A DNA stretch of 64,000 nucleotides from Ottowia thiooxydans DSM 14619 (GTDB lineage: Bacteria; Pseudomonadota; Gammaproteobacteria; Burkholderiales; Burkholderiaceae_C), in contig NZ_AUGX01000014.1 of the NCBI RefSeq assembly GCF_000422885.1, positions 124,001-188,000 on the forward strand. Reading direction: 5' to 3'. The position numbers and the translations under genes are program-made. Shown piece by piece: positions 1 through 64,000 of the stretch. The notes beneath the pieces were generated by a model that saw nothing but the letters and a program-made list of their open reading frames with translations, had not been told where the DNA came from and did no database searches. Position 1 is the first letter of the stretch, and the number at the start of each line of letters is the position of its first letter.

Positions 1-1
1 T

Positions 2-472
2 CGATACGATGTCAATGGCCACGACCAGCCGGATTTCATCCTCAATCAACCGGCCTACCAAGGCGCTCGCATCATCGTGGCCGGCGCTAACTACGGCTGT
101 GGTTCATCGCGTGAGCACGCCGTGTGGGCGCACCTGGACTATGGTGTGCGCGCCGTCATTGCGCCAAGCTTTGGCCCGATTTTCTACGGCAATAGCCTGA
201 ACAATGGCCTGCTGCCCGTGGAGCTGCCGGCCGACCAGGTGGCCATACTAATGGCGCAGTTGCTGGCCAGCCCAGGTGCGCGTTGTGGGGTGGATCTTCG
301 AACCAATGAAGTGACCGGGCCTGATGGCGTGGTCTATCCCTTCACCATGGACGCCGGGCGCAGGCAGGCGCTGCTTAAGGGGTTGGACGACATTGCCCTT
401 ACAGAGCGCGAGGCGGATCGTATTTCCGCTTTTCAGCAGCAGCAATTGGCTCGGATGCCGTGGTTGGCATGA
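2..472 (+). CDS. 3-isopropylmalate dehydratase small subunit-like protein (LeuD paralogue), 5' end outside window
   Basis: This is the C-terminal 156 residues of a LeuD/aconitase swivel-domain protein. Reading is open from the window edge to a TGA at 470-472. The family signature [13 protein letters not shown] lies at about residues 28-40, followed by [21 protein letters not shown], which matches the substrate-loop and swivel fold. LeuD pairs with a LeuC-type [4Fe-4S] subunit to isomerise isopropylmalate-like acids, and the partner presumably lies upstream, outside the window. A second, complete LeuD sits at 20376-21026 inside a true leu operon. This copy, coupled to a LacI regulator, therefore more likely serves a catabolic hydratase (for example a methylmalate or citraconate-type substrate). 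That role is inference; the family call is firm. Confidence 0.85.
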
Positions 473-489
473 CAGGTAGGATGGCGAAA

Positions 490-1542
490 ATGAAAGCCAC
501 AATTCACGCAGGCAACGCCACTGTCACCATCCGCAATATTGCGGACGACTTGGCCATGTCGCATTCCACGGTCTCGCGCGCACTCGCTGATCACCCCAAC
601 GTCAAGTCGGAGACCAAACTGAGGGTGCAGGCACGTGCCCGTGAATTGGGCTACGTGCCTAATGGGCTGGCGCAGAGCATGCGCGGCACACATGGGCCGG
701 TGCTGGGGCTGGTCATCCCTGACATCCGCAACGAGTTTTACGCCTCCATGGCCCAGATCGTGGCCGATGCTGCGGCGGCACGCGGCTTTCACCTTGCGCT
801 CAGCATTACTGAAGACGACCCAGACCGTGAGATGGGCGATGTTCGTGCGCTGCTCGTCTCTCGTGCGGCAGGGGTCATCATCACGCCCAGTAGCGGCATA
901 CGGGCAGAAACCCTGGACATGCTGCGTGGTGTCAATGCGGCTCAACTCGTGCGCCACCACCCAGGGATTGCGCATGAGGCGGTGCTGATCGACGATTTCG
1001 CAGGAGTGGCTTCTGCAACCCGGCATCTGGTCAACTACGGCCATCGCCGGATCGCCTACGTGGGCACCCATCCTGACATCAGTTGCGGGCTGGACCGGCA
1101 TGAGGGGTTCCGGACGGTGATGGCCGAGCATGGGTTGGATGCATCTCACGCAGCGCTTGGCCCCCCACGGCCGGAGTTTGCCCAACATGCCGTGACTTCG
1201 CTGCTGGCAGGTGGGACCCAGCGGCCTACCGCTTTGGTAGTGGGCAGCTCTAGCCTCACGATCGGCGCGCTGGAGGCCCTGCGCGGCCTGCGCTTGCGCT
1301 GGCCCGAAGATATCTCGGTTGTAGGCTACGGCGACCCAGTCTGGTTCAAGCTGATTGGTGATGGCCTCACTACGGTGCAGTTGCCCGTGCAAGATATGGG
1401 CCGGTACGCAACCAGCCTTTTGTTGATGCGCTTTGAAGGCAGTTCTACTTTGGTTCCCAGCCAAACCGGGCATGCATCGCGGTTCGCACCGTCGCTGGTG
1501 GTGCGGGGATCGACGGCTATTTGCGCGCGCTCCCCGTTGTAA
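490..1542 (+). CDS. LacI-family transcriptional regulator
   Basis: A 350-residue repressor-type protein. The N-terminus has the LacI helix-turn-helix (TIRNIADDLAMSHSTVSRAL, about residues 12-31) and hinge region (VPNGLAQSMRG). A periplasmic-binding-protein-like effector domain follows, starting at GLVIPDIRNEFYASMAQ. Start choice: ATG 490 has AGGA about 8 nt upstream. ATG 469 overlaps the stop of the preceding leuD-like gene (ATGA), and GTG 460 is also in frame, so the start is uncertain by up to 10 codons. The tight coupling suggests it regulates the dehydratase operon upstream. The effector is unknown, but LacI proteins usually bind sugars or, in Burkholderiales, sometimes organic acids. Confidence 0.85.
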   Translation: MKATIHAGNATVTIRNIADDLAMSHSTVSRALADHPNVKSETKLRVQARARELGYVPNGLAQSMRGTHGPVLGLVIPDIRNEFYASMAQIVADAAAARGFHLALSITEDDPDREMGDVRALLVSRAAGVIITPSSGIRAETLDMLRGVNAAQLVRHHPGIAHEAVLIDDFAGVASATRHLVNYGHRRIAYVGTHPDISCGLDRHEGFRTVMAEHGLDASHAALGPPRPEFAQHAVTSLLAGGTQRPTALVVGSSSLTIGALEALRGLRLRWPEDISVVGYGDPVWFKLIGDGLTTVQLPVQDMGRYATSLLLMRFEGSSTLVPSQTGHASRFAPSLVVRGSTAICARSPL

Positions 1543-1632
1543 ATCCGGTCTGAAGTCTCGCTCTGTTGGAAAGAGGGCCAGTGTTTTTTCCAGGTAGTCG
1601 GATTAGCGTCAAAAAATAGCGAAAATAGGTCC

Positions 1633-3462
1633 ATGCTGACTGAACTACGGCGCACCTTGGTCAGCAAGAGCTGGCTGCCCGATCTGGCTTTAATTGCGCT
1701 GGCGTGGTGGGCCGCGTTCTGGCTGCGCTTCAATCTGGGCTTGCCTGCGCGCTACGTGCAGGACGCCTTGCTCACCACCCCCATTGCGTTGCTGGGCATG
1801 GCCTGTGGGCTCACCCTGATGCACGTGCCTCGCCAATCCTGGCGGTATGTCAGCTTGGCCGATCTGCGGCGTCTGGCGGCCGGAGTAGCGCTGGGCGGGC
1901 TTCTGACCACCACGGTGGTGATGGGGCTGCGCGTCGAAGGCTTTCCACGCTCCGTCTTTCTGATCAGCGCGCTTTTGGCATTGGTCTTTCTGGCCGGCGC
2001 CAGGGCTGCCTGGCGCACGCTGATGGAATTGATCCACGCGCCCGCATCCAGTGCGCCTGGTTCGCGGGCCTTGTTGATCGTCGGCACATTGGAAGAGGCT
2101 GATCAGGCTTTGCGCACACTCAAAGGAGTCGCCGGCTGGCAGGTCAGTGGAATCGTTTCACCCCACGTGCAGGACACCGGCCGCACGCTGCAAGGCGTGC
2201 CCGTATCGGGTGGGGTTGAGCAGTTGGCAAAGCTTGCACAGGACGGAGGCATAGGCACCGTTCTGCTGGCCAGCCCTGCGGGGGCCGAACTCAGGCGCGA
2301 GGTCCTCATGCGTTGGTCGGGCTCTGGCTTAACCTTGCTCACCCTGCCTAGCGCAGACGAATGGCTGAGCCCCGGCGGTATTGCGCCTCGTGAGGTCCAG
2401 CTTGAAGATCTCCTGGGGCGTGCGCCGGTACAACTGGATGCGCGCGGCCTGTCAAGCTTGCTGGGGGGCCAGACCGTGCTGGTGACGGGCGCAGCAGGAT
2501 CTATTGGTTCGGAGTTGTGCCGCCAGGTGGCGCGCTTTGGCGTGGCCAGGCTGGTGTGTGTAGACCAATCGGAATATGCCATCTACCAACTGGAGCAGGA
2601 ACTCCGAAAAAGCTTTCCAAACATGCAGGGCGTGTACCTGACAGCGAGTGTGCGTGAACCGGAGCGCCTCCTGGCCATTGCCACGCGTTATCAGCCCGCT
2701 GTGATGCTGCACGCTGCGGCATACAAACACGTGCCACTCATGGAGAGGGGCAATGAAGTCGAAGCCCTGCGTACCAATGTGCTCGGAACCTTGCACGCGG
2801 CGCGCGTGGCTGGTCAGGTAGGGGCTCGGCGTTTCGTACTGGTCTCCACGGACAAAGCAGTCAATCCTACGAGTGTGATGGGTGCCAGCAAGCGCTTGGC
2901 AGAGCAGGTGGTCCAGGAGGTAGCGGCGCTGTGCTCCGATACGCAGTTCGTCTCGGTTCGATTTGGAAACGTTCTGGGTTCTAGTGGCTCCGTGGTGCCG
3001 CTTTTCTCTGCACAGATAGAGCAGGGAGGGCCGGTGACGGTCACGCACCCGGATATCGTGCGCTACTTCATGACGATCCCGGAAGCCGCGCAGTTGGTGC
3101 TTCAGGCCGGTTTGATGGGGCGTTCGGGCCAGATTTTCGTGCTCGACATGGGTGAGCCCGTCAAGATCGCTGAGCTGGCACGCATGTTGATCCGACTTTC
3201 CGGAAAATCCGAAGCCGAGATACCTATTGTGTACACGGGCCTGCGACCTGGCGAAAAGCTTTATGAAGAGCTGCTTGCGGACGATGAAACCACCGAGCCA
3301 ACGCCGCACCCGAAGTTGCGCGTCGCCAAGGTGGCGTCATCTGAGCTTGGCAAGCTGATTGAAATAGAAGCAGGTATCTCGGATCTTGGCGGAGGACTGT
3401 CCGGGCCTGAGGTTCGGCGGTTCCTGAGCCAATTCGTGCCTGAATACCGCCCCGGAGGGTGA
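1633..3462 (+). CDS. Membrane-anchored nucleoside-diphosphate-sugar 4,6-dehydratase/epimerase (CapD/WbpM/PglF type)
   Basis: A 609-residue protein. Residues 1-120 hold about four hydrophobic segments (for example LIALAWWAAFWLRFNLGL). A CoA-binding-like linker follows, then a short-chain dehydrogenase domain from about residue 280 with the Rossmann motif VLVTGAAGSIGSE. Catalytic elements are visible as STDKAVNPTSVMGASK, with D407, K408, M416 and K420. Met in place of the usual Tyr is characteristic of the WbpM/PglF/FlaA1 4,6-dehydratases rather than of epimerases. The likely reaction converts UDP-GlcNAc to the 4-keto-6-deoxy sugar for O-antigen, capsule or glycoprotein synthesis. No other glycan genes are adjacent; it stands alone, 90 bp after the LacI gene and convergent with the next gene. 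Confidence 0.88.
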   Translation: MLTELRRTLVSKSWLPDLALIALAWWAAFWLRFNLGLPARYVQDALLTTPIALLGMACGLTLMHVPRQSWRYVSLADLRRLAAGVALGGLLTTTVVMGLRVEGFPRSVFLISALLALVFLAGARAAWRTLMELIHAPASSAPGSRALLIVGTLEEADQALRTLKGVAGWQVSGIVSPHVQDTGRTLQGVPVSGGVEQLAKLAQDGGIGTVLLASPAGAELRREVLMRWSGSGLTLLTLPSADEWLSPGGIAPREVQLEDLLGRAPVQLDARGLSSLLGGQTVLVTGAAGSIGSELCRQVARFGVARLVCVDQSEYAIYQLEQELRKSFPNMQGVYLTASVREPERLLAIATRYQPAVMLHAAAYKHVPLMERGNEVEALRTNVLGTLHAARVAGQVGARRFVLVSTDKAVNPTSVMGASKRLAEQVVQEVAALCSDTQFVSVRFGNVLGSSGSVVPLFSAQIEQGGPVTVTHPDIVRYFMTIPEAAQLVLQAGLMGRSGQIFVLDMGEPVKIAELARMLIRLSGKSEAEIPIVYTGLRPGEKLYEELLADDETTEPTPHPKLRVAKVASSELGKLIEIEAGISDLGGGLSGPEVRRFLSQFVPEYRPGG

Positions 3463-3519
3463 TCTCCTACACTTGGTTTCAGCCGCGACGTACATAGTGT
3501 GGTCGTCGCCGTTTCCTGG

Positions 3520-4167
3520 TCATATGCCTTCGCGGCTCAAGATGTCCGCCACAAGCTCAAGGCGGAGCAGGGGGTTGTCAAGGGTCATCAGGCGCTGCTT
3601 CATCTCAGTGGACAACGGCAGCAATTCGCACCAGCGGTTAGCCACCCAACCGCAGTCCTGATAGGCACTTTCGGCATCATCCGACGCAATAGCGCCGCGT
3701 TCACGAAGTGAGTTTCTCAGCTGACGCAGCGCCTGGGCCGTGTGTTGGAGGTCTTCGGGGATGCTGACAGCTGCATCATCGGCCAGCAATACGACATCTG
3801 CTACCCACAACCCGTGCTTGAGCCGCTCGTGCCGAACCACGCGAAAGCGTTGCCGGCCTTCACACTGCACCACGAAAAGGCCTGATTGAGGTCGCTCCAG
3901 CTTCACGATGTGTGCCAGTGTGCCTTCAGCTTGCAACTGCTCATCAGGCGCGCCGGCAACCTGAACTTCATGGCCTTGGCGTATATTGACCACGCCGAAG
4001 GGAGCGCCTGCTTTTTGGCACTTGTCCATAAGGTCCAGATAGCGCACTTCAAAAATACGCAGCGGGAGTTCTCCGCCTGGAAATAGCACGGTGCCCAGCG
4101 GAAATAACGGCAGCCAATGGAGGGTAAGTGGTTCGTCAGCCATAGGTGTCGCTATGATCGCACGCAT
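3520..4167 (-). CDS. Lon N-terminal-domain (LON substrate-binding) protein
   Basis: A 215-residue protein made only of the LON substrate-binding domain. The signature LPLFPLGTVLFPGGELPLRIFEVRYLDL... lies near the N-terminus, followed by FGVVNIRQG, GTLAHIVKLE and FVVQCEGRQRFRVVRHE. It has no AAA+ or protease domain. Such stand-alone proteins are common in proteobacteria; they resemble the YcaQ/cereblon-like N domain and their role is poorly defined. Start choice: ATG 4167 is preceded by AGAGGA at a good distance. ATG 4143 lacks a ribosome binding site, and a longer frame to 4188 would come within 11 bp of the divergent yggT start. It is transcribed divergently from yggT. Confidence 0.85.
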   Translation of the reverse strand: MRAIIATPMADEPLTLHWLPLFPLGTVLFPGGELPLRIFEVRYLDLMDKCQKAGAPFGVVNIRQGHEVQVAGAPDEQLQAEGTLAHIVKLERPQSGLFVVQCEGRQRFRVVRHERLKHGLWVADVVLLADDAAVSIPEDLQHTAQALRQLRNSLRERGAIASDDAESAYQDCGWVANRWCELLPLSTEMKQRLMTLDNPLLRLELVADILSREGI

Positions 4168-4198
4168 ATGAATCCTCTGGCCGTTCATTCGGCAGCCG

Positions 4199-4762
4199 AT
4201 GCTCTACCAAATCATTTCTTTCCTGCTTGAAGTTGCGGCCACTTTAGTGGGCGGCGCGTGTCTGCTGCGCCTGTATATGGGGTGGCGCCGAATGTCCATG
4301 CAAAACCCGGTGGGCCGGTTTGTGCTGGCACTCACTGATTGGCTGGTCCTTCCGTTGCGGCGCCTGCTTCCGCCGCGCGGATCACTGGATGCAGCCAGCC
4401 TGCTCGGGGCCTGGTTGGTCAAATTGCTCCAATTCATCGTCATGATGCTTCTTTTAGGGGGCCACTCATGGGCCGTGCTCCCGGTATTGGCGCTCCTCGG
4501 TATCTTCAAACTTGCCATTTCGGTGGCTACCTCGGTGGTTTTAGTCTCCGTACTCCTGTCATGGACACAGAGCCGCAGCCCGATAGGGGACGTCTTTGAC
4601 CGCTTGAGCGCGCCTTTGCTCGCACCGCTGCGCCGGATCATTCCACTCATCGGTGGAATTGATCTTTCTCCACTGGCGTTGCTGGTGCTGCTTCAGATTG
4701 CCAGCATCATGCTTGGGGCTGCCCAAGCGAGTCTGTTGGGTGGCGTGGTGCTGGGGGTTTAA
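4199..4762 (+). CDS. YggT-family integral membrane protein
   Basis: A 187-residue protein with four to five hydrophobic helices. It contains two YGGT repeats: residues ~5-95 with LLRLYMGWRRMSMQNPVGRF, and residues ~100-185 with LVSVLLSWTQSRSPIGDVFDRLSAPLLAPLRRIIP. The PxxRIIP-type element in the second half is the family hallmark. YggT proteins sit in the inner membrane and have been linked to osmotic tolerance and envelope biogenesis, but their molecular function is unsettled. The gene ends 46 bp before a strong bidirectional terminator shared with accD. Confidence 0.85.
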   Translation: MLYQIISFLLEVAATLVGGACLLRLYMGWRRMSMQNPVGRFVLALTDWLVLPLRRLLPPRGSLDAASLLGAWLVKLLQFIVMMLLLGGHSWAVLPVLALLGIFKLAISVATSVVLVSVLLSWTQSRSPIGDVFDRLSAPLLAPLRRIIPLIGGIDLSPLALLVLLQIASIMLGAAQASLLGGVVLGV

Positions 4763-4807
4763 TTTTGACTGCGCCGAAGCGCTTCGACTGAAAGCGGAAA
4801 TCCAATA

Positions 4808-4835
4808 GCCAACGGGCCCCGCGGGGCCCGTTGGC
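4808..4835. terminator. Bidirectional hairpin terminator between yggT and accD
   Basis: A perfect inverted repeat with 13-bp arms, GCCAACGGGCCCC and GGGGCCCGTTGGC, separated by 2 nt. It lies between two convergent genes. There is no long T tract, so termination efficiency is uncertain, but the position and stem strength fit a shared terminator. Confidence 0.7.
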
Positions 4836-4879
4836 GTGTTGTGGTCCGTTCGGTGGTGGCCGACTGGCTTTTTGAAGGT

Positions 4880-5752
4880 TCAGCTTACCGCGTCAGTCGG
4901 TTGACGCTGCAACATGGCAAGCACCTTGGCGATCTTTTCGCGCAGTTCGCGGCGATCGCAAATGAAATCGACAGCACCTTTGGTTTGCAGGAATTCGGCT
5001 CGCTGAAAGCCCTCTGGCAGCGTGACACGCACCGTGCTCTCGATCACGCGGGGGCCGGCAAAGCCGATCAGTGCTTTGGGCTCAGCGATCACTACATCAC
5101 CCACGAAGGCAAAACCGGCTGAAACGCCACCCATGGTTGGGTCGGTGAGCACGCTGATGTATGGCAAGCCCTTCTTGGCCAAACGCGTCAGCGCGGCGTT
5201 GGTCTTGGCCATCTGCATCAATGAAAGCAAGCCTTCTTGCATTCGCGCGCCACCTGTGGCGGTAAAGCAGATGAAGGGCACTTTTTGCTCTACGGCGGTT
5301 TCAACGCCGCGCACGAAGCGTTCACCGACCACGGAGCCCATGGAGCCGCCCATGAAGTCAAATTCGAACGCGGCAGCCACTACGTTGATCGAATGGACGG
5401 CACCGCCCATGACCACCAGCGCATCGGTTTCCCCGGTGTTTTCCATCGCTTCCTTGATGCGCTCCGGATACTTCCTGCTGTCTTTGAACTTGAGCGCATC
5501 TACCGGCACGACTTCCTGGCCAATCTCGTAACGCCCTTCGTTGTCGAGAAAGACATTCAGCCGCTCGCGCCCACCCAGGCGGTGGTGGTGGCTGCAATGA
5601 GGGCAGACGTTCTGGTTTTGTTCCAGATCGGTTTTGTACAGCACAGTGTCACACTGAGGGCACTTGATCCAGAGGCCTTCGGGCATCTGCCGCCGATCAG
5701 CGACGTCGGATTTTTGGATCTTGGGAGGAAGAAGCTTTTCAAGCCAACTCAT
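4880..5752 (-). CDS. accD: Acetyl-CoA carboxylase carboxyltransferase subunit beta
   Basis: A 290-residue protein that, with AccA, transfers the carboxyl group from carboxybiotin to acetyl-CoA to make malonyl-CoA for fatty acid synthesis. A four-cysteine zinc ribbon is visible at C31, C34, C50 and C53 (KCPQC ... VCPHC). The carboxyltransferase core follows, with [19 protein letters not shown] and [21 protein letters not shown]. Start: [10 protein letters not shown] at 5752 is preceded by AAGGAA. The open frame extends 40 codons further upstream into non-family sequence, and I reject that extension. It is the last gene of the trp/acc block and ends at a shared terminator. The same order, trpA then accD, is conserved in betaproteobacteria. 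Confidence 0.96.
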
Positions 5753-5819
5753 GGAAGTTCCTTGGAGACTGTCGGCCTTGAAGGGCCGAAAGCGAAAATG
5801 GGCAGGAGATGGGTGATTA

Positions 5820-6629
5820 TCAGGCGTCCAGGGCGGTACGGATGCCGCGCAGGAAATCAGCCGCCACCGCAATCACGCGCTCGTGGGGTTGGTCTTCTAT
5901 AAGTTGAATCAACCGGCTGCCAATGACCACCGCGTCCGCGATGCGTCCAATGGCCCTGGCTGTCTCCGCATCACGGATTCCGAAGCCCACACCCACGGGA
6001 ACATGCACGTGCTGGCGGATGCGCGGCAACATGCTTTCCACTTCCGCCGTGTTCAGGGTTCCCGAGCCAGTGACGCCCTTGAGCGAAACGTAGTAAACAT
6101 AACCGCTTGCGACCTGAGCGACTTCAAGCATGCGCTGCTCGGTGGAGGTGGGTGCAAGCAGGAAGATGAGATCAATGCCGTTGTCTTTCAGCTTGCTGGC
6201 GAAGGCTTCGCATTCCTCAGGTGGATAGTCCACCACCAGCACGCCATCAACACCTGCTGCTGCGGCGTCGAGAATGAAGGCGTCGGTGCCGTTTTTCTGG
6301 TCGTAGCGTTCAATCGGGTTGGCGTAACCCATCAGTACGACCGGCGTGGTGGAGTCTTTTTCGCGAAAGACCTTGACCATAGCCAGGACCTGCTTCAGGC
6401 CAATTCCTAGCGAAAGTGCGCGGTCTCCCGCTTTCTGGATCACCGGGCCGTCGGCGCTGGGATCAGAGAAAGGCACGCCGAGTTCGATCACATTCGCGCC
6501 AGCGGTCACCATTCCGTGCATCAAGGCGGGCGTGATGTCGGCGTACGGAAAACCAGCCGTGACGTACGGAATCAGCGCTTTACGGCCTTCCTTCTGGAGC
6601 TTTTCGAAAGTTGCGGCGATGCGGCTCAT
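5820..6629 (-). CDS. trpA: Tryptophan synthase alpha chain
   Basis: A 269-residue TIM-barrel subunit that cleaves indole-3-glycerol phosphate to indole and glyceraldehyde-3-phosphate; the indole is channelled to TrpB. Motifs include [17 protein letters not shown] with the catalytic Glu at residue 49, [12 protein letters not shown] carrying the catalytic Asp, and the phosphate-binding segment VGFGIRD. The start ATG overlaps the trpB stop (ATGA at 6626-6629), so the two are translationally coupled. Length is normal for the family. Confidence 0.97.
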
Positions 6630-7909
6630 GATTTACCTCCTTTGCCGGTCGGTATGCCTTTGACGACATGGCCACGCATGGAGGGGCGATCATAGAACTC
6701 TGCGCCGTCGAGGTCGGCCACGGTACCAATGTCTTTGTCGCCACGTCCTGAAAGGTTGACCAGGATGGATTGGTCTGGCCGCATCGTGGGGGCGAGCTTC
6801 ATGGCGTAGGCGAAAGCGTGGCTGGATTCGAGTGCGGGGATGATGCCTTCAGTTCGACACAGATGATGGAAGGCAGCCAGGGCCTCCACATCAGTCGCAC
6901 CTACGTATTCGGCGCGGCCAATGTCTTTCAGCCATGCGTGCTCAGGGCCCACCCCCGGGTAGTCCAGGCCAGCGCTGACACTGTGAGTTTCAGTGATCTG
7001 CCCGTTGTCGTCTTGCAGTATGTAGGTCCGATTGCCGTGGAGCACGCCACTGGAGCCACGCTGCAGGCTGGCGGAATGTTTGCCGCTCTCCAAACCTTCG
7101 CCAGCAGCTTCCACGCCTATCAGGCGGGTTTTTTCGTAGGGGATATAGGGATAGAAGATGCCCATGGCGTTACTGCCACCACCTACGCAGGCAATGACTG
7201 CATCAGGTTGTTCGGCCGCAATGTTCTGTGCGGCCAGCATTTCAGGCATCTGGGTCAGGCATTCCTTGCCGATCACGCTTTGGAAGTCTCGGACCATGGC
7301 AGGGTAGGGGTGCGGGCCGGCGACGGTGCCGATGATGTAGAAGGTATTGTCCACATTGGCTACCCAGTCACGCATGGCCTCGTTCAGCGCGTCTTTGAGC
7401 GTTTTGCTGCCTGATTCAACCGGAATCACCGTGGCGCCCAGGAGCTTCATGCGGTAAACGTTCGGGCTTTGGCGCTTGACGTCTTCGCTACCCATATAGA
7501 CCACGCATTCGAGCCCGTAGCGCGCGCAGATGGTTGCAGTGGCTACGCCGTGCTGGCCTGCACCAGTTTCCGCAATGACGCGCGGCTTGCCCATGCGCTT
7601 GGCCAGCATGGCTTGACCGATGACGTTGTTGATCTTGTGCGCGCCGGTGTGGTTGAGATCCTCCCGCTTCAGGTAGATCTGCGCACCGCCTAGCTCCCGG
7701 CTGGTGCGAGCCGCGTGGTAGACGGGGGAGGGCCGGCCCACGTAATGGGCGAGCTCGTAGTGGAATTCGGTCAGAAACTCAGGGTCGTTCTGGAATTTGG
7801 CGTAAGCCTCTCGCAACTCACTGATGGCGAAGGTCAGCGTTTCGCTGACGAAGCTGCCGCCGTAAGGACCAAAGTGTCCGGAGGCATCGGGTTGATGGTA
7901 GGTGGACAT
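6626..7909 (-). CDS. trpB: Tryptophan synthase beta chain
   Basis: A 427-residue PLP enzyme that condenses indole with serine. [13 protein letters not shown] contains the PLP lysine, K92. The phosphate-binding loop [12 protein letters not shown] and the C-terminal SGRGDKD motif are present. It starts at 7909 with a 133-bp gap to trpF upstream, so a separate promoter for trpBA is possible. The N-terminal [18 protein letters not shown] is the usual TrpB beginning, which supports the start. Confidence 0.97.
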
Positions 7910-8042
7910 GGGATAAACAAGGTTTTTTTAGATGAACACGAATGACGCGCCGTGAGGGCGGTCTCTCCAAATAGGGACAACAGACCGCAACCGGGTTTGG
8001 GGTTCAGTCATCGGGCACTGAACAGCAATCTAGCGGCGCGAG

Positions 8043-8735
8043 TCAGTCGCCATGGGAATCAGCGGCTTTCACAGCGGCAACGAATTGCTGGATCTTGCCA
8101 GCATCCTTGATGCCCTTAAGCGGCTTGCCTTCGGGGCCATCCGCTTCGACGCCAGAACTGACGTCAACCGCGAGTGAAAATCCCCGCTTGCGGAGCGCGC
8201 GCACACCGTCTCCCACGTTTGCAGGTGTGAGTCCACCAGATAAGACGAGGTGAGCGTTGACGCTTGGTGGTAGTAGTGACCACTGAAATGCCTTGCCGCC
8301 GCCGCCATAACCCTCGACTTCAGCGTCGAGCAAGATGGCTTGGGCGTGATGAAAATCCTGGGTGAATTCTAGCAAGTCGAACTGCGCTGCCGTACCGAGC
8401 GGAATACGCGCTGCGCGAACCCATGGTCGAGCGCAGGTTTGAGCGATGGCTTCGCATTCGGCTGGCGTTTCGTCGCCATGAAATTGGAGCAAGGTCGGTG
8501 CGCAAAGGGCGCAATCGGATGCAATCTGCTGCGCAGTGGCATTCACATAAAGCAGCACTGAACTGACGAAGGGCGGTAACCTGCGGATCAACTCGGCCGC
8601 GCGCTCCGCGCTGACGTGACGCGGGCTTTTGGCATAGCGCACGAAACCTATGGCGTCTACCCCGGCAGCCACGGCTGCATCCACGTCTTCTTCGCGTGTC
8701 AAACCACAGATCTTGATGCGGGTTCTGCTACTCAT
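8043..8735 (-). CDS. trpF: Phosphoribosylanthranilate isomerase
   Basis: A 230-residue (beta/alpha)8 enzyme that converts N-(5-phosphoribosyl)anthranilate to CdRP in tryptophan synthesis. RIKICGLTREEDVDAAVAAG holds the catalytic Cys, and DVSSGVE near the C-terminus is the phosphate-binding and catalytic-Asp segment. Start choice: ATG 8735 overlaps the truA stop as ATGA. Another in-frame ATG four codons upstream lies inside truA and is less likely. It is coupled to truA in the conserved truA-trpF-trpBA order. Confidence 0.95.
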   Translation of the reverse strand: MSSRTRIKICGLTREEDVDAAVAAGVDAIGFVRYAKSPRHVSAERAAELIRRLPPFVSSVLLYVNATAQQIASDCALCAPTLLQFHGDETPAECEAIAQTCARPWVRAARIPLGTAAQFDLLEFTQDFHHAQAILLDAEVEGYGGGGKAFQWSLLPPSVNAHLVLSGGLTPANVGDGVRALRKRGFSLAVDVSSGVEADGPEGKPLKGIKDAGKIQQFVAAVKAADSHGD

Positions 8736-9517
8736 AATGGCAGCCAATCATACGCGGGCGTCCGCTCTGGCAATTCCCATTTCGGATCGTAGACCGGGCC
8801 AAGAAAATACAGGCCTTCGGGCGCGAAGGTGGGTGCCGCCGCTTTTCGATCGCGTGCTTGCAGTACTTCGCGCAGCCAATCAGGTGTTTGTGCGCCATGG
8901 CCAACCGCGATCAAGCAGCCCATGATGTTCCGGATCATGTGGTGTAAGAACGCATTGGCTTCAAAATCGAAGCGCCAATAGGCACCTCGGCGGGTAATGC
9001 TTACTCGTTTAATGTGTTTTACGGGCGAAAGTGCCTGGCACGCCGAAGCTCGGAAGGAGGTGAAATCATGCTCCCCGATCAAATGAAGCGCTGCCGCTTG
9101 CATGGCCTGCTCATCCAAGGGGCGGAATACCCACCCCACGCGCCCCGCGTCAATGCTGGGCCGCACGGCCGATTCGAGCAGTATGTAGGCGTATCGGCGG
9201 GCGAGGGCGCTGCCACGGGCATGAAACTCCGGGGTGACTTCATTCGCCCATTGCACCGCAATGTTGGCGGGAAGGTACCGGTTGGTACCACGCACCCAGG
9301 AAGACATGTCTCGGCTCATGTCGATATCGAAGTGCACGACCTGCATGAGCCCGTGCACGCCCGCATCAGTGCGGCCAGCGCAGAGCGTGGTGACCGGTTG
9401 GGTCGTAAAGGCCGCCAGGGCGGCTTCCAGCTTGTCCTGAACCGTGAGCCCGGTCAACTGGCTTTGCCAGCCCTGGTAGGCGCGGCCATCGTAGCTGAGG
9501 CCGAGCGCAAGCCTCAT
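8732..9517 (-). CDS. truA: tRNA pseudouridine(38-40) synthase
   Basis: A 261-residue pseudouridine synthase acting on the anticodon stem-loop of tRNA. The catalytic Asp is D51 in CAGRTDAGVHG. FLHHMIRNIMGCLIAVG is the C-terminal TruA motif, and YDGRAYQGWQSQ is the N-terminal strand. The gene lies 4 bp downstream of the fimV stop and overlaps trpF by 4 nt, so this is one transcription unit. Confidence 0.96.
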   Translation of the reverse strand: MRLALGLSYDGRAYQGWQSQLTGLTVQDKLEAALAAFTTQPVTTLCAGRTDAGVHGLMQVVHFDIDMSRDMSSWVRGTNRYLPANIAVQWANEVTPEFHARGSALARRYAYILLESAVRPSIDAGRVGWVFRPLDEQAMQAAALHLIGEHDFTSFRASACQALSPVKHIKRVSITRRGAYWRFDFEANAFLHHMIRNIMGCLIAVGHGAQTPDWLREVLQARDRKAAAPTFAPEGLYFLGPVYDPKWELPERTPAYDWLPL

Positions 9518-9521
9518 GGGT

Positions 9522-12320
9522 TCAACTCAGCTCATTCAGAAAGCGCTCTGCGCGTGCCTTGAGTGGCCCGGTGGCTTCAGCCACCACCTCCGTGATGAGA
9601 CTACGGGCACCTTCTGTATCGCCAATAGCATGGAACTCTTGAGCCAAAGCCATTTTGGTGCTCAGAGGGTTGTCATCGAGATCGTCTGCCGCATCAGGTT
9701 GCTCTGTGCTGAGTTCTCCGCCAGAGCGTGAATCCGGATTAACGGAGAGTGCTTCCAGATCGAACTCAATCATGCCGGAGTTTCCGGTATCGATGGAGGG
9801 GGACGCGGGCAGCGGTGGCAGGGACGGAGCTGGGGCTGCGCGAACGACCGGTGCCGCAGGCTTGGGCGTTGGTAGATCGAGCTCCATTGGGGCGGAACTC
9901 GCAAATACTGCGCCGCCTCCAATATCCAGGTCAAGATCGAAATCCAGTGGAGGGATATCGGCTGCGGACACAACCCGCGGGGCAGGCGCTGGCGCTTTTG
10001 GTGCTGCCGCTGCAACTGCCGCGGCCGCTACAGCTGCAGCCACCGGCGCTGGGCTGGCTGCTACTGGAGCTTTTGATGGCTTGATCGTGGGGGCCTTGAC
10101 GGGAGCACTTTCCAAATCAAGATCCAGGGCGGAGAAGCTGCTGGGCAGGCCATTCTCATCAATCAGCCGTGTTGGCATGGGGCCAGTATCGCTGCTGAAG
10201 GGGCGCTTGGGCGCATCTGGTCCATCGTCTGGCCCGAGCAGGCTGGCGTCGACCGAGTAGAGCGGGTTGTCCGCTTCGATCTGCACACCCAGGCCGCGGA
10301 TGTACGCCCAGTCTGGGCCGGCTCCACCGGAGATTGCGTTGGCTTCTGTGGCTATAGCTTCAAGTGCGCGCGCGTCGCGGCGTTTGAGGTAGATCTCCGC
10401 CAGTTTGCGGTGGATGGATAGTCGTGTTGGGTTAACACGCATCGCTTCCTTGAGGATTTCCTCTGCCTGCATGTCGCGGCCATAAGCCAGATACACGTCG
10501 GCCTCAGCAACCGGATCCACGTCTCCCGCCGCGTCGATCTGGCTTGGCGAGTAAATCATGGAAGACTGGTTGCCCATGTGCGAGGTGCGGTTACTCGTAT
10601 CCACACGCCTGCCGCCGCTCGAACCAAAGAAGGAGTCACCTTGTGGGCGGCTTTCAGTGAGCGTGCTGTCGAATTGGCCGTCAACGTCCTTTTTCCGGCG
10701 GGAGCGATACAACCCGTATCCGAGCAGCAGAGCCAGAAGGCCACCACCGGCAACGGGAAGCAGCGGATTTTCTGTGAGCGAATCGAGTAGTGATGGCTCT
10801 TCTACTGGCATTGGCGCGGGCTTGACCACCGGCCGTGGCTTGGACGCGGGAGCACTTGCAGCTGCAGCAGTAGCCGCTGCTGCGGCAGCAGCTTTGCTGG
10901 CCGCGAGAGCGGCTGCCTCAGCGGCAGAGGCTGCGGGGGTGCTTGGGCTGGCTGCCGCGGCAGATGCCGCAGCAATCACAGGTGCTGCAGCAACCGCTGG
11001 TGCTGGTGCTGGTGCTGGTGCTGGTGCTGGTGCTGGTGCTGGCGCAGCGCTGGCGGGTTGGGCGGCGCCGGTTGGTAGATTGATCGTGGGCACTGCGGCG
11101 GCCGCTCCGGCTGCGGATGCGGTTGGTGCCGTTTTCGGTGCAGGAGGCGTTTTCTGCAGGCGAGATAATTCTGCGATGTTTCGGTTCAACTCAGCAATGC
11201 GATCAGCTTGCTCTTGAGCTTGCCGGGTTCGCGCCAAGCCGGTTTCTGCTTGGCTGGTGGGGGCTGAAGCTGCGCTGGCGGCACCTTTTGACAGCGTCAG
11301 GCGGTCCGGGCTGGCCGGCGCGGGCGCGCCATCTCGCACGTTTGCGGAGACACGGCCAGAGGCGCTTCTTCCAGCTGCTTCAACCTGTGCGCTGGGCGCG
11401 CTTTGGGCCAAACCGGTGCGGAACGCTTGGAAATCACGGCTTTGCGCCACCACTGCACGGCGTGCTTCCGTCCGGGACATGGCCGCGGCCTGCTCCGAAC
11501 TGGGAAGGTCAATGACTGCGCCAGCCTTCATGTAGTTGACGTTGCCGCGGACGAAGGCCTTGGGGTTGGCGCGCAACATGGCCATCAGCATTTGATCCAG
11601 CGAAACGCCTGCAGGCAGGTTGGCTGAAGCGATGCCGTAGGCCGTATCGCCACGGCGAACCGACACTTGCCCATTGCCGCCACTTTGGCTGGCTTCAGCT
11701 GCCTTAGCTCTCTGCGCGGCACGCGGGGAGGCCGCTGGGGTGGTCTGTTCCGCTACCGAGGGGCGAGCTACTGGCGCTGGTGGCGGCGCCTGAAGTACTT
11801 GTGCGCCGAGGGGCAATTGAGTTTGAGGAGCGGGTAATGGTGCCGCTGGTGCCGGTACACGCCCTGGTGGATCGACGAGCATGGTGTAGTCGCGCACCAT
11901 GCGGCCGTTCGCCCAGTTGGCCTCGATCACCACTCCGACGAAGGGCTCATTGATGGGGCGTTCGCCCACCAGCCGCAGATACGCTTGCCCGTTGGAGCGC
12001 CGCTCCAGCGTGAGGCGAGTACCACTCAATGCCTGTGTGTAATCCACACCAACCGAGCGGAATGCTTGCGGGGATGCAATGCGGGCTTGAAAGGAGGAGG
12101 CTTCCTCGGAGGAGATCTGCGGCACTTCGATCTCAGCGCGCAGGGGCTCGCCAAGGGCAGAGCGCACGGTGATGGCACCCAGCGCCAAGGCCTGGGCATC
12201 CAGGCATACGCCCATGGTGGCTAGTGCGGCGGCTGAAGCAAGGGTTGCCTTCTTCCAGGATGGGAACCTGTTGCCGGCAATCTCCGATCCCCGTTGAGCA
12301 GCGTTGGAAGTTTTCTTCAT
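9522..12320 (-). CDS. fimV: FimV-like pilus assembly / polar hub protein
   Basis: A 932-residue inner-membrane protein of the FimV/HubP family, which binds peptidoglycan and organises type IV pili or polar machinery. Order: signal sequence (~25-48); FimV N-terminal domain (GAITVRSALGEPLRAEIEV); LysM-type domain (SVRRGDTAYGIASANLPAGV, around residue 220); long Ala/Pro-rich linker; one transmembrane helix (LLPVAGGGLLALLLGYGLY) followed by RSRRKK; cytoplasmic TPR-like region (ADVYLAYGRDMQAEEILKEA); and the conserved C-terminal domain (MALAQEFHAIGDTEGARSLI). An Ala-Pro run encoded by a hexanucleotide repeat lies in the linker. The asd-fimV-truA order is typical of betaproteobacteria. Confidence 0.93.
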   Translation of the reverse strand: MKKTSNAAQRGSEIAGNRFPSWKKATLASAAALATMGVCLDAQALALGAITVRSALGEPLRAEIEVPQISSEEASSFQARIASPQAFRSVGVDYTQALSGTRLTLERRSNGQAYLRLVGERPINEPFVGVVIEANWANGRMVRDYTMLVDPPGRVPAPAAPLPAPQTQLPLGAQVLQAPPPAPVARPSVAEQTTPAASPRAAQRAKAAEASQSGGNGQVSVRRGDTAYGIASANLPAGVSLDQMLMAMLRANPKAFVRGNVNYMKAGAVIDLPSSEQAAAMSRTEARRAVVAQSRDFQAFRTGLAQSAPSAQVEAAGRSASGRVSANVRDGAPAPASPDRLTLSKGAASAASAPTSQAETGLARTRQAQEQADRIAELNRNIAELSRLQKTPPAPKTAPTASAAGAAAAVPTINLPTGAAQPASAAPAPAPAPAPAPAPAPAVAAAPVIAAASAAAASPSTPAASAAEAAALAASKAAAAAAATAAAASAPASKPRPVVKPAPMPVEEPSLLDSLTENPLLPVAGGGLLALLLGYGLYRSRRKKDVDGQFDSTLTESRPQGDSFFGSSGGRRVDTSNRTSHMGNQSSMIYSPSQIDAAGDVDPVAEADVYLAYGRDMQAEEILKEAMRVNPTRLSIHRKLAEIYLKRRDARALEAIATEANAISGGAGPDWAYIRGLGVQIEADNPLYSVDASLLGPDDGPDAPKRPFSSDTGPMPTRLIDENGLPSSFSALDLDLESAPVKAPTIKPSKAPVAASPAPVAAAVAAAAVAAAAPKAPAPAPRVVSAADIPPLDFDLDLDIGGGAVFASSAPMELDLPTPKPAAPVVRAAPAPSLPPLPASPSIDTGNSGMIEFDLEALSVNPDSRSGGELSTEQPDAADDLDDNPLSTKMALAQEFHAIGDTEGARSLITEVVAEATGPLKARAERFLNELS
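10999..11040. repeat. Hexanucleotide tandem repeat (GGTGCT) x7 inside fimV
   Basis: Seven uninterrupted copies of GGTGCT on the plus strand encode alternating Ala-Pro residues of FimV on the minus strand. Because the unit is 6 bp, copy-number change would lengthen or shorten the linker without breaking the frame. Confidence 0.9.
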
Positions 12321-12665
12321 AGTTCTTTAGACAGGCCGAGCCTACCGCGAGGAGATACGGAAATCGACATTAACATCAACGAATTAGGCTGACAAGCTGA
12401 GAACCAGCCTGCGATTGCTTTTTGCTGGCACGAAGTCCAACGTATTCAACCGCCGTTTGGTAAGTGTGCCAATGATATAGCCCAACTGAGCCCACTCCTG
12501 AGGCCTGGCGTGATGCTCAAGGGCAGAGTAGTGATCAAACTCACGATGTTGCCGTGGCGCAACGAGAAAAGGCCTCATTTGTCACTCAGAGAAACAACGC
12601 AATGCCTGATCCAGGCTACCTCGGGTTTTCCGCGGAAGCGAAAAAACCGAGGCGCGCGGTGAAAC
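12321..12665. other. Intergenic region fimV-asd, no supported gene
   Basis: 345 bp between the fimV start and the asd stop. It holds the asd terminator hairpin (12619-12652) and presumably the fimV promoter. A 64-codon open frame on the minus strand (12384-12578) has no recognisable family, signal or ribosome binding site, and I do not call it. Confidence 0.6.
12619..12652 (-). terminator. Rho-independent terminator after asd
   Basis: On the minus strand, CCTCGG followed by a T run forms a stem with an A run and CCGAGG. The arms are CCTCGG at 12619-12624 and CCGAGG at 12647-12652, extended by pairing of 12626-12629 with 12641-12646. It lies 14 bp beyond the asd stop. Confidence 0.7.
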
Positions 12666-13802
12666 TCAAGCGTCCAGCAAGACGCGCAGCATACGCCGCA
12701 GTGGCTCTGCAGCACCCCACAGCAACTGATCGCCAATGGTGAAGGCGCCTAGATATTCCGGTCCCATGGCCAGTTTGCGGATGCGGCCCACTGGAATGGT
12801 CATGGTTCCTGTAACTGCCACTGGTGTCAGATCAGCTAGAGTGGCTTCCTTGTTGTTGGGAACGACCTTCACCCATTCGTTGTCCGCCGCGATCATGGCT
12901 TCGATGTCGGCAAGAGGCACGTCTTTTTTCAGCTTGAAGGTGAGTGCCTGGCTATGGCAGCGCATGGCACCCACGCGCACGCAGAACCCGTCAACAGGGA
13001 TGGCTGCTGTGTCGAAGCCCTCGCCAAGCCCCATGATCTTGTTGGTTTCAGCCATGCCTTTCCACTCTTCGCGGGAGTAACCGTCACCCAGATCCTTGTC
13101 GATCCAGGGAATCAGTGATCCGCCCAGGGGCACAATGAAATTGGCGGTCTCGTCCGGGCTGAGGCTGCGCTGGCGCCCGATCACCTTGCGATCGATTTCC
13201 AGAATGGCGCTTTTAGGGTCATCCAGCAGCGGCTTCACTTCAGCGTACAGGGTGCCGTACTGCGTGAGAAGTTCGCGCATGTGCTGGGCGCCACCACCGC
13301 TGGCGGCTTGGTAGGTTTGCGTGCTCATCCACTCGACCAGTCCGGCTTTGTAGAGCGCACCCACACCCATGAGCATGCAGCTGACGGTGCAATTGCCGCC
13401 AACCCAGTTGTTGCCACCTTTGGCTAACGCATTTTTGATGACAGGCAAGTTTACGGGGTCCAGAACAATCACCGCATCATCATTCATGCGCAATGTGCTG
13501 GCGGCATCAATCCAGTGGCCGTTCCAACCTGCGGCACGCAGTTTTGGAAACACCTCCGAGGTGTAGTCTCCACCTTGGCAGGTAATGATGATGTCGCACT
13601 TTTTCAGTGCATTGATGTCGTGCGCATCCTTGAGTGTTTTCTCGTTTCGTGCGAGGGCAGGTGCTGCGCCACCGGCGTTGCTGGTGGAGAAGAAGACAGG
13701 TTCGATCAAATCGAAGTCTTTTTCGGCCTGCATGCGATCCATCAGGACCGAGCCGACCATGCCGCGCCAGCCGACCAGGCCAACTGTGTTGCCGATTTTC
13801 AT
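12666..13802 (-). CDS. asd: Aspartate-semialdehyde dehydrogenase
   Basis: A 378-residue enzyme reducing aspartyl phosphate to aspartate semialdehyde, the branch point to lysine/DAP, threonine and methionine. It has the N-terminal NADP-binding segment [19 protein letters not shown], the catalytic Cys in [12 protein letters not shown], and the C-terminal [10 protein letters not shown]. Length matches the proteobacterial form. It is monocistronic or the first gene of the fimV block, from which its own terminator separates it. Confidence 0.96.
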
Positions 13803-14126
13803 TTTCTTTCGCGCCTTTCAAACAAAGTTAATCTGTCTGACCTGCCCGGCTCGTCTGGCTCCGGGAGGGTGGGCGCACGACGAACCGGGACTGAGGTCAG
13901 CCCTTTTTGGTGATCGTGGTAATGGAAAAGAGACAGGCAATGACAGCGCACGCGTTCGGTGTGGAAACCGAAGCGATGGGATCGAGGCGATCACGCGCGT
14001 TCATAGTGGATCAATTTTAGTAGAGCGCGCTGGGTTCACTGAGTGGACAGGACTTAAATCCAGATGGCCCTGAGGGGAATGTCGCGTTGATACGACGGCG
14101 TTATTCTGAAATGTAGAAAAAATATT
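13803..14126. other. Intergenic region asd - HAD gene, no gene seen
   Basis: 324 bp upstream of asd and downstream of the HAD gene. It should contain the asd promoter. Near 14107-14129 there is a short TGAAAT/ATTTCA dyad with an A-rich loop that overlaps the end of the HAD gene and could act as a weak terminator. Otherwise I see no gene, RNA or strong repeat. Confidence 0.5.
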
Positions 14127-14837
14127 TCATTTCCCCAGTAGCCTAGCGAGATCAAGAAGGTCAGTGGCGTGCAAGGTATTGGCGGGATCGGGTGAAATAT
14201 CTTTGGGCCGGCGGGCGCCAAATTCCAGCGGCCTTTCAACATACGCGGTTTGCAGGCCGCAAGCGCGGCCAGCGGCCAGGTCGTCCTGATGGGCCGCCAC
14301 CAGCATGACTTCGGCCGGAGCTAGATCAAATACCTCGGCTGCGCCGCGGTATACGGCTGGGTCAGGCTTATAAGCGCGAAATACTTCAGCCGAGAGTACG
14401 CAATCCCAAGGCAGGCCTGCCTGCTTGGCCATATTGGTCAAAAGGCCGATGTTCCCGTTGGAAAGCGTGCAGATGGTGTGACGGCGCTTGAGCTGCGACA
14501 AGCCTTCCACCACATCTGGCCAGGGTGCCAAGCGGTGCCAGACGCGGTTAAGTTCGCGTCGTTCCACGTTCGGCATCTCTTGGAGTCCGAACCTGGGGAG
14601 GATCTCGTCAAGGATCAAGCGATGCAAATCATCGATTCTTGTCCACCCCAGTTCGCCGGACATGACACGAGCCATCGCGGGGCGATACCCTTCACGCCAA
14701 GCCAGCGCAAAAGCGTCGCCGTCAATATCTGGATAGAGGTGCGCCATCTCGGCGACGATGGAGCCATGCCAGTCAACGACCGTGCCAAACACGTCGAAAA
14801 CAAGAACTCTGGGCGGAATAGCGAGTGTGGCGGCCAT
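14127..14837 (-). CDS. Haloacid dehalogenase type II-like HAD hydrolase
   Basis: A 236-residue HAD-superfamily protein. The nucleophile motif VFDVFGTVVDW is at residues ~13-23. Motif II is in CTLSNGNIGLLT, the conserved Lys is in AYKPDPAVYRGA, and the motif IV region is VMLVAAHQDDLAAGRACGL. This pattern fits 2-haloacid dehalogenase type II, hydrolysing L-2-haloalkanoates, but many relatives act on phosphate esters, so the substrate is unproven. It stands alone between asd and ligD, 27 bp downstream of the ligD stop, and may be cotranscribed with ku-ligD. Confidence 0.82.
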   Translation of the reverse strand: MAATLAIPPRVLVFDVFGTVVDWHGSIVAEMAHLYPDIDGDAFALAWREGYRPAMARVMSGELGWTRIDDLHRLILDEILPRFGLQEMPNVERRELNRVWHRLAPWPDVVEGLSQLKRRHTICTLSNGNIGLLTNMAKQAGLPWDCVLSAEVFRAYKPDPAVYRGAAEVFDLAPAEVMLVAAHQDDLAAGRACGLQTAYVERPLEFGARRPKDISPDPANTLHATDLLDLARLLGK

Positions 14838-14864
14838 AGTGCGTTTGGTGTGGTTTATCTTGCG

Positions 14865-17567
14865 TTATTCATTATTGGGTATGGCGGCATTCAATTGCCG
14901 TGCCGCCGCTCCAATGGATCGGGAGGATGCTGCGTAGGCGTGCCAAGGTTGATTGCCCAAGCGCAGGCGGGCCTGGATGTTGGTGATGTTCCAGTGCGCA
15001 CCGCTTTCCACGTTTGGCAATTCCTCCCAGCCCACGGGCACCGAGATTCCCATGCCCGGCCTGGCACGAAGAGACCAGGCTGACACGGTGGTGGCGCCAC
15101 GGCCATTGCGCAGGTAGTCCACATAAATTTTGCCCACGCGGTTCTTGGGGCCGGAAATGGCCACGAAGCGGTCAGGAAGCAACCGCGCCAGGTGCTCGGT
15201 GAGTAATTTACTGAAGGCCTTGACTTCGGTCCATCCGTGTAAGCGCTTAATGGGGACCACGACATGTAATCCTTTCCCCCCGCTGGTTTTCAGGAAAGGC
15301 ACCAGCTTTAGTTCAGTGAGAAGGGTATAGGCCAGTTGCGCGGCTTCCTGCACCGCCAGCCAAGCCACGCCCTCACCGGGATCGAGATCCAGGGTGAAGC
15401 GATCAGGGCGTTCGATTTTGTCGCTTGTCGCGTTCCAGGTATGCAGCTCCACCGTATTCATTTGTACGGATCCGAGGAGGGCTGCAGCGTTGTTGATTTC
15501 GAGCAGACCTGCATGGCCAGGGTCGAGTTGAGTATCGAGCACAGTCACGCCAGGTAGCTGCCTGCCCTCCATATGCTTTTGGAAAAAAGCGTCTTCATCG
15601 ATACCCCCGGGAGCTCGAAGTAACGCCACGGGGCGTTGAGCCAAGTGAGGCAGGAGCAAGGGAGCCACGCTAGCGTAGTAACGGGCGAGGTCTAGCTTAG
15701 TGACGCCGGTGCTTGGGTCCACCACGCGCTCGGGATGGGTGAGGGTCTGTCCCAGCAGGACCCCAGGGGCCGTGGAAGCCAAAGCAGGCTCAGGTTTTTC
15801 TTTCGCTTTCGATGAGGTTTTCGCCTTGCTGCCCACAGGCTTCTTTTCGTTCATGGGATGTCCTGCGGAGCTAAGTCCAGGTAGCAAGATGTCTTCGCGC
15901 GCTTTGTCTTCTCGCAAGCCCATATAAACTGGTTGGCGCAATCGCCCTTGGGGCGTCATGCCCGCGTGCGCAATCTGAACGACCAATTGCGGACGAACCC
16001 AGTGCACGGCGCCTGCTACGAGGTCTTCCTTGGACATTGGTTTGTGCGTTGTAAGCAGCGGAGATAGCCTTTTCTTGAGTGTTGCCAGCGTCACCGAGTC
16101 GAAGCCAGAACCTACGTTGCCTGCATAGCGAAGAGATCCGATCTCGTCATAGGCTGCCAATACCAGAGCACCAATGTCTCCTTGCGCGGCGCGAGCACCC
16201 CGTCCGTCAGTGAAGCCCGCTATCAGGAACTCATCGCTTTGGCGCGTTTTTAGTTTGATCCAGTCGTTCGAGCGCCCGCTGAGATAGGCAGCTTTGCGCC
16301 GTTTGCCAATAACTCCTTCCATTCCAATTCGGGTGGCGCTGTCCAGAAGGCTCCCCGGATCCGTTTCGAATGACTGCGTCACCCGCAACACGGGGCTCAT
16401 GGGAGCTTCCTCCATCAGCTTTGTCAGGCAAGTGCGCCGCTGCTCCTGTGGGATTTGACGCAAATCTGCGCCGTTCAGATAGAGCAGGTCGAACAGATAC
16501 AGAACCAGGTTCTTCGCCTGACGACCATCGAATGCAGTCTGAAGTGCAGCGAAGTCTGGCACGCCTTGCTCATTCAGAACGACGACTTCTCCATCGAACC
16601 AAGCAGTCTTGACTGGTACGGAGGCCAGAGCCGCCGCAATCTCTGGCATGCGCGAAGTCCAGTCGATACCATTGCGCGTATAGAGTTTGACTCTTCCTGC
16701 GGCCATGCGCGCCAGAAGGCGGTAGCCATCAAACTTCAATTCCCAAAGCCACTCCAGTGAGTCTGCCGGTGGCGCCTGGGCTAATGAGGCCAGTTGCGGC
16801 GCCATGGTTTCAGGCTGAGGGGCTTTCAGAGCGTGGAGACCGCCCACCTCTCGCTCCGGTGGGATCGCAACACTCTTTAATCTCTTCGCTTTTGCGGGCG
16901 CCAAGGCAGGTGCAGGGCCCACAGAGTCGGGTAGGGCGTGTGTCACGCTGAACTCTGCGGCTGGACGTGCCTCATCGTCTTTTTCTTTGATAAGCAGCCA
17001 GTTCGTTTTGGCGGTGTCGTCTTCGCCCTTAAGGCGTATTAGCGCCCAATTGCCGTTTAGCTTGACGCCAGTCAGTTTGAACTTGAAGTTTCCTGCGGCC
17101 AATCCATGAGCTGGATCGTGTCCCGAAAGAGGCGACCAAGTACCCCTATCCCAAATGATCACGCGACCACCGCCATATTGATCCGTGGGAATTTGCCCTT
17201 CGAATTGGTTGTATTCGACTGGGTGGTCTTCAACCTGAACCGCTAGCCGTTTGTCCTGCGGATCCAGGCTGGGCCCCTTAGGGACAGCCCAGCTTTTCAT
17301 GGTGCCACCTATCTCCAGCCGAAAATCGTAGTGGAGTTTGCTGGCCCAATGTTTCTGAATCACGAATCTATTCAGACCAGCGAGCTCGCCTGCTTCGGAA
17401 ACCCCACCAGAAGGCTCCGGGGTAAGGGAGAAATTGCGTCGGGCACGGTAGTCCTGCAACGCTTGTGGTTGCTGCTTGCGGGAACGCGTGTTTGACGCGC
17501 CTGCCACTTCAGGCGCGCTTGCGGGTGCGCGCTTTGCTGTCGCCCGGGGTGGCCGTTTTGTTGCCAT
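14865..17567 (-). CDS. ligD: ATP-dependent DNA ligase D (PE-ligase-polymerase)
   Basis: A 900-residue NHEJ ligase. Domain order is 3'-phosphoesterase (residues ~40-190, FVIQKHWASKLHYDFRLE), then ATP-dependent ligase (~250-560, adenylated lysine K278 in WELKFDGYR), then primase/polymerase (~610-890, LDLDPGEGVAW and TSGGKGLHVVVPIKR). This is the Pseudomonas-type order, not the mycobacterial one. Its ATG at 17567 is preceded by GGGAGAT. The first 59 nt overlap the end of ku, so the ribosome binding site lies within ku. Together with Ku it would repair double-strand breaks without homology. Confidence 0.95.
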   Translation of the reverse strand: MATKRPPRATAKRAPASAPEVAGASNTRSRKQQPQALQDYRARRNFSLTPEPSGGVSEAGELAGLNRFVIQKHWASKLHYDFRLEIGGTMKSWAVPKGPSLDPQDKRLAVQVEDHPVEYNQFEGQIPTDQYGGGRVIIWDRGTWSPLSGHDPAHGLAAGNFKFKLTGVKLNGNWALIRLKGEDDTAKTNWLLIKEKDDEARPAAEFSVTHALPDSVGPAPALAPAKAKRLKSVAIPPEREVGGLHALKAPQPETMAPQLASLAQAPPADSLEWLWELKFDGYRLLARMAAGRVKLYTRNGIDWTSRMPEIAAALASVPVKTAWFDGEVVVLNEQGVPDFAALQTAFDGRQAKNLVLYLFDLLYLNGADLRQIPQEQRRTCLTKLMEEAPMSPVLRVTQSFETDPGSLLDSATRIGMEGVIGKRRKAAYLSGRSNDWIKLKTRQSDEFLIAGFTDGRGARAAQGDIGALVLAAYDEIGSLRYAGNVGSGFDSVTLATLKKRLSPLLTTHKPMSKEDLVAGAVHWVRPQLVVQIAHAGMTPQGRLRQPVYMGLREDKAREDILLPGLSSAGHPMNEKKPVGSKAKTSSKAKEKPEPALASTAPGVLLGQTLTHPERVVDPSTGVTKLDLARYYASVAPLLLPHLAQRPVALLRAPGGIDEDAFFQKHMEGRQLPGVTVLDTQLDPGHAGLLEINNAAALLGSVQMNTVELHTWNATSDKIERPDRFTLDLDPGEGVAWLAVQEAAQLAYTLLTELKLVPFLKTSGGKGLHVVVPIKRLHGWTEVKAFSKLLTEHLARLLPDRFVAISGPKNRVGKIYVDYLRNGRGATTVSAWSLRARPGMGISVPVGWEELPNVESGAHWNITNIQARLRLGNQPWHAYAASSRSIGAAARQLNAAIPNNE

Positions 17568-18411
17568 CGCGATCTCCCGCGCCCTGCAGGCTGCGCTTGA
17601 GAAGTTCTGTCAAATCGATAATTTCTGCGCTGCCCTTGGTGTTCGAGCTGGACTCGATTTTCTCGATGCTCTGCACCTCACCGGCTTCGGCCTTTTGGTG
17701 GACCAAGCGCATGATTTCGTCCTTGAACGAATCACGGAACGCATCAGCGTTCCAAGGTGCAGACATTTCCTCAATCAGTTTTTCCGCCATTTTCAATTCG
17801 GCCTCTTTGAGGCCAGCAGCCTTCACACCTGCAGGAGGTAGTTTGAGATCCTGCCAAGAGCGGATCTCTGACCCCCAGCGAAGCAGGTTGAGCACCAGCG
17901 CCTGTCCTGATGGGACCAATACCGCCAAATGTTGCTTGGACGAGATCACTACTCGCGCCACGCCCACTCGCCCGGCCTTCAGAAGCGCTTCGCGCAAAAG
18001 CGCATATACCTTTTCCCCACGAGCAAGTGGCGCAAGGTAGTAGGGTCGTTCGAGATAGATAAAGGGGATCTCGGAAGCCTCAATGAACGATTCAATTTCT
18101 ATCGTCTGCGTAGTCTTGGGAAATGCTGCCTTGATCTCAGCAGGGGTGAGCACCACGTAGTGCCCATCTTCAATTTCCACGCCTTTGACGATATCTGCCG
18201 CAGCAATCTCCTTGCCGGTCTTTTTATTGACGCGTTTGTAGCCCACAGGCTCCATGGTGCGGCGATCCAGCCAATCGAAGTCCACCCCAGAACTGGCGGT
18301 GGCGGTGTAGAGCGCCACAGGAATATGCACCAAGCCGAAGCTGATAGCACCTTTCCAGAGCACCCTGGCTGTGGCTCTGGGCGTTGATTCTTCGGGGGTG
18401 TCGTCAGCCAT
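17509..18411 (-). CDS. ku: Ku DNA end-binding protein
   Basis: A 300-residue bacterial Ku. After a short variable N-terminus, the core begins at ARVLWKGAISFGLVHIPVALY and continues through RVNKKTGKEIAAADIVKGVE and IEIESFIEASEIPFIYLERPYYLAP. The C-terminal tail is basic and low complexity, typical of the extended tails that recruit ligase. It homodimerises on DNA ends and recruits LigD, which is encoded by the overlapping downstream gene. Length is usual for proteobacterial Ku. Confidence 0.96.
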   Translation of the reverse strand: MADDTPEESTPRATARVLWKGAISFGLVHIPVALYTATASSGVDFDWLDRRTMEPVGYKRVNKKTGKEIAAADIVKGVEIEDGHYVVLTPAEIKAAFPKTTQTIEIESFIEASEIPFIYLERPYYLAPLARGEKVYALLREALLKAGRVGVARVVISSKQHLAVLVPSGQALVLNLLRWGSEIRSWQDLKLPPAGVKAAGLKEAELKMAEKLIEEMSAPWNADAFRDSFKDEIMRLVHQKAEAGEVQSIEKIESSSNTKGSAEIIDLTELLKRSLQGAGDRDGNKTATPGDSKARTRKRA

Positions 18412-18521
18412 GACAGCTCCTCGCTTGGTTAGTTAAGTTCTCTAAACTCCAGCATAGGTGCTACTGAACTTAAGTGCTGTAGGACTGCATCCGCCGTTTG
18501 CTGCCTACATTCACCAAATTC

Positions 18522-18561
18522 AAAGGCCGTCTGGATCGCGTGTGCGTTCCAGACGGCCTTT
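18522..18561 (-). terminator. Terminator of the leu operon
   Basis: Perfect 14-bp arms AAAGGCCGTCTGGA and TCCAGACGGCCTTT around a 12-nt loop, ending in a short T run on the minus strand. It lies 47 bp beyond the leuB stop. Confidence 0.8.
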
Positions 18562-18607
18562 AAAGGGGAGGGTAGTGCCGTAAGAAGTTCTCACGGCCCT
18601 TAGGCCA

Positions 18608-19678
18608 TCATCCCAGTGCCTTGACGACTGCCTCACCCATCTCGCGGGTACCGACTTTGGTCGTGCCTTCGCTATAGATATCAGGCGTGCGCAACCCCTG
18701 CGCCAACACCTTCTTAACCGCACCTTCGATGCGGTCCGCCGCCTCGGGCTTATTGAGCGAGAAACGCAGCATCATGGCCGCGCTGAGGATAGTCGCCAAC
18801 GGATTGGCCACACCTTTTCCTGCAATGTCAGGAGCGCTGCCATGGCTGGGTTCGTAGAGACCTTGCTTCTTATCGTTCAGGCTCGCCGAGGGCAGCATGC
18901 CAATAGAGCCGGTCAACATCGAAGCCTCATCGCTCAGGATATCGCCAAACATATTGCCCGTGACCACAACGTCAAAGCGCTTCGGCTCTTTGACAAGCTG
19001 CATGGCCGCGTTGTCCACATACATGTGATCCAGCGCCACGTCGGGGTACTCTTTATGGACATCCGTGACCACGTCTTTCCACAGCTGGAAGGTTTCCAGA
19101 ACGTTGGCTTTATCAACGCTGGTCAAACGCTTGCTGCGCTTACGCGCGGCCTCAAAGGCAACGCGGGCGATGCGTTCGATTTCAGGGCGCGAGTAGCGCA
19201 TGGTGTCAAAGGCTTCTTCGGCACCAGGGAAGTGACCATCGGGCGCGATGCGGCGGCCGCGCGGCTGGCCGAAGTAAATGTCACCGGTCAGTTCGCGGAT
19301 GATCAGGATGTCCAGGCCAGCCACCAGCTCTGGCTTCAGGCTGCTGGCGTGCGTGAGCTCTTCATAGCAGATCGCAGGGCGGAAATTGGCAAAAAGGCCC
19401 AGATGCTTGCGCAAGCCCAAAATGGCCTGTTCTGGCCGCAGCGGACGATCGAGCGTGTCGTATTTCCAATCGCCCACTGCGCCGAACAAGATGGCGTCAG
19501 CTTGCTGGGCTAGCTTGAGCGTGCTCTCTGGCAAGGGATGGCCGTGCGCATCGTAAGCGGCGCCGCCCACGGGCGCCTCTTCCATTTCGAATTTCAGATC
19601 GAGCGAATTGAGGACTTTGACTGCCTCTGCAACGATTTCTGTGCCAATGCCGTCACCGGGAAGAACTGCGATTTTCAT
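18608..19678 (-). CDS. leuB: 3-isopropylmalate dehydrogenase
   Basis: A 356-residue NAD-dependent decarboxylating dehydrogenase, the third step of leucine synthesis. Motifs include the N-terminal [20 protein letters not shown], the substrate/metal segments [13 protein letters not shown] and YFGQPRGR, and the cofactor loop [21 protein letters not shown]. It is the last gene of the operon, 20 bp downstream of the hypothetical gene and followed by a strong terminator. Confidence 0.97.
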
Positions 19679-19698
19679 GATTCTTTCTTGTTAAAAAA

Positions 19699-20355
19699 TT
19701 AGAAGCCAAGTTGACGTTTGACTTCCATGTAGATGCGATCTTCGGGAGTTGTCTCCCATGTGTTCACTTTGCCGAGGCAGGAAACATTGAGGTTAAAGTA
19801 GGACGCCGCCCACGCGACCACTATCGGCTGCCCAGCCGAGTTTCCGAGCATCTGTACGCCAAGCACTAGCGTCTCCTCAGAGTGCCAGGTTGCAATCCAA
19901 TCGGCGCGCTTATTCACGGATTCCTGAAAAGCCACCGTGCCGGGGGCAACTAACTGACCTAAGGGGGGGCCGCCACTGATTTGCTCAGTCAATTTCTGGC
20001 TTATACGGCTATGCTTTTCGGTCGCCAGGTCGGGGTAACCGACAACTTCCCTATGGCAACGAACTATGCTAACGCCAAGGCTACGCAACAAAGCTTTGTG
20101 AACAGCGGGGTGCTCCATAATTTTTTTTGCGGACTCTAAGCGCGTATTCCATGTTGGATCGTTTTTATTGCGCTCTTCGCTCCTTTCCTCCGACGCATCA
20201 CGCTGTGATTTAGCAAGTGCTTTTGCTTGGTCAGCCATGGCACGAGCAGCTGCTAAGGCTTGAGAGGATTCAGACGGTTGCGCGTGAGCGGTATAGACCG
20301 CTCCTACTAGCCCCAAAATCACGATGCTGCTGCGAGCTAAAAAGCTTATCAACAT
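19699..20355 (-). CDS. Hypothetical exported protein between leuD and leuB
   Basis: A 218-residue protein I do not recognise. It starts with a probable signal peptide (hydrophobic SIVILGLVGAVY, then AHAQ, cleavage after AHA). A charged Ala/Glu/Arg-rich helical stretch follows at about residues 30-65, then a more globular region with Cys in RCHREVVGYPDL and NVSCLGKVNTW. Two cysteines could form a periplasmic disulfide. The open frame extends to 20403 within leuD, but ATG 20355 gives the signal peptide and avoids overlap, so I chose it. GC content looks lower than in the flanking leu genes. With only 20 bp on either side it sits inside a biosynthetic operon where it has no evident role, which suggests insertion. 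Confidence 0.6.
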   Translation of the reverse strand: MLISFLARSSIVILGLVGAVYTAHAQPSESSQALAAARAMADQAKALAKSQRDASEERSEERNKNDPTWNTRLESAKKIMEHPAVHKALLRSLGVSIVRCHREVVGYPDLATEKHSRISQKLTEQISGGPPLGQLVAPGTVAFQESVNKRADWIATWHSEETLVLGVQMLGNSAGQPIVVAWAASYFNLNVSCLGKVNTWETTPEDRIYMEVKRQLGF

Positions 20356-20375
20356 TGAAGCTCGGATTGCCAGGA

Positions 20376-21026
20376 TTAAGAAACGTGCGTGTGCGATATC
20401 CAAGGTTTCTCAGCGAGCCGCTGGGCTTCGAATGTTTTGATTTTGTCTGCTTGGCGCAGCGTGAGGCCTATGTCGTCCAGACCATTCAGCAAGCAATACT
20501 TGCGGAAAGGCTGTACATCAAAGGCGATCTCGCTTCCGTCAGGTTTCAGCACCACCTGGCGCTCCAGGTCGATGGTGAGTTCATAGCCTGGGAAGGCCTT
20601 GAGTTCATCGAACAGGCTTGCGACGGTAGCTTCGGGCAGCACAATGGGCAGCACGCCGTTTTTGAAGCAGTTGTTGAAGAAAATATCAGCGAAGCTAGGC
20701 GCGATGACGCTGCGAAAGCCGTACTGCTCCAACGCCCAGGGCGCATGCTCGCGGCTTGAACCGCAGCCGAAGTTCTTACGTGCCAGAAGAACGCTCGCAC
20801 CTTGGTAGCGCGGCTGATTCAGCACGAAGTCGGGGTTGGGTTTGCGCTTGCTTGGATCTTGGCCGGGCTCGCCTTTGTCCAGGTAACGCCATTCGTCGAA
20901 AAGATTGGGGCCGAAGCCGGTTTTCTTGATCGACTTGAGAAACTGCTTTGGAATGATGGCGTCTGTATCGACGTTCTCGCGGTCCATCGGGGCGACCAAG
21001 CCTTTGTGTACGGTGAATTTATCCAC
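20376..21026 (-). CDS. leuD: 3-isopropylmalate dehydratase small subunit
   Basis: A 216-residue swivel-domain subunit. The N-terminus [20 protein letters not shown] is the standard LeuD start. The signature [20 protein letters not shown], then [21 protein letters not shown], completes the family. With LeuC it isomerises 2- to 3-isopropylmalate. It is separated from leuC by a small lipoprotein gene rather than directly adjoining it. Confidence 0.97.
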
Positions 21027-21213
21027 GGTGGCAATAAGTTAAGTAGTTAAAACAGGTGTTTTGAGCACGCTCTTGGAGGTCGACAGTCAGGTAGCCGCTT
21101 GAACAAGACGCGTTTTCCCGCCAGCTCCCCGTTTTTTCTTCAGCTGAGGAGGGCTGAAGATATGAATTCGGGGCGCGGACGATAGGTCGCGCAATCAAGA
21201 TGCTGCGGAACGC

Positions 21214-21405
21214 TTACTTGCCAACGCCTTTTACTTTTTCCCCAGCGGTGTTCAGGCCTTCCCCGGCTTTGTCCAGACCGGTGCCGACTGCGTGGGTCAC
21301 GGTGCTGCCCACTTCTTTGGCGTCTTGCTTGGCGGCGCTCCACGTATTGCAACCAGCCAGAGCAGCAGCGGCCACGATGAGGGTCAGGGCGAGTGTTTGT
21401 TTCAT
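21214..21405 (-). CDS. Small entericidin-like lipoprotein
   Basis: A 63-residue protein with a lipobox: hydrophobic MKQTLALTLIVAAAALAGC places the lipidated Cys at residue 19. The mature part is short and amphipathic, with repeated Lys/Gly (TGLDKAGEGLNTAGEKVKGV). This is the layout of EcnA/EcnB-type lipoproteins, first described as an antidote/toxin pair in enterobacteria; most such genes elsewhere have no known role. It lies in the same orientation between leuC and leuD, with 71 bp upstream and 187 bp downstream, so it may be read through or have its own promoter. Confidence 0.7.
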   Translation of the reverse strand: MKQTLALTLIVAAAALAGCNTWSAAKQDAKEVGSTVTHAVGTGLDKAGEGLNTAGEKVKGVGK

Positions 21406-21476
21406 GAGAGATTCCTTTCGGTTGTTTCAGTAAGTAAGTAAGGATGACAAGCTTATCAACTACAAAGCTTTACTGC

Positions 21477-22931
21477 TCAGGAGAAACGGCGGATATCGAC
21501 AAAATGACCATGCACTGCTGCAGCGGCTGCCATGGCAGGACTGACCAAATGTGTACGGCCTCCGGCGCCTTGACGGCCTTCGAAGTTGCGGTTGCTGGTG
21601 CTGGCACAGCGCTCGCCCGGTTCCAGGCGGTCGGCGTTCATAGCCAGGCACATGCTGCAGCCAGGTTCACGCCACTCGAAACCCGCAGCGGTGAAAATTT
21701 TGTCCAAGCCTTCAGCTTCTGCCTGTGCCTTCACCAACCCGGAACCTGGCACCACGAGGGCCAGTTTGACGTTGCGAGCCACCTTTTGGCCAAGCTTCTT
21801 GACGACTGCGGCCGCTTCGCGCATGTCTTCAATCCGGCTGTTGGTGCATGAGCCGATAAAGACCTTATCGATATGGATGTCTTCCATCGCTTTATTGGGC
21901 TCCAGGCCCATATAGACAAGGGCACGCTCGATGGCGCCACGCTTGTTGGAATCCTTTTCCTTGTCTGGATCAGGGACGCGGGCATCAACACCCAGCACCA
22001 TTTCAGGGCTGGTACCCCAGGTGACCTGCGGCACGATACCGGACCCGTCAAGCTCAACTACCGTATCGAACTGCGCGCCAGCATCAGAGTGCAAGGTTTT
22101 CCAGTATGCGGCGGCCTGGTCCCACTCAGGGCCCCCAACGAATTTGCCGGATACCGGGTCCGTGCCTGGTGACAACAAGCGGCCTTTGACATACTCGATG
22201 GTCTTCTCATCTACGGCCACCATCCCGGCGCGCGCGCCGGCTTCAATCGCCATATTGCACAAGGTCATGCGACCTTCCATGCTCAAGGCACGAATGGCAC
22301 TGCCGCCGAACTCAATGGTGTAGCCGGTTCCGCCCGCTGTACCAATCTTGCCGATGATGGCCAGCGCAATGTCCTTGGCGGTGATGCCCGGGCGCAATTG
22401 CCCTTCGACCTTGATCAGCATGTTCTTGGCTTTTTTGGCCAAAAGCGTTTGCGTGGCCAGCACGTGCTCGACCTCGCTCGTGCCAATGCCGTGTGCAAGC
22501 GCGCCAAAGGCGCCGTGCGTGCTGGTGTGGCTATCGCCGCAAACCACGGTCATGCCGGGCAAAGTGGCGCCGCTTTCAGGGCCAATGACATGCACGATGC
22601 CTTGGCGCTGGTGCAGGAACGGGAAAAATGCCGCCGCACCGAAGGCCTTGATGTTGGAATCCAGCGTGGTGATCTGCTCTTTGCTGATCGGGTCTTCAAT
22701 ACCGTCGTAGCCTCGCTCCCAGCCCGTGGTGGGGGTGTTGTGGTCAGCGGTGGCAACGACCGAGCTCACTCGCCAGACCTTGCGACCGGCTTGGCGCAGG
22801 CCTTCATAGGCTTGAGGGCTGGTGACCTCATGCACCAGGTGGCGGTCAATGTAGAGAATGGCGGTGCCATCTTCTTCGGTATGGACGACATGTTCGTCCC
22901 AGAGTTTGTCGTAGAGGGTGCGGGCAGTCAT
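21477..22931 (-). CDS. leuC: 3-isopropylmalate dehydratase large subunit
   Basis: A 484-residue aconitase-family subunit holding the [4Fe-4S] cluster. Cluster Cys are in [17 protein letters not shown] and [31 protein letters not shown] is the usual substrate region. It starts at 22931, 29 bp after the lysR stop, which suggests lysR-leuC cotranscription. With leuD and leuB it completes steps two and three of leucine synthesis; leuA is not in the window. Confidence 0.97.
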
Positions 22932-22960
22932 ATGGATGGTCTCTCGTGGGGATTCAAATT

Positions 22961-23902
22961 CTATGCGGCGACGGCAAGCTCCGAGGAGGCCTCCGTCAGG
23001 TGATCTACCAAGGCTCGTGCAGTCACGGGCAGGCTGTCGAAGTCGCGGGCTACCAAACTGATCTGGCGCGCGGCCCAGTCATTGGTGAGTGGCACACCGC
23101 GGAGATCGCCAACGCCGTGCATCAATCCAAAAGCCCTCTCGGGCATCACACCCACGCCCAGTCCGTTGTCGATCATGCGGCACATGGCGTCCAGGCTCGT
23201 GATACGGATACGCAGCCGTATGGAGCGGCCAGCATCTCCGGCGGCATGGTGCATGGCCAGGTAGAGGGATGAATTGGCGTGCAGGCCAACGTGGTCGAAG
23301 TCCAGCGTTTCCATGAAATCGATGGTTTCTCTTTCAGCCAGCGGGTGGCCGCTGGGCACGATCAGAGAAAGATGGTCTTCACGGTAAGGGCGTGCCTGCA
23401 AGGCACCGCCGTGGCTGAGTGCGCTGGCATTGCAGATGCCGAGATCAGCGGCGCCTTCTTGTACGGCACGGACCACCTCGCTGGAGAGGTGTTCTTCAAG
23501 ATCAATCTTGACCTGCGGATGCCGGCGAGAAAACGCGCCTAAGTCTTCAGGCAGGAATTGAACGATGGCAGAAATACTGGCGTGCATGCGCACATGGCCG
23601 CGCACGCCATCGGCATATTCCGAAAGCTCTCCCTGCATTTTTTCCAAGCTGAACAACACGCTGCGTGCGTGGTGGAGCAGGTTTTCACCAGCAGGGGTGA
23701 GATCAACGCCACGAGTGTGGCGGTAGAGCAAGCTGGTGCCGAGGGCTTCTTCCAGATCTGCCAGGCGCTTGCTGATGGCCGATGCCGCGATGAACTCGCG
23801 CTCAGCTGTGCGCCCAATGCTACCCAGCTCGCACACAGCTACGAAAAGCTGAAGCGAGGTGAGATCAATCCGGCGGACGAAGCTGCGCTCTGTGGGTTTC
23901 AT
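22961..23902 (-). CDS. LysR-family transcriptional regulator upstream of leuC
   Basis: A 313-residue LysR-type regulator. The winged HTH is at residues ~12-70 ([20 protein letters not shown] ... [26 protein letters not shown]), followed by a co-inducer domain ([45 protein letters not shown]). It is unusual in preceding leuC on the same strand with only 29 bp between, rather than being divergent. It may control the leu operon or itself, but ligand and targets are not visible. A perfect 8-bp hairpin dyad lies 63 bp upstream of its start. Confidence 0.88.
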
Positions 23903-23965
23903 TTCTTATAGTCTTCTCGTCTGGAGATGACTTGTCGCTATTTTCCCATGTGATGGAGCTGTTCG

Positions 23966-23984
23966 CCATCTCCGTTGGAGATGG
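23966..23984. promoter_or_regulatory. Short dyad upstream of lysR
   Basis: CCATCTCC-GTT-GGAGATGG is a perfect inverted repeat with a 3-nt loop, between the lysR start and the divergent secretion operon. It could be an operator or a small hairpin. Function is unproven. Confidence 0.35.
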
Positions 23985-24127
23985 TCGTGCTGGCGACCTT
24001 AGCTTTCGCCGTTCTTCATCGGCACGTTTTTGCCGTTGCCTTTGGTGCTAATTGTCAGATACGTTGCGCTTCAAAATTAGTTCTATATGTCTTATCTGCA
24101 TCAAGATTAGGTATAGTTCGACTCAAT

Positions 24128-24140
24128 AAAGTACTACTTT
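24128..24140. promoter_or_regulatory. AT-rich palindrome upstream of the type I secretion operon
   Basis: AAAGTA-C-TACTTT, a 13-bp palindrome in an AT-rich stretch, 36 bp before the ABC transporter start. A TTCAA/TTGAA dyad follows it. Position fits an operator or promoter element. No regulator is assigned. Confidence 0.35.
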
Positions 24141-24176
24141 AATGTTCAAAATTACTTGAATAACGGATAGGGGCAC

Positions 24177-26426
24177 ATGAATATGCAGCTGGGCGAGCAG
24201 GGGGATGGTCGAGGCAGTCTGAACGATGAGGTTAGCCGCGCAGTGCCCTCCAAAGCCACTCGGAGTCTGCTGGCACTGTGCGCATTGGCTCGCCTGCACC
24301 ATACGGCGGCCGATCCCGCCACACTGGCGCATCAAATGGGACTGCGCCCGAGCGAGGCCGCAGGGACGGATGACTTGCTCAGGGCCGCCAAGCACCTGGG
24401 CCTCAGGGCAAGCTTGTCCCGCTCCAGCGTGGAGCGACTCCCGTTGTGCCCTTTGCCTGCATTGGCGTTGGTGCGCTCGGAAGGAAGTGGTACGCGTGCG
24501 GTAGTCCTGGCGCTATGTGATGCGCAGCGGGTGTTGGTCCAGGACCCGGTTGCAACCGGCGCCGCTAGCCGCCCCGTGGTCGAGTCTTTGGCGGCCTTTG
24601 CGCAAAACTGGACTGGCGAGCTTATTTTGCTCACCAGCCGAGCCAGTTTGACTGGCGAACTGGCCAAGTTCGACTTTTCCTGGTTCGTTCCCAGCCTTGT
24701 CAAGTACCGCAAACTCTTGGGCGAAGTGCTGTTCATCTCGCTCATGCTTCAGCTTTTCGCATTGGTCAGCCCGCTGTTTTTCCAATTGGTCATGGACAAG
24801 GTGCTTGTGCACCGAGGTGTCACCACCCTGGACGTTCTTGTGATTGGCCTGGTGGTCATCGTGGTGTTCGAAAGTGTGCTGAACGCGCTGCGCACCTACG
24901 TTTTCAGCCACACCACCAACCGTATTGATGTCGAACTAGGCGCCCGGCTGTTTCGTCACCTCATGCGTTTGCCCTTGGCCTATTTTCAGGCCCGGCGGGT
25001 AGGTGATTCGGTGGCTCGGGTGCGAGAACTCGAAAGCATTCGGAGCTTTCTCACAGGCAATGCCTTAACCGTGGTGCTGGATGTGCTGTTCTCGGTGATC
25101 TTTGTGGCGGTGATGCTTTTTTACAGCGTGCCGCTTACCCTCATCGTGCTGGTCAGCCTTCCTCTTTACTTCGGCTTGAGCCTTTTGGTGGTGCCCGTCT
25201 TGCGCCGCCGTCTGGATCAAAAGTTTGCGCGGAGCGCGGAGAACCAGGCCATGTTGGTCGAAACCATCACAGGCATCCAGACGGTGAAAGCCAGTGCACT
25301 GGAGCCCAGCTTCGCCCGCCGTTGGGACAGCCAGCTTGCCGCCTATGTCAGCGCGAGCTTCCATGCGCAGAACGTCGCCAGTTGGGCGAATGAAGGCGTC
25401 AACCTCATTGGCAAGCTGGTCAACGCGGCCACTCTTTGGTACGGCGCGCATCTGGTCATGGCAGGGCAACTCACGGTGGGGCAATTCATTGCCTTCAATA
25501 TGTTTGCTCAGCGGGTGGCCCAGCCCATCATGCGCATGGCGCAGCTTTGGACAGACTTCCAGCAAACCGGAATCTCCATGGCGCGGCTGGGCGACATACT
25601 CAATACTCGAACCGAAGCGCCTCCCAGTAGTGCGGCTCAATTGCCAACCATCAAGGGGCGCATCACCCTGGATGGGGTGCACTTCCGTTACAGGCCGGAA
25701 GCCAATCCGGTTTTACGCGGCGTGGGCCTCGACGTGCGCCCAGGAGAAGTCATTGGCATCGTGGGCCGTTCCGGTTCTGGCAAAAGCACCTTAACCAAGC
25801 TGGTGCAGCGCCTGTATACCCCGGAGCAAGGCCGGATTCTGGTGGATGGCATCGACATCGGGCTTATAGATGCCGCACAGTTGCGAAAGCAGGTGGGCGT
25901 GGTGCTGCAGGAAAACCTGCTGTTCAACCGCAGCGTGCGCGAAAACATTGCTATCACTGACCCCGCCGCGCCTCTGGAGGCCGTGATGAATGTGGCCCGC
26001 ATGGCCGGTGCGCATGATTTCATCAGCGAGTTGCCGGAGGGCTATGACACCCTCGTCGGGGAGCAGGGCGGCAACCTTTCAGGTGGTCAACGCCAGCGTG
26101 TGGCCATTGCGCGTGCTTTGTTCACCAATCCCCGCATCCTCATTCTGGACGAAGCCACCAGCGCCCTCGATTACGAAAGCGAAGCCATCATCCAGCACAA
26201 CATGGCCGCTATCTGCCGTGGCCGCACCGTACTCATCATTGCCCACCGTTTGAGCGCCGTTCGCCACGCCCACCGGATCATCGTGATGGACAAGGGCCGC
26301 ATCGTGGAAGCGGGCCCGCATGAAAGCCTGATCCAGCAACCGCAGGGCTTGTATGCCCACCTGTGGCGCATGCAAGGAGGGCAAGCGGGTATGCCTGAGC
26401 CGAGCAAGGCGGAGATCTTGGTATGA
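24177..26426 (+). CDS. Type I secretion system permease/ATPase (HlyB/LapB family)
   Basis: A 749-residue exporter half. The N-terminal ~145 residues form a C39-peptidase-like domain without the catalytic Cys-containing motif (SLLALCALARLHHTAADPAT), as in HlyB, which marks RTX-type rather than bacteriocin-type substrates. Transmembrane helices lie at ~160-450. The ATPase has Walker A GRSGSGKST (530-538), signature LSGGQRQR (634-641), Walker B ILILDEATSALD and switch His in IIAHRLSAV. It overlaps the adaptor gene by 4 nt. No TolC-like channel and no RTX substrate gene is in the window. ATG 24177 and ATG 24183 are both possible starts. Confidence 0.93.
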   Translation: MNMQLGEQGDGRGSLNDEVSRAVPSKATRSLLALCALARLHHTAADPATLAHQMGLRPSEAAGTDDLLRAAKHLGLRASLSRSSVERLPLCPLPALALVRSEGSGTRAVVLALCDAQRVLVQDPVATGAASRPVVESLAAFAQNWTGELILLTSRASLTGELAKFDFSWFVPSLVKYRKLLGEVLFISLMLQLFALVSPLFFQLVMDKVLVHRGVTTLDVLVIGLVVIVVFESVLNALRTYVFSHTTNRIDVELGARLFRHLMRLPLAYFQARRVGDSVARVRELESIRSFLTGNALTVVLDVLFSVIFVAVMLFYSVPLTLIVLVSLPLYFGLSLLVVPVLRRRLDQKFARSAENQAMLVETITGIQTVKASALEPSFARRWDSQLAAYVSASFHAQNVASWANEGVNLIGKLVNAATLWYGAHLVMAGQLTVGQFIAFNMFAQRVAQPIMRMAQLWTDFQQTGISMARLGDILNTRTEAPPSSAAQLPTIKGRITLDGVHFRYRPEANPVLRGVGLDVRPGEVIGIVGRSGSGKSTLTKLVQRLYTPEQGRILVDGIDIGLIDAAQLRKQVGVVLQENLLFNRSVRENIAITDPAAPLEAVMNVARMAGAHDFISELPEGYDTLVGEQGGNLSGGQRQRVAIARALFTNPRILILDEATSALDYESEAIIQHNMAAICRGRTVLIIAHRLSAVRHAHRIIVMDKGRIVEAGPHESLIQQPQGLYAHLWRMQGGQAGMPEPSKAEILV

Positions 26427-27877
26427 GTGCGAACATCCCAGAATCCCCGTTGCGCCATCCGGTGATAGAGCTGCTGGCTCGGTACGGTGCCGTTTTCAAG
26501 GGTGCGTGGGTCAACCGTTCCGAACTGGCTGGACCTAAGCGCCTGGCGGATGAAATCGCTTTTCTACCTGCAGCGCTGAGCCTGCAGGAAACCCCGGTCC
26601 ACCCGGCGTCGCGCCGCTTGGCGTGGATCATCATGGTGCTTTTCTTGGCGGCGCTGGTGTGGGCGCTTCTGGGTTCCATAGATATCGTGGCCGTGGCGCC
26701 AGGTCGAATCATCGTGAACGACCGCACCAAGGTCGTACAGCCTCTGGAGCGCAGCGTAGTGCGGCGCATCCTGGTCAAAGATGGCGATCAGGTCAGGGCA
26801 GGGCAGCCCTTGGTGGAACTTGATCCCACCACAGCTCAGGCCGATAAATCCAGCCTGGTCGAAAGTGGCAGGGCTGCTCAATCGGAGTGGCTGCGCGCGC
26901 GTGCGCTGCTTAGTTTGCTTTCAGACCCTTCCAGCCTTAGAGCGGCGTTGGAGAACCAAGACATCCCCGAGGGTTGGAGCGCCTCCACTCGGCTCGAAGC
27001 GAATGCACAACTCGTCACCGAGTGGAACGACATCACCGCCCGCTTGGGGCGCCTGGCGGCGGAATATCAACGCCGCGAAGCAGAGCAATCCACCGTGCAT
27101 GCCATGCTCGCCAAGATTGAAGCCACGCTCCCCATTGCTCGCCAACGAGAGCAAGATTTCCAGGCTCTAGCTGCCCAGGGCTTCATGTCCGGCCATGCCA
27201 ACCAGGACCGGATGCGGGAGCGAATCGAGTTGGAGCGAGATCTTTTTACCCAACAGGCCCGCTGGCGCGAAGCGCAGGCAGCGTTGCACGAGGCAGGGCA
27301 AACACGCACAGCCTATCTCGCCGAGACCAGAAGAGCGTTGAAAGATCGCCAGGTACAGGCAGACCTCAAGCGCCATCAAACCGCGCAGGAATTAACCAAG
27401 GCGACGCAGCGCGAGCAACTAGCCACGCTCACAGCGCCTGTAGCCGGCACCGTGCAGCAACTGGCGATGCACACTGAAGGCGGAGTGGTCACGGAAGCTC
27501 AAGCCTTGCTTGTGATCGTTCCAGAGAGTGCAGAAGTGAGCGCCGAAGTCACGCTGGAAAACAAGGACATCGGTTTCGTTTATCCAGGTCAGGAAGTCAC
27601 GCTCAAGCTGGAGACCTTTCCGTTTACACGCTATGGAACCGTGAATGCCATTGTCGACAAGTTGACGCAGGACGCGGTGATGGATGAAAAAGGGGGAGCC
27701 ATGTTCCCTGCGGTGTTAAAGCTAAAGCAACGCCACATCGATGTAGATGGTCGATCCGTCAAGCTCGCGCCCGGAATGAATGTCACAGCCGAAATTAAGA
27801 CAGGAAAGCGAAGAGTGATCGAATACTTGTTAAGTCCTATCCAGCGGGCTGGGGATGAAAGTCTCAGAGAGCGGTAG
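26423..27877 (+). CDS. Type I secretion periplasmic adaptor (HlyD family)
   Basis: A 484-residue membrane fusion protein. The cytoplasmic N-terminus precedes one transmembrane helix (~66-86, LAWIIMVLFLAALVWALLGS). A biotinyl-lipoyl half (VVQPLERSVVRRILVKDGDQ), a long coiled-coil hairpin rich in Glu/Arg/Gln (~120-320), the second lipoyl half (TLTAPVAGTVQQLAMHTEGG) and a beta-barrel ending with VKLAPGMNVTAEIKTGKRRV follow. The last segment is the HlyD signature. It bridges the ABC exporter and an outer-membrane channel. It ends 4 bp before a strong bidirectional terminator. Confidence 0.93.
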   Translation: MSANIPESPLRHPVIELLARYGAVFKGAWVNRSELAGPKRLADEIAFLPAALSLQETPVHPASRRLAWIIMVLFLAALVWALLGSIDIVAVAPGRIIVNDRTKVVQPLERSVVRRILVKDGDQVRAGQPLVELDPTTAQADKSSLVESGRAAQSEWLRARALLSLLSDPSSLRAALENQDIPEGWSASTRLEANAQLVTEWNDITARLGRLAAEYQRREAEQSTVHAMLAKIEATLPIARQREQDFQALAAQGFMSGHANQDRMRERIELERDLFTQQARWREAQAALHEAGQTRTAYLAETRRALKDRQVQADLKRHQTAQELTKATQREQLATLTAPVAGTVQQLAMHTEGGVVTEAQALLVIVPESAEVSAEVTLENKDIGFVYPGQEVTLKLETFPFTRYGTVNAIVDKLTQDAVMDEKGGAMFPAVLKLKQRHIDVDGRSVKLAPGMNVTAEIKTGKRRVIEYLLSPIQRAGDESLRER

Positions 27878-27881
27878 TAAA

Positions 27882-27915
27882 AAAGCCCCCCAACGCGGCT
27901 GCGTTGGGGGGCTTT
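27882..27915. terminator. Bidirectional terminator between hlyD-like gene and gltA
   Basis: Perfect 15-bp arms AAAGCCCCCCAACGC and GCGTTGGGGGGCTTT with a GGCT loop. A-rich and T-rich flanks make it a classic rho-independent terminator in both directions between convergent genes. Confidence 0.92.
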
Positions 27916-27934
27916 CAACTGGCTTGGCAGTGAT

Positions 27935-29230
27935 TTATGCGATGTCGCGGCGCACGGGGCCGGTGTAGAGCTGACGTGGGCGACCGATTTTGTAATCAGC
28001 ATCACCAATCATCTCGTTAAGCTGGGCGATCCAGCCTACGGTGCGGGCGAGGGCGAAGATACCGGTGAACAGCTTCACTGGAATGCCGATGGCGCGCTGA
28101 ACGATGCCGGAATAGAAGTCAACGTTCGGGTAGAGCTTGCGCTGCACGAAGTAGTCGTCTTCCAGGGCAATTTTCTCCAAGGCTTTAGCCAAGGCGAACA
28201 GCGGGTCGTTTTCCAGGCCCAGTTCAGCCAGAACCTCATCGCAGGTTTCTTGCATGAGCTTGGCGCGTGGATCGTAGTTTTTGTAGACGCGGTGCCCGAA
28301 GCCCATCAGTTTGACGTTCGAGTTCTTGTCTTTGACCTTGGCTACGAATTCGCCGACTTTGGCTACGCCACCCATTTTCTGGATGTCTTCCAGCATGGTC
28401 AGTGCGGCTTCGTTGGCGCCACCGTGAGCAGGGCCCCACAGGCAGGCCACACCTGCGGCAATGGCTGCGAAGGGGTTGGTTCCGGAGCTGCCGCACAAGC
28501 GAACAGTAGAAGTGGAGGCATTCTGCTCGTGATCAGCGTGCAAGATGAAAATGCGATCAAGCGCTTTTTCCAGCACTGGGCTGACCTTGTACTCTTCGCA
28601 AGGTGTGCCGAACATCATGCGCAGGAAGTTGCCTGCGTATGACAGATCGTTCTGCGGGTACATGAATGGCTGTCCAACGCCGTACTTATAGGCCATGGCC
28701 ACCAGAGTCGGCATTTTGGCGATCAGGCGGATAGCCGCGATATCGCGATGCTCGGGGTTGTGGATGTCGGTGCTGTCGTGATAGAAGGCGGACATACCAC
28801 CCACCAAACCGGTCAATACGGCCATGGGGTGAGCATCACGACGGAAACCACGCAGGAAGAATTGCATCTGCTCATGAACCATGGTGTGGTTCATCACGAG
28901 CTTGTGGAAATCATCACGCTCAGTGGTGTTGGGCAATTCGCCTTTGAGCAGCAGATGACAGGTGTCGAGGTAGTCGCACTTTTCAGCCAGCTGTTCAATC
29001 GGGTAGCCGCGGTAGAGCAACTCGCCCTTGTCGCCATCGATGTAGGTAATGGCCGACTCGCAGGCCGCTGTGGACATGAACCCAGGGTCGTACGTGAACA
29101 TGCCGGTCTGAGCGTAGAGCTTACGGATGTCAATGACATCTGGCCCAATAGTGCCCTCGTAGATTGGCAGTTCGACTCCGTGGCTGCCGTTCGAGAACGA
29201 CAGGGTGGCTTTGTTGTCGGCAATTTTCAT
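27935..29230 (-). CDS. gltA: Citrate synthase (type II, hexameric)
   Basis: A 431-residue enzyme that condenses oxaloacetate and acetyl-CoA. Active-site segments are [28 protein letters not shown] and [15 protein letters not shown], and [13 protein letters not shown] lies toward the C-terminus. The N-terminal beta-rich region is typical of the Gram-negative NADH-sensitive type. It is the last gene of the sdhCDAB-sdhE-gltA operon, 62 bp after sdhE, and ends at the shared terminator. Confidence 0.97.
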
Positions 29231-29292
29231 CGATTAATTCCTGATGAGTTGGCGGTTGAAATCAGTTGGAATGGCTGCGAATACCGGTTCGT

Positions 29293-29556
29293 TCAGTGGC
29301 GCATGGCTTGCAATACTTCGCGCACTTCCGGTGTGTCCAGGTCATCTTTGGGTTCGGTCCGCCGCAGAAGCAGATCAAGCAAATCGTTGTCAGCAAGATC
29401 CATCAGCTGCGTTAAACCGTGCGCCTGTGATTGAGTGACGCACGACTCATGGCTGGCGAAGAACTTCTCTATGAATAGATCATTCTCCAGCAAGCCACGC
29501 CGGCAGCGCCAGCGTAACTTGCTCAGAGCACGTTCATCAATGCAGTCGGTACTCAT
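29293..29556 (-). CDS. sdhE: FAD assembly factor SdhE
   Basis: An 87-residue YgfY/SdhE/Sdh5-family protein that promotes covalent FAD attachment to SdhA. The conserved LRWRCRRGLLENDLFIEKF near the N-terminus contains the RGxxE motif. It lies 3 bp after sdhB, between sdhB and gltA, the usual betaproteobacterial location. Confidence 0.93.
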   Translation of the reverse strand: MSTDCIDERALSKLRWRCRRGLLENDLFIEKFFASHESCVTQSQAHGLTQLMDLADNDLLDLLLRRTEPKDDLDTPEVREVLQAMRH

Positions 29557-29559
29557 TTC

Positions 29560-30264
29560 TTAGGCAGCGCGACGAACCATCAATTCCTTGATCTTCCCAA
29601 TGGCTTTGGTTGGATTCAAGCCTTTGGGGCATACATCGACACAGTTCATGATCGAAGTGCAGCGGAACAGACGATAGGGGTCGTCCAGGTTGTCGAGACG
29701 TTCACCGGTGGCTTGGTCACGGCTGTCGGCGATGAACCGGTAAGCCTGCAGCAGACCGGCTGGGCCTACGAATTTGTCAGGGTTCCACCAGAAGCTAGGG
29801 CACGAAGTGGAGCAGCTGGCGCACAGAATGCACTCGTAAAGGCCGTTCAGCTCTTCACGCTCTTCAGGCGACTGCAAGCGCTCTTTTTCGGGCGGGATCG
29901 CCTCGTTGATGAGGTAAGGCTTGATCGAATCGTACTGTTTGAAGAACAGCGTCATGTCGACGATCAGATCCCGCACCACAGGCAGGCCGGGCAGGGGCTT
30001 GAGCACGATCGTGCCTTTGAGCGTGCGCATATTGGTCAGGCACGCCAAGCCATTCTTGCCGTTGATGTTCATGGCATCCGAGCCACAAACACCCTCACGG
30101 CAGGAGCGGCGGAACGACAGGGTAGGGTCCTGTTCTTTCAGCTTGACCAGTGCGTCAAGCAACATGCGCTCATGGCCTTCGAGTTCGATCTCGATGGTTT
30201 GCATGTAGGGCTTGGTATCTTTATCGGGATCGTACCGGTAGATCTTGAATGTGCGTTTTTCCAT
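29560..30264 (-). CDS. sdhB: Succinate dehydrogenase iron-sulfur subunit
   Basis: A 234-residue subunit with three FeS clusters: [2Fe-2S] Cys in SCREGVCGSDAMNI and NGLACLTN, [4Fe-4S] in CILCASCSTSCPSFW, and [3Fe-4S] in CTSIMNCVDVCPKGLNP. It carries electrons from SdhA FAD to ubiquinone at SdhCD. Length is normal, and it lies 22 bp downstream of sdhA. Confidence 0.97.
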   Translation of the reverse strand: MEKRTFKIYRYDPDKDTKPYMQTIEIELEGHERMLLDALVKLKEQDPTLSFRRSCREGVCGSDAMNINGKNGLACLTNMRTLKGTIVLKPLPGLPVVRDLIVDMTLFFKQYDSIKPYLINEAIPPEKERLQSPEEREELNGLYECILCASCSTSCPSFWWNPDKFVGPAGLLQAYRFIADSRDQATGERLDNLDDPYRLFRCTSIMNCVDVCPKGLNPTKAIGKIKELMVRRAA

Positions 30265-30286
30265 CGTCTAGTCCTCTGTTCTTTGC

Positions 30287-32092
30287 TTAGAACGTGCGCA
30301 CTTTAGGCGGCACAGATTCGACCGTGAGCGGTTGCATGCGCACGGGCTTGTAGCTCAGGCTGTTGTTTTCCGAATGCCACAGCGTGTGTTTCATCCAGTT
30401 GGCGTCGTCGCGGCCAAGTGGGGCGGTAGGGTGGTCCGCGGGGTGTTCGTAGTCGAGCACCGTGTGGGCGCCGCGGCATTCCTTGCGTGCAGCGGCTGAG
30501 ACCATGGTGGCCTGAGCAACTTCGATCAAGTTCTCAACTTCCAGTGCTTCGATGCGCGCTGTATTGAACACTTTGGAGTTGTCTTGCAAACCGATGCCCT
30601 TGGCGCGCTCGCGCAAGGCAGCAATCTTGACGACACCTTCATCCATGCTGGCTTGCGTGCGGAACACACCCGCATGCAATTGCATGGCGGAGCGGATATC
30701 GTTGGCGACGGTTTGGGAGTATTCGCCGTTGTTCGCATTGTCGAGGCGGTTGAGGCGCTCAAGCGAAGCGTCTGCAGCGTTGGCCGGCAGATCTTTGTGC
30801 GTGGTGTTTTTGCTGAACTCAATGATGTGGTTACCGGCGGCTTTGCCGAATACCAGCAGATCGAGCAGCGAGTTTGTGCCCAGGCGGTTGGCACCGTGCA
30901 CGCTCACGCAGGAGCATTCGCCTACGGCGTAGAGGCCGTTCACCGGCACATTGGGATCCGTCGCGGTGGGCATAACCACCTGGCCGTGGATGTTCGTCGG
31001 GATACCGCCCATCTGGTAGTGGATGGTGGGCACCACAGGAATAGGTTCCTTGGTGATGTCGACGTTAGCGAAGTTGACGCCGATCTCATACACGGAGGGC
31101 AGGCGCTTATGGATGGTTTCCGCACCCAGGTGATCCAGCTTGAGCAGGATGTAGTCCTTGTTAGGACCGCAGCCTCGTCCTTCCTTGATCTCCTGATCCA
31201 TGGAGCGGGAGACGAAGTCGCGTGGAGCCAAGTCTTTCAACGTAGGCGCGTAACGCTCCATGAAGCGCTCGCCGTTGCTGTTCAGCAAAATGGCGCCTTC
31301 TCCGCGGCAGCCCTCGGTCAGCAACACGCCGGCACCGGCAACGCCGGTGGGGTGAAACTGCCAGAACTCCATGTCTTGGAGAGGGATGCCCGAACGGGCT
31401 GCCATTCCCAAGCCGTCGCCTGTGTTGATGAAGGCGTTGGTACTGGCGCCAAAGATGCGTCCGGCGCCGCCAGTGGCGAGCATGACGGTCTTGGCATGCA
31501 GCACGTACAGCTCGCCCGTTTCCATTTCGAGGGCAGTGACTCCCACCACATCGCCCTGGTCGTCGCGAACCAGATCAAGTGCCATCCATTCAACGAAGAA
31601 GGTGGTCTTGGCTTTCACGTTCTGTTGGTACAGGGTGTGCAACATGGCGTGGCCAGTGCGGTCTGCAGCAGCGCAGGCACGTTGCACGGGCTTTTCGCCG
31701 TAGTTGGCTGTGTGGCCGCCGAATGGACGTTGGTAGATGGTGCCGTCTGCATTGCGGTCAAACGGCATGCCCATGTGTTCAAGGTCGTAAACCACCTTGG
31801 GTGCTTCGCGGCACATGAATTCGATGGCATCCTGGTCGCCCAGCCAATCACTGCCCTTGATGGTGTCGTAGAAGTGATAGTGCCAATTGTCTTCGCTCAT
31901 ATTGCCGAGCGATGCGCCCACGCCGCCTTGGGCAGCTACCGTGTGCGAACGGGTTGGGAAGACTTTTGACAGCACGGCAACGTTCAAGCCAGCACGCGCC
32001 AGTTGTAGAGATGCGCGCATGCCAGATCCGCCTGCGCCAACGATCACCACATCGAACTTGCGAGTGGTTACTTGCTCTTTTGTATAACTCAT
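30287..32092 (-). CDS. sdhA: Succinate dehydrogenase flavoprotein subunit
   Basis: A 601-residue flavoprotein. The FAD-binding GxGxxG is in VVIVGAGGSGMRASLQLARA, and the covalent-FAD histidine is H50 in PTRSHTVAAQGG. Active-site and substrate-loop segments include MEFWQFHPTGVAGAGVLLTE and GGIPTNIHGQV. It oxidises succinate to fumarate on the cytoplasmic face of complex II. Start ATG 32092 begins MSYTKEQVTTRKFDVVIVGA, standard for the family. Confidence 0.97.
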   Translation of the reverse strand: MSYTKEQVTTRKFDVVIVGAGGSGMRASLQLARAGLNVAVLSKVFPTRSHTVAAQGGVGASLGNMSEDNWHYHFYDTIKGSDWLGDQDAIEFMCREAPKVVYDLEHMGMPFDRNADGTIYQRPFGGHTANYGEKPVQRACAAADRTGHAMLHTLYQQNVKAKTTFFVEWMALDLVRDDQGDVVGVTALEMETGELYVLHAKTVMLATGGAGRIFGASTNAFINTGDGLGMAARSGIPLQDMEFWQFHPTGVAGAGVLLTEGCRGEGAILLNSNGERFMERYAPTLKDLAPRDFVSRSMDQEIKEGRGCGPNKDYILLKLDHLGAETIHKRLPSVYEIGVNFANVDITKEPIPVVPTIHYQMGGIPTNIHGQVVMPTATDPNVPVNGLYAVGECSCVSVHGANRLGTNSLLDLLVFGKAAGNHIIEFSKNTTHKDLPANAADASLERLNRLDNANNGEYSQTVANDIRSAMQLHAGVFRTQASMDEGVVKIAALRERAKGIGLQDNSKVFNTARIEALEVENLIEVAQATMVSAAARKECRGAHTVLDYEHPADHPTAPLGRDDANWMKHTLWHSENNSLSYKPVRMQPLTVESVPPKVRTF

Positions 32093-32139
32093 GATCGTGG
32101 ATTCAATTCTTATGTCGTTTCAAGTAGATCAACGGCAAC

Positions 32140-32505
32140 TCAGAGGCGCCACAGCACCTGCACGGCCCATCCTGCGCAGCCCACCAGCCAGACAAGCGTC
32201 AGGGTGTCCAGAAACAGTTTGAGACCAACTGGTTTGACGTAATCCATAAAGACGTTGCGGATACCAACCCAGGCGTGCCAGGCCAATCCCACGATGACGG
32301 AGAACGTCAACACCTTCATCCATTGCGAGGAAAAAATGCCCGCCCATTTGTCATAGCCCATTGGGCCTTTGTTGACCAGCACCTGGACCAGCACGATCAA
32401 GGTGAAGACGGCCATCAGCGCGCCTGTGAAACGTTGGCTTAGCCAATCACGCAGACCATAGTGCGCGCCTACGACAAGACGCTTGGAACCGTAGTTCACT
32501 GCCAT
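32140..32505 (-). CDS. sdhD: Succinate dehydrogenase membrane anchor subunit
   Basis: A 121-residue protein with three transmembrane helices (ALMAVFTLIVLVQVLV; VLTFSVIVGLAWHAWVGI; LFLDTLTLVWLVGCAGWAVQ). HAWVGIRNVFMDYVKP carries the heme b histidine region. Start choice: ATG 32505 (MAVNYGSKRLVVG) follows AAGGGGAAAG; a longer frame from 32526 starts before the ribosome binding site and is rejected. It lies 17 bp after sdhC. Confidence 0.92.
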   Translation of the reverse strand: MAVNYGSKRLVVGAHYGLRDWLSQRFTGALMAVFTLIVLVQVLVNKGPMGYDKWAGIFSSQWMKVLTFSVIVGLAWHAWVGIRNVFMDYVKPVGLKLFLDTLTLVWLVGCAGWAVQVLWRL

Positions 32506-32522
32506 TTTCTTTCCCCTTCTTC

Positions 32523-32951
32523 TCAATACAAACCAAACAGCTTGGCACCCAAGATCACGGTGAGCGCCACGCTCAGGACCAGGGTCGTGAGGGCCGTGCT
32601 TCTACCAAATTCCTTGCTCAACTTATGCGTGGCATCCATGTAGAGGTGACGCAAGCCTGCGATCAGGTGGTGCAGATAGGCCCAGATGAGCGCGAGCACG
32701 ACCAACTTGATGAACCAGCCGGGGAAAAACCACAGTCCGGTGGTGAAGGCCGCAGTGAACTGACCAAAAGAAACTTCCGAAGAAACCGATTTGTCGAACA
32801 GCCAGATGATGAACGGCAACAACAGGAACATCAGGGCACCACTGATCCGGTGAAGGATCGACACGATGGCCGCCGGCGGCATGCGGTAGGTGGTTATGTC
32901 GGTGATGTTGATGTTGCGGAACTCAGGCCGTTTCTTGGCAACTTCGCTCAT
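32523..32951 (-). CDS. sdhC: Succinate dehydrogenase cytochrome b556 subunit
   Basis: A 142-residue protein with three transmembrane helices. The quinone/heme region has RPEFRNINITDI, SILHRISGALMFLLLPFIIW with the conserved SxxHR, and HHLIAGLRHLYMDATH with the heme-ligand His. Start at ATG 32951 (MSEVAKKRPEF); the in-frame extension to 33035 would overlap the gntR gene and lacks homology. It is the first gene of the sdh operon. Confidence 0.93.
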   Translation of the reverse strand: MSEVAKKRPEFRNINITDITTYRMPPAAIVSILHRISGALMFLLLPFIIWLFDKSVSSEVSFGQFTAAFTTGLWFFPGWFIKLVVLALIWAYLHHLIAGLRHLYMDATHKLSKEFGRSTALTTLVLSVALTVILGAKLFGLY

Positions 32952-33031
32952 GGGAGATCTTTCTTCAATGTGTAACGACAAGGTCGTAGTTCGCGGGCAA
33001 ATTTTGTAAATTCTATTGCAATGCAGCAGAC

Positions 33032-33829
33032 TCAACTGAGATGGTTGCGATAGTAGTGCGTATCAGTGCGGTACAAGCCGCGGCGAAGCTCCATGGGAAC
33101 GTCGTTGTAAGTGTAGGCAATACGCTCTACGCTGAGCAGTGGTGTCGCCGGAGTGACTCCCAGCAAATCTGCTTGCGCTGTATCCGGCAAAACGGCCCTA
33201 ATTTTCTCGTCGGCGCGCACCATGCGCACTCCAAATTCAGCTTCAAAGAGCGCGTACATGGGGCCGTGATAGGCAGCCAGTCGTTCGGCGGTCAAGCCTT
33301 TGAATGGGCCGCCAGGAAGCCAGAGGTCTTCGCAAATGGTGGGAACGCCGGTGAAGGTCAGTACGCGCCGTGCCTGAAGAACAGGGTCTCCAGTGCGCAA
33401 TGCCAGCGCACGCGCAATTTCAGCGCTTGCCCGCAGGCGCTTGCATTCAATGATTTCTCGTTGGGCCGGGCCTTCGCTGTCTGTGGTGCCGCTGTCAGGC
33501 TCCAGGCGAAGGAAACGGTACTGCACGTGCTGCTCGGCATGCGTGGCCACGAACGTGCCGCGGCCCTGCCGACGCATCAGTAAGTTCTCAGAAGCCAGTT
33601 CATCCACGGCTTTGCGTACCGTTCCCTGGCTGACGCGAAAACGTGCTGCAAGGTCGAATTCGCTGGGGATGACCTCACCAGGCTTCCACTCGCCCTGTTG
33701 CAGGCTGCGCAGGATCAAACCCTTGATTTGCTGATAAAGCGGACTGAATGCAGGGGTTCCACCACCCGAGGGCAAGCCGGGAGAGAACGGCGGCTCGGAA
33801 TCTGAGAGAGAAAAGGCGGGGGTGGCCAT
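33032..33829 (-). CDS. GntR/HutC-type transcriptional regulator
   Basis: A 265-residue regulator. The winged HTH is at ~28-95 (LYQQIKGLILRSLQQGEWKP; RVSQGTVRKAVDELASENLL), followed by a UTRA ligand domain (VQYRFLRLEPDSG ... GLYRTDTHYYRNH). It sits between divergent mdh and the sdh-gltA operon, the usual position for the Comamonadaceae TCA regulator, so control of mdh and sdh is likely. A perfect 12-bp palindrome lies 112 bp upstream of its start and is a candidate operator. The effector is unknown; a TCA intermediate is a reasonable guess. Confidence 0.88.
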   Translation of the reverse strand: MATPAFSLSDSEPPFSPGLPSGGGTPAFSPLYQQIKGLILRSLQQGEWKPGEVIPSEFDLAARFRVSQGTVRKAVDELASENLLMRRQGRGTFVATHAEQHVQYRFLRLEPDSGTTDSEGPAQREIIECKRLRASAEIARALALRTGDPVLQARRVLTFTGVPTICEDLWLPGGPFKGLTAERLAAYHGPMYALFEAEFGVRMVRADEKIRAVLPDTAQADLLGVTPATPLLSVERIAYTYNDVPMELRRGLYRTDTHYYRNHLS

Positions 33830-33940
33830 AGGTGGGTAGATGTCTTCGGCGCGAAAGCAGGAAATGAAAAAGCGCGCCCTTCATGGGGACCCCCAGTTTT
33901 TCACGGGTTCCCTGGCCGCCGTCGGGGCAGGGCAATCATA

Positions 33941-33952
33941 TCTTATATAAGA
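33941..33952. promoter_or_regulatory. Palindromic operator candidate in the gntR-mdh intergenic region
   Basis: TCTTATATAAGA, a perfect 12-bp palindrome, lies 12 bp upstream of the putative -35 box of mdh and between the divergent gntR and mdh genes. The GntR-family neighbour is the most likely binder. This is inference from position. Confidence 0.5.
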
Positions 33953-33963
33953 CACAAGACAAA

Positions 33964-33993
33964 TTGACCGTATGGGGATTTCCCGGATACACT
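33964..33993 (+). promoter_or_regulatory. Putative sigma-70 promoter of mdh
   Basis: TTGACC and TACACT are separated by 18 bp, 95 bp upstream of the mdh start. The match to -35/-10 consensus is good. Confidence 0.55.
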
Positions 33994-34088
33994 CCCAGGT
34001 TAATCGCCATGCTCCTTGGCTTGCGGTTTGACCGCATCGGGGCGTATAGGCCGTTACCGTTTTCTCAATACCAACTGGAGTTTTTTCG

Positions 34089-35075
34089 ATGAGCAAGAAG
34101 CCTGTTCGCGTCGCCGTTACCGGCGCCGCCGGTCAAATTGGTTACGCCCTGCTGTTTCGCATTGCTTCCGGCGAAATGCTGGGCAAGGATCAGCCGGTCA
34201 TCCTCCAGTTGCTCGAAATCCCTGATGAAAAAGCGCAAAAGGCGCTTACAGGCGTGATGATGGAGTTGCAAGATTGCGCATTCCCACTGCTGGTGGGTAT
34301 GGAAGCGCACAGCGATCCCATGACCGCCTTCAAGGATATCGATTACGCACTGCTGGTGGGTGCTCGTCCTCGCGGTCCTGGCATGGAGCGCGCCGATTTG
34401 CTGGCTGCCAACGCGCAGATTTTCACTGCACAGGGCAAAGCGCTCGACAAAGTGGCCAGCCGCAACGTCAAGGTGCTGGTGGTGGGCAACCCTGCTAACA
34501 CTAACGCCTACATCGCGATGAAATCCGCTCCTAGCCTGCCTGCTAAGAACTTCACCGCCATGCTGCGTCTGGACCACAACCGCGCTCTGAGCCAAGTGGC
34601 AGCGAAAACAGGCAAGCCTGTGGCCGCTATCGGGAAGCTTACAGTTTGGGGCAACCACTCGCCCACCATGTACGCTGACTACCGCTTTGCCACCATTGAT
34701 GGCGAAGCCGTCAAGGACATGATCAACGATCAAGAGTGGAACGCCAACGTGTTCCTGCCCACCGTCGGCAAGCGTGGCGCCGCCATCATTGATGCACGTG
34801 GCTTGTCCTCAGCTGCCTCCGCTGCCAATGCCGCTATCGATCACATGCGTGATTGGGCACTGGGAACCAATGGCGAGTGGGTCACGATGGGTATTCCATC
34901 GCAGGGCTGGTATGGCATTCCTCAGGATACGATTTTTGGCTTCCCCGTGACTTGCGAGAACGGCGAATACAAAATCATCGAAGGCCTGCCAATCGATGCT
35001 TTCAGCCAAGAGCGCATCAACAAAACCTTGGAAGAGCTCGAAGGCGAGAAAGACGGCGTCAAGCATCTGCTTTGA
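34089..35075 (+). CDS. mdh: Malate dehydrogenase
   Basis: A 328-residue NAD-dependent enzyme interconverting malate and oxaloacetate. The Rossmann motif [20 protein letters not shown] is near the N-terminus. Substrate-binding arginines are in [15 protein letters not shown], and the catalytic His is in [16 protein letters not shown]. Length and sequence are those of the cytosolic-type MDH of betaproteobacteria. It starts a plus-strand run with the CitE-like lyase and acnB. Confidence 0.97.
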
Positions 35076-35085
35076 TGCAACTTGG

Positions 35086-35117
35086 CTCACTCTCTCCTTT
35101 TTTGGGGTGAGAGTGAG
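35086..35117 (+). terminator. Hairpin downstream of mdh
   Basis: CTCACTCTC and GAGAGTGAG form a 9-bp stem 11 bp after the mdh stop. The T run is in the loop rather than after the stem, so it may be a weak terminator or an mRNA 3'-end stabiliser. Confidence 0.5.
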
Positions 35118-35242
35118 GCCGGGTTTGGGGGGAGGGCGGCGGCGCAGATAAGAAAAAAAGCCTGTGCTTAGAGCATGTTGCTACAAGGAAGAGAAATCTC
35201 TCTGCGCATCAGCCCTCCAATCGCTTTTTCACACCTCCCACC

Positions 35243-36217
35243 ATGCAGCATCCTCGCGATATTCTTCTCGGCGCTCAAGCCACAGCTGGCATGCTGCCGG
35301 TTTGTGACCATTACAGCGGCGTCGAAGCGCGTATGCGCAAGAGCCTGCAGCTGCAGGCTGAAATGACTCAGGAGTTCGGAACCTGCGTCTTCGATGTCAC
35401 GCTCGATTGCGAAGATGGTGCTCCGGTGGGTGGCGAGACCGAACATGCCGCGCTGGTCACTGAACTGGCCCTCGCGGCCCCTGCGGATGCAAGGGTCGGG
35501 GTTCGGGTGCACCCGGTCGATCACCCCTCATTCGAAGCTGATATCGCGCAAATCGCTGGCAGGGCGGGTGGCCGGCTTTCTCACATCATGATTCCCAAGG
35601 TGGAGTCAGTGAATGATGTTGAGCTCGCAGAAAAAGCCCTTTTGTCGGCCTATCCTGCCGGCCTGCCCTTACAGGTGTTGATTGAGTCGCCAGCGGCTGT
35701 GCACCGTGCTTTTGAAATCGCAGCCCATCCGCGCGTTCAATCGCTCAGTTTCGGTTTGATGGATTTTGTGTCTGCCCATGCAGGCGCGATTCCCGCAGAT
35801 GGCATGGGCATTGAAGGCCAGTTTACGCATCCACTGGTATTGCGTGCCAAACTTGAAATTGCTTCGGCCGCACACGCATCTGGCAAGGTTCCCTCGCATT
35901 GTGTGGTGACCGAATTCAATGATGTGCAGGCCATGCAGACAGCCGCGCGGCGCGCGGCGCGCGAGTTTGGCTATACCCGCATGTGGAGTATTCACCCTAG
36001 CCAAATTCGCCCCATTCTGGAGGCCTTTGCCCCGGATGAAAGGCAGATAGAAACGGCCGCTGCCATTTTGCTGGCAGCCGTTAAAGCCGATTGGGCTCCC
36101 ATCAGCTATGCCGGTGCATTGCATGACCGTGCCAGTTATCGGCATTTCTGGCATGTGCTGGAACGAGCACACGGTACTGGCCGAGCGCTTCCCTCGGAGG
36201 TGATGCCATGGTTTTGA
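35243..36217 (+). CDS. HpcH/HpaI aldolase / CitE-like CoA-ester lyase family protein
   Basis: A 324-residue TIM-barrel lyase of the CitE/malyl-CoA lyase group. Metal and substrate segments are visible: VTLDCEDGAPVGGE, HIMIPKVESVNDVELAEKAL, LQVLIESPAAVHRAFEIA, SFGLMDFVSAHAG and RMWSIHPSQIRPI. Family members cleave (S)-citramalyl- or malyl-CoA or citryl-ACP. Its place between mdh and acnB suggests malyl/citramalyl-CoA turnover linked to the TCA cycle, but the substrate cannot be read from sequence. It has a separate leader of 167 bp after mdh. Confidence 0.82.
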   Translation: MQHPRDILLGAQATAGMLPVCDHYSGVEARMRKSLQLQAEMTQEFGTCVFDVTLDCEDGAPVGGETEHAALVTELALAAPADARVGVRVHPVDHPSFEADIAQIAGRAGGRLSHIMIPKVESVNDVELAEKALLSAYPAGLPLQVLIESPAAVHRAFEIAAHPRVQSLSFGLMDFVSAHAGAIPADGMGIEGQFTHPLVLRAKLEIASAAHASGKVPSHCVVTEFNDVQAMQTAARRAAREFGYTRMWSIHPSQIRPILEAFAPDERQIETAAAILLAAVKADWAPISYAGALHDRASYRHFWHVLERAHGTGRALPSEVMPWF

Positions 36218-36299
36218 ACTTTGACCGTGTGACGCACCCGCGTCTGAATGTCATTTCCCTCTCGTATTCTTTCGCTTTTACCCAGAAGGTGGCTTACCC

Positions 36300-36881
36300 A
36301 TGACCATTAAGCTCATTGCCCTCGCTACGTTGACTGCTGCCTTGTCGCTGCCGAGTGGTGTCGTTCAGGCGCAAACGGCCAACAATGCCAAGAAGCCGGC
36401 AGCCACGAAGGCGGCTCCGGCCGCGAAAAAAGCCCCAGTCAAGAAAGCCGCTCCCAAACCTCGGGTACCTGTGAAAACGGCTAAGGCGGTGGAAGCCAAC
36501 ACCCCTGTGGTGCCTCTTTCCAGCCGCCTGACAGAAGCGGAATTGGCCATTGCCGACGTTATTCATACCGGCAAGATCCAGTGTGAGCTTGGCGCCGACG
36601 TCACCGTGAAAGCGGATGAAGCCAACCGTGGTTTCTTCTATATCAGCACTGGCAAGCGTCGTTACTACATGTACCCGGTCGAAAGCCGCACAGGCGCTAT
36701 TCGTCTGGAAGATGGCCGTGCGGGTGCCATGTGGCTCCAGTTGGGCAACAAATCCATGCTGATGGATCAGCGAGCCGGCCAGCGAGTGGCTGATGAATGC
36801 GCCACGGACGCTCAGCGCCTCGTCGCCGAGCACATGAAAGTCAATAAAACCCCCGGCCTGTTGGACGACCCGAAAAAGTAA
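36300..36881 (+). CDS. Exported protein with Lys/Ala/Pro-rich linker, function unknown
   Basis: A 193-residue protein with a signal peptide (LIALATLTAALSLPSGVVQA, cleavage near QAQ). A histone-tail-like Lys/Ala/Pro segment follows at ~25-68 (AAPAAKKAPVKKAAP). A compact C-terminal domain of ~120 residues includes KIQCELGADVTVKADEANRG, RGFFYISTGKRRYYMYPVES and VADECATDAQRL. The two Cys may form a disulfide. I recognise it only as a hypothetical protein commonly found next to acnB in Comamonadaceae. It lies 60 bp upstream of acnB on the same strand. Confidence 0.7.
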   Translation: MTIKLIALATLTAALSLPSGVVQAQTANNAKKPAATKAAPAAKKAPVKKAAPKPRVPVKTAKAVEANTPVVPLSSRLTEAELAIADVIHTGKIQCELGADVTVKADEANRGFFYISTGKRRYYMYPVESRTGAIRLEDGRAGAMWLQLGNKSMLMDQRAGQRVADECATDAQRLVAEHMKVNKTPGLLDDPKK

Positions 36882-36941
36882 GGCACGAAAAATGCGTCCG
36901 CATTGGCGAGTGTTGTGAATAGTCAAGTTTCAGGAGAAAAA

Positions 36942-39533
36942 ATGTTAAATAACTACCGTACCCACGTTGCTGAACGCGCTGCCCTTGGTATTCCTCCGCT
37001 CCCGCTGGATGCCAAGCAAACTGCAGATTTGATCGAACTCATCAAGAACCCGCCAGCAGGCGAAGATGCTTTCCTTCTCGACTTGCTGACGCACCGCATT
37101 CCGCCGGGAGTAGATGACGCCGCTAAAGTCAAAGCCAGCTTCCTGGCGGCCGTGGCCCATGGCGATTTGCAAGTTGCCCTTATCAGCAAGGCCAAAGCTA
37201 CGCAGTTGCTCGGCACAATGGTCGGCGGCTACAACGTACACCCGTTGATCGAATTGCTGGACGACCCTGAAGTGGCCGGCGTGGCAGCGGATGCGCTGAA
37301 GAAGACGCTGCTGATGTTCGATTTCTTCAACGACGTCGCTATCAAGGTCAAGGCAGGCAATGTCAAGGCCAAGGAAGTCATGCAGAGCTGGGCTGATGCT
37401 GAGTGGTTCACCAGCCGACCTGAAGTGGCTAAAAAGATCACCGTCACGGTGTTCAAGGTCCCCGGCGAAACCAATACCGACGATCTTTCACCTGCACCTG
37501 ATGCCTGGAGCCGCCCTGACATCCCGCTGCACTACCTGGCCATGCTGAAGAACACTCGTTCTGACGCGGCCTTCGTGCCAGAAGAAGATGGCAAGCGCGG
37601 CCCGATGAAGTTCATCGAAGACCTGAAGAAAAAAGGCCATCTGGTGGCTTATGTCGGCGATGTGGTCGGCACCGGTTCCAGCCGTAAATCAGCTACCAAC
37701 AGCACGATTTGGGCGACAGGTGTAGACATTCCGTTTGTGCCAAACAAGCGTTTCGGCGGTGTCACACTGGGTGGCAAAATCGCTCCTATCTTCTTCAACA
37801 CGCAAGAGGATTCCGGTGCGTTGCCGATCGAGGTGGACGTCACCAACTTCAACATGGGCGACGTGCTGGACATCTTCCCCTATGAAGGCAGGATCGAGCG
37901 GGACGGCCAGAAGGTCGCAGATTTCCAGCTCAAAAACGATCTGCTTTTGGATGAAGTGCAGGCCGGCGGCCGCATCAACCTCATCATCGGCCGCTCGCTG
38001 ACAGCCAAGGCTCGTGAGACCTTGGGGCTTCCGGCCTCGAACGTGTTCCGTCTGTCCGTAGCACCTGCTCAATCCAAAGCCGGTTTCACGGTTGCTCAGA
38101 AAATGGTTGGCCGCGCATGTGGCCTGCCAGAAGGACAGGGCGTTCGTCCGGGCACGTACTGCGAGCCACGCATGACCACCGTAGGAAGCCAGGACACCAC
38201 TGGTCCCATGACGCGTGACGAGCTGAAAGACCTGGCCTGCCTCGGCTTCTCCGCCGATATGGTGATGCAATCGTTCTGCCATACCTCCGCGTATCCAAAG
38301 CCAGTGGACGTGAAAACCCACCGTGAACTTCCTGCCTTCATGAGCAACCGGGGCGGCGTGGCGCTGCGTCCGGGCGATGGCGTGATCCACTCATGGCTCA
38401 ACCGTTTGCTGCTCCCTGATACCGTGGGTACCGGCGGCGATTCGCATACTCGTTTCCCCATCGGCATTTCCTTCCCTGCTGGTTCCGGCCTCGTGGCCTT
38501 CGGTGCAGCCACTGGCGTGATGCCACTGGATATGCCCGAATCCATTCTGGTGCGCTTCAAAGGCGAGTTGCAACCGGGCGTCACTTTGCGTGATCTGGTG
38601 CACGCGATTCCTCTGTACGCCATCAAAAAAGGCTTGCTCACCGTAGCCAAGGCCGGCAAGATCAATGCCTTCTCTGGGCGCATTCTCGAGATCGAAGGCC
38701 TGCCAGATCTGAAGGTTGAGCAAGCGTTCGAGTTGTCAGATGCATCCGCTGAGCGCTCGGCTGCTGGCTGCACGATCAAGCTCAACAAAGAGCCAGTCAT
38801 GGAGTACCTGCAGTCGAACGTCGTTCTGATGAAGAACATGATCGCCCAAGGCTATGCAGACGCAAAAACCTTGATACGCCGCATCGAAAAAGTGGAAGCC
38901 TGGCTCGCCAAACCTGATCTGCTGGAAGCTGATAAGGATGCCGAGTACGCCGAAGTGATCGAGATCGATCTGGCTGACATCAAGGAGCCGATCGTTTGCT
39001 GCCCCAACGATCCTGATGACGCGAAGTTCCTGTCAGAAGTGGCCGGTACCAAGATCGACGAAGCCTTCATCGGCTCTTGCATGACCAACATCGGCCATTT
39101 CCGTGCAGCTGCCAAGCTGTTGGGCGGCCAGCGGGACATTCCGGTCAAGCTGTGGGTGGCACCGCCTACCAAGATGGACCAGGATGAGCTGATCAAGGAA
39201 GGGCATTACTCTGCCTTTGGTACCGCAGGTGCGCGCACGGAATCCCCCGGTTGCTCGCTGTGCATGGGTAACCAGGCTCAAGTGCGTGAGGGCGCCACGG
39301 TGATTTCCACCAGCACCCGTAACTTCCCTAACCGTCTGGGCAAGAACACGAATGTGTATCTGGGCTCGGCCGAGTTGGCTGCCATTGCTTCGCGTATCGG
39401 CAAGCTGCCTACCAAAGAGGAATACCTCAAGGAAATGGGCGTGATCGATGCAGACAAGGCAAGTGTCTATCGCTATATGAACTTCGATCAGATCGAAGAG
39501 TATGCGAATGTGGCCAAGGAAGTAGCGGCGTAA
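36942..39533 (+). CDS. acnB: Aconitate hydratase B (bifunctional with 2-methylisocitrate dehydratase)
   Basis: An 863-residue AcnB-type aconitase: HEAT-like N-terminal domain ([20 protein letters not shown]), swivel domain placed before the catalytic domains ([20 protein letters not shown]), then the cluster domain with Cys in [20 protein letters not shown] and [11 protein letters not shown]. It interconverts citrate and isocitrate. Start ATG 36942 is preceded by CAGGAG; the frame extends to 36903 but that segment is not family-like. Two terminator-like hairpins follow. Confidence 0.96.
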
Positions 39534-39561
39534 GCGCTGTAGCTTCCCCTTTGCAATCAAG

Positions 39562-39578
39562 CAGCCTGCGGGCTGTTT
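39562..39578 (+). terminator. Terminator-like hairpin after acnB
   Basis: CAGCC-TGCG-GGCTG followed by TTT, 29 bp after the acnB stop. The stem is only 5 bp, with a tetraloop. Confidence 0.55.
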
Positions 39579-39594
39579 GAGCGCGCTGACAAAG

Positions 39595-39616
39595 CCTCCT
39601 GTAAAACGGAGGTTTT
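39595..39616 (+). terminator. Second terminator-like hairpin after acnB
   Basis: CCTCC and GGAGG separated by 8 nt and followed by TTTT. It lies 17 bp beyond the first hairpin and 131 bp before fdxA. Confidence 0.5.
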
Positions 39617-39746
39617 GTTCATTCTGGGCTGACGTAAAGTGCGCTGCGGCCAACGTTGCACAAAGCGGAAAGACACCGCTGCGCTGTGTTTGTTTGGAAC
39701 GGGCGAGGTCGGTAACTTCAGGGCTTTCCAATTACCAAGCTCTGCC

Positions 39747-40085
39747 ATGGCCTACGTTGTCACCGAAAACTGCATCCGATGCAAATACATGGACTGCGTC
39801 GCCGTCTGCCCCGTCGATTGTTTCCACGAAGGGGACACGATGCTCGTCATCAACCCGGAGGTCTGCATCGACTGTGGTGTGTGCACGCCCGAATGCCCGG
39901 TCGGGGCGATTCGCCCCGACGTCGACGACGGCATGCGTGGCTGGGCCCTGTTCAACGCCAAGTACGCATCTGTATGGCGCCCAATTTCCGCCAAAGGCGT
40001 ACCGCCAGATGATGCTTCGGCATGGGACGGCGCCCCGGAGAAGCTCAAGGCCGCCTTTGGTGCAAGCGATCCTGCGCTGGCTTGA
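39747..40085 (+). CDS. fdxA: 7Fe ferredoxin
   Basis: A 112-residue ferredoxin. The first motif [18 protein letters not shown] and the second [16 protein letters not shown] give one [3Fe-4S] and one [4Fe-4S] cluster, as in the Azotobacter FdI/FdxA type with its C-terminal extension. It is a low-potential cytoplasmic electron carrier. Start at ATG 39747 ([12 protein letters not shown]); the open frame back to 39639 is not family-like. It is convergent with the lysR gene that follows. Confidence 0.95.
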
Positions 40086-40182
40086 GCGGGTGTTTTAGAC
40101 CGCCTATAGGAGCCGTATGGTGTTGCCCTTCGGCTGCGAAAGGGGCTACGTTCAGCGATGAACTGGCGCGCGCCGTTTTGAT

Positions 40183-41109
40183 TTAAACGCTTGGCAGCCG
40201 AGTCTCGCGTTCCCTGACGAAGATGCGCGCCACCGAGGTCAGGACCAGCAGATTGGGGTCGCGCTCGCGCGCTTTCATGATGCTCAATCCCATGGTCTGG
40301 CTAGCGCCCTCGCTTTCAGCAAACGGAATGAACCGCACCAGGTGCTGATACATCGCACGGATGCGGCCGGGAACCACTGCGCAGGCTACTCCGCTAGAAA
40401 CCAGGTTCATTTGAGTGAAGATGTCCTGTACTTCCATCACCACGGATGGGTGAAAATTCTTGAATCGCTCTGCCAGTTGGACTGCGGAGAAGGGCCCCTC
40501 GGCCAAAGTAACCACCTTCTCGCCCACGTGCTCTGAGAGTACGATGGTCTCGTGCACGGCGAGCGGCGAGCTCAGCGGGGCGGCGAAATAGGGCTCGTCC
40601 TCAAACATGGGCAGCGACACCAGGTCCGAGTCGCCGGGAAGTATCTCGGCGAACACCGCGTCGATCTGCCCCTGTTTCAAGCGGGGCAGAAGTTCGTGGC
40701 GGGACTTGCCCAGGATCAGCTCACACTGCAGGTTGGGCCGGCGCTGATTCATGGACTTGATGAGCTCGGGTAGCACATGACTCGTGAGGGAATAGAGCGA
40801 GCCTATTTTCAGCCGATCAGACGCGTAGCCGGCAGCAATGCGCGTAGCCTCAATGCCCCGATCCAGCCTGCTGAGTACGTCCCGGGCCACGCCGGCCAGC
40901 GTGTGAGCGGCCTCTGTGGGCACCAGGCCCCGGCCCTCGTGGCGAAATAGCGAGCAGCGCACACTGTCTTCCAGGGAGTGCAGTGCGCGGTGCACGCTCA
41001 CGGCGCTGGTGTTGAGTGCGTCGGCGGCGGCGTTGAGCGTCTTGCACTCCAGATAAGCCACCAGGGCCTCCAGCTTGCGCGACGAGATATCTTCACTCAG
41101 GCGATGCAC
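40183..41109 (-). CDS. LysR-family transcriptional regulator of the catabolic cluster
   Basis: A 308-residue LysR protein. The HTH is at ~11-70 (KLEALVAYLECKTLNAAADA ... SVHRALHSLEDSVRCSLFRH), followed by an effector domain (LPRLKQGQIDAVFAEILPGD, VSSGVACAVVPGRIRAM). It starts at a GTG (41109). It is on the same strand as, and 22 bp downstream of, the quinone oxidoreductase gene, so the two are probably cotranscribed. Its targets are likely within the following cluster, in parallel with the IclR regulator. Confidence 0.85.
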   Translation of the reverse strand: MHRLSEDISSRKLEALVAYLECKTLNAAADALNTSAVSVHRALHSLEDSVRCSLFRHEGRGLVPTEAAHTLAGVARDVLSRLDRGIEATRIAAGYASDRLKIGSLYSLTSHVLPELIKSMNQRRPNLQCELILGKSRHELLPRLKQGQIDAVFAEILPGDSDLVSLPMFEDEPYFAAPLSSPLAVHETIVLSEHVGEKVVTLAEGPFSAVQLAERFKNFHPSVVMEVQDIFTQMNLVSSGVACAVVPGRIRAMYQHLVRFIPFAESEGASQTMGLSIMKARERDPNLLVLTSVARIFVRERETRLPSV

Positions 41110-41131
41110 GGTGTTGCTCCTGGGGTTGATG

Positions 41132-42106
41132 TCAGCGCGTCAGGATGACGACCTTGCCCTTGACGCGGCGTTCCATGACGTCCCGCAGGGCCTGGCCGGC
41201 TTCTTCCATGCGGTAGCTGCGTGTGACGGGGGGGTGTACGGAGCCTGAGGCGTACAGCGCGAAGAGATCTCTCATGTGCGCCCGCGTGGTTTCGGCGTCG
41301 CGACGCAGGAAGTTGCCCCAGTACACGCCAACAATCGACGCACCCTTGAGCAGCGGCAGGTTGAGTGCCAACCGGGGAACTTCGCCAGCGGCGAATCCCA
41401 CCACCAGATGTCGTCCCTCCCATGCCATGCAGCGAAACGCGGCTTCGGACCGCTCACCACCAACGGGGTCGAAAATGACGTCAATGCCGTTGGGCGCTAA
41501 TTCCTTGATGCGTTCGCGCAAGTCTTCGGTCGTGTAGTTGATGACGGCGTCTGCACCGTGGGTGGTGCAGAGTTCGAGTTTGCCGGCGTCTGATGCAGCG
41601 GCGATGACACGTGCGCCCATGGCCTTGCCGATCTCGACTGCCGCGATGCCGACCCCTCCACCCGCGCCCAGCACCAGCAGGGTTTCGTTCGCTGCGAGCC
41701 GGCCCCGGTCCTTCAGTGCGTGCAGGGTGGTGCCGTAGGCCAAAACAAAGGCGGCGGCTACGGAATAATCCATGCCCTCGGGTATAGGCACGACGCGCTC
41801 GGCCGCGATCACCGCTTCCTGGGCGAAGCCGCCAAAGGTGGCGCTACCCACCACGCGATCGCCTACGCTCCAGCCGCTGACGCCAGGCCCCAGCGCCTTC
41901 ACACGGCCCGCTACCTCGCCACCAGGCGAGAAGGGCAGTTCGGGCTGCACCTGGTACTTGCGCTGGATGATGAGGGTGTCGGGAAAGTTGACGCCAGCCG
42001 CGTGTACCTCGATAAGAACCTGTCCGGGCCCCGGCACGGGAGGCGAGATCTCGTCCACGACGAGGAGTTCGGGGAGTCCCCATTGCCTGCACACCACTGC
42101 TTTCAT
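41132..42106 (-). CDS. NADPH:quinone oxidoreductase-like zinc-free MDR protein
   Basis: A 324-residue medium-chain dehydrogenase/reductase. The GroES-like N-domain has AGVNFPDTLIIQRKYQVQPE and LPFSPGGEVAG. The Rossmann segment is LLVLGAGGGVGIAAVEIGKA, and DVIFDPVGGERSEAAFRCM follows. No zinc-ligand cysteine set is visible, as in quinone oxidoreductase (Qor) and enoyl-CoA reductase-like members. Start ATG 42106 (MKAVVCRQWG); the longer frame to 42190 covers the divergent promoter. It is transcribed divergently from iclR and shares an intergenic operator-like site. Confidence 0.85.
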   Translation of the reverse strand: MKAVVCRQWGLPELLVVDEISPPVPGPGQVLIEVHAAGVNFPDTLIIQRKYQVQPELPFSPGGEVAGRVKALGPGVSGWSVGDRVVGSATFGGFAQEAVIAAERVVPIPEGMDYSVAAAFVLAYGTTLHALKDRGRLAANETLLVLGAGGGVGIAAVEIGKAMGARVIAAASDAGKLELCTTHGADAVINYTTEDLRERIKELAPNGIDVIFDPVGGERSEAAFRCMAWEGRHLVVGFAAGEVPRLALNLPLLKGASIVGVYWGNFLRRDAETTRAHMRDLFALYASGSVHPPVTRSYRMEEAGQALRDVMERRVKGKVVILTR

Positions 42107-42182
42107 CGTTGTCTTTTTAGTTGTAGTTGGCGGGTCAGTATAGCCAAGAGCCCCATTGCGCGCTATCCACTTTAAATTTATA

Positions 42183-42197
42183 TTCCGCACAGCGAAA
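42183..42197. promoter_or_regulatory. IclR-type operator candidate, site 1
   Basis: TTCCGCACAGCGAAA, an imperfect palindrome just before the iclR start and within the qor-iclR divergent region. It matches site 2 at 43130-43144 in 12 of 15 positions, and 15 of 18 when the shared CTA flank is included. Confidence 0.6.
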
Positions 42198-42211
42198 CTA
42201 GAAAGATACCC

Positions 42212-43015
42212 TTGGGACGAACCGTTAAACCGATCAAAACACCTCGCAGCGAATCCGAGGAGGATCGTCGCTTTGTAAGTGCCCTGGCGCGCGGTCTGGA
42301 TGTCTTGCGCTGCTTCCAGAACTCCGACGGGTGGTTACCCAACCAGGAAATTGCACGCCGCACCAATTTACCCAAGGCCACTGTTTCACGTCTGACGTAC
42401 ACGCTCACCACGCTCGGCTATCTGGAGCATTCACCCGAGCGTGAGATGTATGCCCTCGGGTTGCCGGTGCTGGGTCTGGGATTCAGGGTGCTTTCGCACT
42501 TTGAGTTGGGGCGCATCGTGCGGCCGTTCATGCAAGCCTTGGCGGATGAGGCCCAGGCCGCCGTTTCATTGGCCGTACGCAGTGGTGGTTGGGTCGTGTA
42601 CGTGACCCACTGCCGTTCGGGGGCACCGCTCACGCTGGGTTTGGATGTAGGGGCACGCCTGTCCCTGGCGACCTCCGCCATAGGGCGTGCAGTTCTGTTT
42701 TCGCTGGATGATTCCACGAGCGAAAAAGCGCTCGCCAGTCTTCGAGCAGAGGCGCCGCTGGAGTGGGAGCAGGGACAGGTTGGTCTGCAGCAGGCCCGCG
42801 AAAGCTACGCGCGCCAGGGAGTGGTGTTGTCCCTTCCGGGGGCTGATATCGGCGCGGCTGCGGTTACTTTGGACCCTGGTGACGGCCGGGAGCGTTTTGG
42901 GCTCAATTGTGGCGGGCCGGCCAGCATGATGACGCCGCAGCGGTTGGCGCAGATCGCTCCGCGCCTGCTGGATACCGCCGCACGAATGGAGCGAGCCATC
43001 CGTTCCGAAAACTGA
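42212..43015 (+). CDS. IclR-family transcriptional regulator
   Basis: A 267-residue regulator. The HTH_IclR at ~25-85 has RFVSALARGLDVLRCFQ and NLPKATVSRLTYTLTTLGYL. The IclR effector domain follows (VRSGGWVVYVTHCRSGAPL, GAAAVTLDP). No ATG is available: the frame is closed upstream at 42173 and TTG 42212 is the best start. It is divergent from the quinone oxidoreductase and precedes the Bug gene. Two similar palindromes, before its own start and before the Bug gene, suggest autoregulation and control of the downstream operon. In this family, catabolic operons for aromatic and carboxylic acids are common targets. Confidence 0.88.
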   Translation: MGRTVKPIKTPRSESEEDRRFVSALARGLDVLRCFQNSDGWLPNQEIARRTNLPKATVSRLTYTLTTLGYLEHSPEREMYALGLPVLGLGFRVLSHFELGRIVRPFMQALADEAQAAVSLAVRSGGWVVYVTHCRSGAPLTLGLDVGARLSLATSAIGRAVLFSLDDSTSEKALASLRAEAPLEWEQGQVGLQQARESYARQGVVLSLPGADIGAAAVTLDPGDGRERFGLNCGGPASMMTPQRLAQIAPRLLDTAARMERAIRSEN

Positions 43016-43129
43016 AAACAAGCGCCGGTGAATGAAACCTTTCGGGACGCATAAACAACCTGGTTCAAGGCAAAACCCGGTTTACCGCGCGGGTTGGCGT
43101 CTGTAAACTAAATTTAAGGATGCATCAAA

Positions 43130-43144
43130 TTCCGCTTAGCGGAA
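43130..43144. promoter_or_regulatory. IclR-type operator candidate, site 2
   Basis: TTCCGC-TTA-GCGGAA is a perfect 15-bp inverted repeat, 66 bp upstream of the Bug protein start. It resembles site 1 at 42183-42197, including the following ACTA and nearby GAAAG. Confidence 0.65.
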
Positions 43145-43209
43145 CTAAAAGAAAGCATTCTGGACTCCGGGCTGTCACTGGTGTCCTATCCCACTTACAG
43201 GAGTCTTCC

Positions 43210-44172
43210 ATGCGACGTCGTGATCTGCTTCTTGCCACTGGTGCTCTGGGCGCGTTGCCCTTGGGTGCTGCAGCCCAGACCTTCCCGGCCAGGCCCATCA
43301 CCCTGTACTGTCCGTTTCCGGCAGCCGGGCCTACTGATCTGATGTTCCGCTCCTTGGCAGATGCGACCGGCCGTGTGCTTGGGCAGCCGGTGGTGGTGGA
43401 GAACCGCCCTGGTGCCGCCGGCACCATGACCGCGCCCACCATGCGTACGGCCCGCCCCGACGGCTATACGCTCACGCAGTGCCCAATGGGCATGTTCCGT
43501 GTGCCGCATATGCAGCGCGTGCAGACCTTCGATCCGCTGAAGGACTTCACCTACATCATCAACCTGACTGGCTATACCTTCGGAATGGTGGTGCGTGCCG
43601 ACTCGCCATTCAAAAGCGTGAAGGACATCGTGGCCTTCGCCAAGGCCAACCCGGGCAAGCTCACCTACGGCTCCACCGGTATCGGCGCTGGCCCTCACTT
43701 GGCCATGGACGAGTTCGCTTCTCGCGCCGGCATTGATATTGTTCATGTGCCATTCAAGGGCAGCGCCGACATGCTGCCCGCGCTACTGGGCGGGCATGTG
43801 ATGGTGGGCACCGACACCACCGGTTGGGCGCCGCATGTGGAGAGCGGCAAGATGCGCCTGCTTGTGACGTATGGCAGCCAGCGCACCAAACGCTGGCCTC
43901 AGGTGCCTACACTGAGAGAGGTGGGCTTTGATATGGCCTCCGACTCACCGTTCGGCATCGTTGGCCCCGCTGGTATGGACCCTGCCGTGGTCAAGGTTCT
44001 GCATGATGCCTTCCGCACGGGGCTGGCCGATCCGAAGGTGGTTGAGATGATTGATCGCTACGACCAGCCCACGATCTACATGAACCCGGCCGATTACGCC
44101 GAGTGGGCGAAGAAAACCTATGCCGATGAAGCACGCACCATTGCGCGCCTGGGTATGAAGAACTCGCTTTAG
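43210..44172 (+). CDS. Bug-family (tripartite tricarboxylate) substrate-binding protein
   Basis: A 320-residue periplasmic solute-binding protein. The signal begins MRRRDLLLATGALGALPLGA and has a twin-Arg-like start and AAA-Q cleavage region. The Bug signature follows: FPARPITLYCPFPAAGPTDL, VVVENRPGAAGTMTAPTMRT and GKLTYGSTGIGAGPHLAMDE. Such proteins bind carboxylates and usually act with TctA/TctB membrane partners, none of which are in the window; orphan Bug proteins are abundant in Burkholderiales. ATG 43210 has AGGAG upstream; the frame from 43120 lacks this. Its neighbours suggest the ligand is the carboxylate that the cluster degrades. Confidence 0.92.
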   Translation: MRRRDLLLATGALGALPLGAAAQTFPARPITLYCPFPAAGPTDLMFRSLADATGRVLGQPVVVENRPGAAGTMTAPTMRTARPDGYTLTQCPMGMFRVPHMQRVQTFDPLKDFTYIINLTGYTFGMVVRADSPFKSVKDIVAFAKANPGKLTYGSTGIGAGPHLAMDEFASRAGIDIVHVPFKGSADMLPALLGGHVMVGTDTTGWAPHVESGKMRLLVTYGSQRTKRWPQVPTLREVGFDMASDSPFGIVGPAGMDPAVVKVLHDAFRTGLADPKVVEMIDRYDQPTIYMNPADYAEWAKKTYADEARTIARLGMKNSL

Positions 44173-44183
44173 GAGGCGCTTAG

Positions 44184-44579
44184 ATGAATAGCTTCCAGCA
44201 GCCGGCATCGCTTGCGAAGCCGAATGGGTTTTCCCATACCGCCCGCGCTCAGGGCGGGACGACGATCTACGTGTCAGGGCAGGTGGCCTATGACAACGCG
44301 GGTAGCGTGGTGGGCGAGGGCGATCTGGCCGCGCAGACGCGTCAGGTCTACTTCAATATTCAGCAAGCACTACAGGCTCAGGGCGCGTCCACGGACGATA
44401 TCGTCAAGACTGTGCTCTTCGTGCGCGACCTGGATACCGAGAAGGCTCGGGTTATCCGCGAGGTGCGCGCAAGCTTCCTGCGCCCGGACGGCCCACCCGC
44501 CAGCACCATGGTGGGTGTATCGTCCCTGGCTCGGCCAGAGCTTCTTCTTGAGGTCGAAGCGATCGCGGTGGTGTACTGA
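44184..44579 (+). CDS. RidA/YjgF-family protein (first copy)
   Basis: A 131-residue RidA-fold protein. It shows TIYVSGQVAYDNAGSVVGEG, QTRQVYFNIQQALQAQGAS, DDIVKTVLFVRDLD and PPASTMVGVSSLARPELLLE. The Arg in SLARPELLLEVEAIAV is near the position of the active Arg of enamine/imine deaminases. It could hydrolyse reactive imines or enamines, but many RidA subfamilies have other roles. It follows the Bug gene by 11 bp and precedes the dehydrogenase by 1 bp: one operon. Confidence 0.9.
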   Translation: MNSFQQPASLAKPNGFSHTARAQGGTTIYVSGQVAYDNAGSVVGEGDLAAQTRQVYFNIQQALQAQGASTDDIVKTVLFVRDLDTEKARVIREVRASFLRPDGPPASTMVGVSSLARPELLLEVEAIAVVY

Positions 44580-44580
44580 C

Positions 44581-45600
44581 ATGACCGCACCACAGGAGCA
44601 ACCCAGGCCCGGTGGCCTGACACTCAACGGGCGCGGGTTCACGCCGGGTTCAGCACGTGTTGCGGTACTCGGCGCCGGCGTGATGGGGCCGGGCATCGCG
44701 CTGGTCTTTGCCGAGTACGGATATCAGGTCGATCTCTGTGAAGTGCGGCAGCCCGCGCTGGACGCCGGGATGGCCTCGCTGGCTGACGCCTTGAACCTCA
44801 AGGTGCATGCGCAGGTATGTGATCCCGCAAGCGCGCGCGCTACGCTTGCCCGCGTGACGCCGCGCATCGGTATCGCTGAAGGCATCGCTCATGCGGATCT
44901 GATCGTGGAAGCCGTGCCGGAAGACCGGGAGATCAAGCGCGCCGTGTACACACAGGTGGCTGACACAGCGCCCGCGCACGCCGTGGTCTGGAGCAACACC
45001 TCCACGCTGGATGTGTTTTCTCTCGCACCCCCCGCAGTGGCACCTCGGCTGCTGGTGGCGCATTGGTTCGCGCCGCCCCACATCCTGCCGCTGGTAGAAG
45101 TCGTCTGCCAAGACCCCGTGCCAGAGTCACTTCGCGAGGAAAGTGTCGCGCTGCTACGAGCGCTGGGCAAGGCGCCCGTGGTTCTGGAGAAATTCGTCCC
45201 TGGTTTTGTCATTAATCGTTTGCTGCGGGCGCTTGGGCGCGAGTCCTTTGACATGATTGAGTCGGGCGTCATCTCCATCGCCGAACTCGATGTGGCCGTG
45301 CGCACCAGTTTGGCGCCGCGCATGCAGGTCCTGGGCATCATGCAACGCTACGACTACACGGGGCTCAACCTGAGCCTGCGCAACCTGGCCGATCCAGACA
45401 TCGTCGACGCGCCGGTCAACCGGAGCCCGGCATTGCTGCAAGAACGCGTGGCCCGTGGCGAACTGGGCGTTGCAAGTGGCAGCGGCTTCTACGACTACGG
45501 CGGCCGCTCCACGCTGGAGTTGCAGCGCGAGCGCGACCTTCGTCTGTGGCAGGTCATGCGAGGCCTGGCTGAACACGCCTCTGATCCAAAGCCCATCTGA
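44581..45600 (+). CDS. 3-hydroxyacyl-CoA dehydrogenase family protein
   Basis: A 339-residue NAD-dependent dehydrogenase. The Rossmann motif is VAVLGAGVMGPGIALVFAEY, and the catalytic His/Glu region is LLVAHWFAPPHILPLVEVV. The C-terminal dimerisation domain has GKAPVVLEKFVPGFVINRLL. The single short C-domain fits 3-hydroxybutyryl-CoA or L-carnitine/hydroxy-acid-type dehydrogenases rather than the FadB fusion. In context it probably oxidises a 3-hydroxy acid or its CoA ester. The reading frame is open upstream into ridA, but ATG 44581 gives the correct N-terminus. Confidence 0.88.
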   Translation: MTAPQEQPRPGGLTLNGRGFTPGSARVAVLGAGVMGPGIALVFAEYGYQVDLCEVRQPALDAGMASLADALNLKVHAQVCDPASARATLARVTPRIGIAEGIAHADLIVEAVPEDREIKRAVYTQVADTAPAHAVVWSNTSTLDVFSLAPPAVAPRLLVAHWFAPPHILPLVEVVCQDPVPESLREESVALLRALGKAPVVLEKFVPGFVINRLLRALGRESFDMIESGVISIAELDVAVRTSLAPRMQVLGIMQRYDYTGLNLSLRNLADPDIVDAPVNRSPALLQERVARGELGVASGSGFYDYGGRSTLELQRERDLRLWQVMRGLAEHASDPKPI

Positions 45601-45610
45601 ATTCAATTCC

Positions 45611-47821
45611 ATGACATCTTCCTTATCTGAAGGGGCGGCGCGCCTCCGGCCTCTTGTCGATCCGCGCTCGATCGCTGTGTACGGCGCCTCCGCCGATCTC
45701 ACACGGCTGGGCGGCATGCCCGTGGCCCTGCTCACAGAACGTGGTTTCAAGGGCGCCATCTACCCCATCAACCCCAAGTACACGGAGATCGCAGGGCTGC
45801 CTTGCTACCCTGACATCGCCTCCCTTCCCGCACCTGCCGACCTGATCGTGATCGCTGTGGCGGCGCCTGAGGTGGTGGGCGTGATGCGCCAGGCTGCCGC
45901 GCGCGGCATCCGCGCCGCGGTAGTGTTCGCCGCTGGTTTCGCGGAGGCAAACGACAGCGAAGGGCTGGCGCTGCAGGCCGAACTGGTTGACGTTGCCCGC
46001 GAATTGGGTATGGTGGTTGCAGGCCCGAACTGCATGGGTTTTGGCAACCTGGACAGCCACGCGTACAGCACCTTCACAGCCATCTTCCGCACGGTCGAGC
46101 CGCCCGCCTCACCGCGCGATACCGGGCTGGTGACGCAGAGCGGAAGCATCTGCTCGGCCATTTACGCTGCCGGCCGCCAGTTGGGCGTGCGGTTCAATGT
46201 GGTGATCAACACCGGCAACGAGGCCTGCGTCGAGTTTTCAGAATACCTGGAGTACCTGGCCGATCGCCCTGGCACCGAGACCATTGTCGGCTACATCGAA
46301 GGGCTGCGTGATGGCGCACGGTTTGAGCGCGTAGCGACGCGCATGCGCGACGAGGGCCGTTTGCTGACCCTGCTCAAGGCAGGCGAAACGGAGAAGGGCG
46401 CGCTCGCGGCGGCGTCCCACACCGCCGCGCTCGCAGGCTCCGGTGCGGTGTACCGCGCCATGTTCGAGCGGCTGTGCGTGGTGTCCGCGCACGACATCCT
46501 GCATGCCGCAGATGTGGCCTATCTGGGGCGTTTTCGTGAACGCGCCAGCGGCCCGCGCGTGGCTGTGCTCACCATCTCCGGCGCCATCGGTGCGTTGCTG
46601 GCCGATGCCTTTACGCAGGCGGGTATTGACTTGCCTGAACTGAGTGTGCCGGTGCGCGAGGCGCTTCGCGAAGGTATTCCGCGCTTCGGCATGGTGCACA
46701 ACCCGGTAGATTTCACGGGCAACATCGTCAATCGGCACCAGTTTGCAGCGCAGGCACTTGAAACGCTCTTCGCATCAGGCGAGGTGGATTTCGCTGTGAT
46801 CTATGCGCCGGGTTTCCTGATCGACCGCATGTCCGAAGGACTGGCTGCGGTTTCCAAGGCCACAGGTCGTCTGGTGGCGGCCATTTCCACCGGCAAGGTG
46901 GCCTCGCGTGAGGTGCTCGAGGCCGCCGGCGTTCCGGTCTTCGACGACACGACACGCGCCGTGCGCGCGTTGGCCAGTCTTGCCCATTGGCACGAGAATC
47001 GCAGACGTTACGCTGGCAGCCCTCGCGCCACATCGCCCGCGAACTTGCCTGCGGTGGCTAAGGAAATCGTTCGAGAGGCCCGCCGCGATGGCGAACTGAC
47101 CATTGACGAACACCGCGCCAAGCGATTGATGGCCGAGTTCGGCGTGCCCGTAGCGGAAGAGCGCGTAGCGCTGACTCCGGCGACGGCGGTGGAGGCCGCG
47201 CGCGCCATCGGCTACCCGGTGGTGCTGAAGGTGCTGAGTGCCGACATCGTCCACAAATCCGAGGTAGGTGGGGTGCGCCTGAACCTGATCGACGACGGTG
47301 CTGTGCAGACGGCTTGTGCCAGTGTGCTGCAGAGAGTGACTGAGCGAGAACCCCAGGCAAGGGTGGCTGGTCTGCTGGTGCAGAAGCAGGAGGCGCCAGG
47401 CACAGAACTGCTGGTGGGCGTGGTGCGCGATCCGGTCTTTGGCCTTGTGATGACACTGGGCCTGGGCGGCGTGTGGACAGAGGTGTTTGGCGATGTGGTG
47501 CACGCGCCGCTGCCGGTGAGCGCTGAGCTCGCCTCAACCCTGCTGCGGCGCCTCAAAGCCTGGCCGTTGCTGGAAGGTTTCCGTGGCGCCGAGCAGGTGA
47601 ACGAGGGCGCGCTGGTGAAGGCCATTGCGTCGATCTCTGAGGCAGCCTGTGCGCTAGCCGCAGACCTCGATGAATTGGAAATCAATCCTCTCATCGCGCG
47701 CGCCGATGGGGTGGTGGCGGTCGATGCTCTTCTACGCCTGAGCCGTGGCCTGGAGCCCACGGACGTGCTGCCCGGTCTGCGAGAGACAGCTTGCGGGCAA
47801 CCTGCACGAGTGCTGCCATAA
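45611..47821 (+). CDS. NDP-forming acyl-CoA synthetase (acetate--CoA ligase family), fused alpha-beta
   Basis: A 736-residue protein. Order: CoA-binding domain (~10-140, SIAVYGASADLTRLGG), succinyl-CoA-ligase-like domain with the probable phospho-His in AAASHTAALAGSGAVYRAMF, and a C-terminal ATP-grasp domain (~510-720, AIGYPVVLKVLSADIVHKSE, GGVRLNL, LDELEINPLIA). It should interconvert acyl-CoA and acid with ADP- or GDP-linked phosphorylation. Its position after the 3-hydroxyacyl-CoA dehydrogenase suggests activation or release of the pathway acid. The frame extends upstream inside the previous gene, so ATG 45611 is chosen. Confidence 0.9.
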   Translation: MTSSLSEGAARLRPLVDPRSIAVYGASADLTRLGGMPVALLTERGFKGAIYPINPKYTEIAGLPCYPDIASLPAPADLIVIAVAAPEVVGVMRQAAARGIRAAVVFAAGFAEANDSEGLALQAELVDVARELGMVVAGPNCMGFGNLDSHAYSTFTAIFRTVEPPASPRDTGLVTQSGSICSAIYAAGRQLGVRFNVVINTGNEACVEFSEYLEYLADRPGTETIVGYIEGLRDGARFERVATRMRDEGRLLTLLKAGETEKGALAAASHTAALAGSGAVYRAMFERLCVVSAHDILHAADVAYLGRFRERASGPRVAVLTISGAIGALLADAFTQAGIDLPELSVPVREALREGIPRFGMVHNPVDFTGNIVNRHQFAAQALETLFASGEVDFAVIYAPGFLIDRMSEGLAAVSKATGRLVAAISTGKVASREVLEAAGVPVFDDTTRAVRALASLAHWHENRRRYAGSPRATSPANLPAVAKEIVREARRDGELTIDEHRAKRLMAEFGVPVAEERVALTPATAVEAARAIGYPVVLKVLSADIVHKSEVGGVRLNLIDDGAVQTACASVLQRVTEREPQARVAGLLVQKQEAPGTELLVGVVRDPVFGLVMTLGLGGVWTEVFGDVVHAPLPVSAELASTLLRRLKAWPLLEGFRGAEQVNEGALVKAIASISEAACALAADLDELEINPLIARADGVVAVDALLRLSRGLEPTDVLPGLRETACGQPARVLP

Positions 47822-47904
47822 AGGCTATTGTGCGGCGCGTGGTGCGTATACCCTCGCTTGAAGGGCGCACCTGACGGGGCAGCGTAGCTGCCCCGGAGGT
47901 TCGG

Positions 47905-49227
47905 CTACTGGGGTGCAAAGCTGCAGAGCCCGCCCCGAAATTCTGCTGATGTGAACACCTCGGGCAGCACCGCGGCAAGTTCTTCAGGGTCCATATTGAT
48001 ACCGTTCGCTTTCAACATGGGGCCGGCCTCCAGCACCATGGCACGCCAGTCGTTGAGCTGGCGGAACGGCTCCACCGTGTCGGGACATGGCTGCTCGCCA
48101 AGGGCCGCTACCAGCAACTCGGTGAAGTTAATCACCTGGAAGCCGTGGGTTTGACCCTCCTTCGACAGTTGCAGGTGGCAGCCGTGAAACAGCGACACGA
48201 GCGCGTCCACATCGTCACGTTGACAGAGTGCAATGGTGTCTTTGCGAACGTGGGCCTTGAGCTCGGGGGACCGATCGGAGCCGGAGGCGCCGCACATATA
48301 CCCGGGTTCCTCGGCTTCTTCGACAATGGTCAGGCCCGGTATTGAGCGCAGCAGGCGCAGCACTGCTTGTCCTACTTCGGGCAGGCCATGGTGGGTATGA
48401 ACCACCACGCGTTTGTTGACCGGTGTATTGAAGCGGGCGACGAGATCGTCTTCGTGCTCCAGCAGAAATTGGGTGATGTGGTCCAAATCGAAACTCACCT
48501 CGCGGTAACCTTTGATGGTCTCGCCCAAGTGGATCTGGCAAGACGGGCACCAGCTCAGCACCTTCTGTGGTTTGAACTCCCCGAAGCGGTGCAAGGTTTG
48601 CTCCGAAACGCGGCCACCTTTCTTCAAATCGCCTTCCCACTTGCTGTACACGATGCCACAGCAGGCGGAAGGCCCTCCCATCACCTCGTACTCGATGTCC
48701 AGATGGTCCAGCACGGTCATCACGTTGAACAGCACGTGCGGTGTGCGGATGGGGTTGCAGCCGGTATAGAACACCACATCGACATCGCGGGCCTGAGGAG
48801 GCCGGAGCAGGCGTGCAACGTTTTCCGGCACGAGCTGCATCGACACCATGATTCGAATGGCGCGCGCCATTTTTCGGAACACATGGGGCGTGGGGTTGTG
48901 CACCTCCGCGACCTTGGAGCAACTCATCATCAGCATCTTGCGCGGGTTGACACCCTCCGGGCAGGCGGGGATGCAGTCGCCGCAGCCGTTGCATTGCCGG
49001 ATCCAGGTGGCAGACGCGTCGGGCAGGGGCGTCGAGTCACGCATGAAGTCGAGCACACCGGTCACTACTTGCACGGGGTTAGCCTGAGCCATGCCGGGGG
49101 CAAAGGGCACGACTGGGCAGACTTCTACGCATTTGCCGCAGCGGGTGCAGGCAGAAAGCATGTCGTCCCAGGACTGGGCGACGAAGTCAGGGAAGGCGAC
49201 TTCGGATTGAGGGGTAAGCGTGGTCAT
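47905..49227 (-). CDS. (Fe-S)-binding CCG-domain oxidoreductase subunit (HdrB/GlpC/LutA-like)
   Basis: A 440-residue protein. Two [4Fe-4S] ferredoxin motifs are present: C27/C30/C33/C37 in CTRCGKCVEVCP and C79/C82/C85/C89 in CNGCGDCIPACP. Two cysteine-rich CCG segments follow: YTGCNPIRTPHVLFNV with GGPSACCGIVYSKWEGDLKK, and WCPSCQIHL with EPGYMCGASGSDRSP. This is the layout of the FeS/electron-output subunit of glycolate, lactate or glycerol-3-phosphate dehydrogenases. No FAD catalytic subunit is adjacent, which is odd. Start ATG 49227 has AAGGAAA upstream; the frame continues 70 codons further through ridA. It is convergent with the synthetase gene. Confidence 0.85.
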   Translation of the reverse strand: MTTLTPQSEVAFPDFVAQSWDDMLSACTRCGKCVEVCPVVPFAPGMAQANPVQVVTGVLDFMRDSTPLPDASATWIRQCNGCGDCIPACPEGVNPRKMLMMSCSKVAEVHNPTPHVFRKMARAIRIMVSMQLVPENVARLLRPPQARDVDVVFYTGCNPIRTPHVLFNVMTVLDHLDIEYEVMGGPSACCGIVYSKWEGDLKKGGRVSEQTLHRFGEFKPQKVLSWCPSCQIHLGETIKGYREVSFDLDHITQFLLEHEDDLVARFNTPVNKRVVVHTHHGLPEVGQAVLRLLRSIPGLTIVEEAEEPGYMCGASGSDRSPELKAHVRKDTIALCQRDDVDALVSLFHGCHLQLSKEGQTHGFQVINFTELLVAALGEQPCPDTVEPFRQLNDWRAMVLEAGPMLKANGINMDPEELAAVLPEVFTSAEFRGGLCSFAPQ

Positions 49228-49247
49228 GGGCAATTTCCTTCGCTTGC

Positions 49248-49607
49248 TCAGACGTTGCGCCGTACAGCAATGGCTTCTATCTCCACTCGGACCGAAGGCG
49301 AGCCTAGCCGCGCTTCTACGGCGGAGCTTGCGGGGGGCAACTCCATGTCCGCGAACACTTGGTTGCGCACCTGGCTGAATTGAGCGTACTCCCGGATGTC
49401 CGTAAGAAAGACGGTGATTTTCCGGATGTCGTGACAATCTGCTCCGTGTGACTGGAGGAGGGCGCGGATCTTGTCGAAGACGATCTGCGTCTGGGCTTCT
49501 GTGTCGTATGGCGCTGCAGTCCCGGCGGTAATTCCGGAGACAAACAGCATGGTGGCCTCACCAACAGAAACAACATTGACGGGGGAAAAGCGTGGGGTGT
49601 CGGGCAT
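49248..49607 (-). CDS. RidA/YjgF-family protein (second copy)
   Basis: A 119-residue RidA-fold protein with MLFVSGITAGTAAPYDTEAQ, IVFDKIRALLQSHGADCHDI, RKITVFLTDIREYAQFS and VRVEIEAIAVRRNV. The Arg in GSPSVRVEIEAIA matches the family active-site position. It lies 20 bp upstream of the FeS protein gene on the same strand, so those two form an operon. It differs clearly from the copy at 44184-44579, so this is not a recent duplication. Confidence 0.88.
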   Translation of the reverse strand: MPDTPRFSPVNVVSVGEATMLFVSGITAGTAAPYDTEAQTQIVFDKIRALLQSHGADCHDIRKITVFLTDIREYAQFSQVRNQVFADMELPPASSAVEARLGSPSVRVEIEAIAVRRNV

Positions 49608-49761
49608 CGTGGCTCCTTGCTCGGGACATTCTTCTGTAAGGTCTGACGAGCTTATTCACGACACTTTTGAAGATCAATTGCTCACGCAGGTGGATCCTTT
49701 CGCATTTCGGAACGATGACTAGGGCCTGTTCACACTGGAACCCTCCGTTTCATAGTACGGC

Positions 49762-49777
49762 CATCTATATATAGATG
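49762..49777. promoter_or_regulatory. Perfect 16-bp palindrome
   Basis: CATCTATA-TATAGATG is a perfect inverted repeat of operator type, about 155 bp downstream of the ridA start codon edge and 326 bp upstream of fecI. No binding protein is assigned. Confidence 0.4.
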
Positions 49778-50049
49778 CCTTTCAGCGCGACGGATTCGAC
49801 GATGGCATGACAACAGATGCTCGAGGCGCCATCCTGGCTGAGTTCTGTACGCGCATAAGCATCCGTTACTAAAGCTCCGCAAACCACTTGCTTCACAAGT
49901 TCACTTGGGCCTACAGCAGATAGAAGCTCGAATTCCAGACTACCTATGGGGCATGTGTGAGGCTAATACAACTATCCGGTGTCACTCCCACCTGATTTGC
50001 CTCCCACGGGGGTGAGAAGCCTGTCAGGAGAAGGTGTAGCGTGTATTAT

Positions 50050-50068
50050 GGGAATGATTCTCATTTAC
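50050..50068 (+). promoter_or_regulatory. Fur box upstream of fecI
   Basis: GGGAATGATTCTCATTTAC matches the 19-bp Fur consensus at 13 positions and has the core AATGAT-N2-TCATT. An overlapping CTCATTT/AAATGAG dyad follows to 50079. It lies 34 bp before the fecI start, so iron-replete repression is expected. Confidence 0.75.
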
Positions 50069-50102
50069 ATTTAAATGAGGTGTACCTTCAGAACGCAACT
50101 TT

Positions 50103-50636
50103 GTGATCGCGACAGATTCCAGTCTAGATTTATCAACCGAACAACAGATCGACGTCCTCTATTGCCAACACCATGGGTGGCTGCATAGCTGGTTGCGCCG
50201 TAAGTTGGGGGATGCTCATCAGGCGGCAGATCTTATGCACGATACCTTTGTGCGTATCCTGGAAGCCTGCCGAACTGAGGAATTGGCCCTGAACTCCGTG
50301 CGGGAGCCACGTGCATATCTCACTACCGTGGCGGGGAGGGTGCTCGCCAATCATTTTCGAAGGGCATCGCTTGAAAAAGCCTGGCTGGCGGCGCTGGCGC
50401 TTTATCCAGAATCATTTGCGATTTCTCCCGAGGAGCGCCTGAGCATCTTGCAAACATTGCACCAGATCGACGCCATGCTCGACGCTTTGCCTTCAAAAGT
50501 GCGCACCGCGTTCTTGCTGGCACAACTCGAAGGGCTGACCTATGCAGAGATCGCCTTACACATGGGTATTGCGGAGCGCACCGTCAAACGGTATATGGCG
50601 CAAGCATTCGAAGAGTGCTTGATGCAAATCGAATGA
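50103..50636 (+). CDS. ECF sigma factor, FecI/PvdS iron-responsive type
   Basis: A 177-residue ECF sigma factor. Region 2 has YCQHHGWLHSWLRRKLGDAH and AADLMHDTFVRILEACR. Region 4 has LPSKVRTAFLLAQLEGLTYA and IALHMGIAERTVKRYMAQAF. It starts at GTG 50103; no ATG is available nearby. It overlaps the fecR-like gene by 4 nt (ATGA). In this family the sigma factor transcribes the adjacent TonB-receptor operon when FecR relays ligand binding, and Fur represses the sigma gene. Confidence 0.92.
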   Translation: MIATDSSLDLSTEQQIDVLYCQHHGWLHSWLRRKLGDAHQAADLMHDTFVRILEACRTEELALNSVREPRAYLTTVAGRVLANHFRRASLEKAWLAALALYPESFAISPEERLSILQTLHQIDAMLDALPSKVRTAFLLAQLEGLTYAEIALHMGIAERTVKRYMAQAFEECLMQIE

Positions 50637-51634
50637 CAGGTTCAGGCGAGGGTAGAGTTGCCGGGGTGCCGCGTGAGGTCTTGCGTGCAGCATCCAGGTG
50701 GATGGCACACATGAACTCGGGAGAAGCTACGGCGGCCGAGCGGCAGGACCTGGAGCGGTGGCGAAGCGCAGATGAGTTGCACGAGTTGGCCTGGCAGCGC
50801 GCTGTGCGTCTGAACGCTCAACTGGGGCGCTTGCCTCCGCTGGTGAGTCTGCAGGTGCTAGGCCGTGCTCGCCGCCAAGCCGGACGCCGCGCAGCGTTGC
50901 AGAGCTTGGCGGTGTTCGCGGTGGCCGCACCGGTGGTCTACACGGTCTGGCGTGGAATTTCCTATGAGCAGGTTACCTGGACCGCCAGTCATAGAACTGC
51001 AACGGGAGAACGCCGTAAAGTGGTACTAGCCGATGGCACAAGGCTTGAGCTCAACACGGCCACAGATATTGACGTCTCCTTTGACTCAGGTAAGAACGGA
51101 CTGCGTCTAGTCAAGCTTCACTCTGGAGAGCTCCAGATAGAGACCGCACAGGACCCCGCCCGCCGGCCGTTTGAAGTGCAAACGCGCCACGGCCGCATTC
51201 GGGCACTGGGGACGCGGTTCCTGGTGCGGCAGACGCCAGCAGACTCTAAGACCCTGGTGGCAGTGCAGCAAAGTGCGGTCGAGGTTCGTCCGACGAATTC
51301 AGGTGACCAGCCCTTCCGTGTTGAGGCTGGCTCGCAGACTCGCTTTGACGCTGCTGGCGCGCATGACATAGCTCCGGAGTATCCCCAGCAGGACACATGG
51401 GTGCGCGGAATGCTCTTTGCCAGCAACCAGCGTTTGGCGGACTTCGCGGCTGAACTTGGGCGGTATCGGAGAGGGATAGTACGTTGTGCGCCAGAGGTTG
51501 CCGATCTTCGAATTAGCGGAGCATTCCGCTTGGACAGCACAGACGAGATTCTTGCCGCACTGCCAGACACCTTACCGGTCCGAATGGCCTATCGCACACG
51601 TTGGTGGGTCGAGATCAGGCCGTTAGTCCCGTGA
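50633..51634 (+). CDS. FecR-family anti-sigma / transmembrane sensor
   Basis: A 333-residue protein. The cytoplasmic DUF4880 N-terminus (AASRWMAHMNSGEATAAERQ, DELHELAWQRAVRLNAQLG) interacts with sigma. One transmembrane helix lies at ~90-108 (ALQSLAVFAVAAPVVYTVWR). The periplasmic FecR domain follows (GERRKVVLADGTRLELNTAT, RPFEVQTRHGRIRALGTRFLV). The C-terminal secretin/TonB short-N-like part ends with RTRWWVEIRPLVP and would contact the receptor STN domain. Start ATG 50633 overlaps the sigma stop. A strong hairpin forms across its stop codon. Confidence 0.92.
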   Translation: MTGSGEGRVAGVPREVLRAASRWMAHMNSGEATAAERQDLERWRSADELHELAWQRAVRLNAQLGRLPPLVSLQVLGRARRQAGRRAALQSLAVFAVAAPVVYTVWRGISYEQVTWTASHRTATGERRKVVLADGTRLELNTATDIDVSFDSGKNGLRLVKLHSGELQIETAQDPARRPFEVQTRHGRIRALGTRFLVRQTPADSKTLVAVQQSAVEVRPTNSGDQPFRVEAGSQTRFDAAGAHDIAPEYPQQDTWVRGMLFASNQRLADFAAELGRYRRGIVRCAPEVADLRISGAFRLDSTDEILAALPDTLPVRMAYRTRWWVEIRPLVP

Positions 51635-51670
51635 AACAGAGAAATCGGCTGTGCGATTTCTCCGTTTCAC
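51631..51670 (+). promoter_or_regulatory. Strong hairpin at the end of fecR
   Basis: 17-nt arms (51631-51647 and 51654-51670) pair at 16 of 17 positions around a 6-nt loop. The first arm begins GTGAAACAGAG and contains the fecR stop codon. No T run follows, so it is more likely an mRNA-processing or stabilising structure than a full terminator. Confidence 0.6.
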
Positions 51671-51697
51671 TGCACTAGCGACCCCTTGAAAGCTATC

Positions 51698-51736
51698 TGA
51701 CACTTTGTGTGTCACCTTTTGACGTTTCGCGTGTCA
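51698..51736. promoter_or_regulatory. Two tandem 17-bp dyads upstream of the TonB receptor gene
   Basis: TGACACTTTGTGTGTCA (51698-51714) and TGACGTTTCGCGTGTCA (51720-51736) match at 13 of 17 positions and are 22 bp apart start to start, about two helical turns. Both are TGAC...GTCA inverted repeats. They end 67 bp before the receptor start, where an activator or repressor would bind. Confidence 0.5.
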
Positions 51737-51803
51737 TACCTGTAGAACGCCAGCAAGCCGCGTCGCGGAGCCAGCTAATCAATCCATCCAAGGAAAGCTC
51801 CGC

Positions 51804-54470
51804 ATGCCTCGACACGACCACATCTCCAAAGTCGCCCCTGCGCGCTCGAAAACTGCCCCGCTCGCCAAAGCTGCGCGCCAAGCCATGTTGATGATGGCGC
51901 TGAGCACCGGTGCAGGCTGGTTGCCAACTGCCGTTGCCCAAGGTCCCGCGCCGGCAAGTGCCTATGCAGTGCCTGCAGGGCCGCTCGATGACGCATTGAC
52001 CAGTTTCGCTGCCAGCGCGGGCGTGACTGTGCAACTGGACGCCAGGTTGGTTTCGGGTCGCCGAACAAGTGGGCTTCAAGGGCGGTATGGCGTGCGTGAA
52101 GGATTCGCCCAGTTGTTGGCCGGCACCGGGCTGGAAGTGCATGAACGCAGCCGCGGAGTCTGGGTATTGCGTCAAGCGTCGTCACCGGCGTCGGCGGCCG
52201 CATCCCCATCGAACTCCGCATCTGTCGCGACGACCGCAACGCCCGCGCAGGGCGAAGTGGCCCTGGCCGAAGTCAAGGTGACGGCAGACGCAGTTCGGCG
52301 CGAAGCGGGAACCCGCACGGTGCTTACTCAAGATGATGTAGAGCGCACAGGGGGTAATAGCATTGCGGACGTGATTCGCTATCAGCCGTTGGTTGAAGCC
52401 CCGGGCACGGTGCAAGGAGCTACGCGCGGCGCCAGTCGTTACGACCGCGGCGGCACCACCGGATACAACATCCGTGGCGTTGAAGGAAACCGAGTGGGAT
52501 TGGACGTGGACGGCATCGAAATGCCCGACGCAGTCAGCCGTGCGCCGATGACCGCACGCTCGGAAGACGGTACCTTCGGTATGGGGCGAGACTTTATCGA
52601 CCCTGACCTGTATTCCTCGGTAGATATTCAGTCAGGGACCACCAATTCTCAGCGTTCTGCGGGAGGCATCGGCGGGGCCGTGAGCTTCCGCAGCAAGTCG
52701 CCAGAAGACTATGTGAGCGCCAGCAATCCGTTCTATGCGGGAGCCAAACTGGGCTATAGCCAAGCCGATCGTGCCTGGTCCAAGGGAGTGACGTTGGCGG
52801 GGCAGACCGGCGATCTTGGGCTGCTGATGGGTTACTCACGCCGTGATGGCCATGAGTCCAAGAACAACAGCGAATCCATGTCCAGATACCCCGAGCGCTG
52901 GAATTCGGACGCGTTGTTGCTCAAAGGGGTGATTCGTGTGAATCCCGAACACAAACTCGAGCTGGCCGCTGACCTTTACCGCAAACAGAACCGTTCCACC
53001 TTCGCAAGCTGGGACGCCGCCGGTACGGCTGTCACCGGAACTTCAAATCAAGACGCCCGTACCAAGCGCGACACGGTGTACGCCGCGCACACCTGGACGC
53101 CTGGAGCAGGTGGTCCCATTGACCAGGTCAACACCCGTCTGTTCCTGCAAAACACTGACATGGACGACGTGACCAACACGGTCGCCACCGCCACAGGCGC
53201 AGCGGTCCGAGAAGCTTCACAGAACACCACGCATCAGATCGGCTTTTCCAGCGTGGCAGACAAACGCATTGCCAACCACGCGATCAAGTTCGGTGTGAAC
53301 TACTCGCGAAGCAAGAACGAGCACCCATTCACATCCAGTGAAGCGTTCGGCGCTGGTCAGCCGTTTCCTGACACGTTGACGGTGCGTTCGGGGGCATTTG
53401 TACAGGACACCATCGACTTCCAGTTCGGCGGCCGCCGGCTCGCAGTCGTGCCGGGTTTGCGTGTGGACCGTATCGAACCGAGTATCCGAAATACGGGTAA
53501 CTTCGGCAATGACCGCATCACGCAAGCTGAGTTGGAAGCGATGTATGGCAACGCACCGACGACGACCATCGTCAGTCCGAGCCTGGCCGTACTTTATGAC
53601 GTGGTGCCCAACATGACCGCCTACGCGCAATGGAAGCGGGGCGGCCGCGCTCCCACCAACAGTGAGATTTTCGGCTATTGGAATAGCGGCGGAGGCACAT
53701 ACGCGCTGCTTGGTGACCGCAATTTGAAGGCAGAGTCCAGCAACGCCTTCGACGTCGGCCTGAAGGGCAATCCGGTGCCCGGGGTGCAATTTGCGGGCTC
53801 GCTCTTCTATACCAAATACAAGGACTTCATATCCTACACACGCTACACGCGGGCGAGCAATCCTGAGAAGTTCATCAACATCCAGAACAGCCTGAACATT
53901 CTCTACCAAGCCGAAAATCGCGATGAGGCGAATATCTACGGCACTGAACTCAGCGTTCGGCTGGACCACGGTACATGGACGCCCGCTCTGCGCGGCCTCT
54001 ACACCACCTGGGCAGTGGGGTACAGCAAAGGCAGCTCCAAGTCAAACTATGCGGGCGACAAGAACGTGGACCTGGACTCCGTGCAACCTGGCAAAGCCAT
54101 CATCGGCGTAGGTTATGAGGCACCGCAAAAGGCCTGGGGTTTGAACCTGATGGGCACATTCGTTCGCGGCAAGCAGGCTACCGCTACGAATCGCCAGTCT
54201 TATAGCAACAACCCCGGTGCCGAACTGACTGACTCGTCAACGGAGCTGTTCCGTGTGCCCGGTTTCGCGCGTTTTGACATTTCCGGCTACTGGCGCATCA
54301 ATAAACATACCCGCCTGAACTTCGGCATCTTTAACTTGACTGACAGGCGGTACTGGGCCTACAGCAGCACACGCAGCCTGCAACCAGCCAACGCCCGGGA
54401 TCGCCAACAGATTGAGCTTTCCACCGCGCCAGGCCGCACAGTGGCTATCAGCCTGAACGTGGACTTCTGA
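51804..54470 (+). CDS. TonB-dependent heme/hemoglobin-type receptor with STN signalling domain
   Basis: An 888-residue outer-membrane receptor. A long signal region precedes the STN domain (~50-120, AVPAGPLDDALTSFAASAGV). An Ala/Ser-rich linker, the plug (VERTGGNSIADVIRYQPLVE; TGYNIRGVEGNRVGLDVDG; IDPDLYSSVDIQSGTTNSQR) and a 22-strand barrel follow, ending in a terminal Phe (VAISLNVDF). The plug and barrel resemble the hemoglobin/transferrin/lactoferrin receptor family. The STN domain shows it signals through FecR as well as transporting. The ligand is inferred, and a ferric siderophore is the alternative. Confidence 0.9.
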   Translation: MPRHDHISKVAPARSKTAPLAKAARQAMLMMALSTGAGWLPTAVAQGPAPASAYAVPAGPLDDALTSFAASAGVTVQLDARLVSGRRTSGLQGRYGVREGFAQLLAGTGLEVHERSRGVWVLRQASSPASAAASPSNSASVATTATPAQGEVALAEVKVTADAVRREAGTRTVLTQDDVERTGGNSIADVIRYQPLVEAPGTVQGATRGASRYDRGGTTGYNIRGVEGNRVGLDVDGIEMPDAVSRAPMTARSEDGTFGMGRDFIDPDLYSSVDIQSGTTNSQRSAGGIGGAVSFRSKSPEDYVSASNPFYAGAKLGYSQADRAWSKGVTLAGQTGDLGLLMGYSRRDGHESKNNSESMSRYPERWNSDALLLKGVIRVNPEHKLELAADLYRKQNRSTFASWDAAGTAVTGTSNQDARTKRDTVYAAHTWTPGAGGPIDQVNTRLFLQNTDMDDVTNTVATATGAAVREASQNTTHQIGFSSVADKRIANHAIKFGVNYSRSKNEHPFTSSEAFGAGQPFPDTLTVRSGAFVQDTIDFQFGGRRLAVVPGLRVDRIEPSIRNTGNFGNDRITQAELEAMYGNAPTTTIVSPSLAVLYDVVPNMTAYAQWKRGGRAPTNSEIFGYWNSGGGTYALLGDRNLKAESSNAFDVGLKGNPVPGVQFAGSLFYTKYKDFISYTRYTRASNPEKFINIQNSLNILYQAENRDEANIYGTELSVRLDHGTWTPALRGLYTTWAVGYSKGSSKSNYAGDKNVDLDSVQPGKAIIGVGYEAPQKAWGLNLMGTFVRGKQATATNRQSYSNNPGAELTDSSTELFRVPGFARFDISGYWRINKHTRLNFGIFNLTDRRYWAYSSTRSLQPANARDRQQIELSTAPGRTVAISLNVDF

Positions 54471-54510
54471 ACGCACTTTCGCATTTCCTCCAAAGTCACC
54501 GAGACCCAAT

Positions 54511-55044
54511 ATGAAACACTCTAAAAAACCGGTTCTTGCCGTACTGGCTGTGGCTGCATTTCTGTCGGCCTGCGCCGGCGGCGTAGCGCCCAACAGCGCC
54601 GCATCCAAGTCCACACCCTCCCAGCCCGCGCGCCCCGCAGGGGGGCATGGCATTGCAGCTTTCCTTGGCAGCTACGATGCCGACCGAGACGGTAAGGTCA
54701 CGCGCGCCGAGTTCGATGCGATCCGCGCACAGCGCTTTCAAGCCGCTGACACCAATGGTGACGGCACGCTCAGCGAAGATGAGTACGTCGCAGAGTTCGA
54801 GTCCCGTTTGAAGCGGCAGTACTTTGATGCTGGACGTCAGCCGGACAAGGCTTACGAGAACAGTATCAAGCAAGCGCACGTGCGCTTTGGCATCGTCAAC
54901 CGGGCACGGGACGGCAAGTTCACGCGTGCGGAAGACAATGCGATTGCTGAAAAGACCTTCGCCAACCTGGATACCAGCGGTGACGGCGTCGTGTCTGCAG
55001 CAGATCCACAGCGCCCACGTGAGCAGCCGAGCGGGAACAGATGA
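54511..55044 (+). CDS. EF-hand lipoprotein
   Basis: A 177-residue lipoprotein with lipobox FLSAC (Cys at residue 21). Three EF-hand-like loops are visible: DADRDGKVTRAE (56-67), DTNGDGTLSEDE (~80-91) and DTSGDGVVSAAD near the C-terminus. All have Asp/Asn at the metal positions and the central Gly. It is predicted to bind Ca2+ in the periplasm. It overlaps the DUF2271 gene by 4 nt and follows the receptor by 40 bp, so it is coupled to the iron operon. Its role there is unknown; a metal-dependent scaffold is conceivable. Confidence 0.88.
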   Translation: MKHSKKPVLAVLAVAAFLSACAGGVAPNSAASKSTPSQPARPAGGHGIAAFLGSYDADRDGKVTRAEFDAIRAQRFQAADTNGDGTLSEDEYVAEFESRLKRQYFDAGRQPDKAYENSIKQAHVRFGIVNRARDGKFTRAEDNAIAEKTFANLDTSGDGVVSAADPQRPREQPSGNR

Positions 55045-55598
55045 GCGCGCCACAACGCGTTGCAGCCAGGCCCGCAAAGTACAAAAATCACTGGTTGGCT
55101 GGCGCTGCCCTGACCTTGCTGGTAGCGCCAGCGGGTGCAGGCACTCTCACGCTGCAGGTCACCCTGCCAGCCATTGATACGGCGTCTTACTACCGGCCCT
55201 ATCTCGCAGCGTGGGTCGAGAAAGCCGAGGAAGACAAGGCTGTGCTTGGCACTCTGGCAGTTTGGTATGACACACGGTTGCGAGACAACGGTGGCAGGGG
55301 CTGGCTGCGCAACCTGCGTACGTGGTGGCGCAGTAGTGGCGAGCAAATGGCGCTCCCTGCCGATGGCGTTAGCGGCGCCACTCGTCCGGCCGGCACGCAC
55401 CTGCTTCAATTCAGCGATGCCAAGGGTCTACTGTCAAAGCTTCCTGCAGGGCAATATCAGCTGGCCATCGAAGTCGCACGCGAAAACGGCGGACGGGAGA
55501 TGCTGCGTCTGCCTTTCACCTGGGGTCGTTCGGCCAGTCAGGCCGACGCGCAGGGACGTACCGAACTCGGAAAAGTGAATGTAGTGGCCGTGCCCTGA
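55041..55598 (+). CDS. DUF2271 periplasmic protein, probable flavinylated FMN carrier
   Basis: A 185-residue protein with a signal peptide (HWLAGAALTLLVAPAGA) and a DUF2271 beta-sandwich-like body (LAAWVEKAEEDKAVLGTLAV, LPAGQYQLAIEVARENGGRE). Residues 108-114 are DGVSGAT, matching the D-x-x-[ST]-G-A-T motif in which ApbE links FMN through a phosphoester to the last Thr (T114). An apbE gene lies in the same operon. I infer a periplasmic FMN protein accepting electrons from the membrane PepSY protein. The family is known; flavinylation of this copy is inferred. Confidence 0.85.
   Translation: MSAPQRVAARPAKYKNHWLAGAALTLLVAPAGAGTLTLQVTLPAIDTASYYRPYLAAWVEKAEEDKAVLGTLAVWYDTRLRDNGGRGWLRNLRTWWRSSGEQMALPADGVSGATRPAGTHLLQFSDAKGLLSKLPAGQYQLAIEVARENGGREMLRLPFTWGRSASQADAQGRTELGKVNVVAVP
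55362..55382 (+). other. Codons for the FMN-attachment motif D-G-V-S-G-A-T
   Basis: These seven codons of the DUF2271 gene encode DGVSGAT, ending in the Thr expected to carry FMN. The motif class is established for NqrB/NqrC, RnfG and other ApbE substrates. Confidence 0.75.
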
Positions 55599-55651
55599 AG
55601 CGTATCTAGAACCTCTGCATTCCAGCCCATTCAAAAATGGAAATATCAAGT

Positions 55652-56800
55652 ATGAAATCGTTTCTTTCTCGCTCATTAGCCCTGCTGACCGTGGCTTGTA
55701 TCAGCGCTTGCGGCACACAGGCGCCTGTCGGCCAATCAGTGTCGGGGCCCGTCGTCTACAAACCCGTACAGAGCACGCAAATTCAACGCGCAGCCGTCGC
55801 ACCAGCGCTGTACGAAGTTGCCTTCTCCGCACGCCAAAATGCTGTGTTTGTAGCTTCTTCGGGAGGCTTCGGTGAGAGTGCCGGGCCCAGCAAAGTGTTG
55901 CGCCTCGATCCCAGGACGCTCGCCGTGCAGGCTGAGATCGAATTGCCGCTGCGTGGATTTGGCGTCGTACTGGATGACGCTTCCAATAGGCTGTACGTCG
56001 GGAACACGACAGAAGGTTCGGTCACCGTGGTGGACACAGCCAGCAACCGGGTGGTGCAGACTGTCCCGTTGATGAAAAAAGTCAAAGGTGCGGATGGCAA
56101 GGAAAAGTATCCGCATCATTTCCGCGAGTTGGTGCTCGATACGGCCAATGCTCGTCTTTTTGCGCCGGGTCTCAGCTCGGATGGCAGTTCGCTGTATGTG
56201 ATGAACACGCGCACGCTCACTCTCGAAAAGGAGCTGCCAGGGCTGGGGGCTGTCGCGACGGGCATCGCTTTGGACGCAGACAACCACCGCTTGTTCGTGT
56301 CCAACATGCGCGGTGGTCTTTACGAAGTCGACACGCGTAGCCTGATTATCAGCAAGAGCTATAACGTGGCCGCAGACCAGATGCTTAATCTGGCCTACGA
56401 CTCCAAAGCCCGGCGACTGTTCGCCACGGACCAGGGCTTGACCAGCATTAGTGAACGCCGTCAGAAGGCTGAGCCCGGTTTCAAGCCCACCCCCGGCAAC
56501 CGCGTCGTGGTATTTGATGCCAACAGTGGAAAAATCACCACCAGTTTGCAGACTGGCGAAGGCCCGATTGCACCGCTGTTGGACTTGCCCCGCCAACGCT
56601 TGTATGTCACCAACCGCGGTGCAGGTAGTCTCAGCGTGTTTGACACGTCCAGCGACAAATTGCTGCAGACGATCGCGCTGCCAACCCATCCGAACAGCAT
56701 GGCGCTGGACAGTCGGAATAACGTACTTTATGTCACGGTTAAAAACGGCCGTAATGATGCACGAGGCAGCAACGAGGCCGTGGTGCGCATCGCTTTCTAA
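55652..56800 (+). CDS. YncE-like seven-bladed beta-propeller lipoprotein
   Basis: A 382-residue protein with lipobox CISAC (Cys about residue 19). It carries repeated ~40-residue blades with the YVTN-type pattern: ASNRLYVGNTTEGSVTVVDT, NRLFVSNMRGGLYEVDTRS, RQRLYVTNRGAGSLSVFDTS and NNVLYVTVKNG. Propellers of this type bind DNA or proteins or act as redox scaffolds. Start: ATG 55652 begins the lipoprotein signal; ATG 55637 is also in frame. Its stop overlaps the PepSY start (TAATG). Context suggests it supports the iron-reduction complex; no catalytic residues can be named. Confidence 0.88.
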   Translation: MKSFLSRSLALLTVACISACGTQAPVGQSVSGPVVYKPVQSTQIQRAAVAPALYEVAFSARQNAVFVASSGGFGESAGPSKVLRLDPRTLAVQAEIELPLRGFGVVLDDASNRLYVGNTTEGSVTVVDTASNRVVQTVPLMKKVKGADGKEKYPHHFRELVLDTANARLFAPGLSSDGSSLYVMNTRTLTLEKELPGLGAVATGIALDADNHRLFVSNMRGGLYEVDTRSLIISKSYNVAADQMLNLAYDSKARRLFATDQGLTSISERRQKAEPGFKPTPGNRVVVFDANSGKITTSLQTGEGPIAPLLDLPRQRLYVTNRGAGSLSVFDTSSDKLLQTIALPTHPNSMALDSRNNVLYVTVKNGRNDARGSNEAVVRIAF

Positions 56801-57426
56801 TGCGGGCAAAAGAGGTTGGCAAGCGAGGCTTCTGGCTTCGGCAACTGCATACTTGGCACTGGATTTCCGCTGCCATCAGCTTGGCCGGAATGCTGATGTT
56901 CGCCGTCACGGGCATCACTCTCAACCACGCAGCCAGCCTGCCATCCCACCCCAGCAAACATGAGCAACGTGCAGCGTTGCCGGCAGACTTGCAGGCGGTG
57001 CTTGAGGCCATTGCAGATAGCGCTACTGATTCAACACCCCCTGAACTCGCGAGTTGGGCTGCCGACACCTTCGCTATCGATATCTCCAGCCTCTCTGCGG
57101 AGGTCAGTCCCGATGAGATTTTCGTGGGGATTCCCATGCCCGGTGGGGAAGGGGCCCTGGTCATTGATCGTGCCGCCGCCAACGCGACCTATACAGTCAC
57201 CAGGCGCGGGTGGGTGGCCTACCTCAATGATTTGCACAAAGGTCGCAACGCTGGCGTCGCCTGGTCGTGGTTCATCGACTGCATGGCGGTCAGTTGCGTG
57301 GTCTTCACGCTGACAGGGTTCGCACTTTTGTGGATGCATGGCCGCACCCGGCCGCTTACCTGGCCATTGACAGGTCTGAGCCTGTTGGCGCCTGTCTTGA
57401 TAGCTTTACTCTTCGTCCATGGCTGA
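56800..57426 (+). CDS. PepSY-domain membrane protein (PepSY_TM, electron-transfer type)
   Basis: A 208-residue protein. TM1 is at ~21-42, preceded by RQLHTWHWISAA and followed by GITLNHA. A ~100-residue periplasmic PepSY region follows (VGIPMPGGEGALVIDRAAAN). Two more helices lie at ~155-180 (CMAVSCVVFTLTGFALLWM) and ~185-205 (LTGLSLLAPVLIALLFV). Conserved His (H17, H20, H43, and in LNDLHKGRN) are candidate heme ligands, as proposed for this reductase family. The C-terminus is short and stops 3 bp before the inverted-repeat element at 57429. It may therefore have been trimmed by that insertion. Confidence 0.85.
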   Translation: MRAKEVGKRGFWLRQLHTWHWISAAISLAGMLMFAVTGITLNHAASLPSHPSKHEQRAALPADLQAVLEAIADSATDSTPPELASWAADTFAIDISSLSAEVSPDEIFVGIPMPGGEGALVIDRAAANATYTVTRRGWVAYLNDLHKGRNAGVAWSWFIDCMAVSCVVFTLTGFALLWMHGRTRPLTWPLTGLSLLAPVLIALLFVHG

Positions 57427-57428
57427 AA

Positions 57429-57594
57429 CTAGTGTCTAGTTGCATAAATCCTGCTGCATTCAACCCGCCCGGCATCCCCGGCTGCGGTGTTGCAACTCCT
57501 CGCCATAGCTACGGCTATGGCTGCGGGTTGCGCCTTGCAGCCGGGGCGCCAGAGGCCTTTCGGTGCAACGCAGACTCATGCAACTAGACACTAG
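57429..57594. mobile_element. 166-bp inverted-repeat element (MITE-like) inserted in the operon
   Basis: Perfect 17-bp terminal inverted repeats CTAGTGTCTAGTTGCAT (57429-57445) and ATGCAACTAGACACTAG (57578-57594). Inside are nested pairs: CCCCGGCTGC/GCAGCCGGGG (57476-57485, 57537-57546), GCAAC/GTTGC (57492-57496, 57527-57531) and CCATAGC/GCTATGG around TACG (57503-57520). The outermost CTAG on each side could be a 4-bp target duplication, leaving 13-bp ends TGTCTAGTTGCAT. No transposase is present. It separates two genes of an otherwise overlapping operon. Confidence 0.75.
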
Positions 57595-58606
57595 CCCCAA
57601 CCGCGTGTTCTTGCCGGTTGACTCTGGTGAGAACAAGCCTGCGGTGCCGCCTGCCGGCTACCCAATGCACCGGTTCGAGGGGACAGCGATGGGAACACAC
57701 TGGTCGGTTCAAGCTTATGCGCCAAAGAATGTGGAACCCCAGCGTTTACGCATGGCCGTCATGCAGGAATTGGCCCAGGCCATCGAACTGTTCAGTACCT
57801 GGCAGGCTGACAGCGAGGTAGCCCGCTTCAATGCGGCTCCTGCAGGCGACTGGCAATTTTCCGCACCCTGTTGGGCTCTGCTGGAAAGTAGCCTGGCCTG
57901 GGCGGATGCCAGCGGTGGCGCGGTCGATCCCACGCTCGGTGCGCTGGTGAATTTGTGGGGTTTTGGTCCGGAGGGGCCGCGTCCGGAGCGGGCACCTCTC
58001 CCGACTCAGCATGAGATTGATAGGGGGTTACGTGCTAGCGGATGGCGAAATGTCCAAATGGATTCGACAAGGCGAACACTGCATAAACCCGCTGGCCTGC
58101 AACTTGATTTCAGCGGTATTGCCAAGGGCTGGGCGGTTGACCAAGTTTCTTCCAGGTTGGTGCGCGAAGGGGCCTGCGTGCACTTGGTCGAAATCGGTGG
58201 GGAGCTCAAGAGCCGCGGGCTAAGACACGATCTGCAACCCTGGTGGGTGCTTTTGCAAAATAGCGGCGCTGGCCCTCGAAGCTTGTTGGCATTGGTGGAT
58301 ATGGCAGTGGCCACCTCGGGCGACACCCATCATCATTTCAACCATCAGGGGCGCCGATATGCGCATACCTTGGACGGCCAAAGCGGTTGGCCCATCGCGC
58401 ATGGCACGGCTTCAGTGACCGTGTTGCACCGCGAGGCCATGCAGGCAGACGTCCACGCAACGATCTTGACTGTCATGGAACCTCAGCGGGCCATGGACTG
58501 GGCTGAACGGTATGGACTCGCCGCGCTGCTGACGGTACGCACTAACGAAGGCGTGGAGGAACATCTCAGTACGGCCATGATGGCTATGTTGGATTCATCA
58601 GAATGA
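57563..58606 (+). CDS. apbE: FAD:protein FMN transferase (ApbE family)
   Basis: A 347-residue ApbE-type enzyme that transfers FMN from FAD to a Thr/Ser of target proteins. Motifs: FEGTAMGTHWSVQAYAP, IELFSTWQADSEVARFN, GAVDPTLGALVNLWGFGPEG, LQLDFSGIAKGWAVDQVSS, YAHTLDGQSGWPI and the metal Asp in AMQADVHATILTVME. No signal peptide or lipobox is visible, although ApbE usually acts outside the cytoplasm. GTG 57563 lies in the repeat element and follows AGAGG; ATG 57578, 57665 and 57689 are alternatives, the last starting at MGTHWS. It overlaps the reductase gene by 4 nt. The likely target is the DUF2271 protein. Confidence 0.92.
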   Translation: MQRRLMQLDTSPNRVFLPVDSGENKPAVPPAGYPMHRFEGTAMGTHWSVQAYAPKNVEPQRLRMAVMQELAQAIELFSTWQADSEVARFNAAPAGDWQFSAPCWALLESSLAWADASGGAVDPTLGALVNLWGFGPEGPRPERAPLPTQHEIDRGLRASGWRNVQMDSTRRTLHKPAGLQLDFSGIAKGWAVDQVSSRLVREGACVHLVEIGGELKSRGLRHDLQPWWVLLQNSGAGPRSLLALVDMAVATSGDTHHHFNHQGRRYAHTLDGQSGWPIAHGTASVTVLHREAMQADVHATILTVMEPQRAMDWAERYGLAALLTVRTNEGVEEHLSTAMMAMLDSSE

Positions 58607-60003
58607 CGGTCGACTCGAGCCGTTGGATATGGGCGGCGTTCGCCTGTGTTGTGTGGCTGTCTTTGTGGATCCGACCGATGCGTAAAAAGCTCGGCACCTG
58701 GCAGCCCGCTCGCGGGATCGCTCGACGTCTCCCTACTAAAGAACACGCTCCATCATTGCTGATTGGCTATGCGAGCCAGAGCGGTTTCGCAGCCCTATTG
58801 GCTGAAGATTTGGCACGCAACCTGGCAGCGGGCGGTCACCCGGCGCACGCTCGATCTTTGCACAGCCTAAGCGCGCTCGACATCAGCAAGGCAGATCGCA
58901 TGCTTTTCATTGTGAGCACCACGGGCGAGGGCGACGCACCTGACAATGCCGCTGCGTTCGTTTCACGCGTGATGAGCGGCACACTCAATCTTCAGCAACT
59001 ACGCTACGGGTTTTTGGCCTTGGGCGACAGCAGCTATGCGAATTTTTGCCGCTTTGGCAGAGAGCTGGACGCCTGGTTGATCTCAGCCGGTGCAATCCCG
59101 GCCTTCAGCCGTATTGAGGTCGACGGCGCCCGCGCAGCCGCTTTGGACATGTGGCGTCAAGCCGTTGAACGTTTTACTGACCATACCTTGGCGGTTGACC
59201 CGTTGCCTTCTCGGCAGGCAGTACTCGCGCAGCGTTGGGTGCTGGTTCGGCGTGAGATCTTGAATAGCGGCAGTCCTGGTGCGCCCATTCACCATATAGT
59301 GCTGCGGCCAAAGGAGCCTGCTGTGCAATGGCAGGCTGGAGACGTGGCGCGGGTATGGATCCCCAATAATTCCGACGATATGCCCATGAGCCGCGATTAC
59401 ACGCTGGCATCATTGCCGCAGAGTGGTTATGCGGAATTAATGGTGCGGGAGGTTTTGAGGCCAGATGGTCAGCGGGGTCTGGGATCTGGTTGGCTGGGCC
59501 ACGGGCTGGCGATAGGCGGTGAGCTCAGAATGGAGATTCGCTACAACCGTGAATTCCACGGTCCGGAGGCCACCATACCGCTGATTCTGATCGGTAACGG
59601 CACGGGTTTGGCAGGTCTGATCGCTCACCTGGAGGCGCGTGCGCTGGCGCAGCAGCTCGGTCAGCCTATAGGGCCTGCCTGGCTCTTGTTTGGTGAACGA
59701 ACTTGCCAATTTGATGCGCTGTGCAGTGAAAGACTTGAAGGCTGGCTTGCCTCCGGCGTGCTCACGCGATTGAATCGTGCTTTCTCCCGGGATGCAGAAG
59801 CGTCTGCACATTACGTACAGGACTTTATCGGCCTTTATCGTGACCTGTTGCAGCATTGGGTGAGCCACGGCGCGGCCGTTTATGTCTGTGGTCAGCGCGA
59901 GGGCATGGCGAGCGGCGTGGATGCAGCGCTGCGACAGGCGTTGGGCGAAACCCTTCTAGAACAACTGACCATTAAGGGCCGGTACAGGCGGGATGTCTAC
60001 TGA
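58603..60003 (+). CDS. Membrane-anchored NADPH:flavodoxin/FNR-type reductase (sulfite-reductase flavoprotein alpha-like)
   Basis: A 466-residue diflavin reductase. A single N-terminal helix (~8-22, WIWAAFACVVWLSLW) is followed by RPMRKK, so the catalytic part is cytoplasmic. The flavodoxin domain (~50-190) has LIGYASQSGFAALLAEDLAR, VSTTGEGDAPDNAA and GDSSYANFCRFG. The FNR domain has FAD-binding RDYTLASLPQSGYAELMV, and NAD(P)-binding GNGTGLAGLIAHLEARALAQ and VYVCGQREGMASGVDAAL. It should pass electrons from NADPH to the PepSY membrane protein. It ends before a terminator shared with the GH81 gene. Confidence 0.9.
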   Translation: MTVDSSRWIWAAFACVVWLSLWIRPMRKKLGTWQPARGIARRLPTKEHAPSLLIGYASQSGFAALLAEDLARNLAAGGHPAHARSLHSLSALDISKADRMLFIVSTTGEGDAPDNAAAFVSRVMSGTLNLQQLRYGFLALGDSSYANFCRFGRELDAWLISAGAIPAFSRIEVDGARAAALDMWRQAVERFTDHTLAVDPLPSRQAVLAQRWVLVRREILNSGSPGAPIHHIVLRPKEPAVQWQAGDVARVWIPNNSDDMPMSRDYTLASLPQSGYAELMVREVLRPDGQRGLGSGWLGHGLAIGGELRMEIRYNREFHGPEATIPLILIGNGTGLAGLIAHLEARALAQQLGQPIGPAWLLFGERTCQFDALCSERLEGWLASGVLTRLNRAFSRDAEASAHYVQDFIGLYRDLLQHWVSHGAAVYVCGQREGMASGVDAALRQALGETLLEQLTIKGRYRRDVY

Positions 60004-60086
60004 TGTGAGTCGCTTGCGCAACGCGTGGGTACTGAATTTAATTGATTTGGCGGAGGCATCTCCAGGGAACTCGGTCACTCCTGGAT

Positions 60087-60117
60087 CACTTCAAGCGGCT
60101 CAGAGCCGCTTGAAGTG
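60087..60117. terminator. Bidirectional dyad between the reductase gene and GH81 gene
   Basis: CACTTCAAGCGGCTC-A-GAGCCGCTTGAAGTG has perfect 15-bp arms around one nucleotide. It lies in the gap between convergent genes and probably terminates both transcripts. Confidence 0.75.
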
Positions 60118-60132
60118 AGTTGAGTCAAAGGT

Positions 60133-63108
60133 CTATTGCTTCAGCGTTGACAGCCACCACAACACATTGGTGTTGTTAGACGGGGTTGAGGCATCTTTCA
60201 GGATGTCTGGATCTACACCTGGTGCAGCATAGGTGCCCGAGACCACTTCCTTGGTGTTGGAATCCACGTAGGAGAAGGGCGTGCCTACCGAGTTGGCCAT
60301 GAAGCTGGTGGTTTGCTGAGGCAGCTTGGCCATGTAGCTGGTATAGCGCTGGAAAGCTGCTGCAGGGTCGTTCAATCCGTTGGCCGAGTTGATGATCTGG
60401 CGCCAGCTGTACAGCACCCGCGCCTGGCCAGCGCAGTCGGCAGCCGGCATGAGCGAAGGAGCGCCCGTGGCGGTTGTACCGCACTGAGCCCCTACCGGCG
60501 AGCCCGCAAACAGCTTGTCAAACAGAGCGGTATCGTTGGCCTCCAGTTGGAGCAGTGCCTTGGCATGGTGGCTTGCCCACTCACGAGACAAGATATAGGA
60601 GGACAGCGGGCTGATTGGCAAGATTTGAATGCCTACACGGTATGTTTCGCGTTGACCGAAGAACACCTGCGTTTCAGTAAGGTTGAAGCGTTTGATGCCA
60701 ACCGTGATGAGCTTGTTGGGGTCAGCCGTCACGGATCCGCCGCCTTTCAGGGGAATCTCGATGGGCGTGACATCCTGGAACACACTGTTGGTCGGGGTGA
60801 CCTGGTACATGGATTGTGCGGAGCGAATTTCCCCAGCCGCCATGATCATGCCCATAGCCTGCATTTCAGGGTTGCCGGTGGCAGCTCCCCACAGCACCAG
60901 GCCGTAGTCGGCGTGAATAGCTTCGCTGGATGATTCAGTGTTTCCACCGTTGGCGTCCGGGCCGGCATCAGCCACGTTCTGCATGCGGAACCAGTCGTAG
61001 GTGCGGGTAATCGGAAAATAGGTGTCTTCGCTGCTGTAGTTGGCAATGTCCCGCGCCAGGGTGTTAACCGCTTCCTTGTACTTGTCACGCCAGGGAGTGT
61101 CGTAGCGTCCCAGCACGGCAGAGGCGTACAGGAAGTAGCCGTAGTGGAACATGTGGTCCAGGTACGTGGCGTTGTAGAAATCCTGTTCGTAGTCGTTCTG
61201 CAGGAAGGGTCGATTGGTGACCGTGCCGCCGTTGGTGACGTCGTAGCGGAAGTAATCCTGCATTTTCTTGGTGAGCTTTGCGCTCCACTCTGGATCGTCA
61301 TCGTCCTTCGCGTCGAACCAGGGGTTGAGGGTCGACTTGAGGAAGTCGAGCATCTCATTGCGGATATCGCGCCCTTCGTCTCCTAGCTGGGCCGCGATGA
61401 GCACGAGGCGCGCAATGTTACCCACGTATTTTCCGCAGAGGTATGACTCATAGTTGCAGTGCGCGATATAGCCCTTGACGCTGGCAGCATCGGCGCGGAG
61501 CGAAGCCAGCACCGGAGCGCGGTCAGCGGGTTTGATGGTCCCCGCGCCTTGCCAGAGTTGCTCCGCCTGGGAGGAATGCTGCAGAACCTCTGGAATCTTC
61601 AGGGTCTGTGTCCAGGAGTTTCCGATGACGCCCGTCATGGTGCCGAAGTTGGAGCGGTACTTCAGTGCCACAGTGGGGGCGTTTGCCATGGATTTGAGGT
61701 GGAGTTGATCAAACGCCATCATGAGCAGGCGATTGCCTGAGGCGGTTGAGCCGTCCAGGGTTTCTGTACTCCAGCCATAGCGCACGGTGGAGTCGTTGCC
61801 GCCGGCGTACTGCAGGTTGATAGAGGAGGTGACGGGGTACTCAACCGAATGCTTGTCGAGCAGGGCTTCCTCTGCCGCGTAGCTCACCACGGTGGGGGCA
61901 GGCGCAGATGCAATGGGCTCTTCGTTCACAAACGCTGTGCGCACTGTGCCGTTAAAGGGCTGGCTGAACACGTAGGTGCGCGAAGGAATATCCCAGGTCA
62001 AGGTGACCGGCGATGAGGTGTACACCACCATCACGCGTTGCATGAAAGCCAAATTCGGGTCGCTGCTGACGGAATTGTCAGAGGTGCGATAAACGAAGCG
62101 GAATTTCTTACCGGTGAGGTCCGGTGTGGTGGGGGCGCCGCCATTTTCGGCAAATGGCTTGACCTCTCCGTTATCTGCAGACACGGCATGGATTTCTGGG
62201 ATGGCTTCCCATTTGTTGGGGTCGCCTTTTCCTGGGTCGATGGGAAGGCGGGTGACAGGGTCCTTGGCCTCTTGTGCTCTAAGCCCTTGGCCCAGGCCGA
62301 TCTGCGGGCGCAAATTGAGGTACTTTGCCGTGATGTAAGGCGAGCCGGCAGCCATGATGATCTGCATACTGGGCAGGCCCGCACCGTTAGCTGTTTTGCC
62401 ATACCAGGAGGTTGCTACGGTCAGCTCATCCTTGTGGTCAATGCGGCGGGTCAGCCGTCCGCCACTGGCGGGCAGATAGGTCAGTTGCAGATCCGGATTT
62501 GGCGATGGCACCATGATGTACGGCGCTGCATCAACGTAATACGGATTGGACATGTCCAGCAGCGCACCCGGTTTGGGGATGTAGCGCTTACGCGGAAAAG
62601 CCACGTTGACCATGCCCATTCTGTCATCGAGCCATGCCTGGTTCGGAAAGGCGAAAACGGACTGCTCACGCGCATCGCCCTGGATCCCCAGGGGCACGTC
62701 TAGATTGCGAGGGCTTTGGTAGAAGAACGACTTGTACCATTTGCCCGTGGGCAGCGGGCGGCCGGACATGCCCTCCACCAGGGTGAAGTTCTTATTGGCT
62801 GGCTGAAAGGGGTTGGTAACTGAGCCACCGCCTAGCACCGTAGCGGGATCCACGGTGGAAATGGCAGGGAGGTCAGAGGCTTTAGCCGTCAATAAGCTGG
62901 AAGCTTTTGCCTTCGATTGGCTGGGGACCAGCGTGGCAGGAATACTGATGTCCGCCAGCACGGGGGCGACCCGTGCGGGGGGATGGTCGCTGTAGGCCGA
63001 GCTGCTGGAGCTATCGCTTCCTCCGCAGGCTACCAGACCGGCGGCGCCGAACAGGCCCATGGTTAGCAGCCCGAGGCGCTGCTTGTCTGACCATTTCAAA
63101 CTCGTCAT
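60133..63108 (-). CDS. GH81 endo-beta-1,3-glucanase lipoprotein
   Basis: A 991-residue secreted enzyme. The signal and lipobox are GLFGAAGLVAC, followed by a Ser-rich tether. The GH81 N-terminal beta-sandwich includes NPFQPANKNFTLVEGMSGRP and KSFFYQSPRNLDVPLGIQGD. The catalytic helical region has PWFDAKDDDDPEWSAK, DHMFHYGYFLYASAVLGRYD and the acidic motif GGNTESSSEAIHADYGLVLW with the catalytic Glu. It hydrolyses internal beta-1,3-glucan (laminarin, curdlan, fungal cell wall). ATG 63108 has GAGGAA upstream; the frame extends to 63171. GH81 is mainly fungal or Gram-positive, so its presence here is notable. Confidence 0.88.
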   Translation of the reverse strand: MTSLKWSDKQRLGLLTMGLFGAAGLVACGGSDSSSSSAYSDHPPARVAPVLADISIPATLVPSQSKAKASSLLTAKASDLPAISTVDPATVLGGGSVTNPFQPANKNFTLVEGMSGRPLPTGKWYKSFFYQSPRNLDVPLGIQGDAREQSVFAFPNQAWLDDRMGMVNVAFPRKRYIPKPGALLDMSNPYYVDAAPYIMVPSPNPDLQLTYLPASGGRLTRRIDHKDELTVATSWYGKTANGAGLPSMQIIMAAGSPYITAKYLNLRPQIGLGQGLRAQEAKDPVTRLPIDPGKGDPNKWEAIPEIHAVSADNGEVKPFAENGGAPTTPDLTGKKFRFVYRTSDNSVSSDPNLAFMQRVMVVYTSSPVTLTWDIPSRTYVFSQPFNGTVRTAFVNEEPIASAPAPTVVSYAAEEALLDKHSVEYPVTSSINLQYAGGNDSTVRYGWSTETLDGSTASGNRLLMMAFDQLHLKSMANAPTVALKYRSNFGTMTGVIGNSWTQTLKIPEVLQHSSQAEQLWQGAGTIKPADRAPVLASLRADAASVKGYIAHCNYESYLCGKYVGNIARLVLIAAQLGDEGRDIRNEMLDFLKSTLNPWFDAKDDDDPEWSAKLTKKMQDYFRYDVTNGGTVTNRPFLQNDYEQDFYNATYLDHMFHYGYFLYASAVLGRYDTPWRDKYKEAVNTLARDIANYSSEDTYFPITRTYDWFRMQNVADAGPDANGGNTESSSEAIHADYGLVLWGAATGNPEMQAMGMIMAAGEIRSAQSMYQVTPTNSVFQDVTPIEIPLKGGGSVTADPNKLITVGIKRFNLTETQVFFGQRETYRVGIQILPISPLSSYILSREWASHHAKALLQLEANDTALFDKLFAGSPVGAQCGTTATGAPSLMPAADCAGQARVLYSWRQIINSANGLNDPAAAFQRYTSYMAKLPQQTTSFMANSVGTPFSYVDSNTKEVVSGTYAAPGVDPDILKDASTPSNNTNVLWWLSTLKQ

Positions 63109-63371
63109 AGTGATTTCCTCATCCGGAGAACTAAATGATACGTGCTCACCCGCACGATCTGCACAGAGCATCGTTAGATCATGAGTACGTTCTAAGCGTG
63201 AAGTTGAATATACGCAGTGCTCGCCGATGGCGAAAGTGCCATGAACAGAGGAAGCGTCCCAGGTTAAGGGAATGCGTTCCGCGAAGAGCGTGAACCCATT
63301 TAGGTCTCGGCAAAATGTCTAGCCCTGGGGTGCCCTAAGAGACTTTGAACAGGCTCTAAGGAGTCAGGGAG

Positions 63372-64000
63372 CTACTCGCGCGGCCCGGCAGCAATGATTC
63401 GGGCAGCAAGGCCGGCAAATTGTTCACCGCTGACTTCATTGCGTTTGAACCAAAGCCTGCTGTTGTTCACCCGGTGAACCACAACGATGTCCCGCACTCG
63501 GTCGATCAGCATGAACTGCCCTCCGACGCCCACGGCAAAAGCCAGCTGATTTGGCGAATGACGCCAGAACGGGAAGGCTTTCATGGGGACCCACCACATG
63601 TAGCCATATCCGTTCCAACCCTGGCCGACTGTGCTGTAGGAAGTGGTGCTTTCCTGCAGCCATTTGGAAGTGACGATCTCCCGGTTCTTCCATTGCCCAT
63701 GGCGGCTCACCAAAAGCCCGATGCGGGCAAGATCACGCGCAGAGAGATTCATCACGTAGGCCGGATGATCGGAGCTTTTCTCGCGCACAAACTCCGTGTC
63801 TTCGGGGTAGCGAAAATCTTCAAGTTGAAGAGGGTCTGCAAGTTCCGCTTTGAACGCTTCAAAGACGTTTTTGCCAGTCTTCTGCTGAAAGATGGTCCCG
63901 AGCGCGTTGAAATCCCAATTGTTGTAGTACCAAAATTCCCCAGGGGCATGGCTCCCGCGGGCCGGGCGGTCTTTTTTCGCCTCTGACGTCTCGTATGCCG
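63372..64000 (-). CDS. Serine hydrolase of the class C beta-lactamase/esterase family, N-terminus outside window
   Basis: The C-terminal ~209 residues, open to the window edge. Reading back from 63788 the frame continues through EFVREKSSDHPAYVMNL. Upstream segments include HAPGEFWYYNNWDFNALGTI and FQQKTGKNVFEAFKAELADP. The YYNN motif is the Y-x-N active-site element of AmpC/EstB-type proteins. The Ser-x-x-Lys motif would lie beyond the edge, and the third motif region is probably GVGGQFMLIDRV. It may be an esterase, peptidase or lactamase. It is upstream of GH81 on the same strand with a 263-bp gap, so cotranscription is uncertain. Confidence 0.8.
   Translation of the reverse strand, partial: AYETSEAKKDRPARGSHAPGEFWYYNNWDFNALGTIFQQKTGKNVFEAFKAELADPLQLEDFRYPEDTEFVREKSSDHPAYVMNLSARDLARIGLLVSRHGQWKNREIVTSKWLQESTTSYSTVGQGWNGYGYMWWVPMKAFPFWRHSPNQLAFAVGVGGQFMLIDRVRDIVVVHRVNNSRLWFKRNEVSGEQFAGLAARIIAAGPRE

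Follow-up and report, generated by a model that had tools for sequence, protein, structure and literature searches.

DUF2271 proteins are flavinylated by ApbE, and the clusters that encode them are Fur-repressed in two species, according to the available part of a survey by Meheust et al. (2021; PMC8238504) of PepSY-like flavinylation clusters. These clusters share PepSY, DUF2271, ApbE and an NAD-binding reductase with the locus described here, and a role in iron was proposed for them; the survey linked PepSY-DUF2271-ApbE clusters to iron and TonB receptors, and 231 of 3220 clusters were said to encode such a receptor. In Caulobacter, similar genes are important in the presence of EDTA, as described in the accessible portion of PMC11870441. 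The PepSY/DUF2271/ApbE module is a published family tied to iron reduction, and its electron chain is therefore not new.

We analyzed a stretch of 64,000 nucleotides from Ottowia thiooxydans DSM 14619 (the window), in which a first-pass annotation had proposed an operon with a module of this type. The operon is real: all nine genes were found at the claimed positions and in the claimed order, each backed by Pfam or NCBIfam domains. Its features are as follows.

50050..50068, no strand given: Fur box before fecI, matched to the assumed consensus
50103..50636, + strand: FecI-type ECF sigma factor (Sigma70 r2/r4 domains)
50615..51634, + strand: FecR anti-sigma regulator (FecR and DUF4880 domains)
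51715..51737, + strand: putative FecI-type promoter upstream of the receptor gene, CCTTTT-N9-CGTGTCAT
51804..54470, + strand: TonB-dependent receptor of the hemoglobin/transferrin/lactoferrin subfamily, carrying an STN signalling domain at its N-terminus (STN, Plug and barrel)
54511..55044, + strand: EF-hand lipoprotein, receptor partner (EF-hands, lipobox Cys21)
55041..55598, + strand: DUF2271 FMN carrier with Sec-type signal peptide and predicted flavinylation site DGVSGAT (DUF2271, 6e-40)
55637..56800, + strand: YncE-like beta-propeller lipoprotein (Lactonase/YncE-type propeller; lipobox by eye)
56800..57426, + strand: PepSY_TM_like_2 inner-membrane cytochrome-like protein (PepSY_TM_like_2, 4e-69; H20, H43, H146 and H207 conserved)
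57429..57594, no strand given: 166-bp hairpin (MITE-like) element within the 5' end of apbE (flanked on each side by a terminal CTAG; not in L071)
57563..58606, + strand: ApbE flavin transferase without signal peptide (ApbE, 3e-72)
58603..60003, + strand: membrane-anchored flavodoxin/NAD-binding reductase, presumed electron donor (Flavodoxin_1 and NAD_binding_1)

The description of the genes as joined mostly by 4-nt overlaps was overstated, since only three of the eight junctions are of this kind: fecI-fecR, if the alternative fecR start ATG 50633 is used, EF-hand-DUF2271 and apbE-reductase. The YncE and PepSY genes overlap by 1 nt, and the remaining junctions include gaps of 169, 40 and 38 bp. 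Three further genomes (L071, L073 and L074) preserve the full gene order, with 61-96% identity per protein, which is more than chance. A scan of named genomes gave at least 8 loci. The order of the module itself was kept in L071-L075, of which L072 and L075 lack FecIR and L072 also lacks YncE. The co-occurrence that the first-pass annotation had proposed to look for exists with FecIR in these three genomes. Not one of 60 loci fetched from across the phylum showed FecI or FecR, so the signalling is an add-on of one clade.

Several differences set the locus apart from its closest relatives. The window encodes an EF-hand protein and a sigma factor, neither of which appears in the main text of PMC8238504 as far as it was available, and the DUF4198 of those clusters is replaced by the EF-hand and YncE-like lipoproteins. 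FoxA-FoxB (PMC11334425, PMC13038864) and HiuABC (PMC12424826) also unite a TonB receptor and a PepSY_TM reductase in one system, and HiuABC is Fur-regulated; however, FoxB carries a pair of large PepSY domains in the periplasm, unlike the window protein, and no flavinylated carrier or ApbE is described in the accessible text on HiuABC. FecIRA and HemI-HemR-HemA (PMC12772443) share the ECF sigma factor, FecR, TonB receptor and Fur, whereas the available account describes no flavin electron chain and does not mention PepSY. Of the suggestion that this exact combination was undescribed, the pairing of receptor with EF-hand protein and the capture of FecIR with STN stand as new within the literature searched; the PepSY-DUF2271-ApbE part was already in print (PMC8238504, in the part seen).

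The genes for a complete NAD(P)H-to-FMN chain, which had also been claimed, are present in the window, and their domains and motifs support a set consisting of an NAD(P)H reductase, a four-His PepSY protein and an FMN-DUF2271. The acceptor residue of DUF2271 is T or S in 75 of 75 aligned proteins, the D of the motif is present in 71 of 75, and the window site, DGVSGAT, is of the [S/T]GA[S/T] type. The PepSY protein matches PF16357 (4.2e-69) and PF03929 (2.9e-9), plus PF10029 and PF02424, and, like other PepSY-like flavinylation proteins, it is a membrane protein within a flavinylation-associated cluster. Its four conserved histidines (H20 and H146 in 64/64, H43 in 56/64, and H207 in 56/56 aligned there) agree with a FoxB-like bis-heme protein. 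The reductase begins with a hydrophobic stretch, as seen by eye, and in L088-L090 a single protein combines PepSY_TM with these reductase domains. Of the 60 loci fetched across the phylum, 55 had a DUF2271 found by profile, and in 21 of these 55 a cluster gene has a TonB receptor no more than 500 bp away on the same strand.

We lean towards reading the locus as a substrate-induced uptake operon for a metal, most likely iron, that brings along a transmembrane flavin wire. What the analysis shows is which genes are present and in what order, how they are conserved, their motifs, the signal-peptide pattern and the history of the module; we infer electron flow, substrate, signalling, the FeoB step and cytosolic loading. 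In iron shortage, Fur would release fecIR, and a ligand-bound receptor would signal through STN to FecR/FecI and turn on the receptor operon. A ferric complex would then reach the periplasm through the receptor. Electrons would be drawn from NAD(P)H by the cytosolic reductase, PepSY_TM would move them across the membrane via His-ligated hemes, and the FMN of DUF2271 would hand them to the ferric complex. Fe(II) would then enter, probably by FeoB, which is present in the window's own genome. The precursor of DUF2271 would receive its FMN from ApbE while still in the cytosol and only afterwards be exported by Sec.

This last step bears on the first-pass statement that ApbE flavinylates a periplasmic protein. 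That statement conceals a compartment problem, because the operon ApbE is signal-less. By a home-made hydropathy rule, which is not SignalP (12-residue mean of at least 1.6, no charge, any ATG/GTG/TTG start), no signal peptide was recognized on the cluster ApbE at 52 of 60 loci, including the window, and five of the eight remaining loci encode ApbE-DUF2271 fusions. A signal peptide is present in 72 of 75 DUF2271 proteins and in 26 of 29 control ApbEs, which are not a random draw: they come from the 30 loci supplied for the best-scoring matches of a single class search, in which 74 of 114 genomes matched. The cluster ApbE was the sole one found in 25 of 30 such genomes, and the operon ApbE was the only one found in the window genome. 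Cofactors of Sec-exported proteins are normally attached after export. The combination of a signal-less ApbE, often the only one in its genome, with an exported DUF2271 suggests that flavinylation takes place in the cytosol prior to Sec export. More broadly, and with a little less than even confidence, we propose that in Proteobacterial DUF2271/PepSY systems a cytosolic ApbE loads the unfolded precursor of an exported protein, which then crosses by Sec with its FMN already in place, without Tat. Three solutions would exist side by side: an ApbE without signal peptide encoded in the cluster, a periplasmic lipoprotein ApbE that is shared, and a fusion of ApbE with DUF2271 that is exported. The cytosolic ApbE of Klebsiella, which acts on soluble fumarate reductase, also lacks a signal peptide according to the accessible part of a review (PMC12052999); its substrate is cytosolic, whereas the only good candidate substrate in the window cluster is exported.

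It is also possible, though we consider it the minority case, that the signal-less ApbE is exported by an unrecognized route or modifies a cytosolic protein, and that DUF2271 is flavinylated in the periplasm or never. In L146 the ApbE adjoining DUF2271 has the sequence of a lipoprotein, and all 18 genomes in which no apbE lies within 6 kb of the DUF2271 locus have a signal-bearing ApbE elsewhere, so that periplasmic loading is possible; in addition, the DUF2271-linked apbE used in PMC8238504 is termed 'signal peptide-truncated' in its available part. The frequent lack of a second ApbE argues against this alternative, as does the distribution of acceptor motifs outside DUF2271. A strict pattern found none in 64 PepSY, 61 reductase, 60 ApbE, 18 EF-hand and 5 YncE proteins, and its matches in 6 of 69 TonB receptors (in the plug region in four and elsewhere in two) look coincidental. 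Because this pattern recovers just 52 of 75 DUF2271 proteins, its silence elsewhere is weak evidence, and the DUF2271 acceptor was settled by the aligned column instead. An N-terminal box pattern was picked after the sequences had been viewed, and its excess over shuffles is therefore descriptive.

An inverted-repeat element of 166 bp (57429-57594) follows the PepSY gene and sits within the 5' end of apbE as defined by L071, which has no element. The possible starts GTG 57563 and ATG 57578 fall inside it, with further starts just downstream, and it may weaken this copy of apbE or lower its expression in this strain. Neither the element nor the missing ApbE signal peptide had been recorded in the first-pass annotation.

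The predicted Fur box before fecI was found, with 13/19 matches on the + strand and 14/19 on the opposite strand to what we take to be the Fur consensus. The nearest relative, L071, has a 15/19 match in the same place, and the best matches before fecI in L073 and L074 are weak, at only 11/19. The CCTTTT-N9-CGTGTCAT element before the receptor gene is identical in L071 and retained, at a spacer of 9-10, in L073 and L074; it is a putative promoter that FecI may read. As in FecIRA, fecI, fecR and an STN-bearing receptor gene stand side by side, and the claim of cell-surface-signalling genes is supported, with FecIR and STN matched in presence: STN occurs in 4/4 clade receptors with FecIR (window; L071, under the record L094; L073; L074) and in 0/8 without. 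One change on the receptor tree explains this pattern (support 100/99), which indicates that FecIR was captured together with STN.

The receptor resembles heme receptors. It exceeds the TIGR01786 cut-off (334.6 bits vs 323.75) and falls below that of TIGR01785 (262.6 vs 316.85), and among solved structures the heme receptor PhuR is the closest to it in sequence (8the, 6.8e-60); FoxA chains match its STN/plug region. A structure predicted from six sequences had a mean pLDDT of 46.6. The TIGR01786 score and the PhuR match, together with heme-family scores above cut-off for receptors that neighbor DUF2271 clusters in L177 and L180, would fit a system that imports heme, or strips heme proteins, and whose chain reduces heme iron or aids its release. 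We consider this unlikely, and the heme option of the first-pass annotation was not upheld: a Met/Gly position and F623 align with the His and Tyr that we take to be the heme ligands of PhuR, an alignment of six receptors showed no conserved His in their FRAP/NPNL stretch, and the operon contains no heme ABC or heme-degradation genes. The ligand is most likely a ferric complex.

The EF-hand lipoprotein, with its lipobox Cys21 in 8/8 aligned sequences, adjoins the receptor both with and without flavin genes and appears to be its recurring partner. In L095, L096, L098 and L100 the pair has no flavin genes nearby, so reduction by the module is not obligatory for the ligand. The lanmodulin model gives 34 bits (cut-off 135), and the loops are of the ordinary calcium type, without the Pro presumed for lanmodulin. 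The YncE-like lipoprotein scored 235.9 bits against the YncE equivalog, below the cut-off of 400.

A copper system like Bordetella CrtA-CrpH, in which receptor and PepSY_TM would handle copper, is quite improbable. Such a pairing does serve copper in Bordetella (PMC12914433, PMC13038864, in the parts available), but a Fur box precedes fecI here, whereas the crtA promoter is said to have none (PMC12914433), and the receptor reaches 53.6 bits against the TIGR01778 cut-off of 472, although this model may not cover CrtA. The accessible text of the CrpH paper includes neither ApbE nor DUF2271, and that of the CrtA paper no DUF2271. Uptake of lanthanides or calcium, with binding by the EF-hand lipoprotein, which its tie to the receptor and the weak lanmodulin match might suggest, is hardly credible given the ordinary loops, a redox chain without evident use for either metal, and LanPepSY being a small periplasmic protein and not a PepSY_TM (PMC12482762, as far as available).

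An inducible iron-uptake operon with its own flavin wire remains our preferred reading. The operon shows a sigma/anti-sigma pair and a receptor signalling domain arriving jointly. If DUF2271 is indeed loaded in the cytosol, covalent FMN would traverse the Sec channel, which would change our view of the maturation of these common iron-linked systems. Filters that retain only signal-bearing ApbEs or FMN-binding proteins, such as the first filter in PMC8238504 as described in its available part, would miss such ApbEs.

The gene set claimed by the first-pass annotation was borne out: every gene is present, in the order described and on a single strand. A Fur-like box does lie upstream of fecI, matching 14 of 19 on the better strand and 15 of 19 in L071, the nearest relative locus. 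The genome itself (7.05 Mb) yielded one DUF2271 gene, one ApbE gene and a FeoB, with one PepSY_TM_like_2 match over the cut-off and one below. Two hairpins and a neighboring gene were located in the window:

51618-51683: hairpin with 30-nt arms at the 3' end of fecR
57429-57594: MITE-like element of 166 bp at the 5' end of apbE, a near-perfect hairpin with CTAG at both ends
60133-63171, minus strand: glycosyl hydrolase family 81 protein, adjoining the operon

The fecR-end hairpin may resemble a terminator or be a small insert; L071 has a shorter spacer at this place, with no such hairpin. Past this hairpin, a 169-bp gap upstream of the receptor gene contains CCTTTT-N9-CGTGTCAT, a putative FecI promoter; L071, L073 and L074 also carry this element ahead of their receptor genes. 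Beyond the gap the gene order is receptor, EF-hand lipoprotein, DUF2271, YncE-like lipoprotein, PepSY_TM, ApbE and reductase. Among the matches listed, the nearest named record was L094, a Comamonadaceae bacterium MAG that is apparently the same contig as L071.

The relatives search gave PF10029 in 31 of 199 genomes, the window's own genome counted. Phylum-wide it occurred in 70 of 398, over cut-off in 65, and the window DUF2271 protein used as query matched in 55 of 399 family genomes. We analysed 20 loci from the relatives PF10029 and family DUF2271-query searches, 60 phylum-wide loci and at least eight from named genomes. The 60 omit the window and seven over-cut-off places (G754, G860, G669, G805, G720, the second of G622, and G174, which was already among the 20). 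Three layouts were seen among the loci compared:

Type I: PepSY-DUF2271-(DUF4198)-ApbE-reductase, with DUF4198 checked in L083 only
Type II, that of the window: receptor-EF-hand-DUF2271, alone or followed by YncE-PepSY-ApbE-reductase
Type III: a single protein combining PepSY_TM with flavodoxin and NAD-binding domains (L088-L090), followed by ApbE

Ten loci are of type III; in seven of them our own profile shows no DUF2271, and these entered the set through the Pfam model. In G450 and G211, two genomes whose type II locus is short, the sole ApbE found adjoins the genome's second DUF2271 gene, as if the loading enzyme, perhaps also the wire, were shared between both loci.

The receptor-EF-hand pair occurs with flavin genes absent nearby (L096, L098, L100 and L095), with DUF2271 only (L097, L076, L077), with DUF2271-PepSY-ApbE-reductase (L072), with these plus the YncE-like gene (L075), and with FecIR added to all of them (window, L071, L073, L074). 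The L095 receptor gene (7503-9775, Acidovorax sp. Leaf160) is split into two frames by either a frameshift or an assembly error. The Pfam STN domain was found in 4/4 receptors with FecIR but in 0/8 without (L072, L075, L076, L077, L096, L097, L098, L100), and the four FecIR-linked receptors formed a single group (support 100/99) in a tree with long outgroup branches from which L095 and L099 were excluded. The sensor domain and the sigma/anti-sigma pair were therefore acquired together. FecI or FecR was found in 0 of the 60 phylum-wide loci; a FecI-type match lies on the opposite strand in L089, a type III locus outside the 60.

The receptor matches TIGR01786 and PhuR, pointing to the heme/transferrin branch. 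Alignments with PhuR and among orthologues showed that the presumed heme-ligand positions of PhuR are not kept. A ferric complex is the favoured candidate ligand.

The element in the apbE 5' end folds at -96.8 kcal/mol (RNA parameters). It has 22 matches in its own genome counting itself, 20 of them partial, with a near-full copy (82%) at C2:221607-221776; the observation covers the window and locus L002. The element is absent from L071, where apbE overlaps the PepSY stop. In the window, reading from the start codon corresponding to that of L071 meets a stop inside the element, and apbE must begin at a codon supplied by the right end of the element or lying shortly after it. Possible new start codons lie within the element. 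The enzyme domain is intact, and translational coupling to PepSY is lost.

The window ApbE has no recognisable signal peptide. By a home-made hydropathy rule, 52 of 60 cluster ApbEs, that of the window included, have none; the 60 comprise 45 type I/II, 10 type III and 5 ApbE-DUF2271 fusions. The signal was present in 5/5 fusions; the L146 enzyme is a lipoprotein by sequence, and those of L131 and L176 passed marginally and by eye are unlike signal peptides. In contrast, 72 of 75 DUF2271 proteins passed the rule, and the three misses (L076, L086, L151) are signal-peptide-like by eye. As controls we took the 30 best-scoring ApbE matches of the class search; 26 of the 29 without a DUF2271 match in their 1.5-kb flanks carried a signal. 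A quick tree of 88 ApbEs placed type I/II in one group of 45 with support 99 (42 none, 2 marginal, 1 signal) and type III in a second signal-less group of 10. Among 30 DUF2271-cluster genomes chosen from those at hand (G004 is 78% complete), 25 had a single ApbE match, or 26 if the two same-frame pieces in G106 are one gene, and G087, G041, G295 and G812 had more; 28 of 29 further ApbE loci from these genomes lacked a signal, the other (L222) being the marginal L131 again. For 18 genomes without apbE within 6 kb of the DUF2271 locus, the best ApbE was signal-bearing in 18/18, and ten additional ApbEs divided into five with and five without.

Each fusion (L101, L177, L178, L180, L181) has one signal peptide. 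EF-hand proteins are encoded near all except L178, on the opposite strand in L101 and L181 and after a DUF4198 gene in L177 and L180, where receptors close by exceed heme-receptor family cut-offs. The latter two EF-hand proteins are longer than the window's lipoprotein and may be unrelated to it beyond the EF-hands themselves. The term "EF-hand" is absent from the main text of PMC8238504.

A short N-terminal box, [RNQDH][RQDHE]?V[LFVIA][IVLA]P, is common to signal-less ApbEs (NRVFLP in the window, residues 13-18 counted from GTG 57563). This pattern, picked after viewing the sequences and counted over related rows, occurred in 23/45 type I/II enzymes, 0/10 type III, 0/5 fusions and 0/57 other ApbEs, against a mean of 0.45 and a maximum of 3 in 300 shuffles of the 45. 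It could be a docking motif.

Among cluster proteins, only DUF2271 has a consistent acceptor motif. The simplest reading is that the dedicated ApbE would flavinylate the DUF2271 precursor inside the cell; bulky groups are reported to be able to pass SecYEG, a subject on which Bonardi and colleagues published in 2011. Against cytosolic loading, signal-bearing ApbEs can evidently serve DUF2271 in other genomes, the L146 ApbE carries a signal, and PMC8238504 worked with an apbE that an excerpt describes as signal-peptide truncated. The excerpts also report DUF2271 in 2833 and a TonB receptor in 231 of 3220 PepSY clusters, and flavinylation of a DUF2271 protein co-expressed with ApbE in E. coli. 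Caulobacter genes of the PepSY/DUF2271/ApbE kind affect fitness in EDTA (PMC11870441, in part), and intracellular ApbEs serve fumarate reductases (excerpt of the review PMC12052999). Because of this content, as far as the excerpts go, the electron module is already known; its FecIR-signalling-coupled form is a new version of it, and the claim that an exported carrier is loaded in the cytosol is new and testable.
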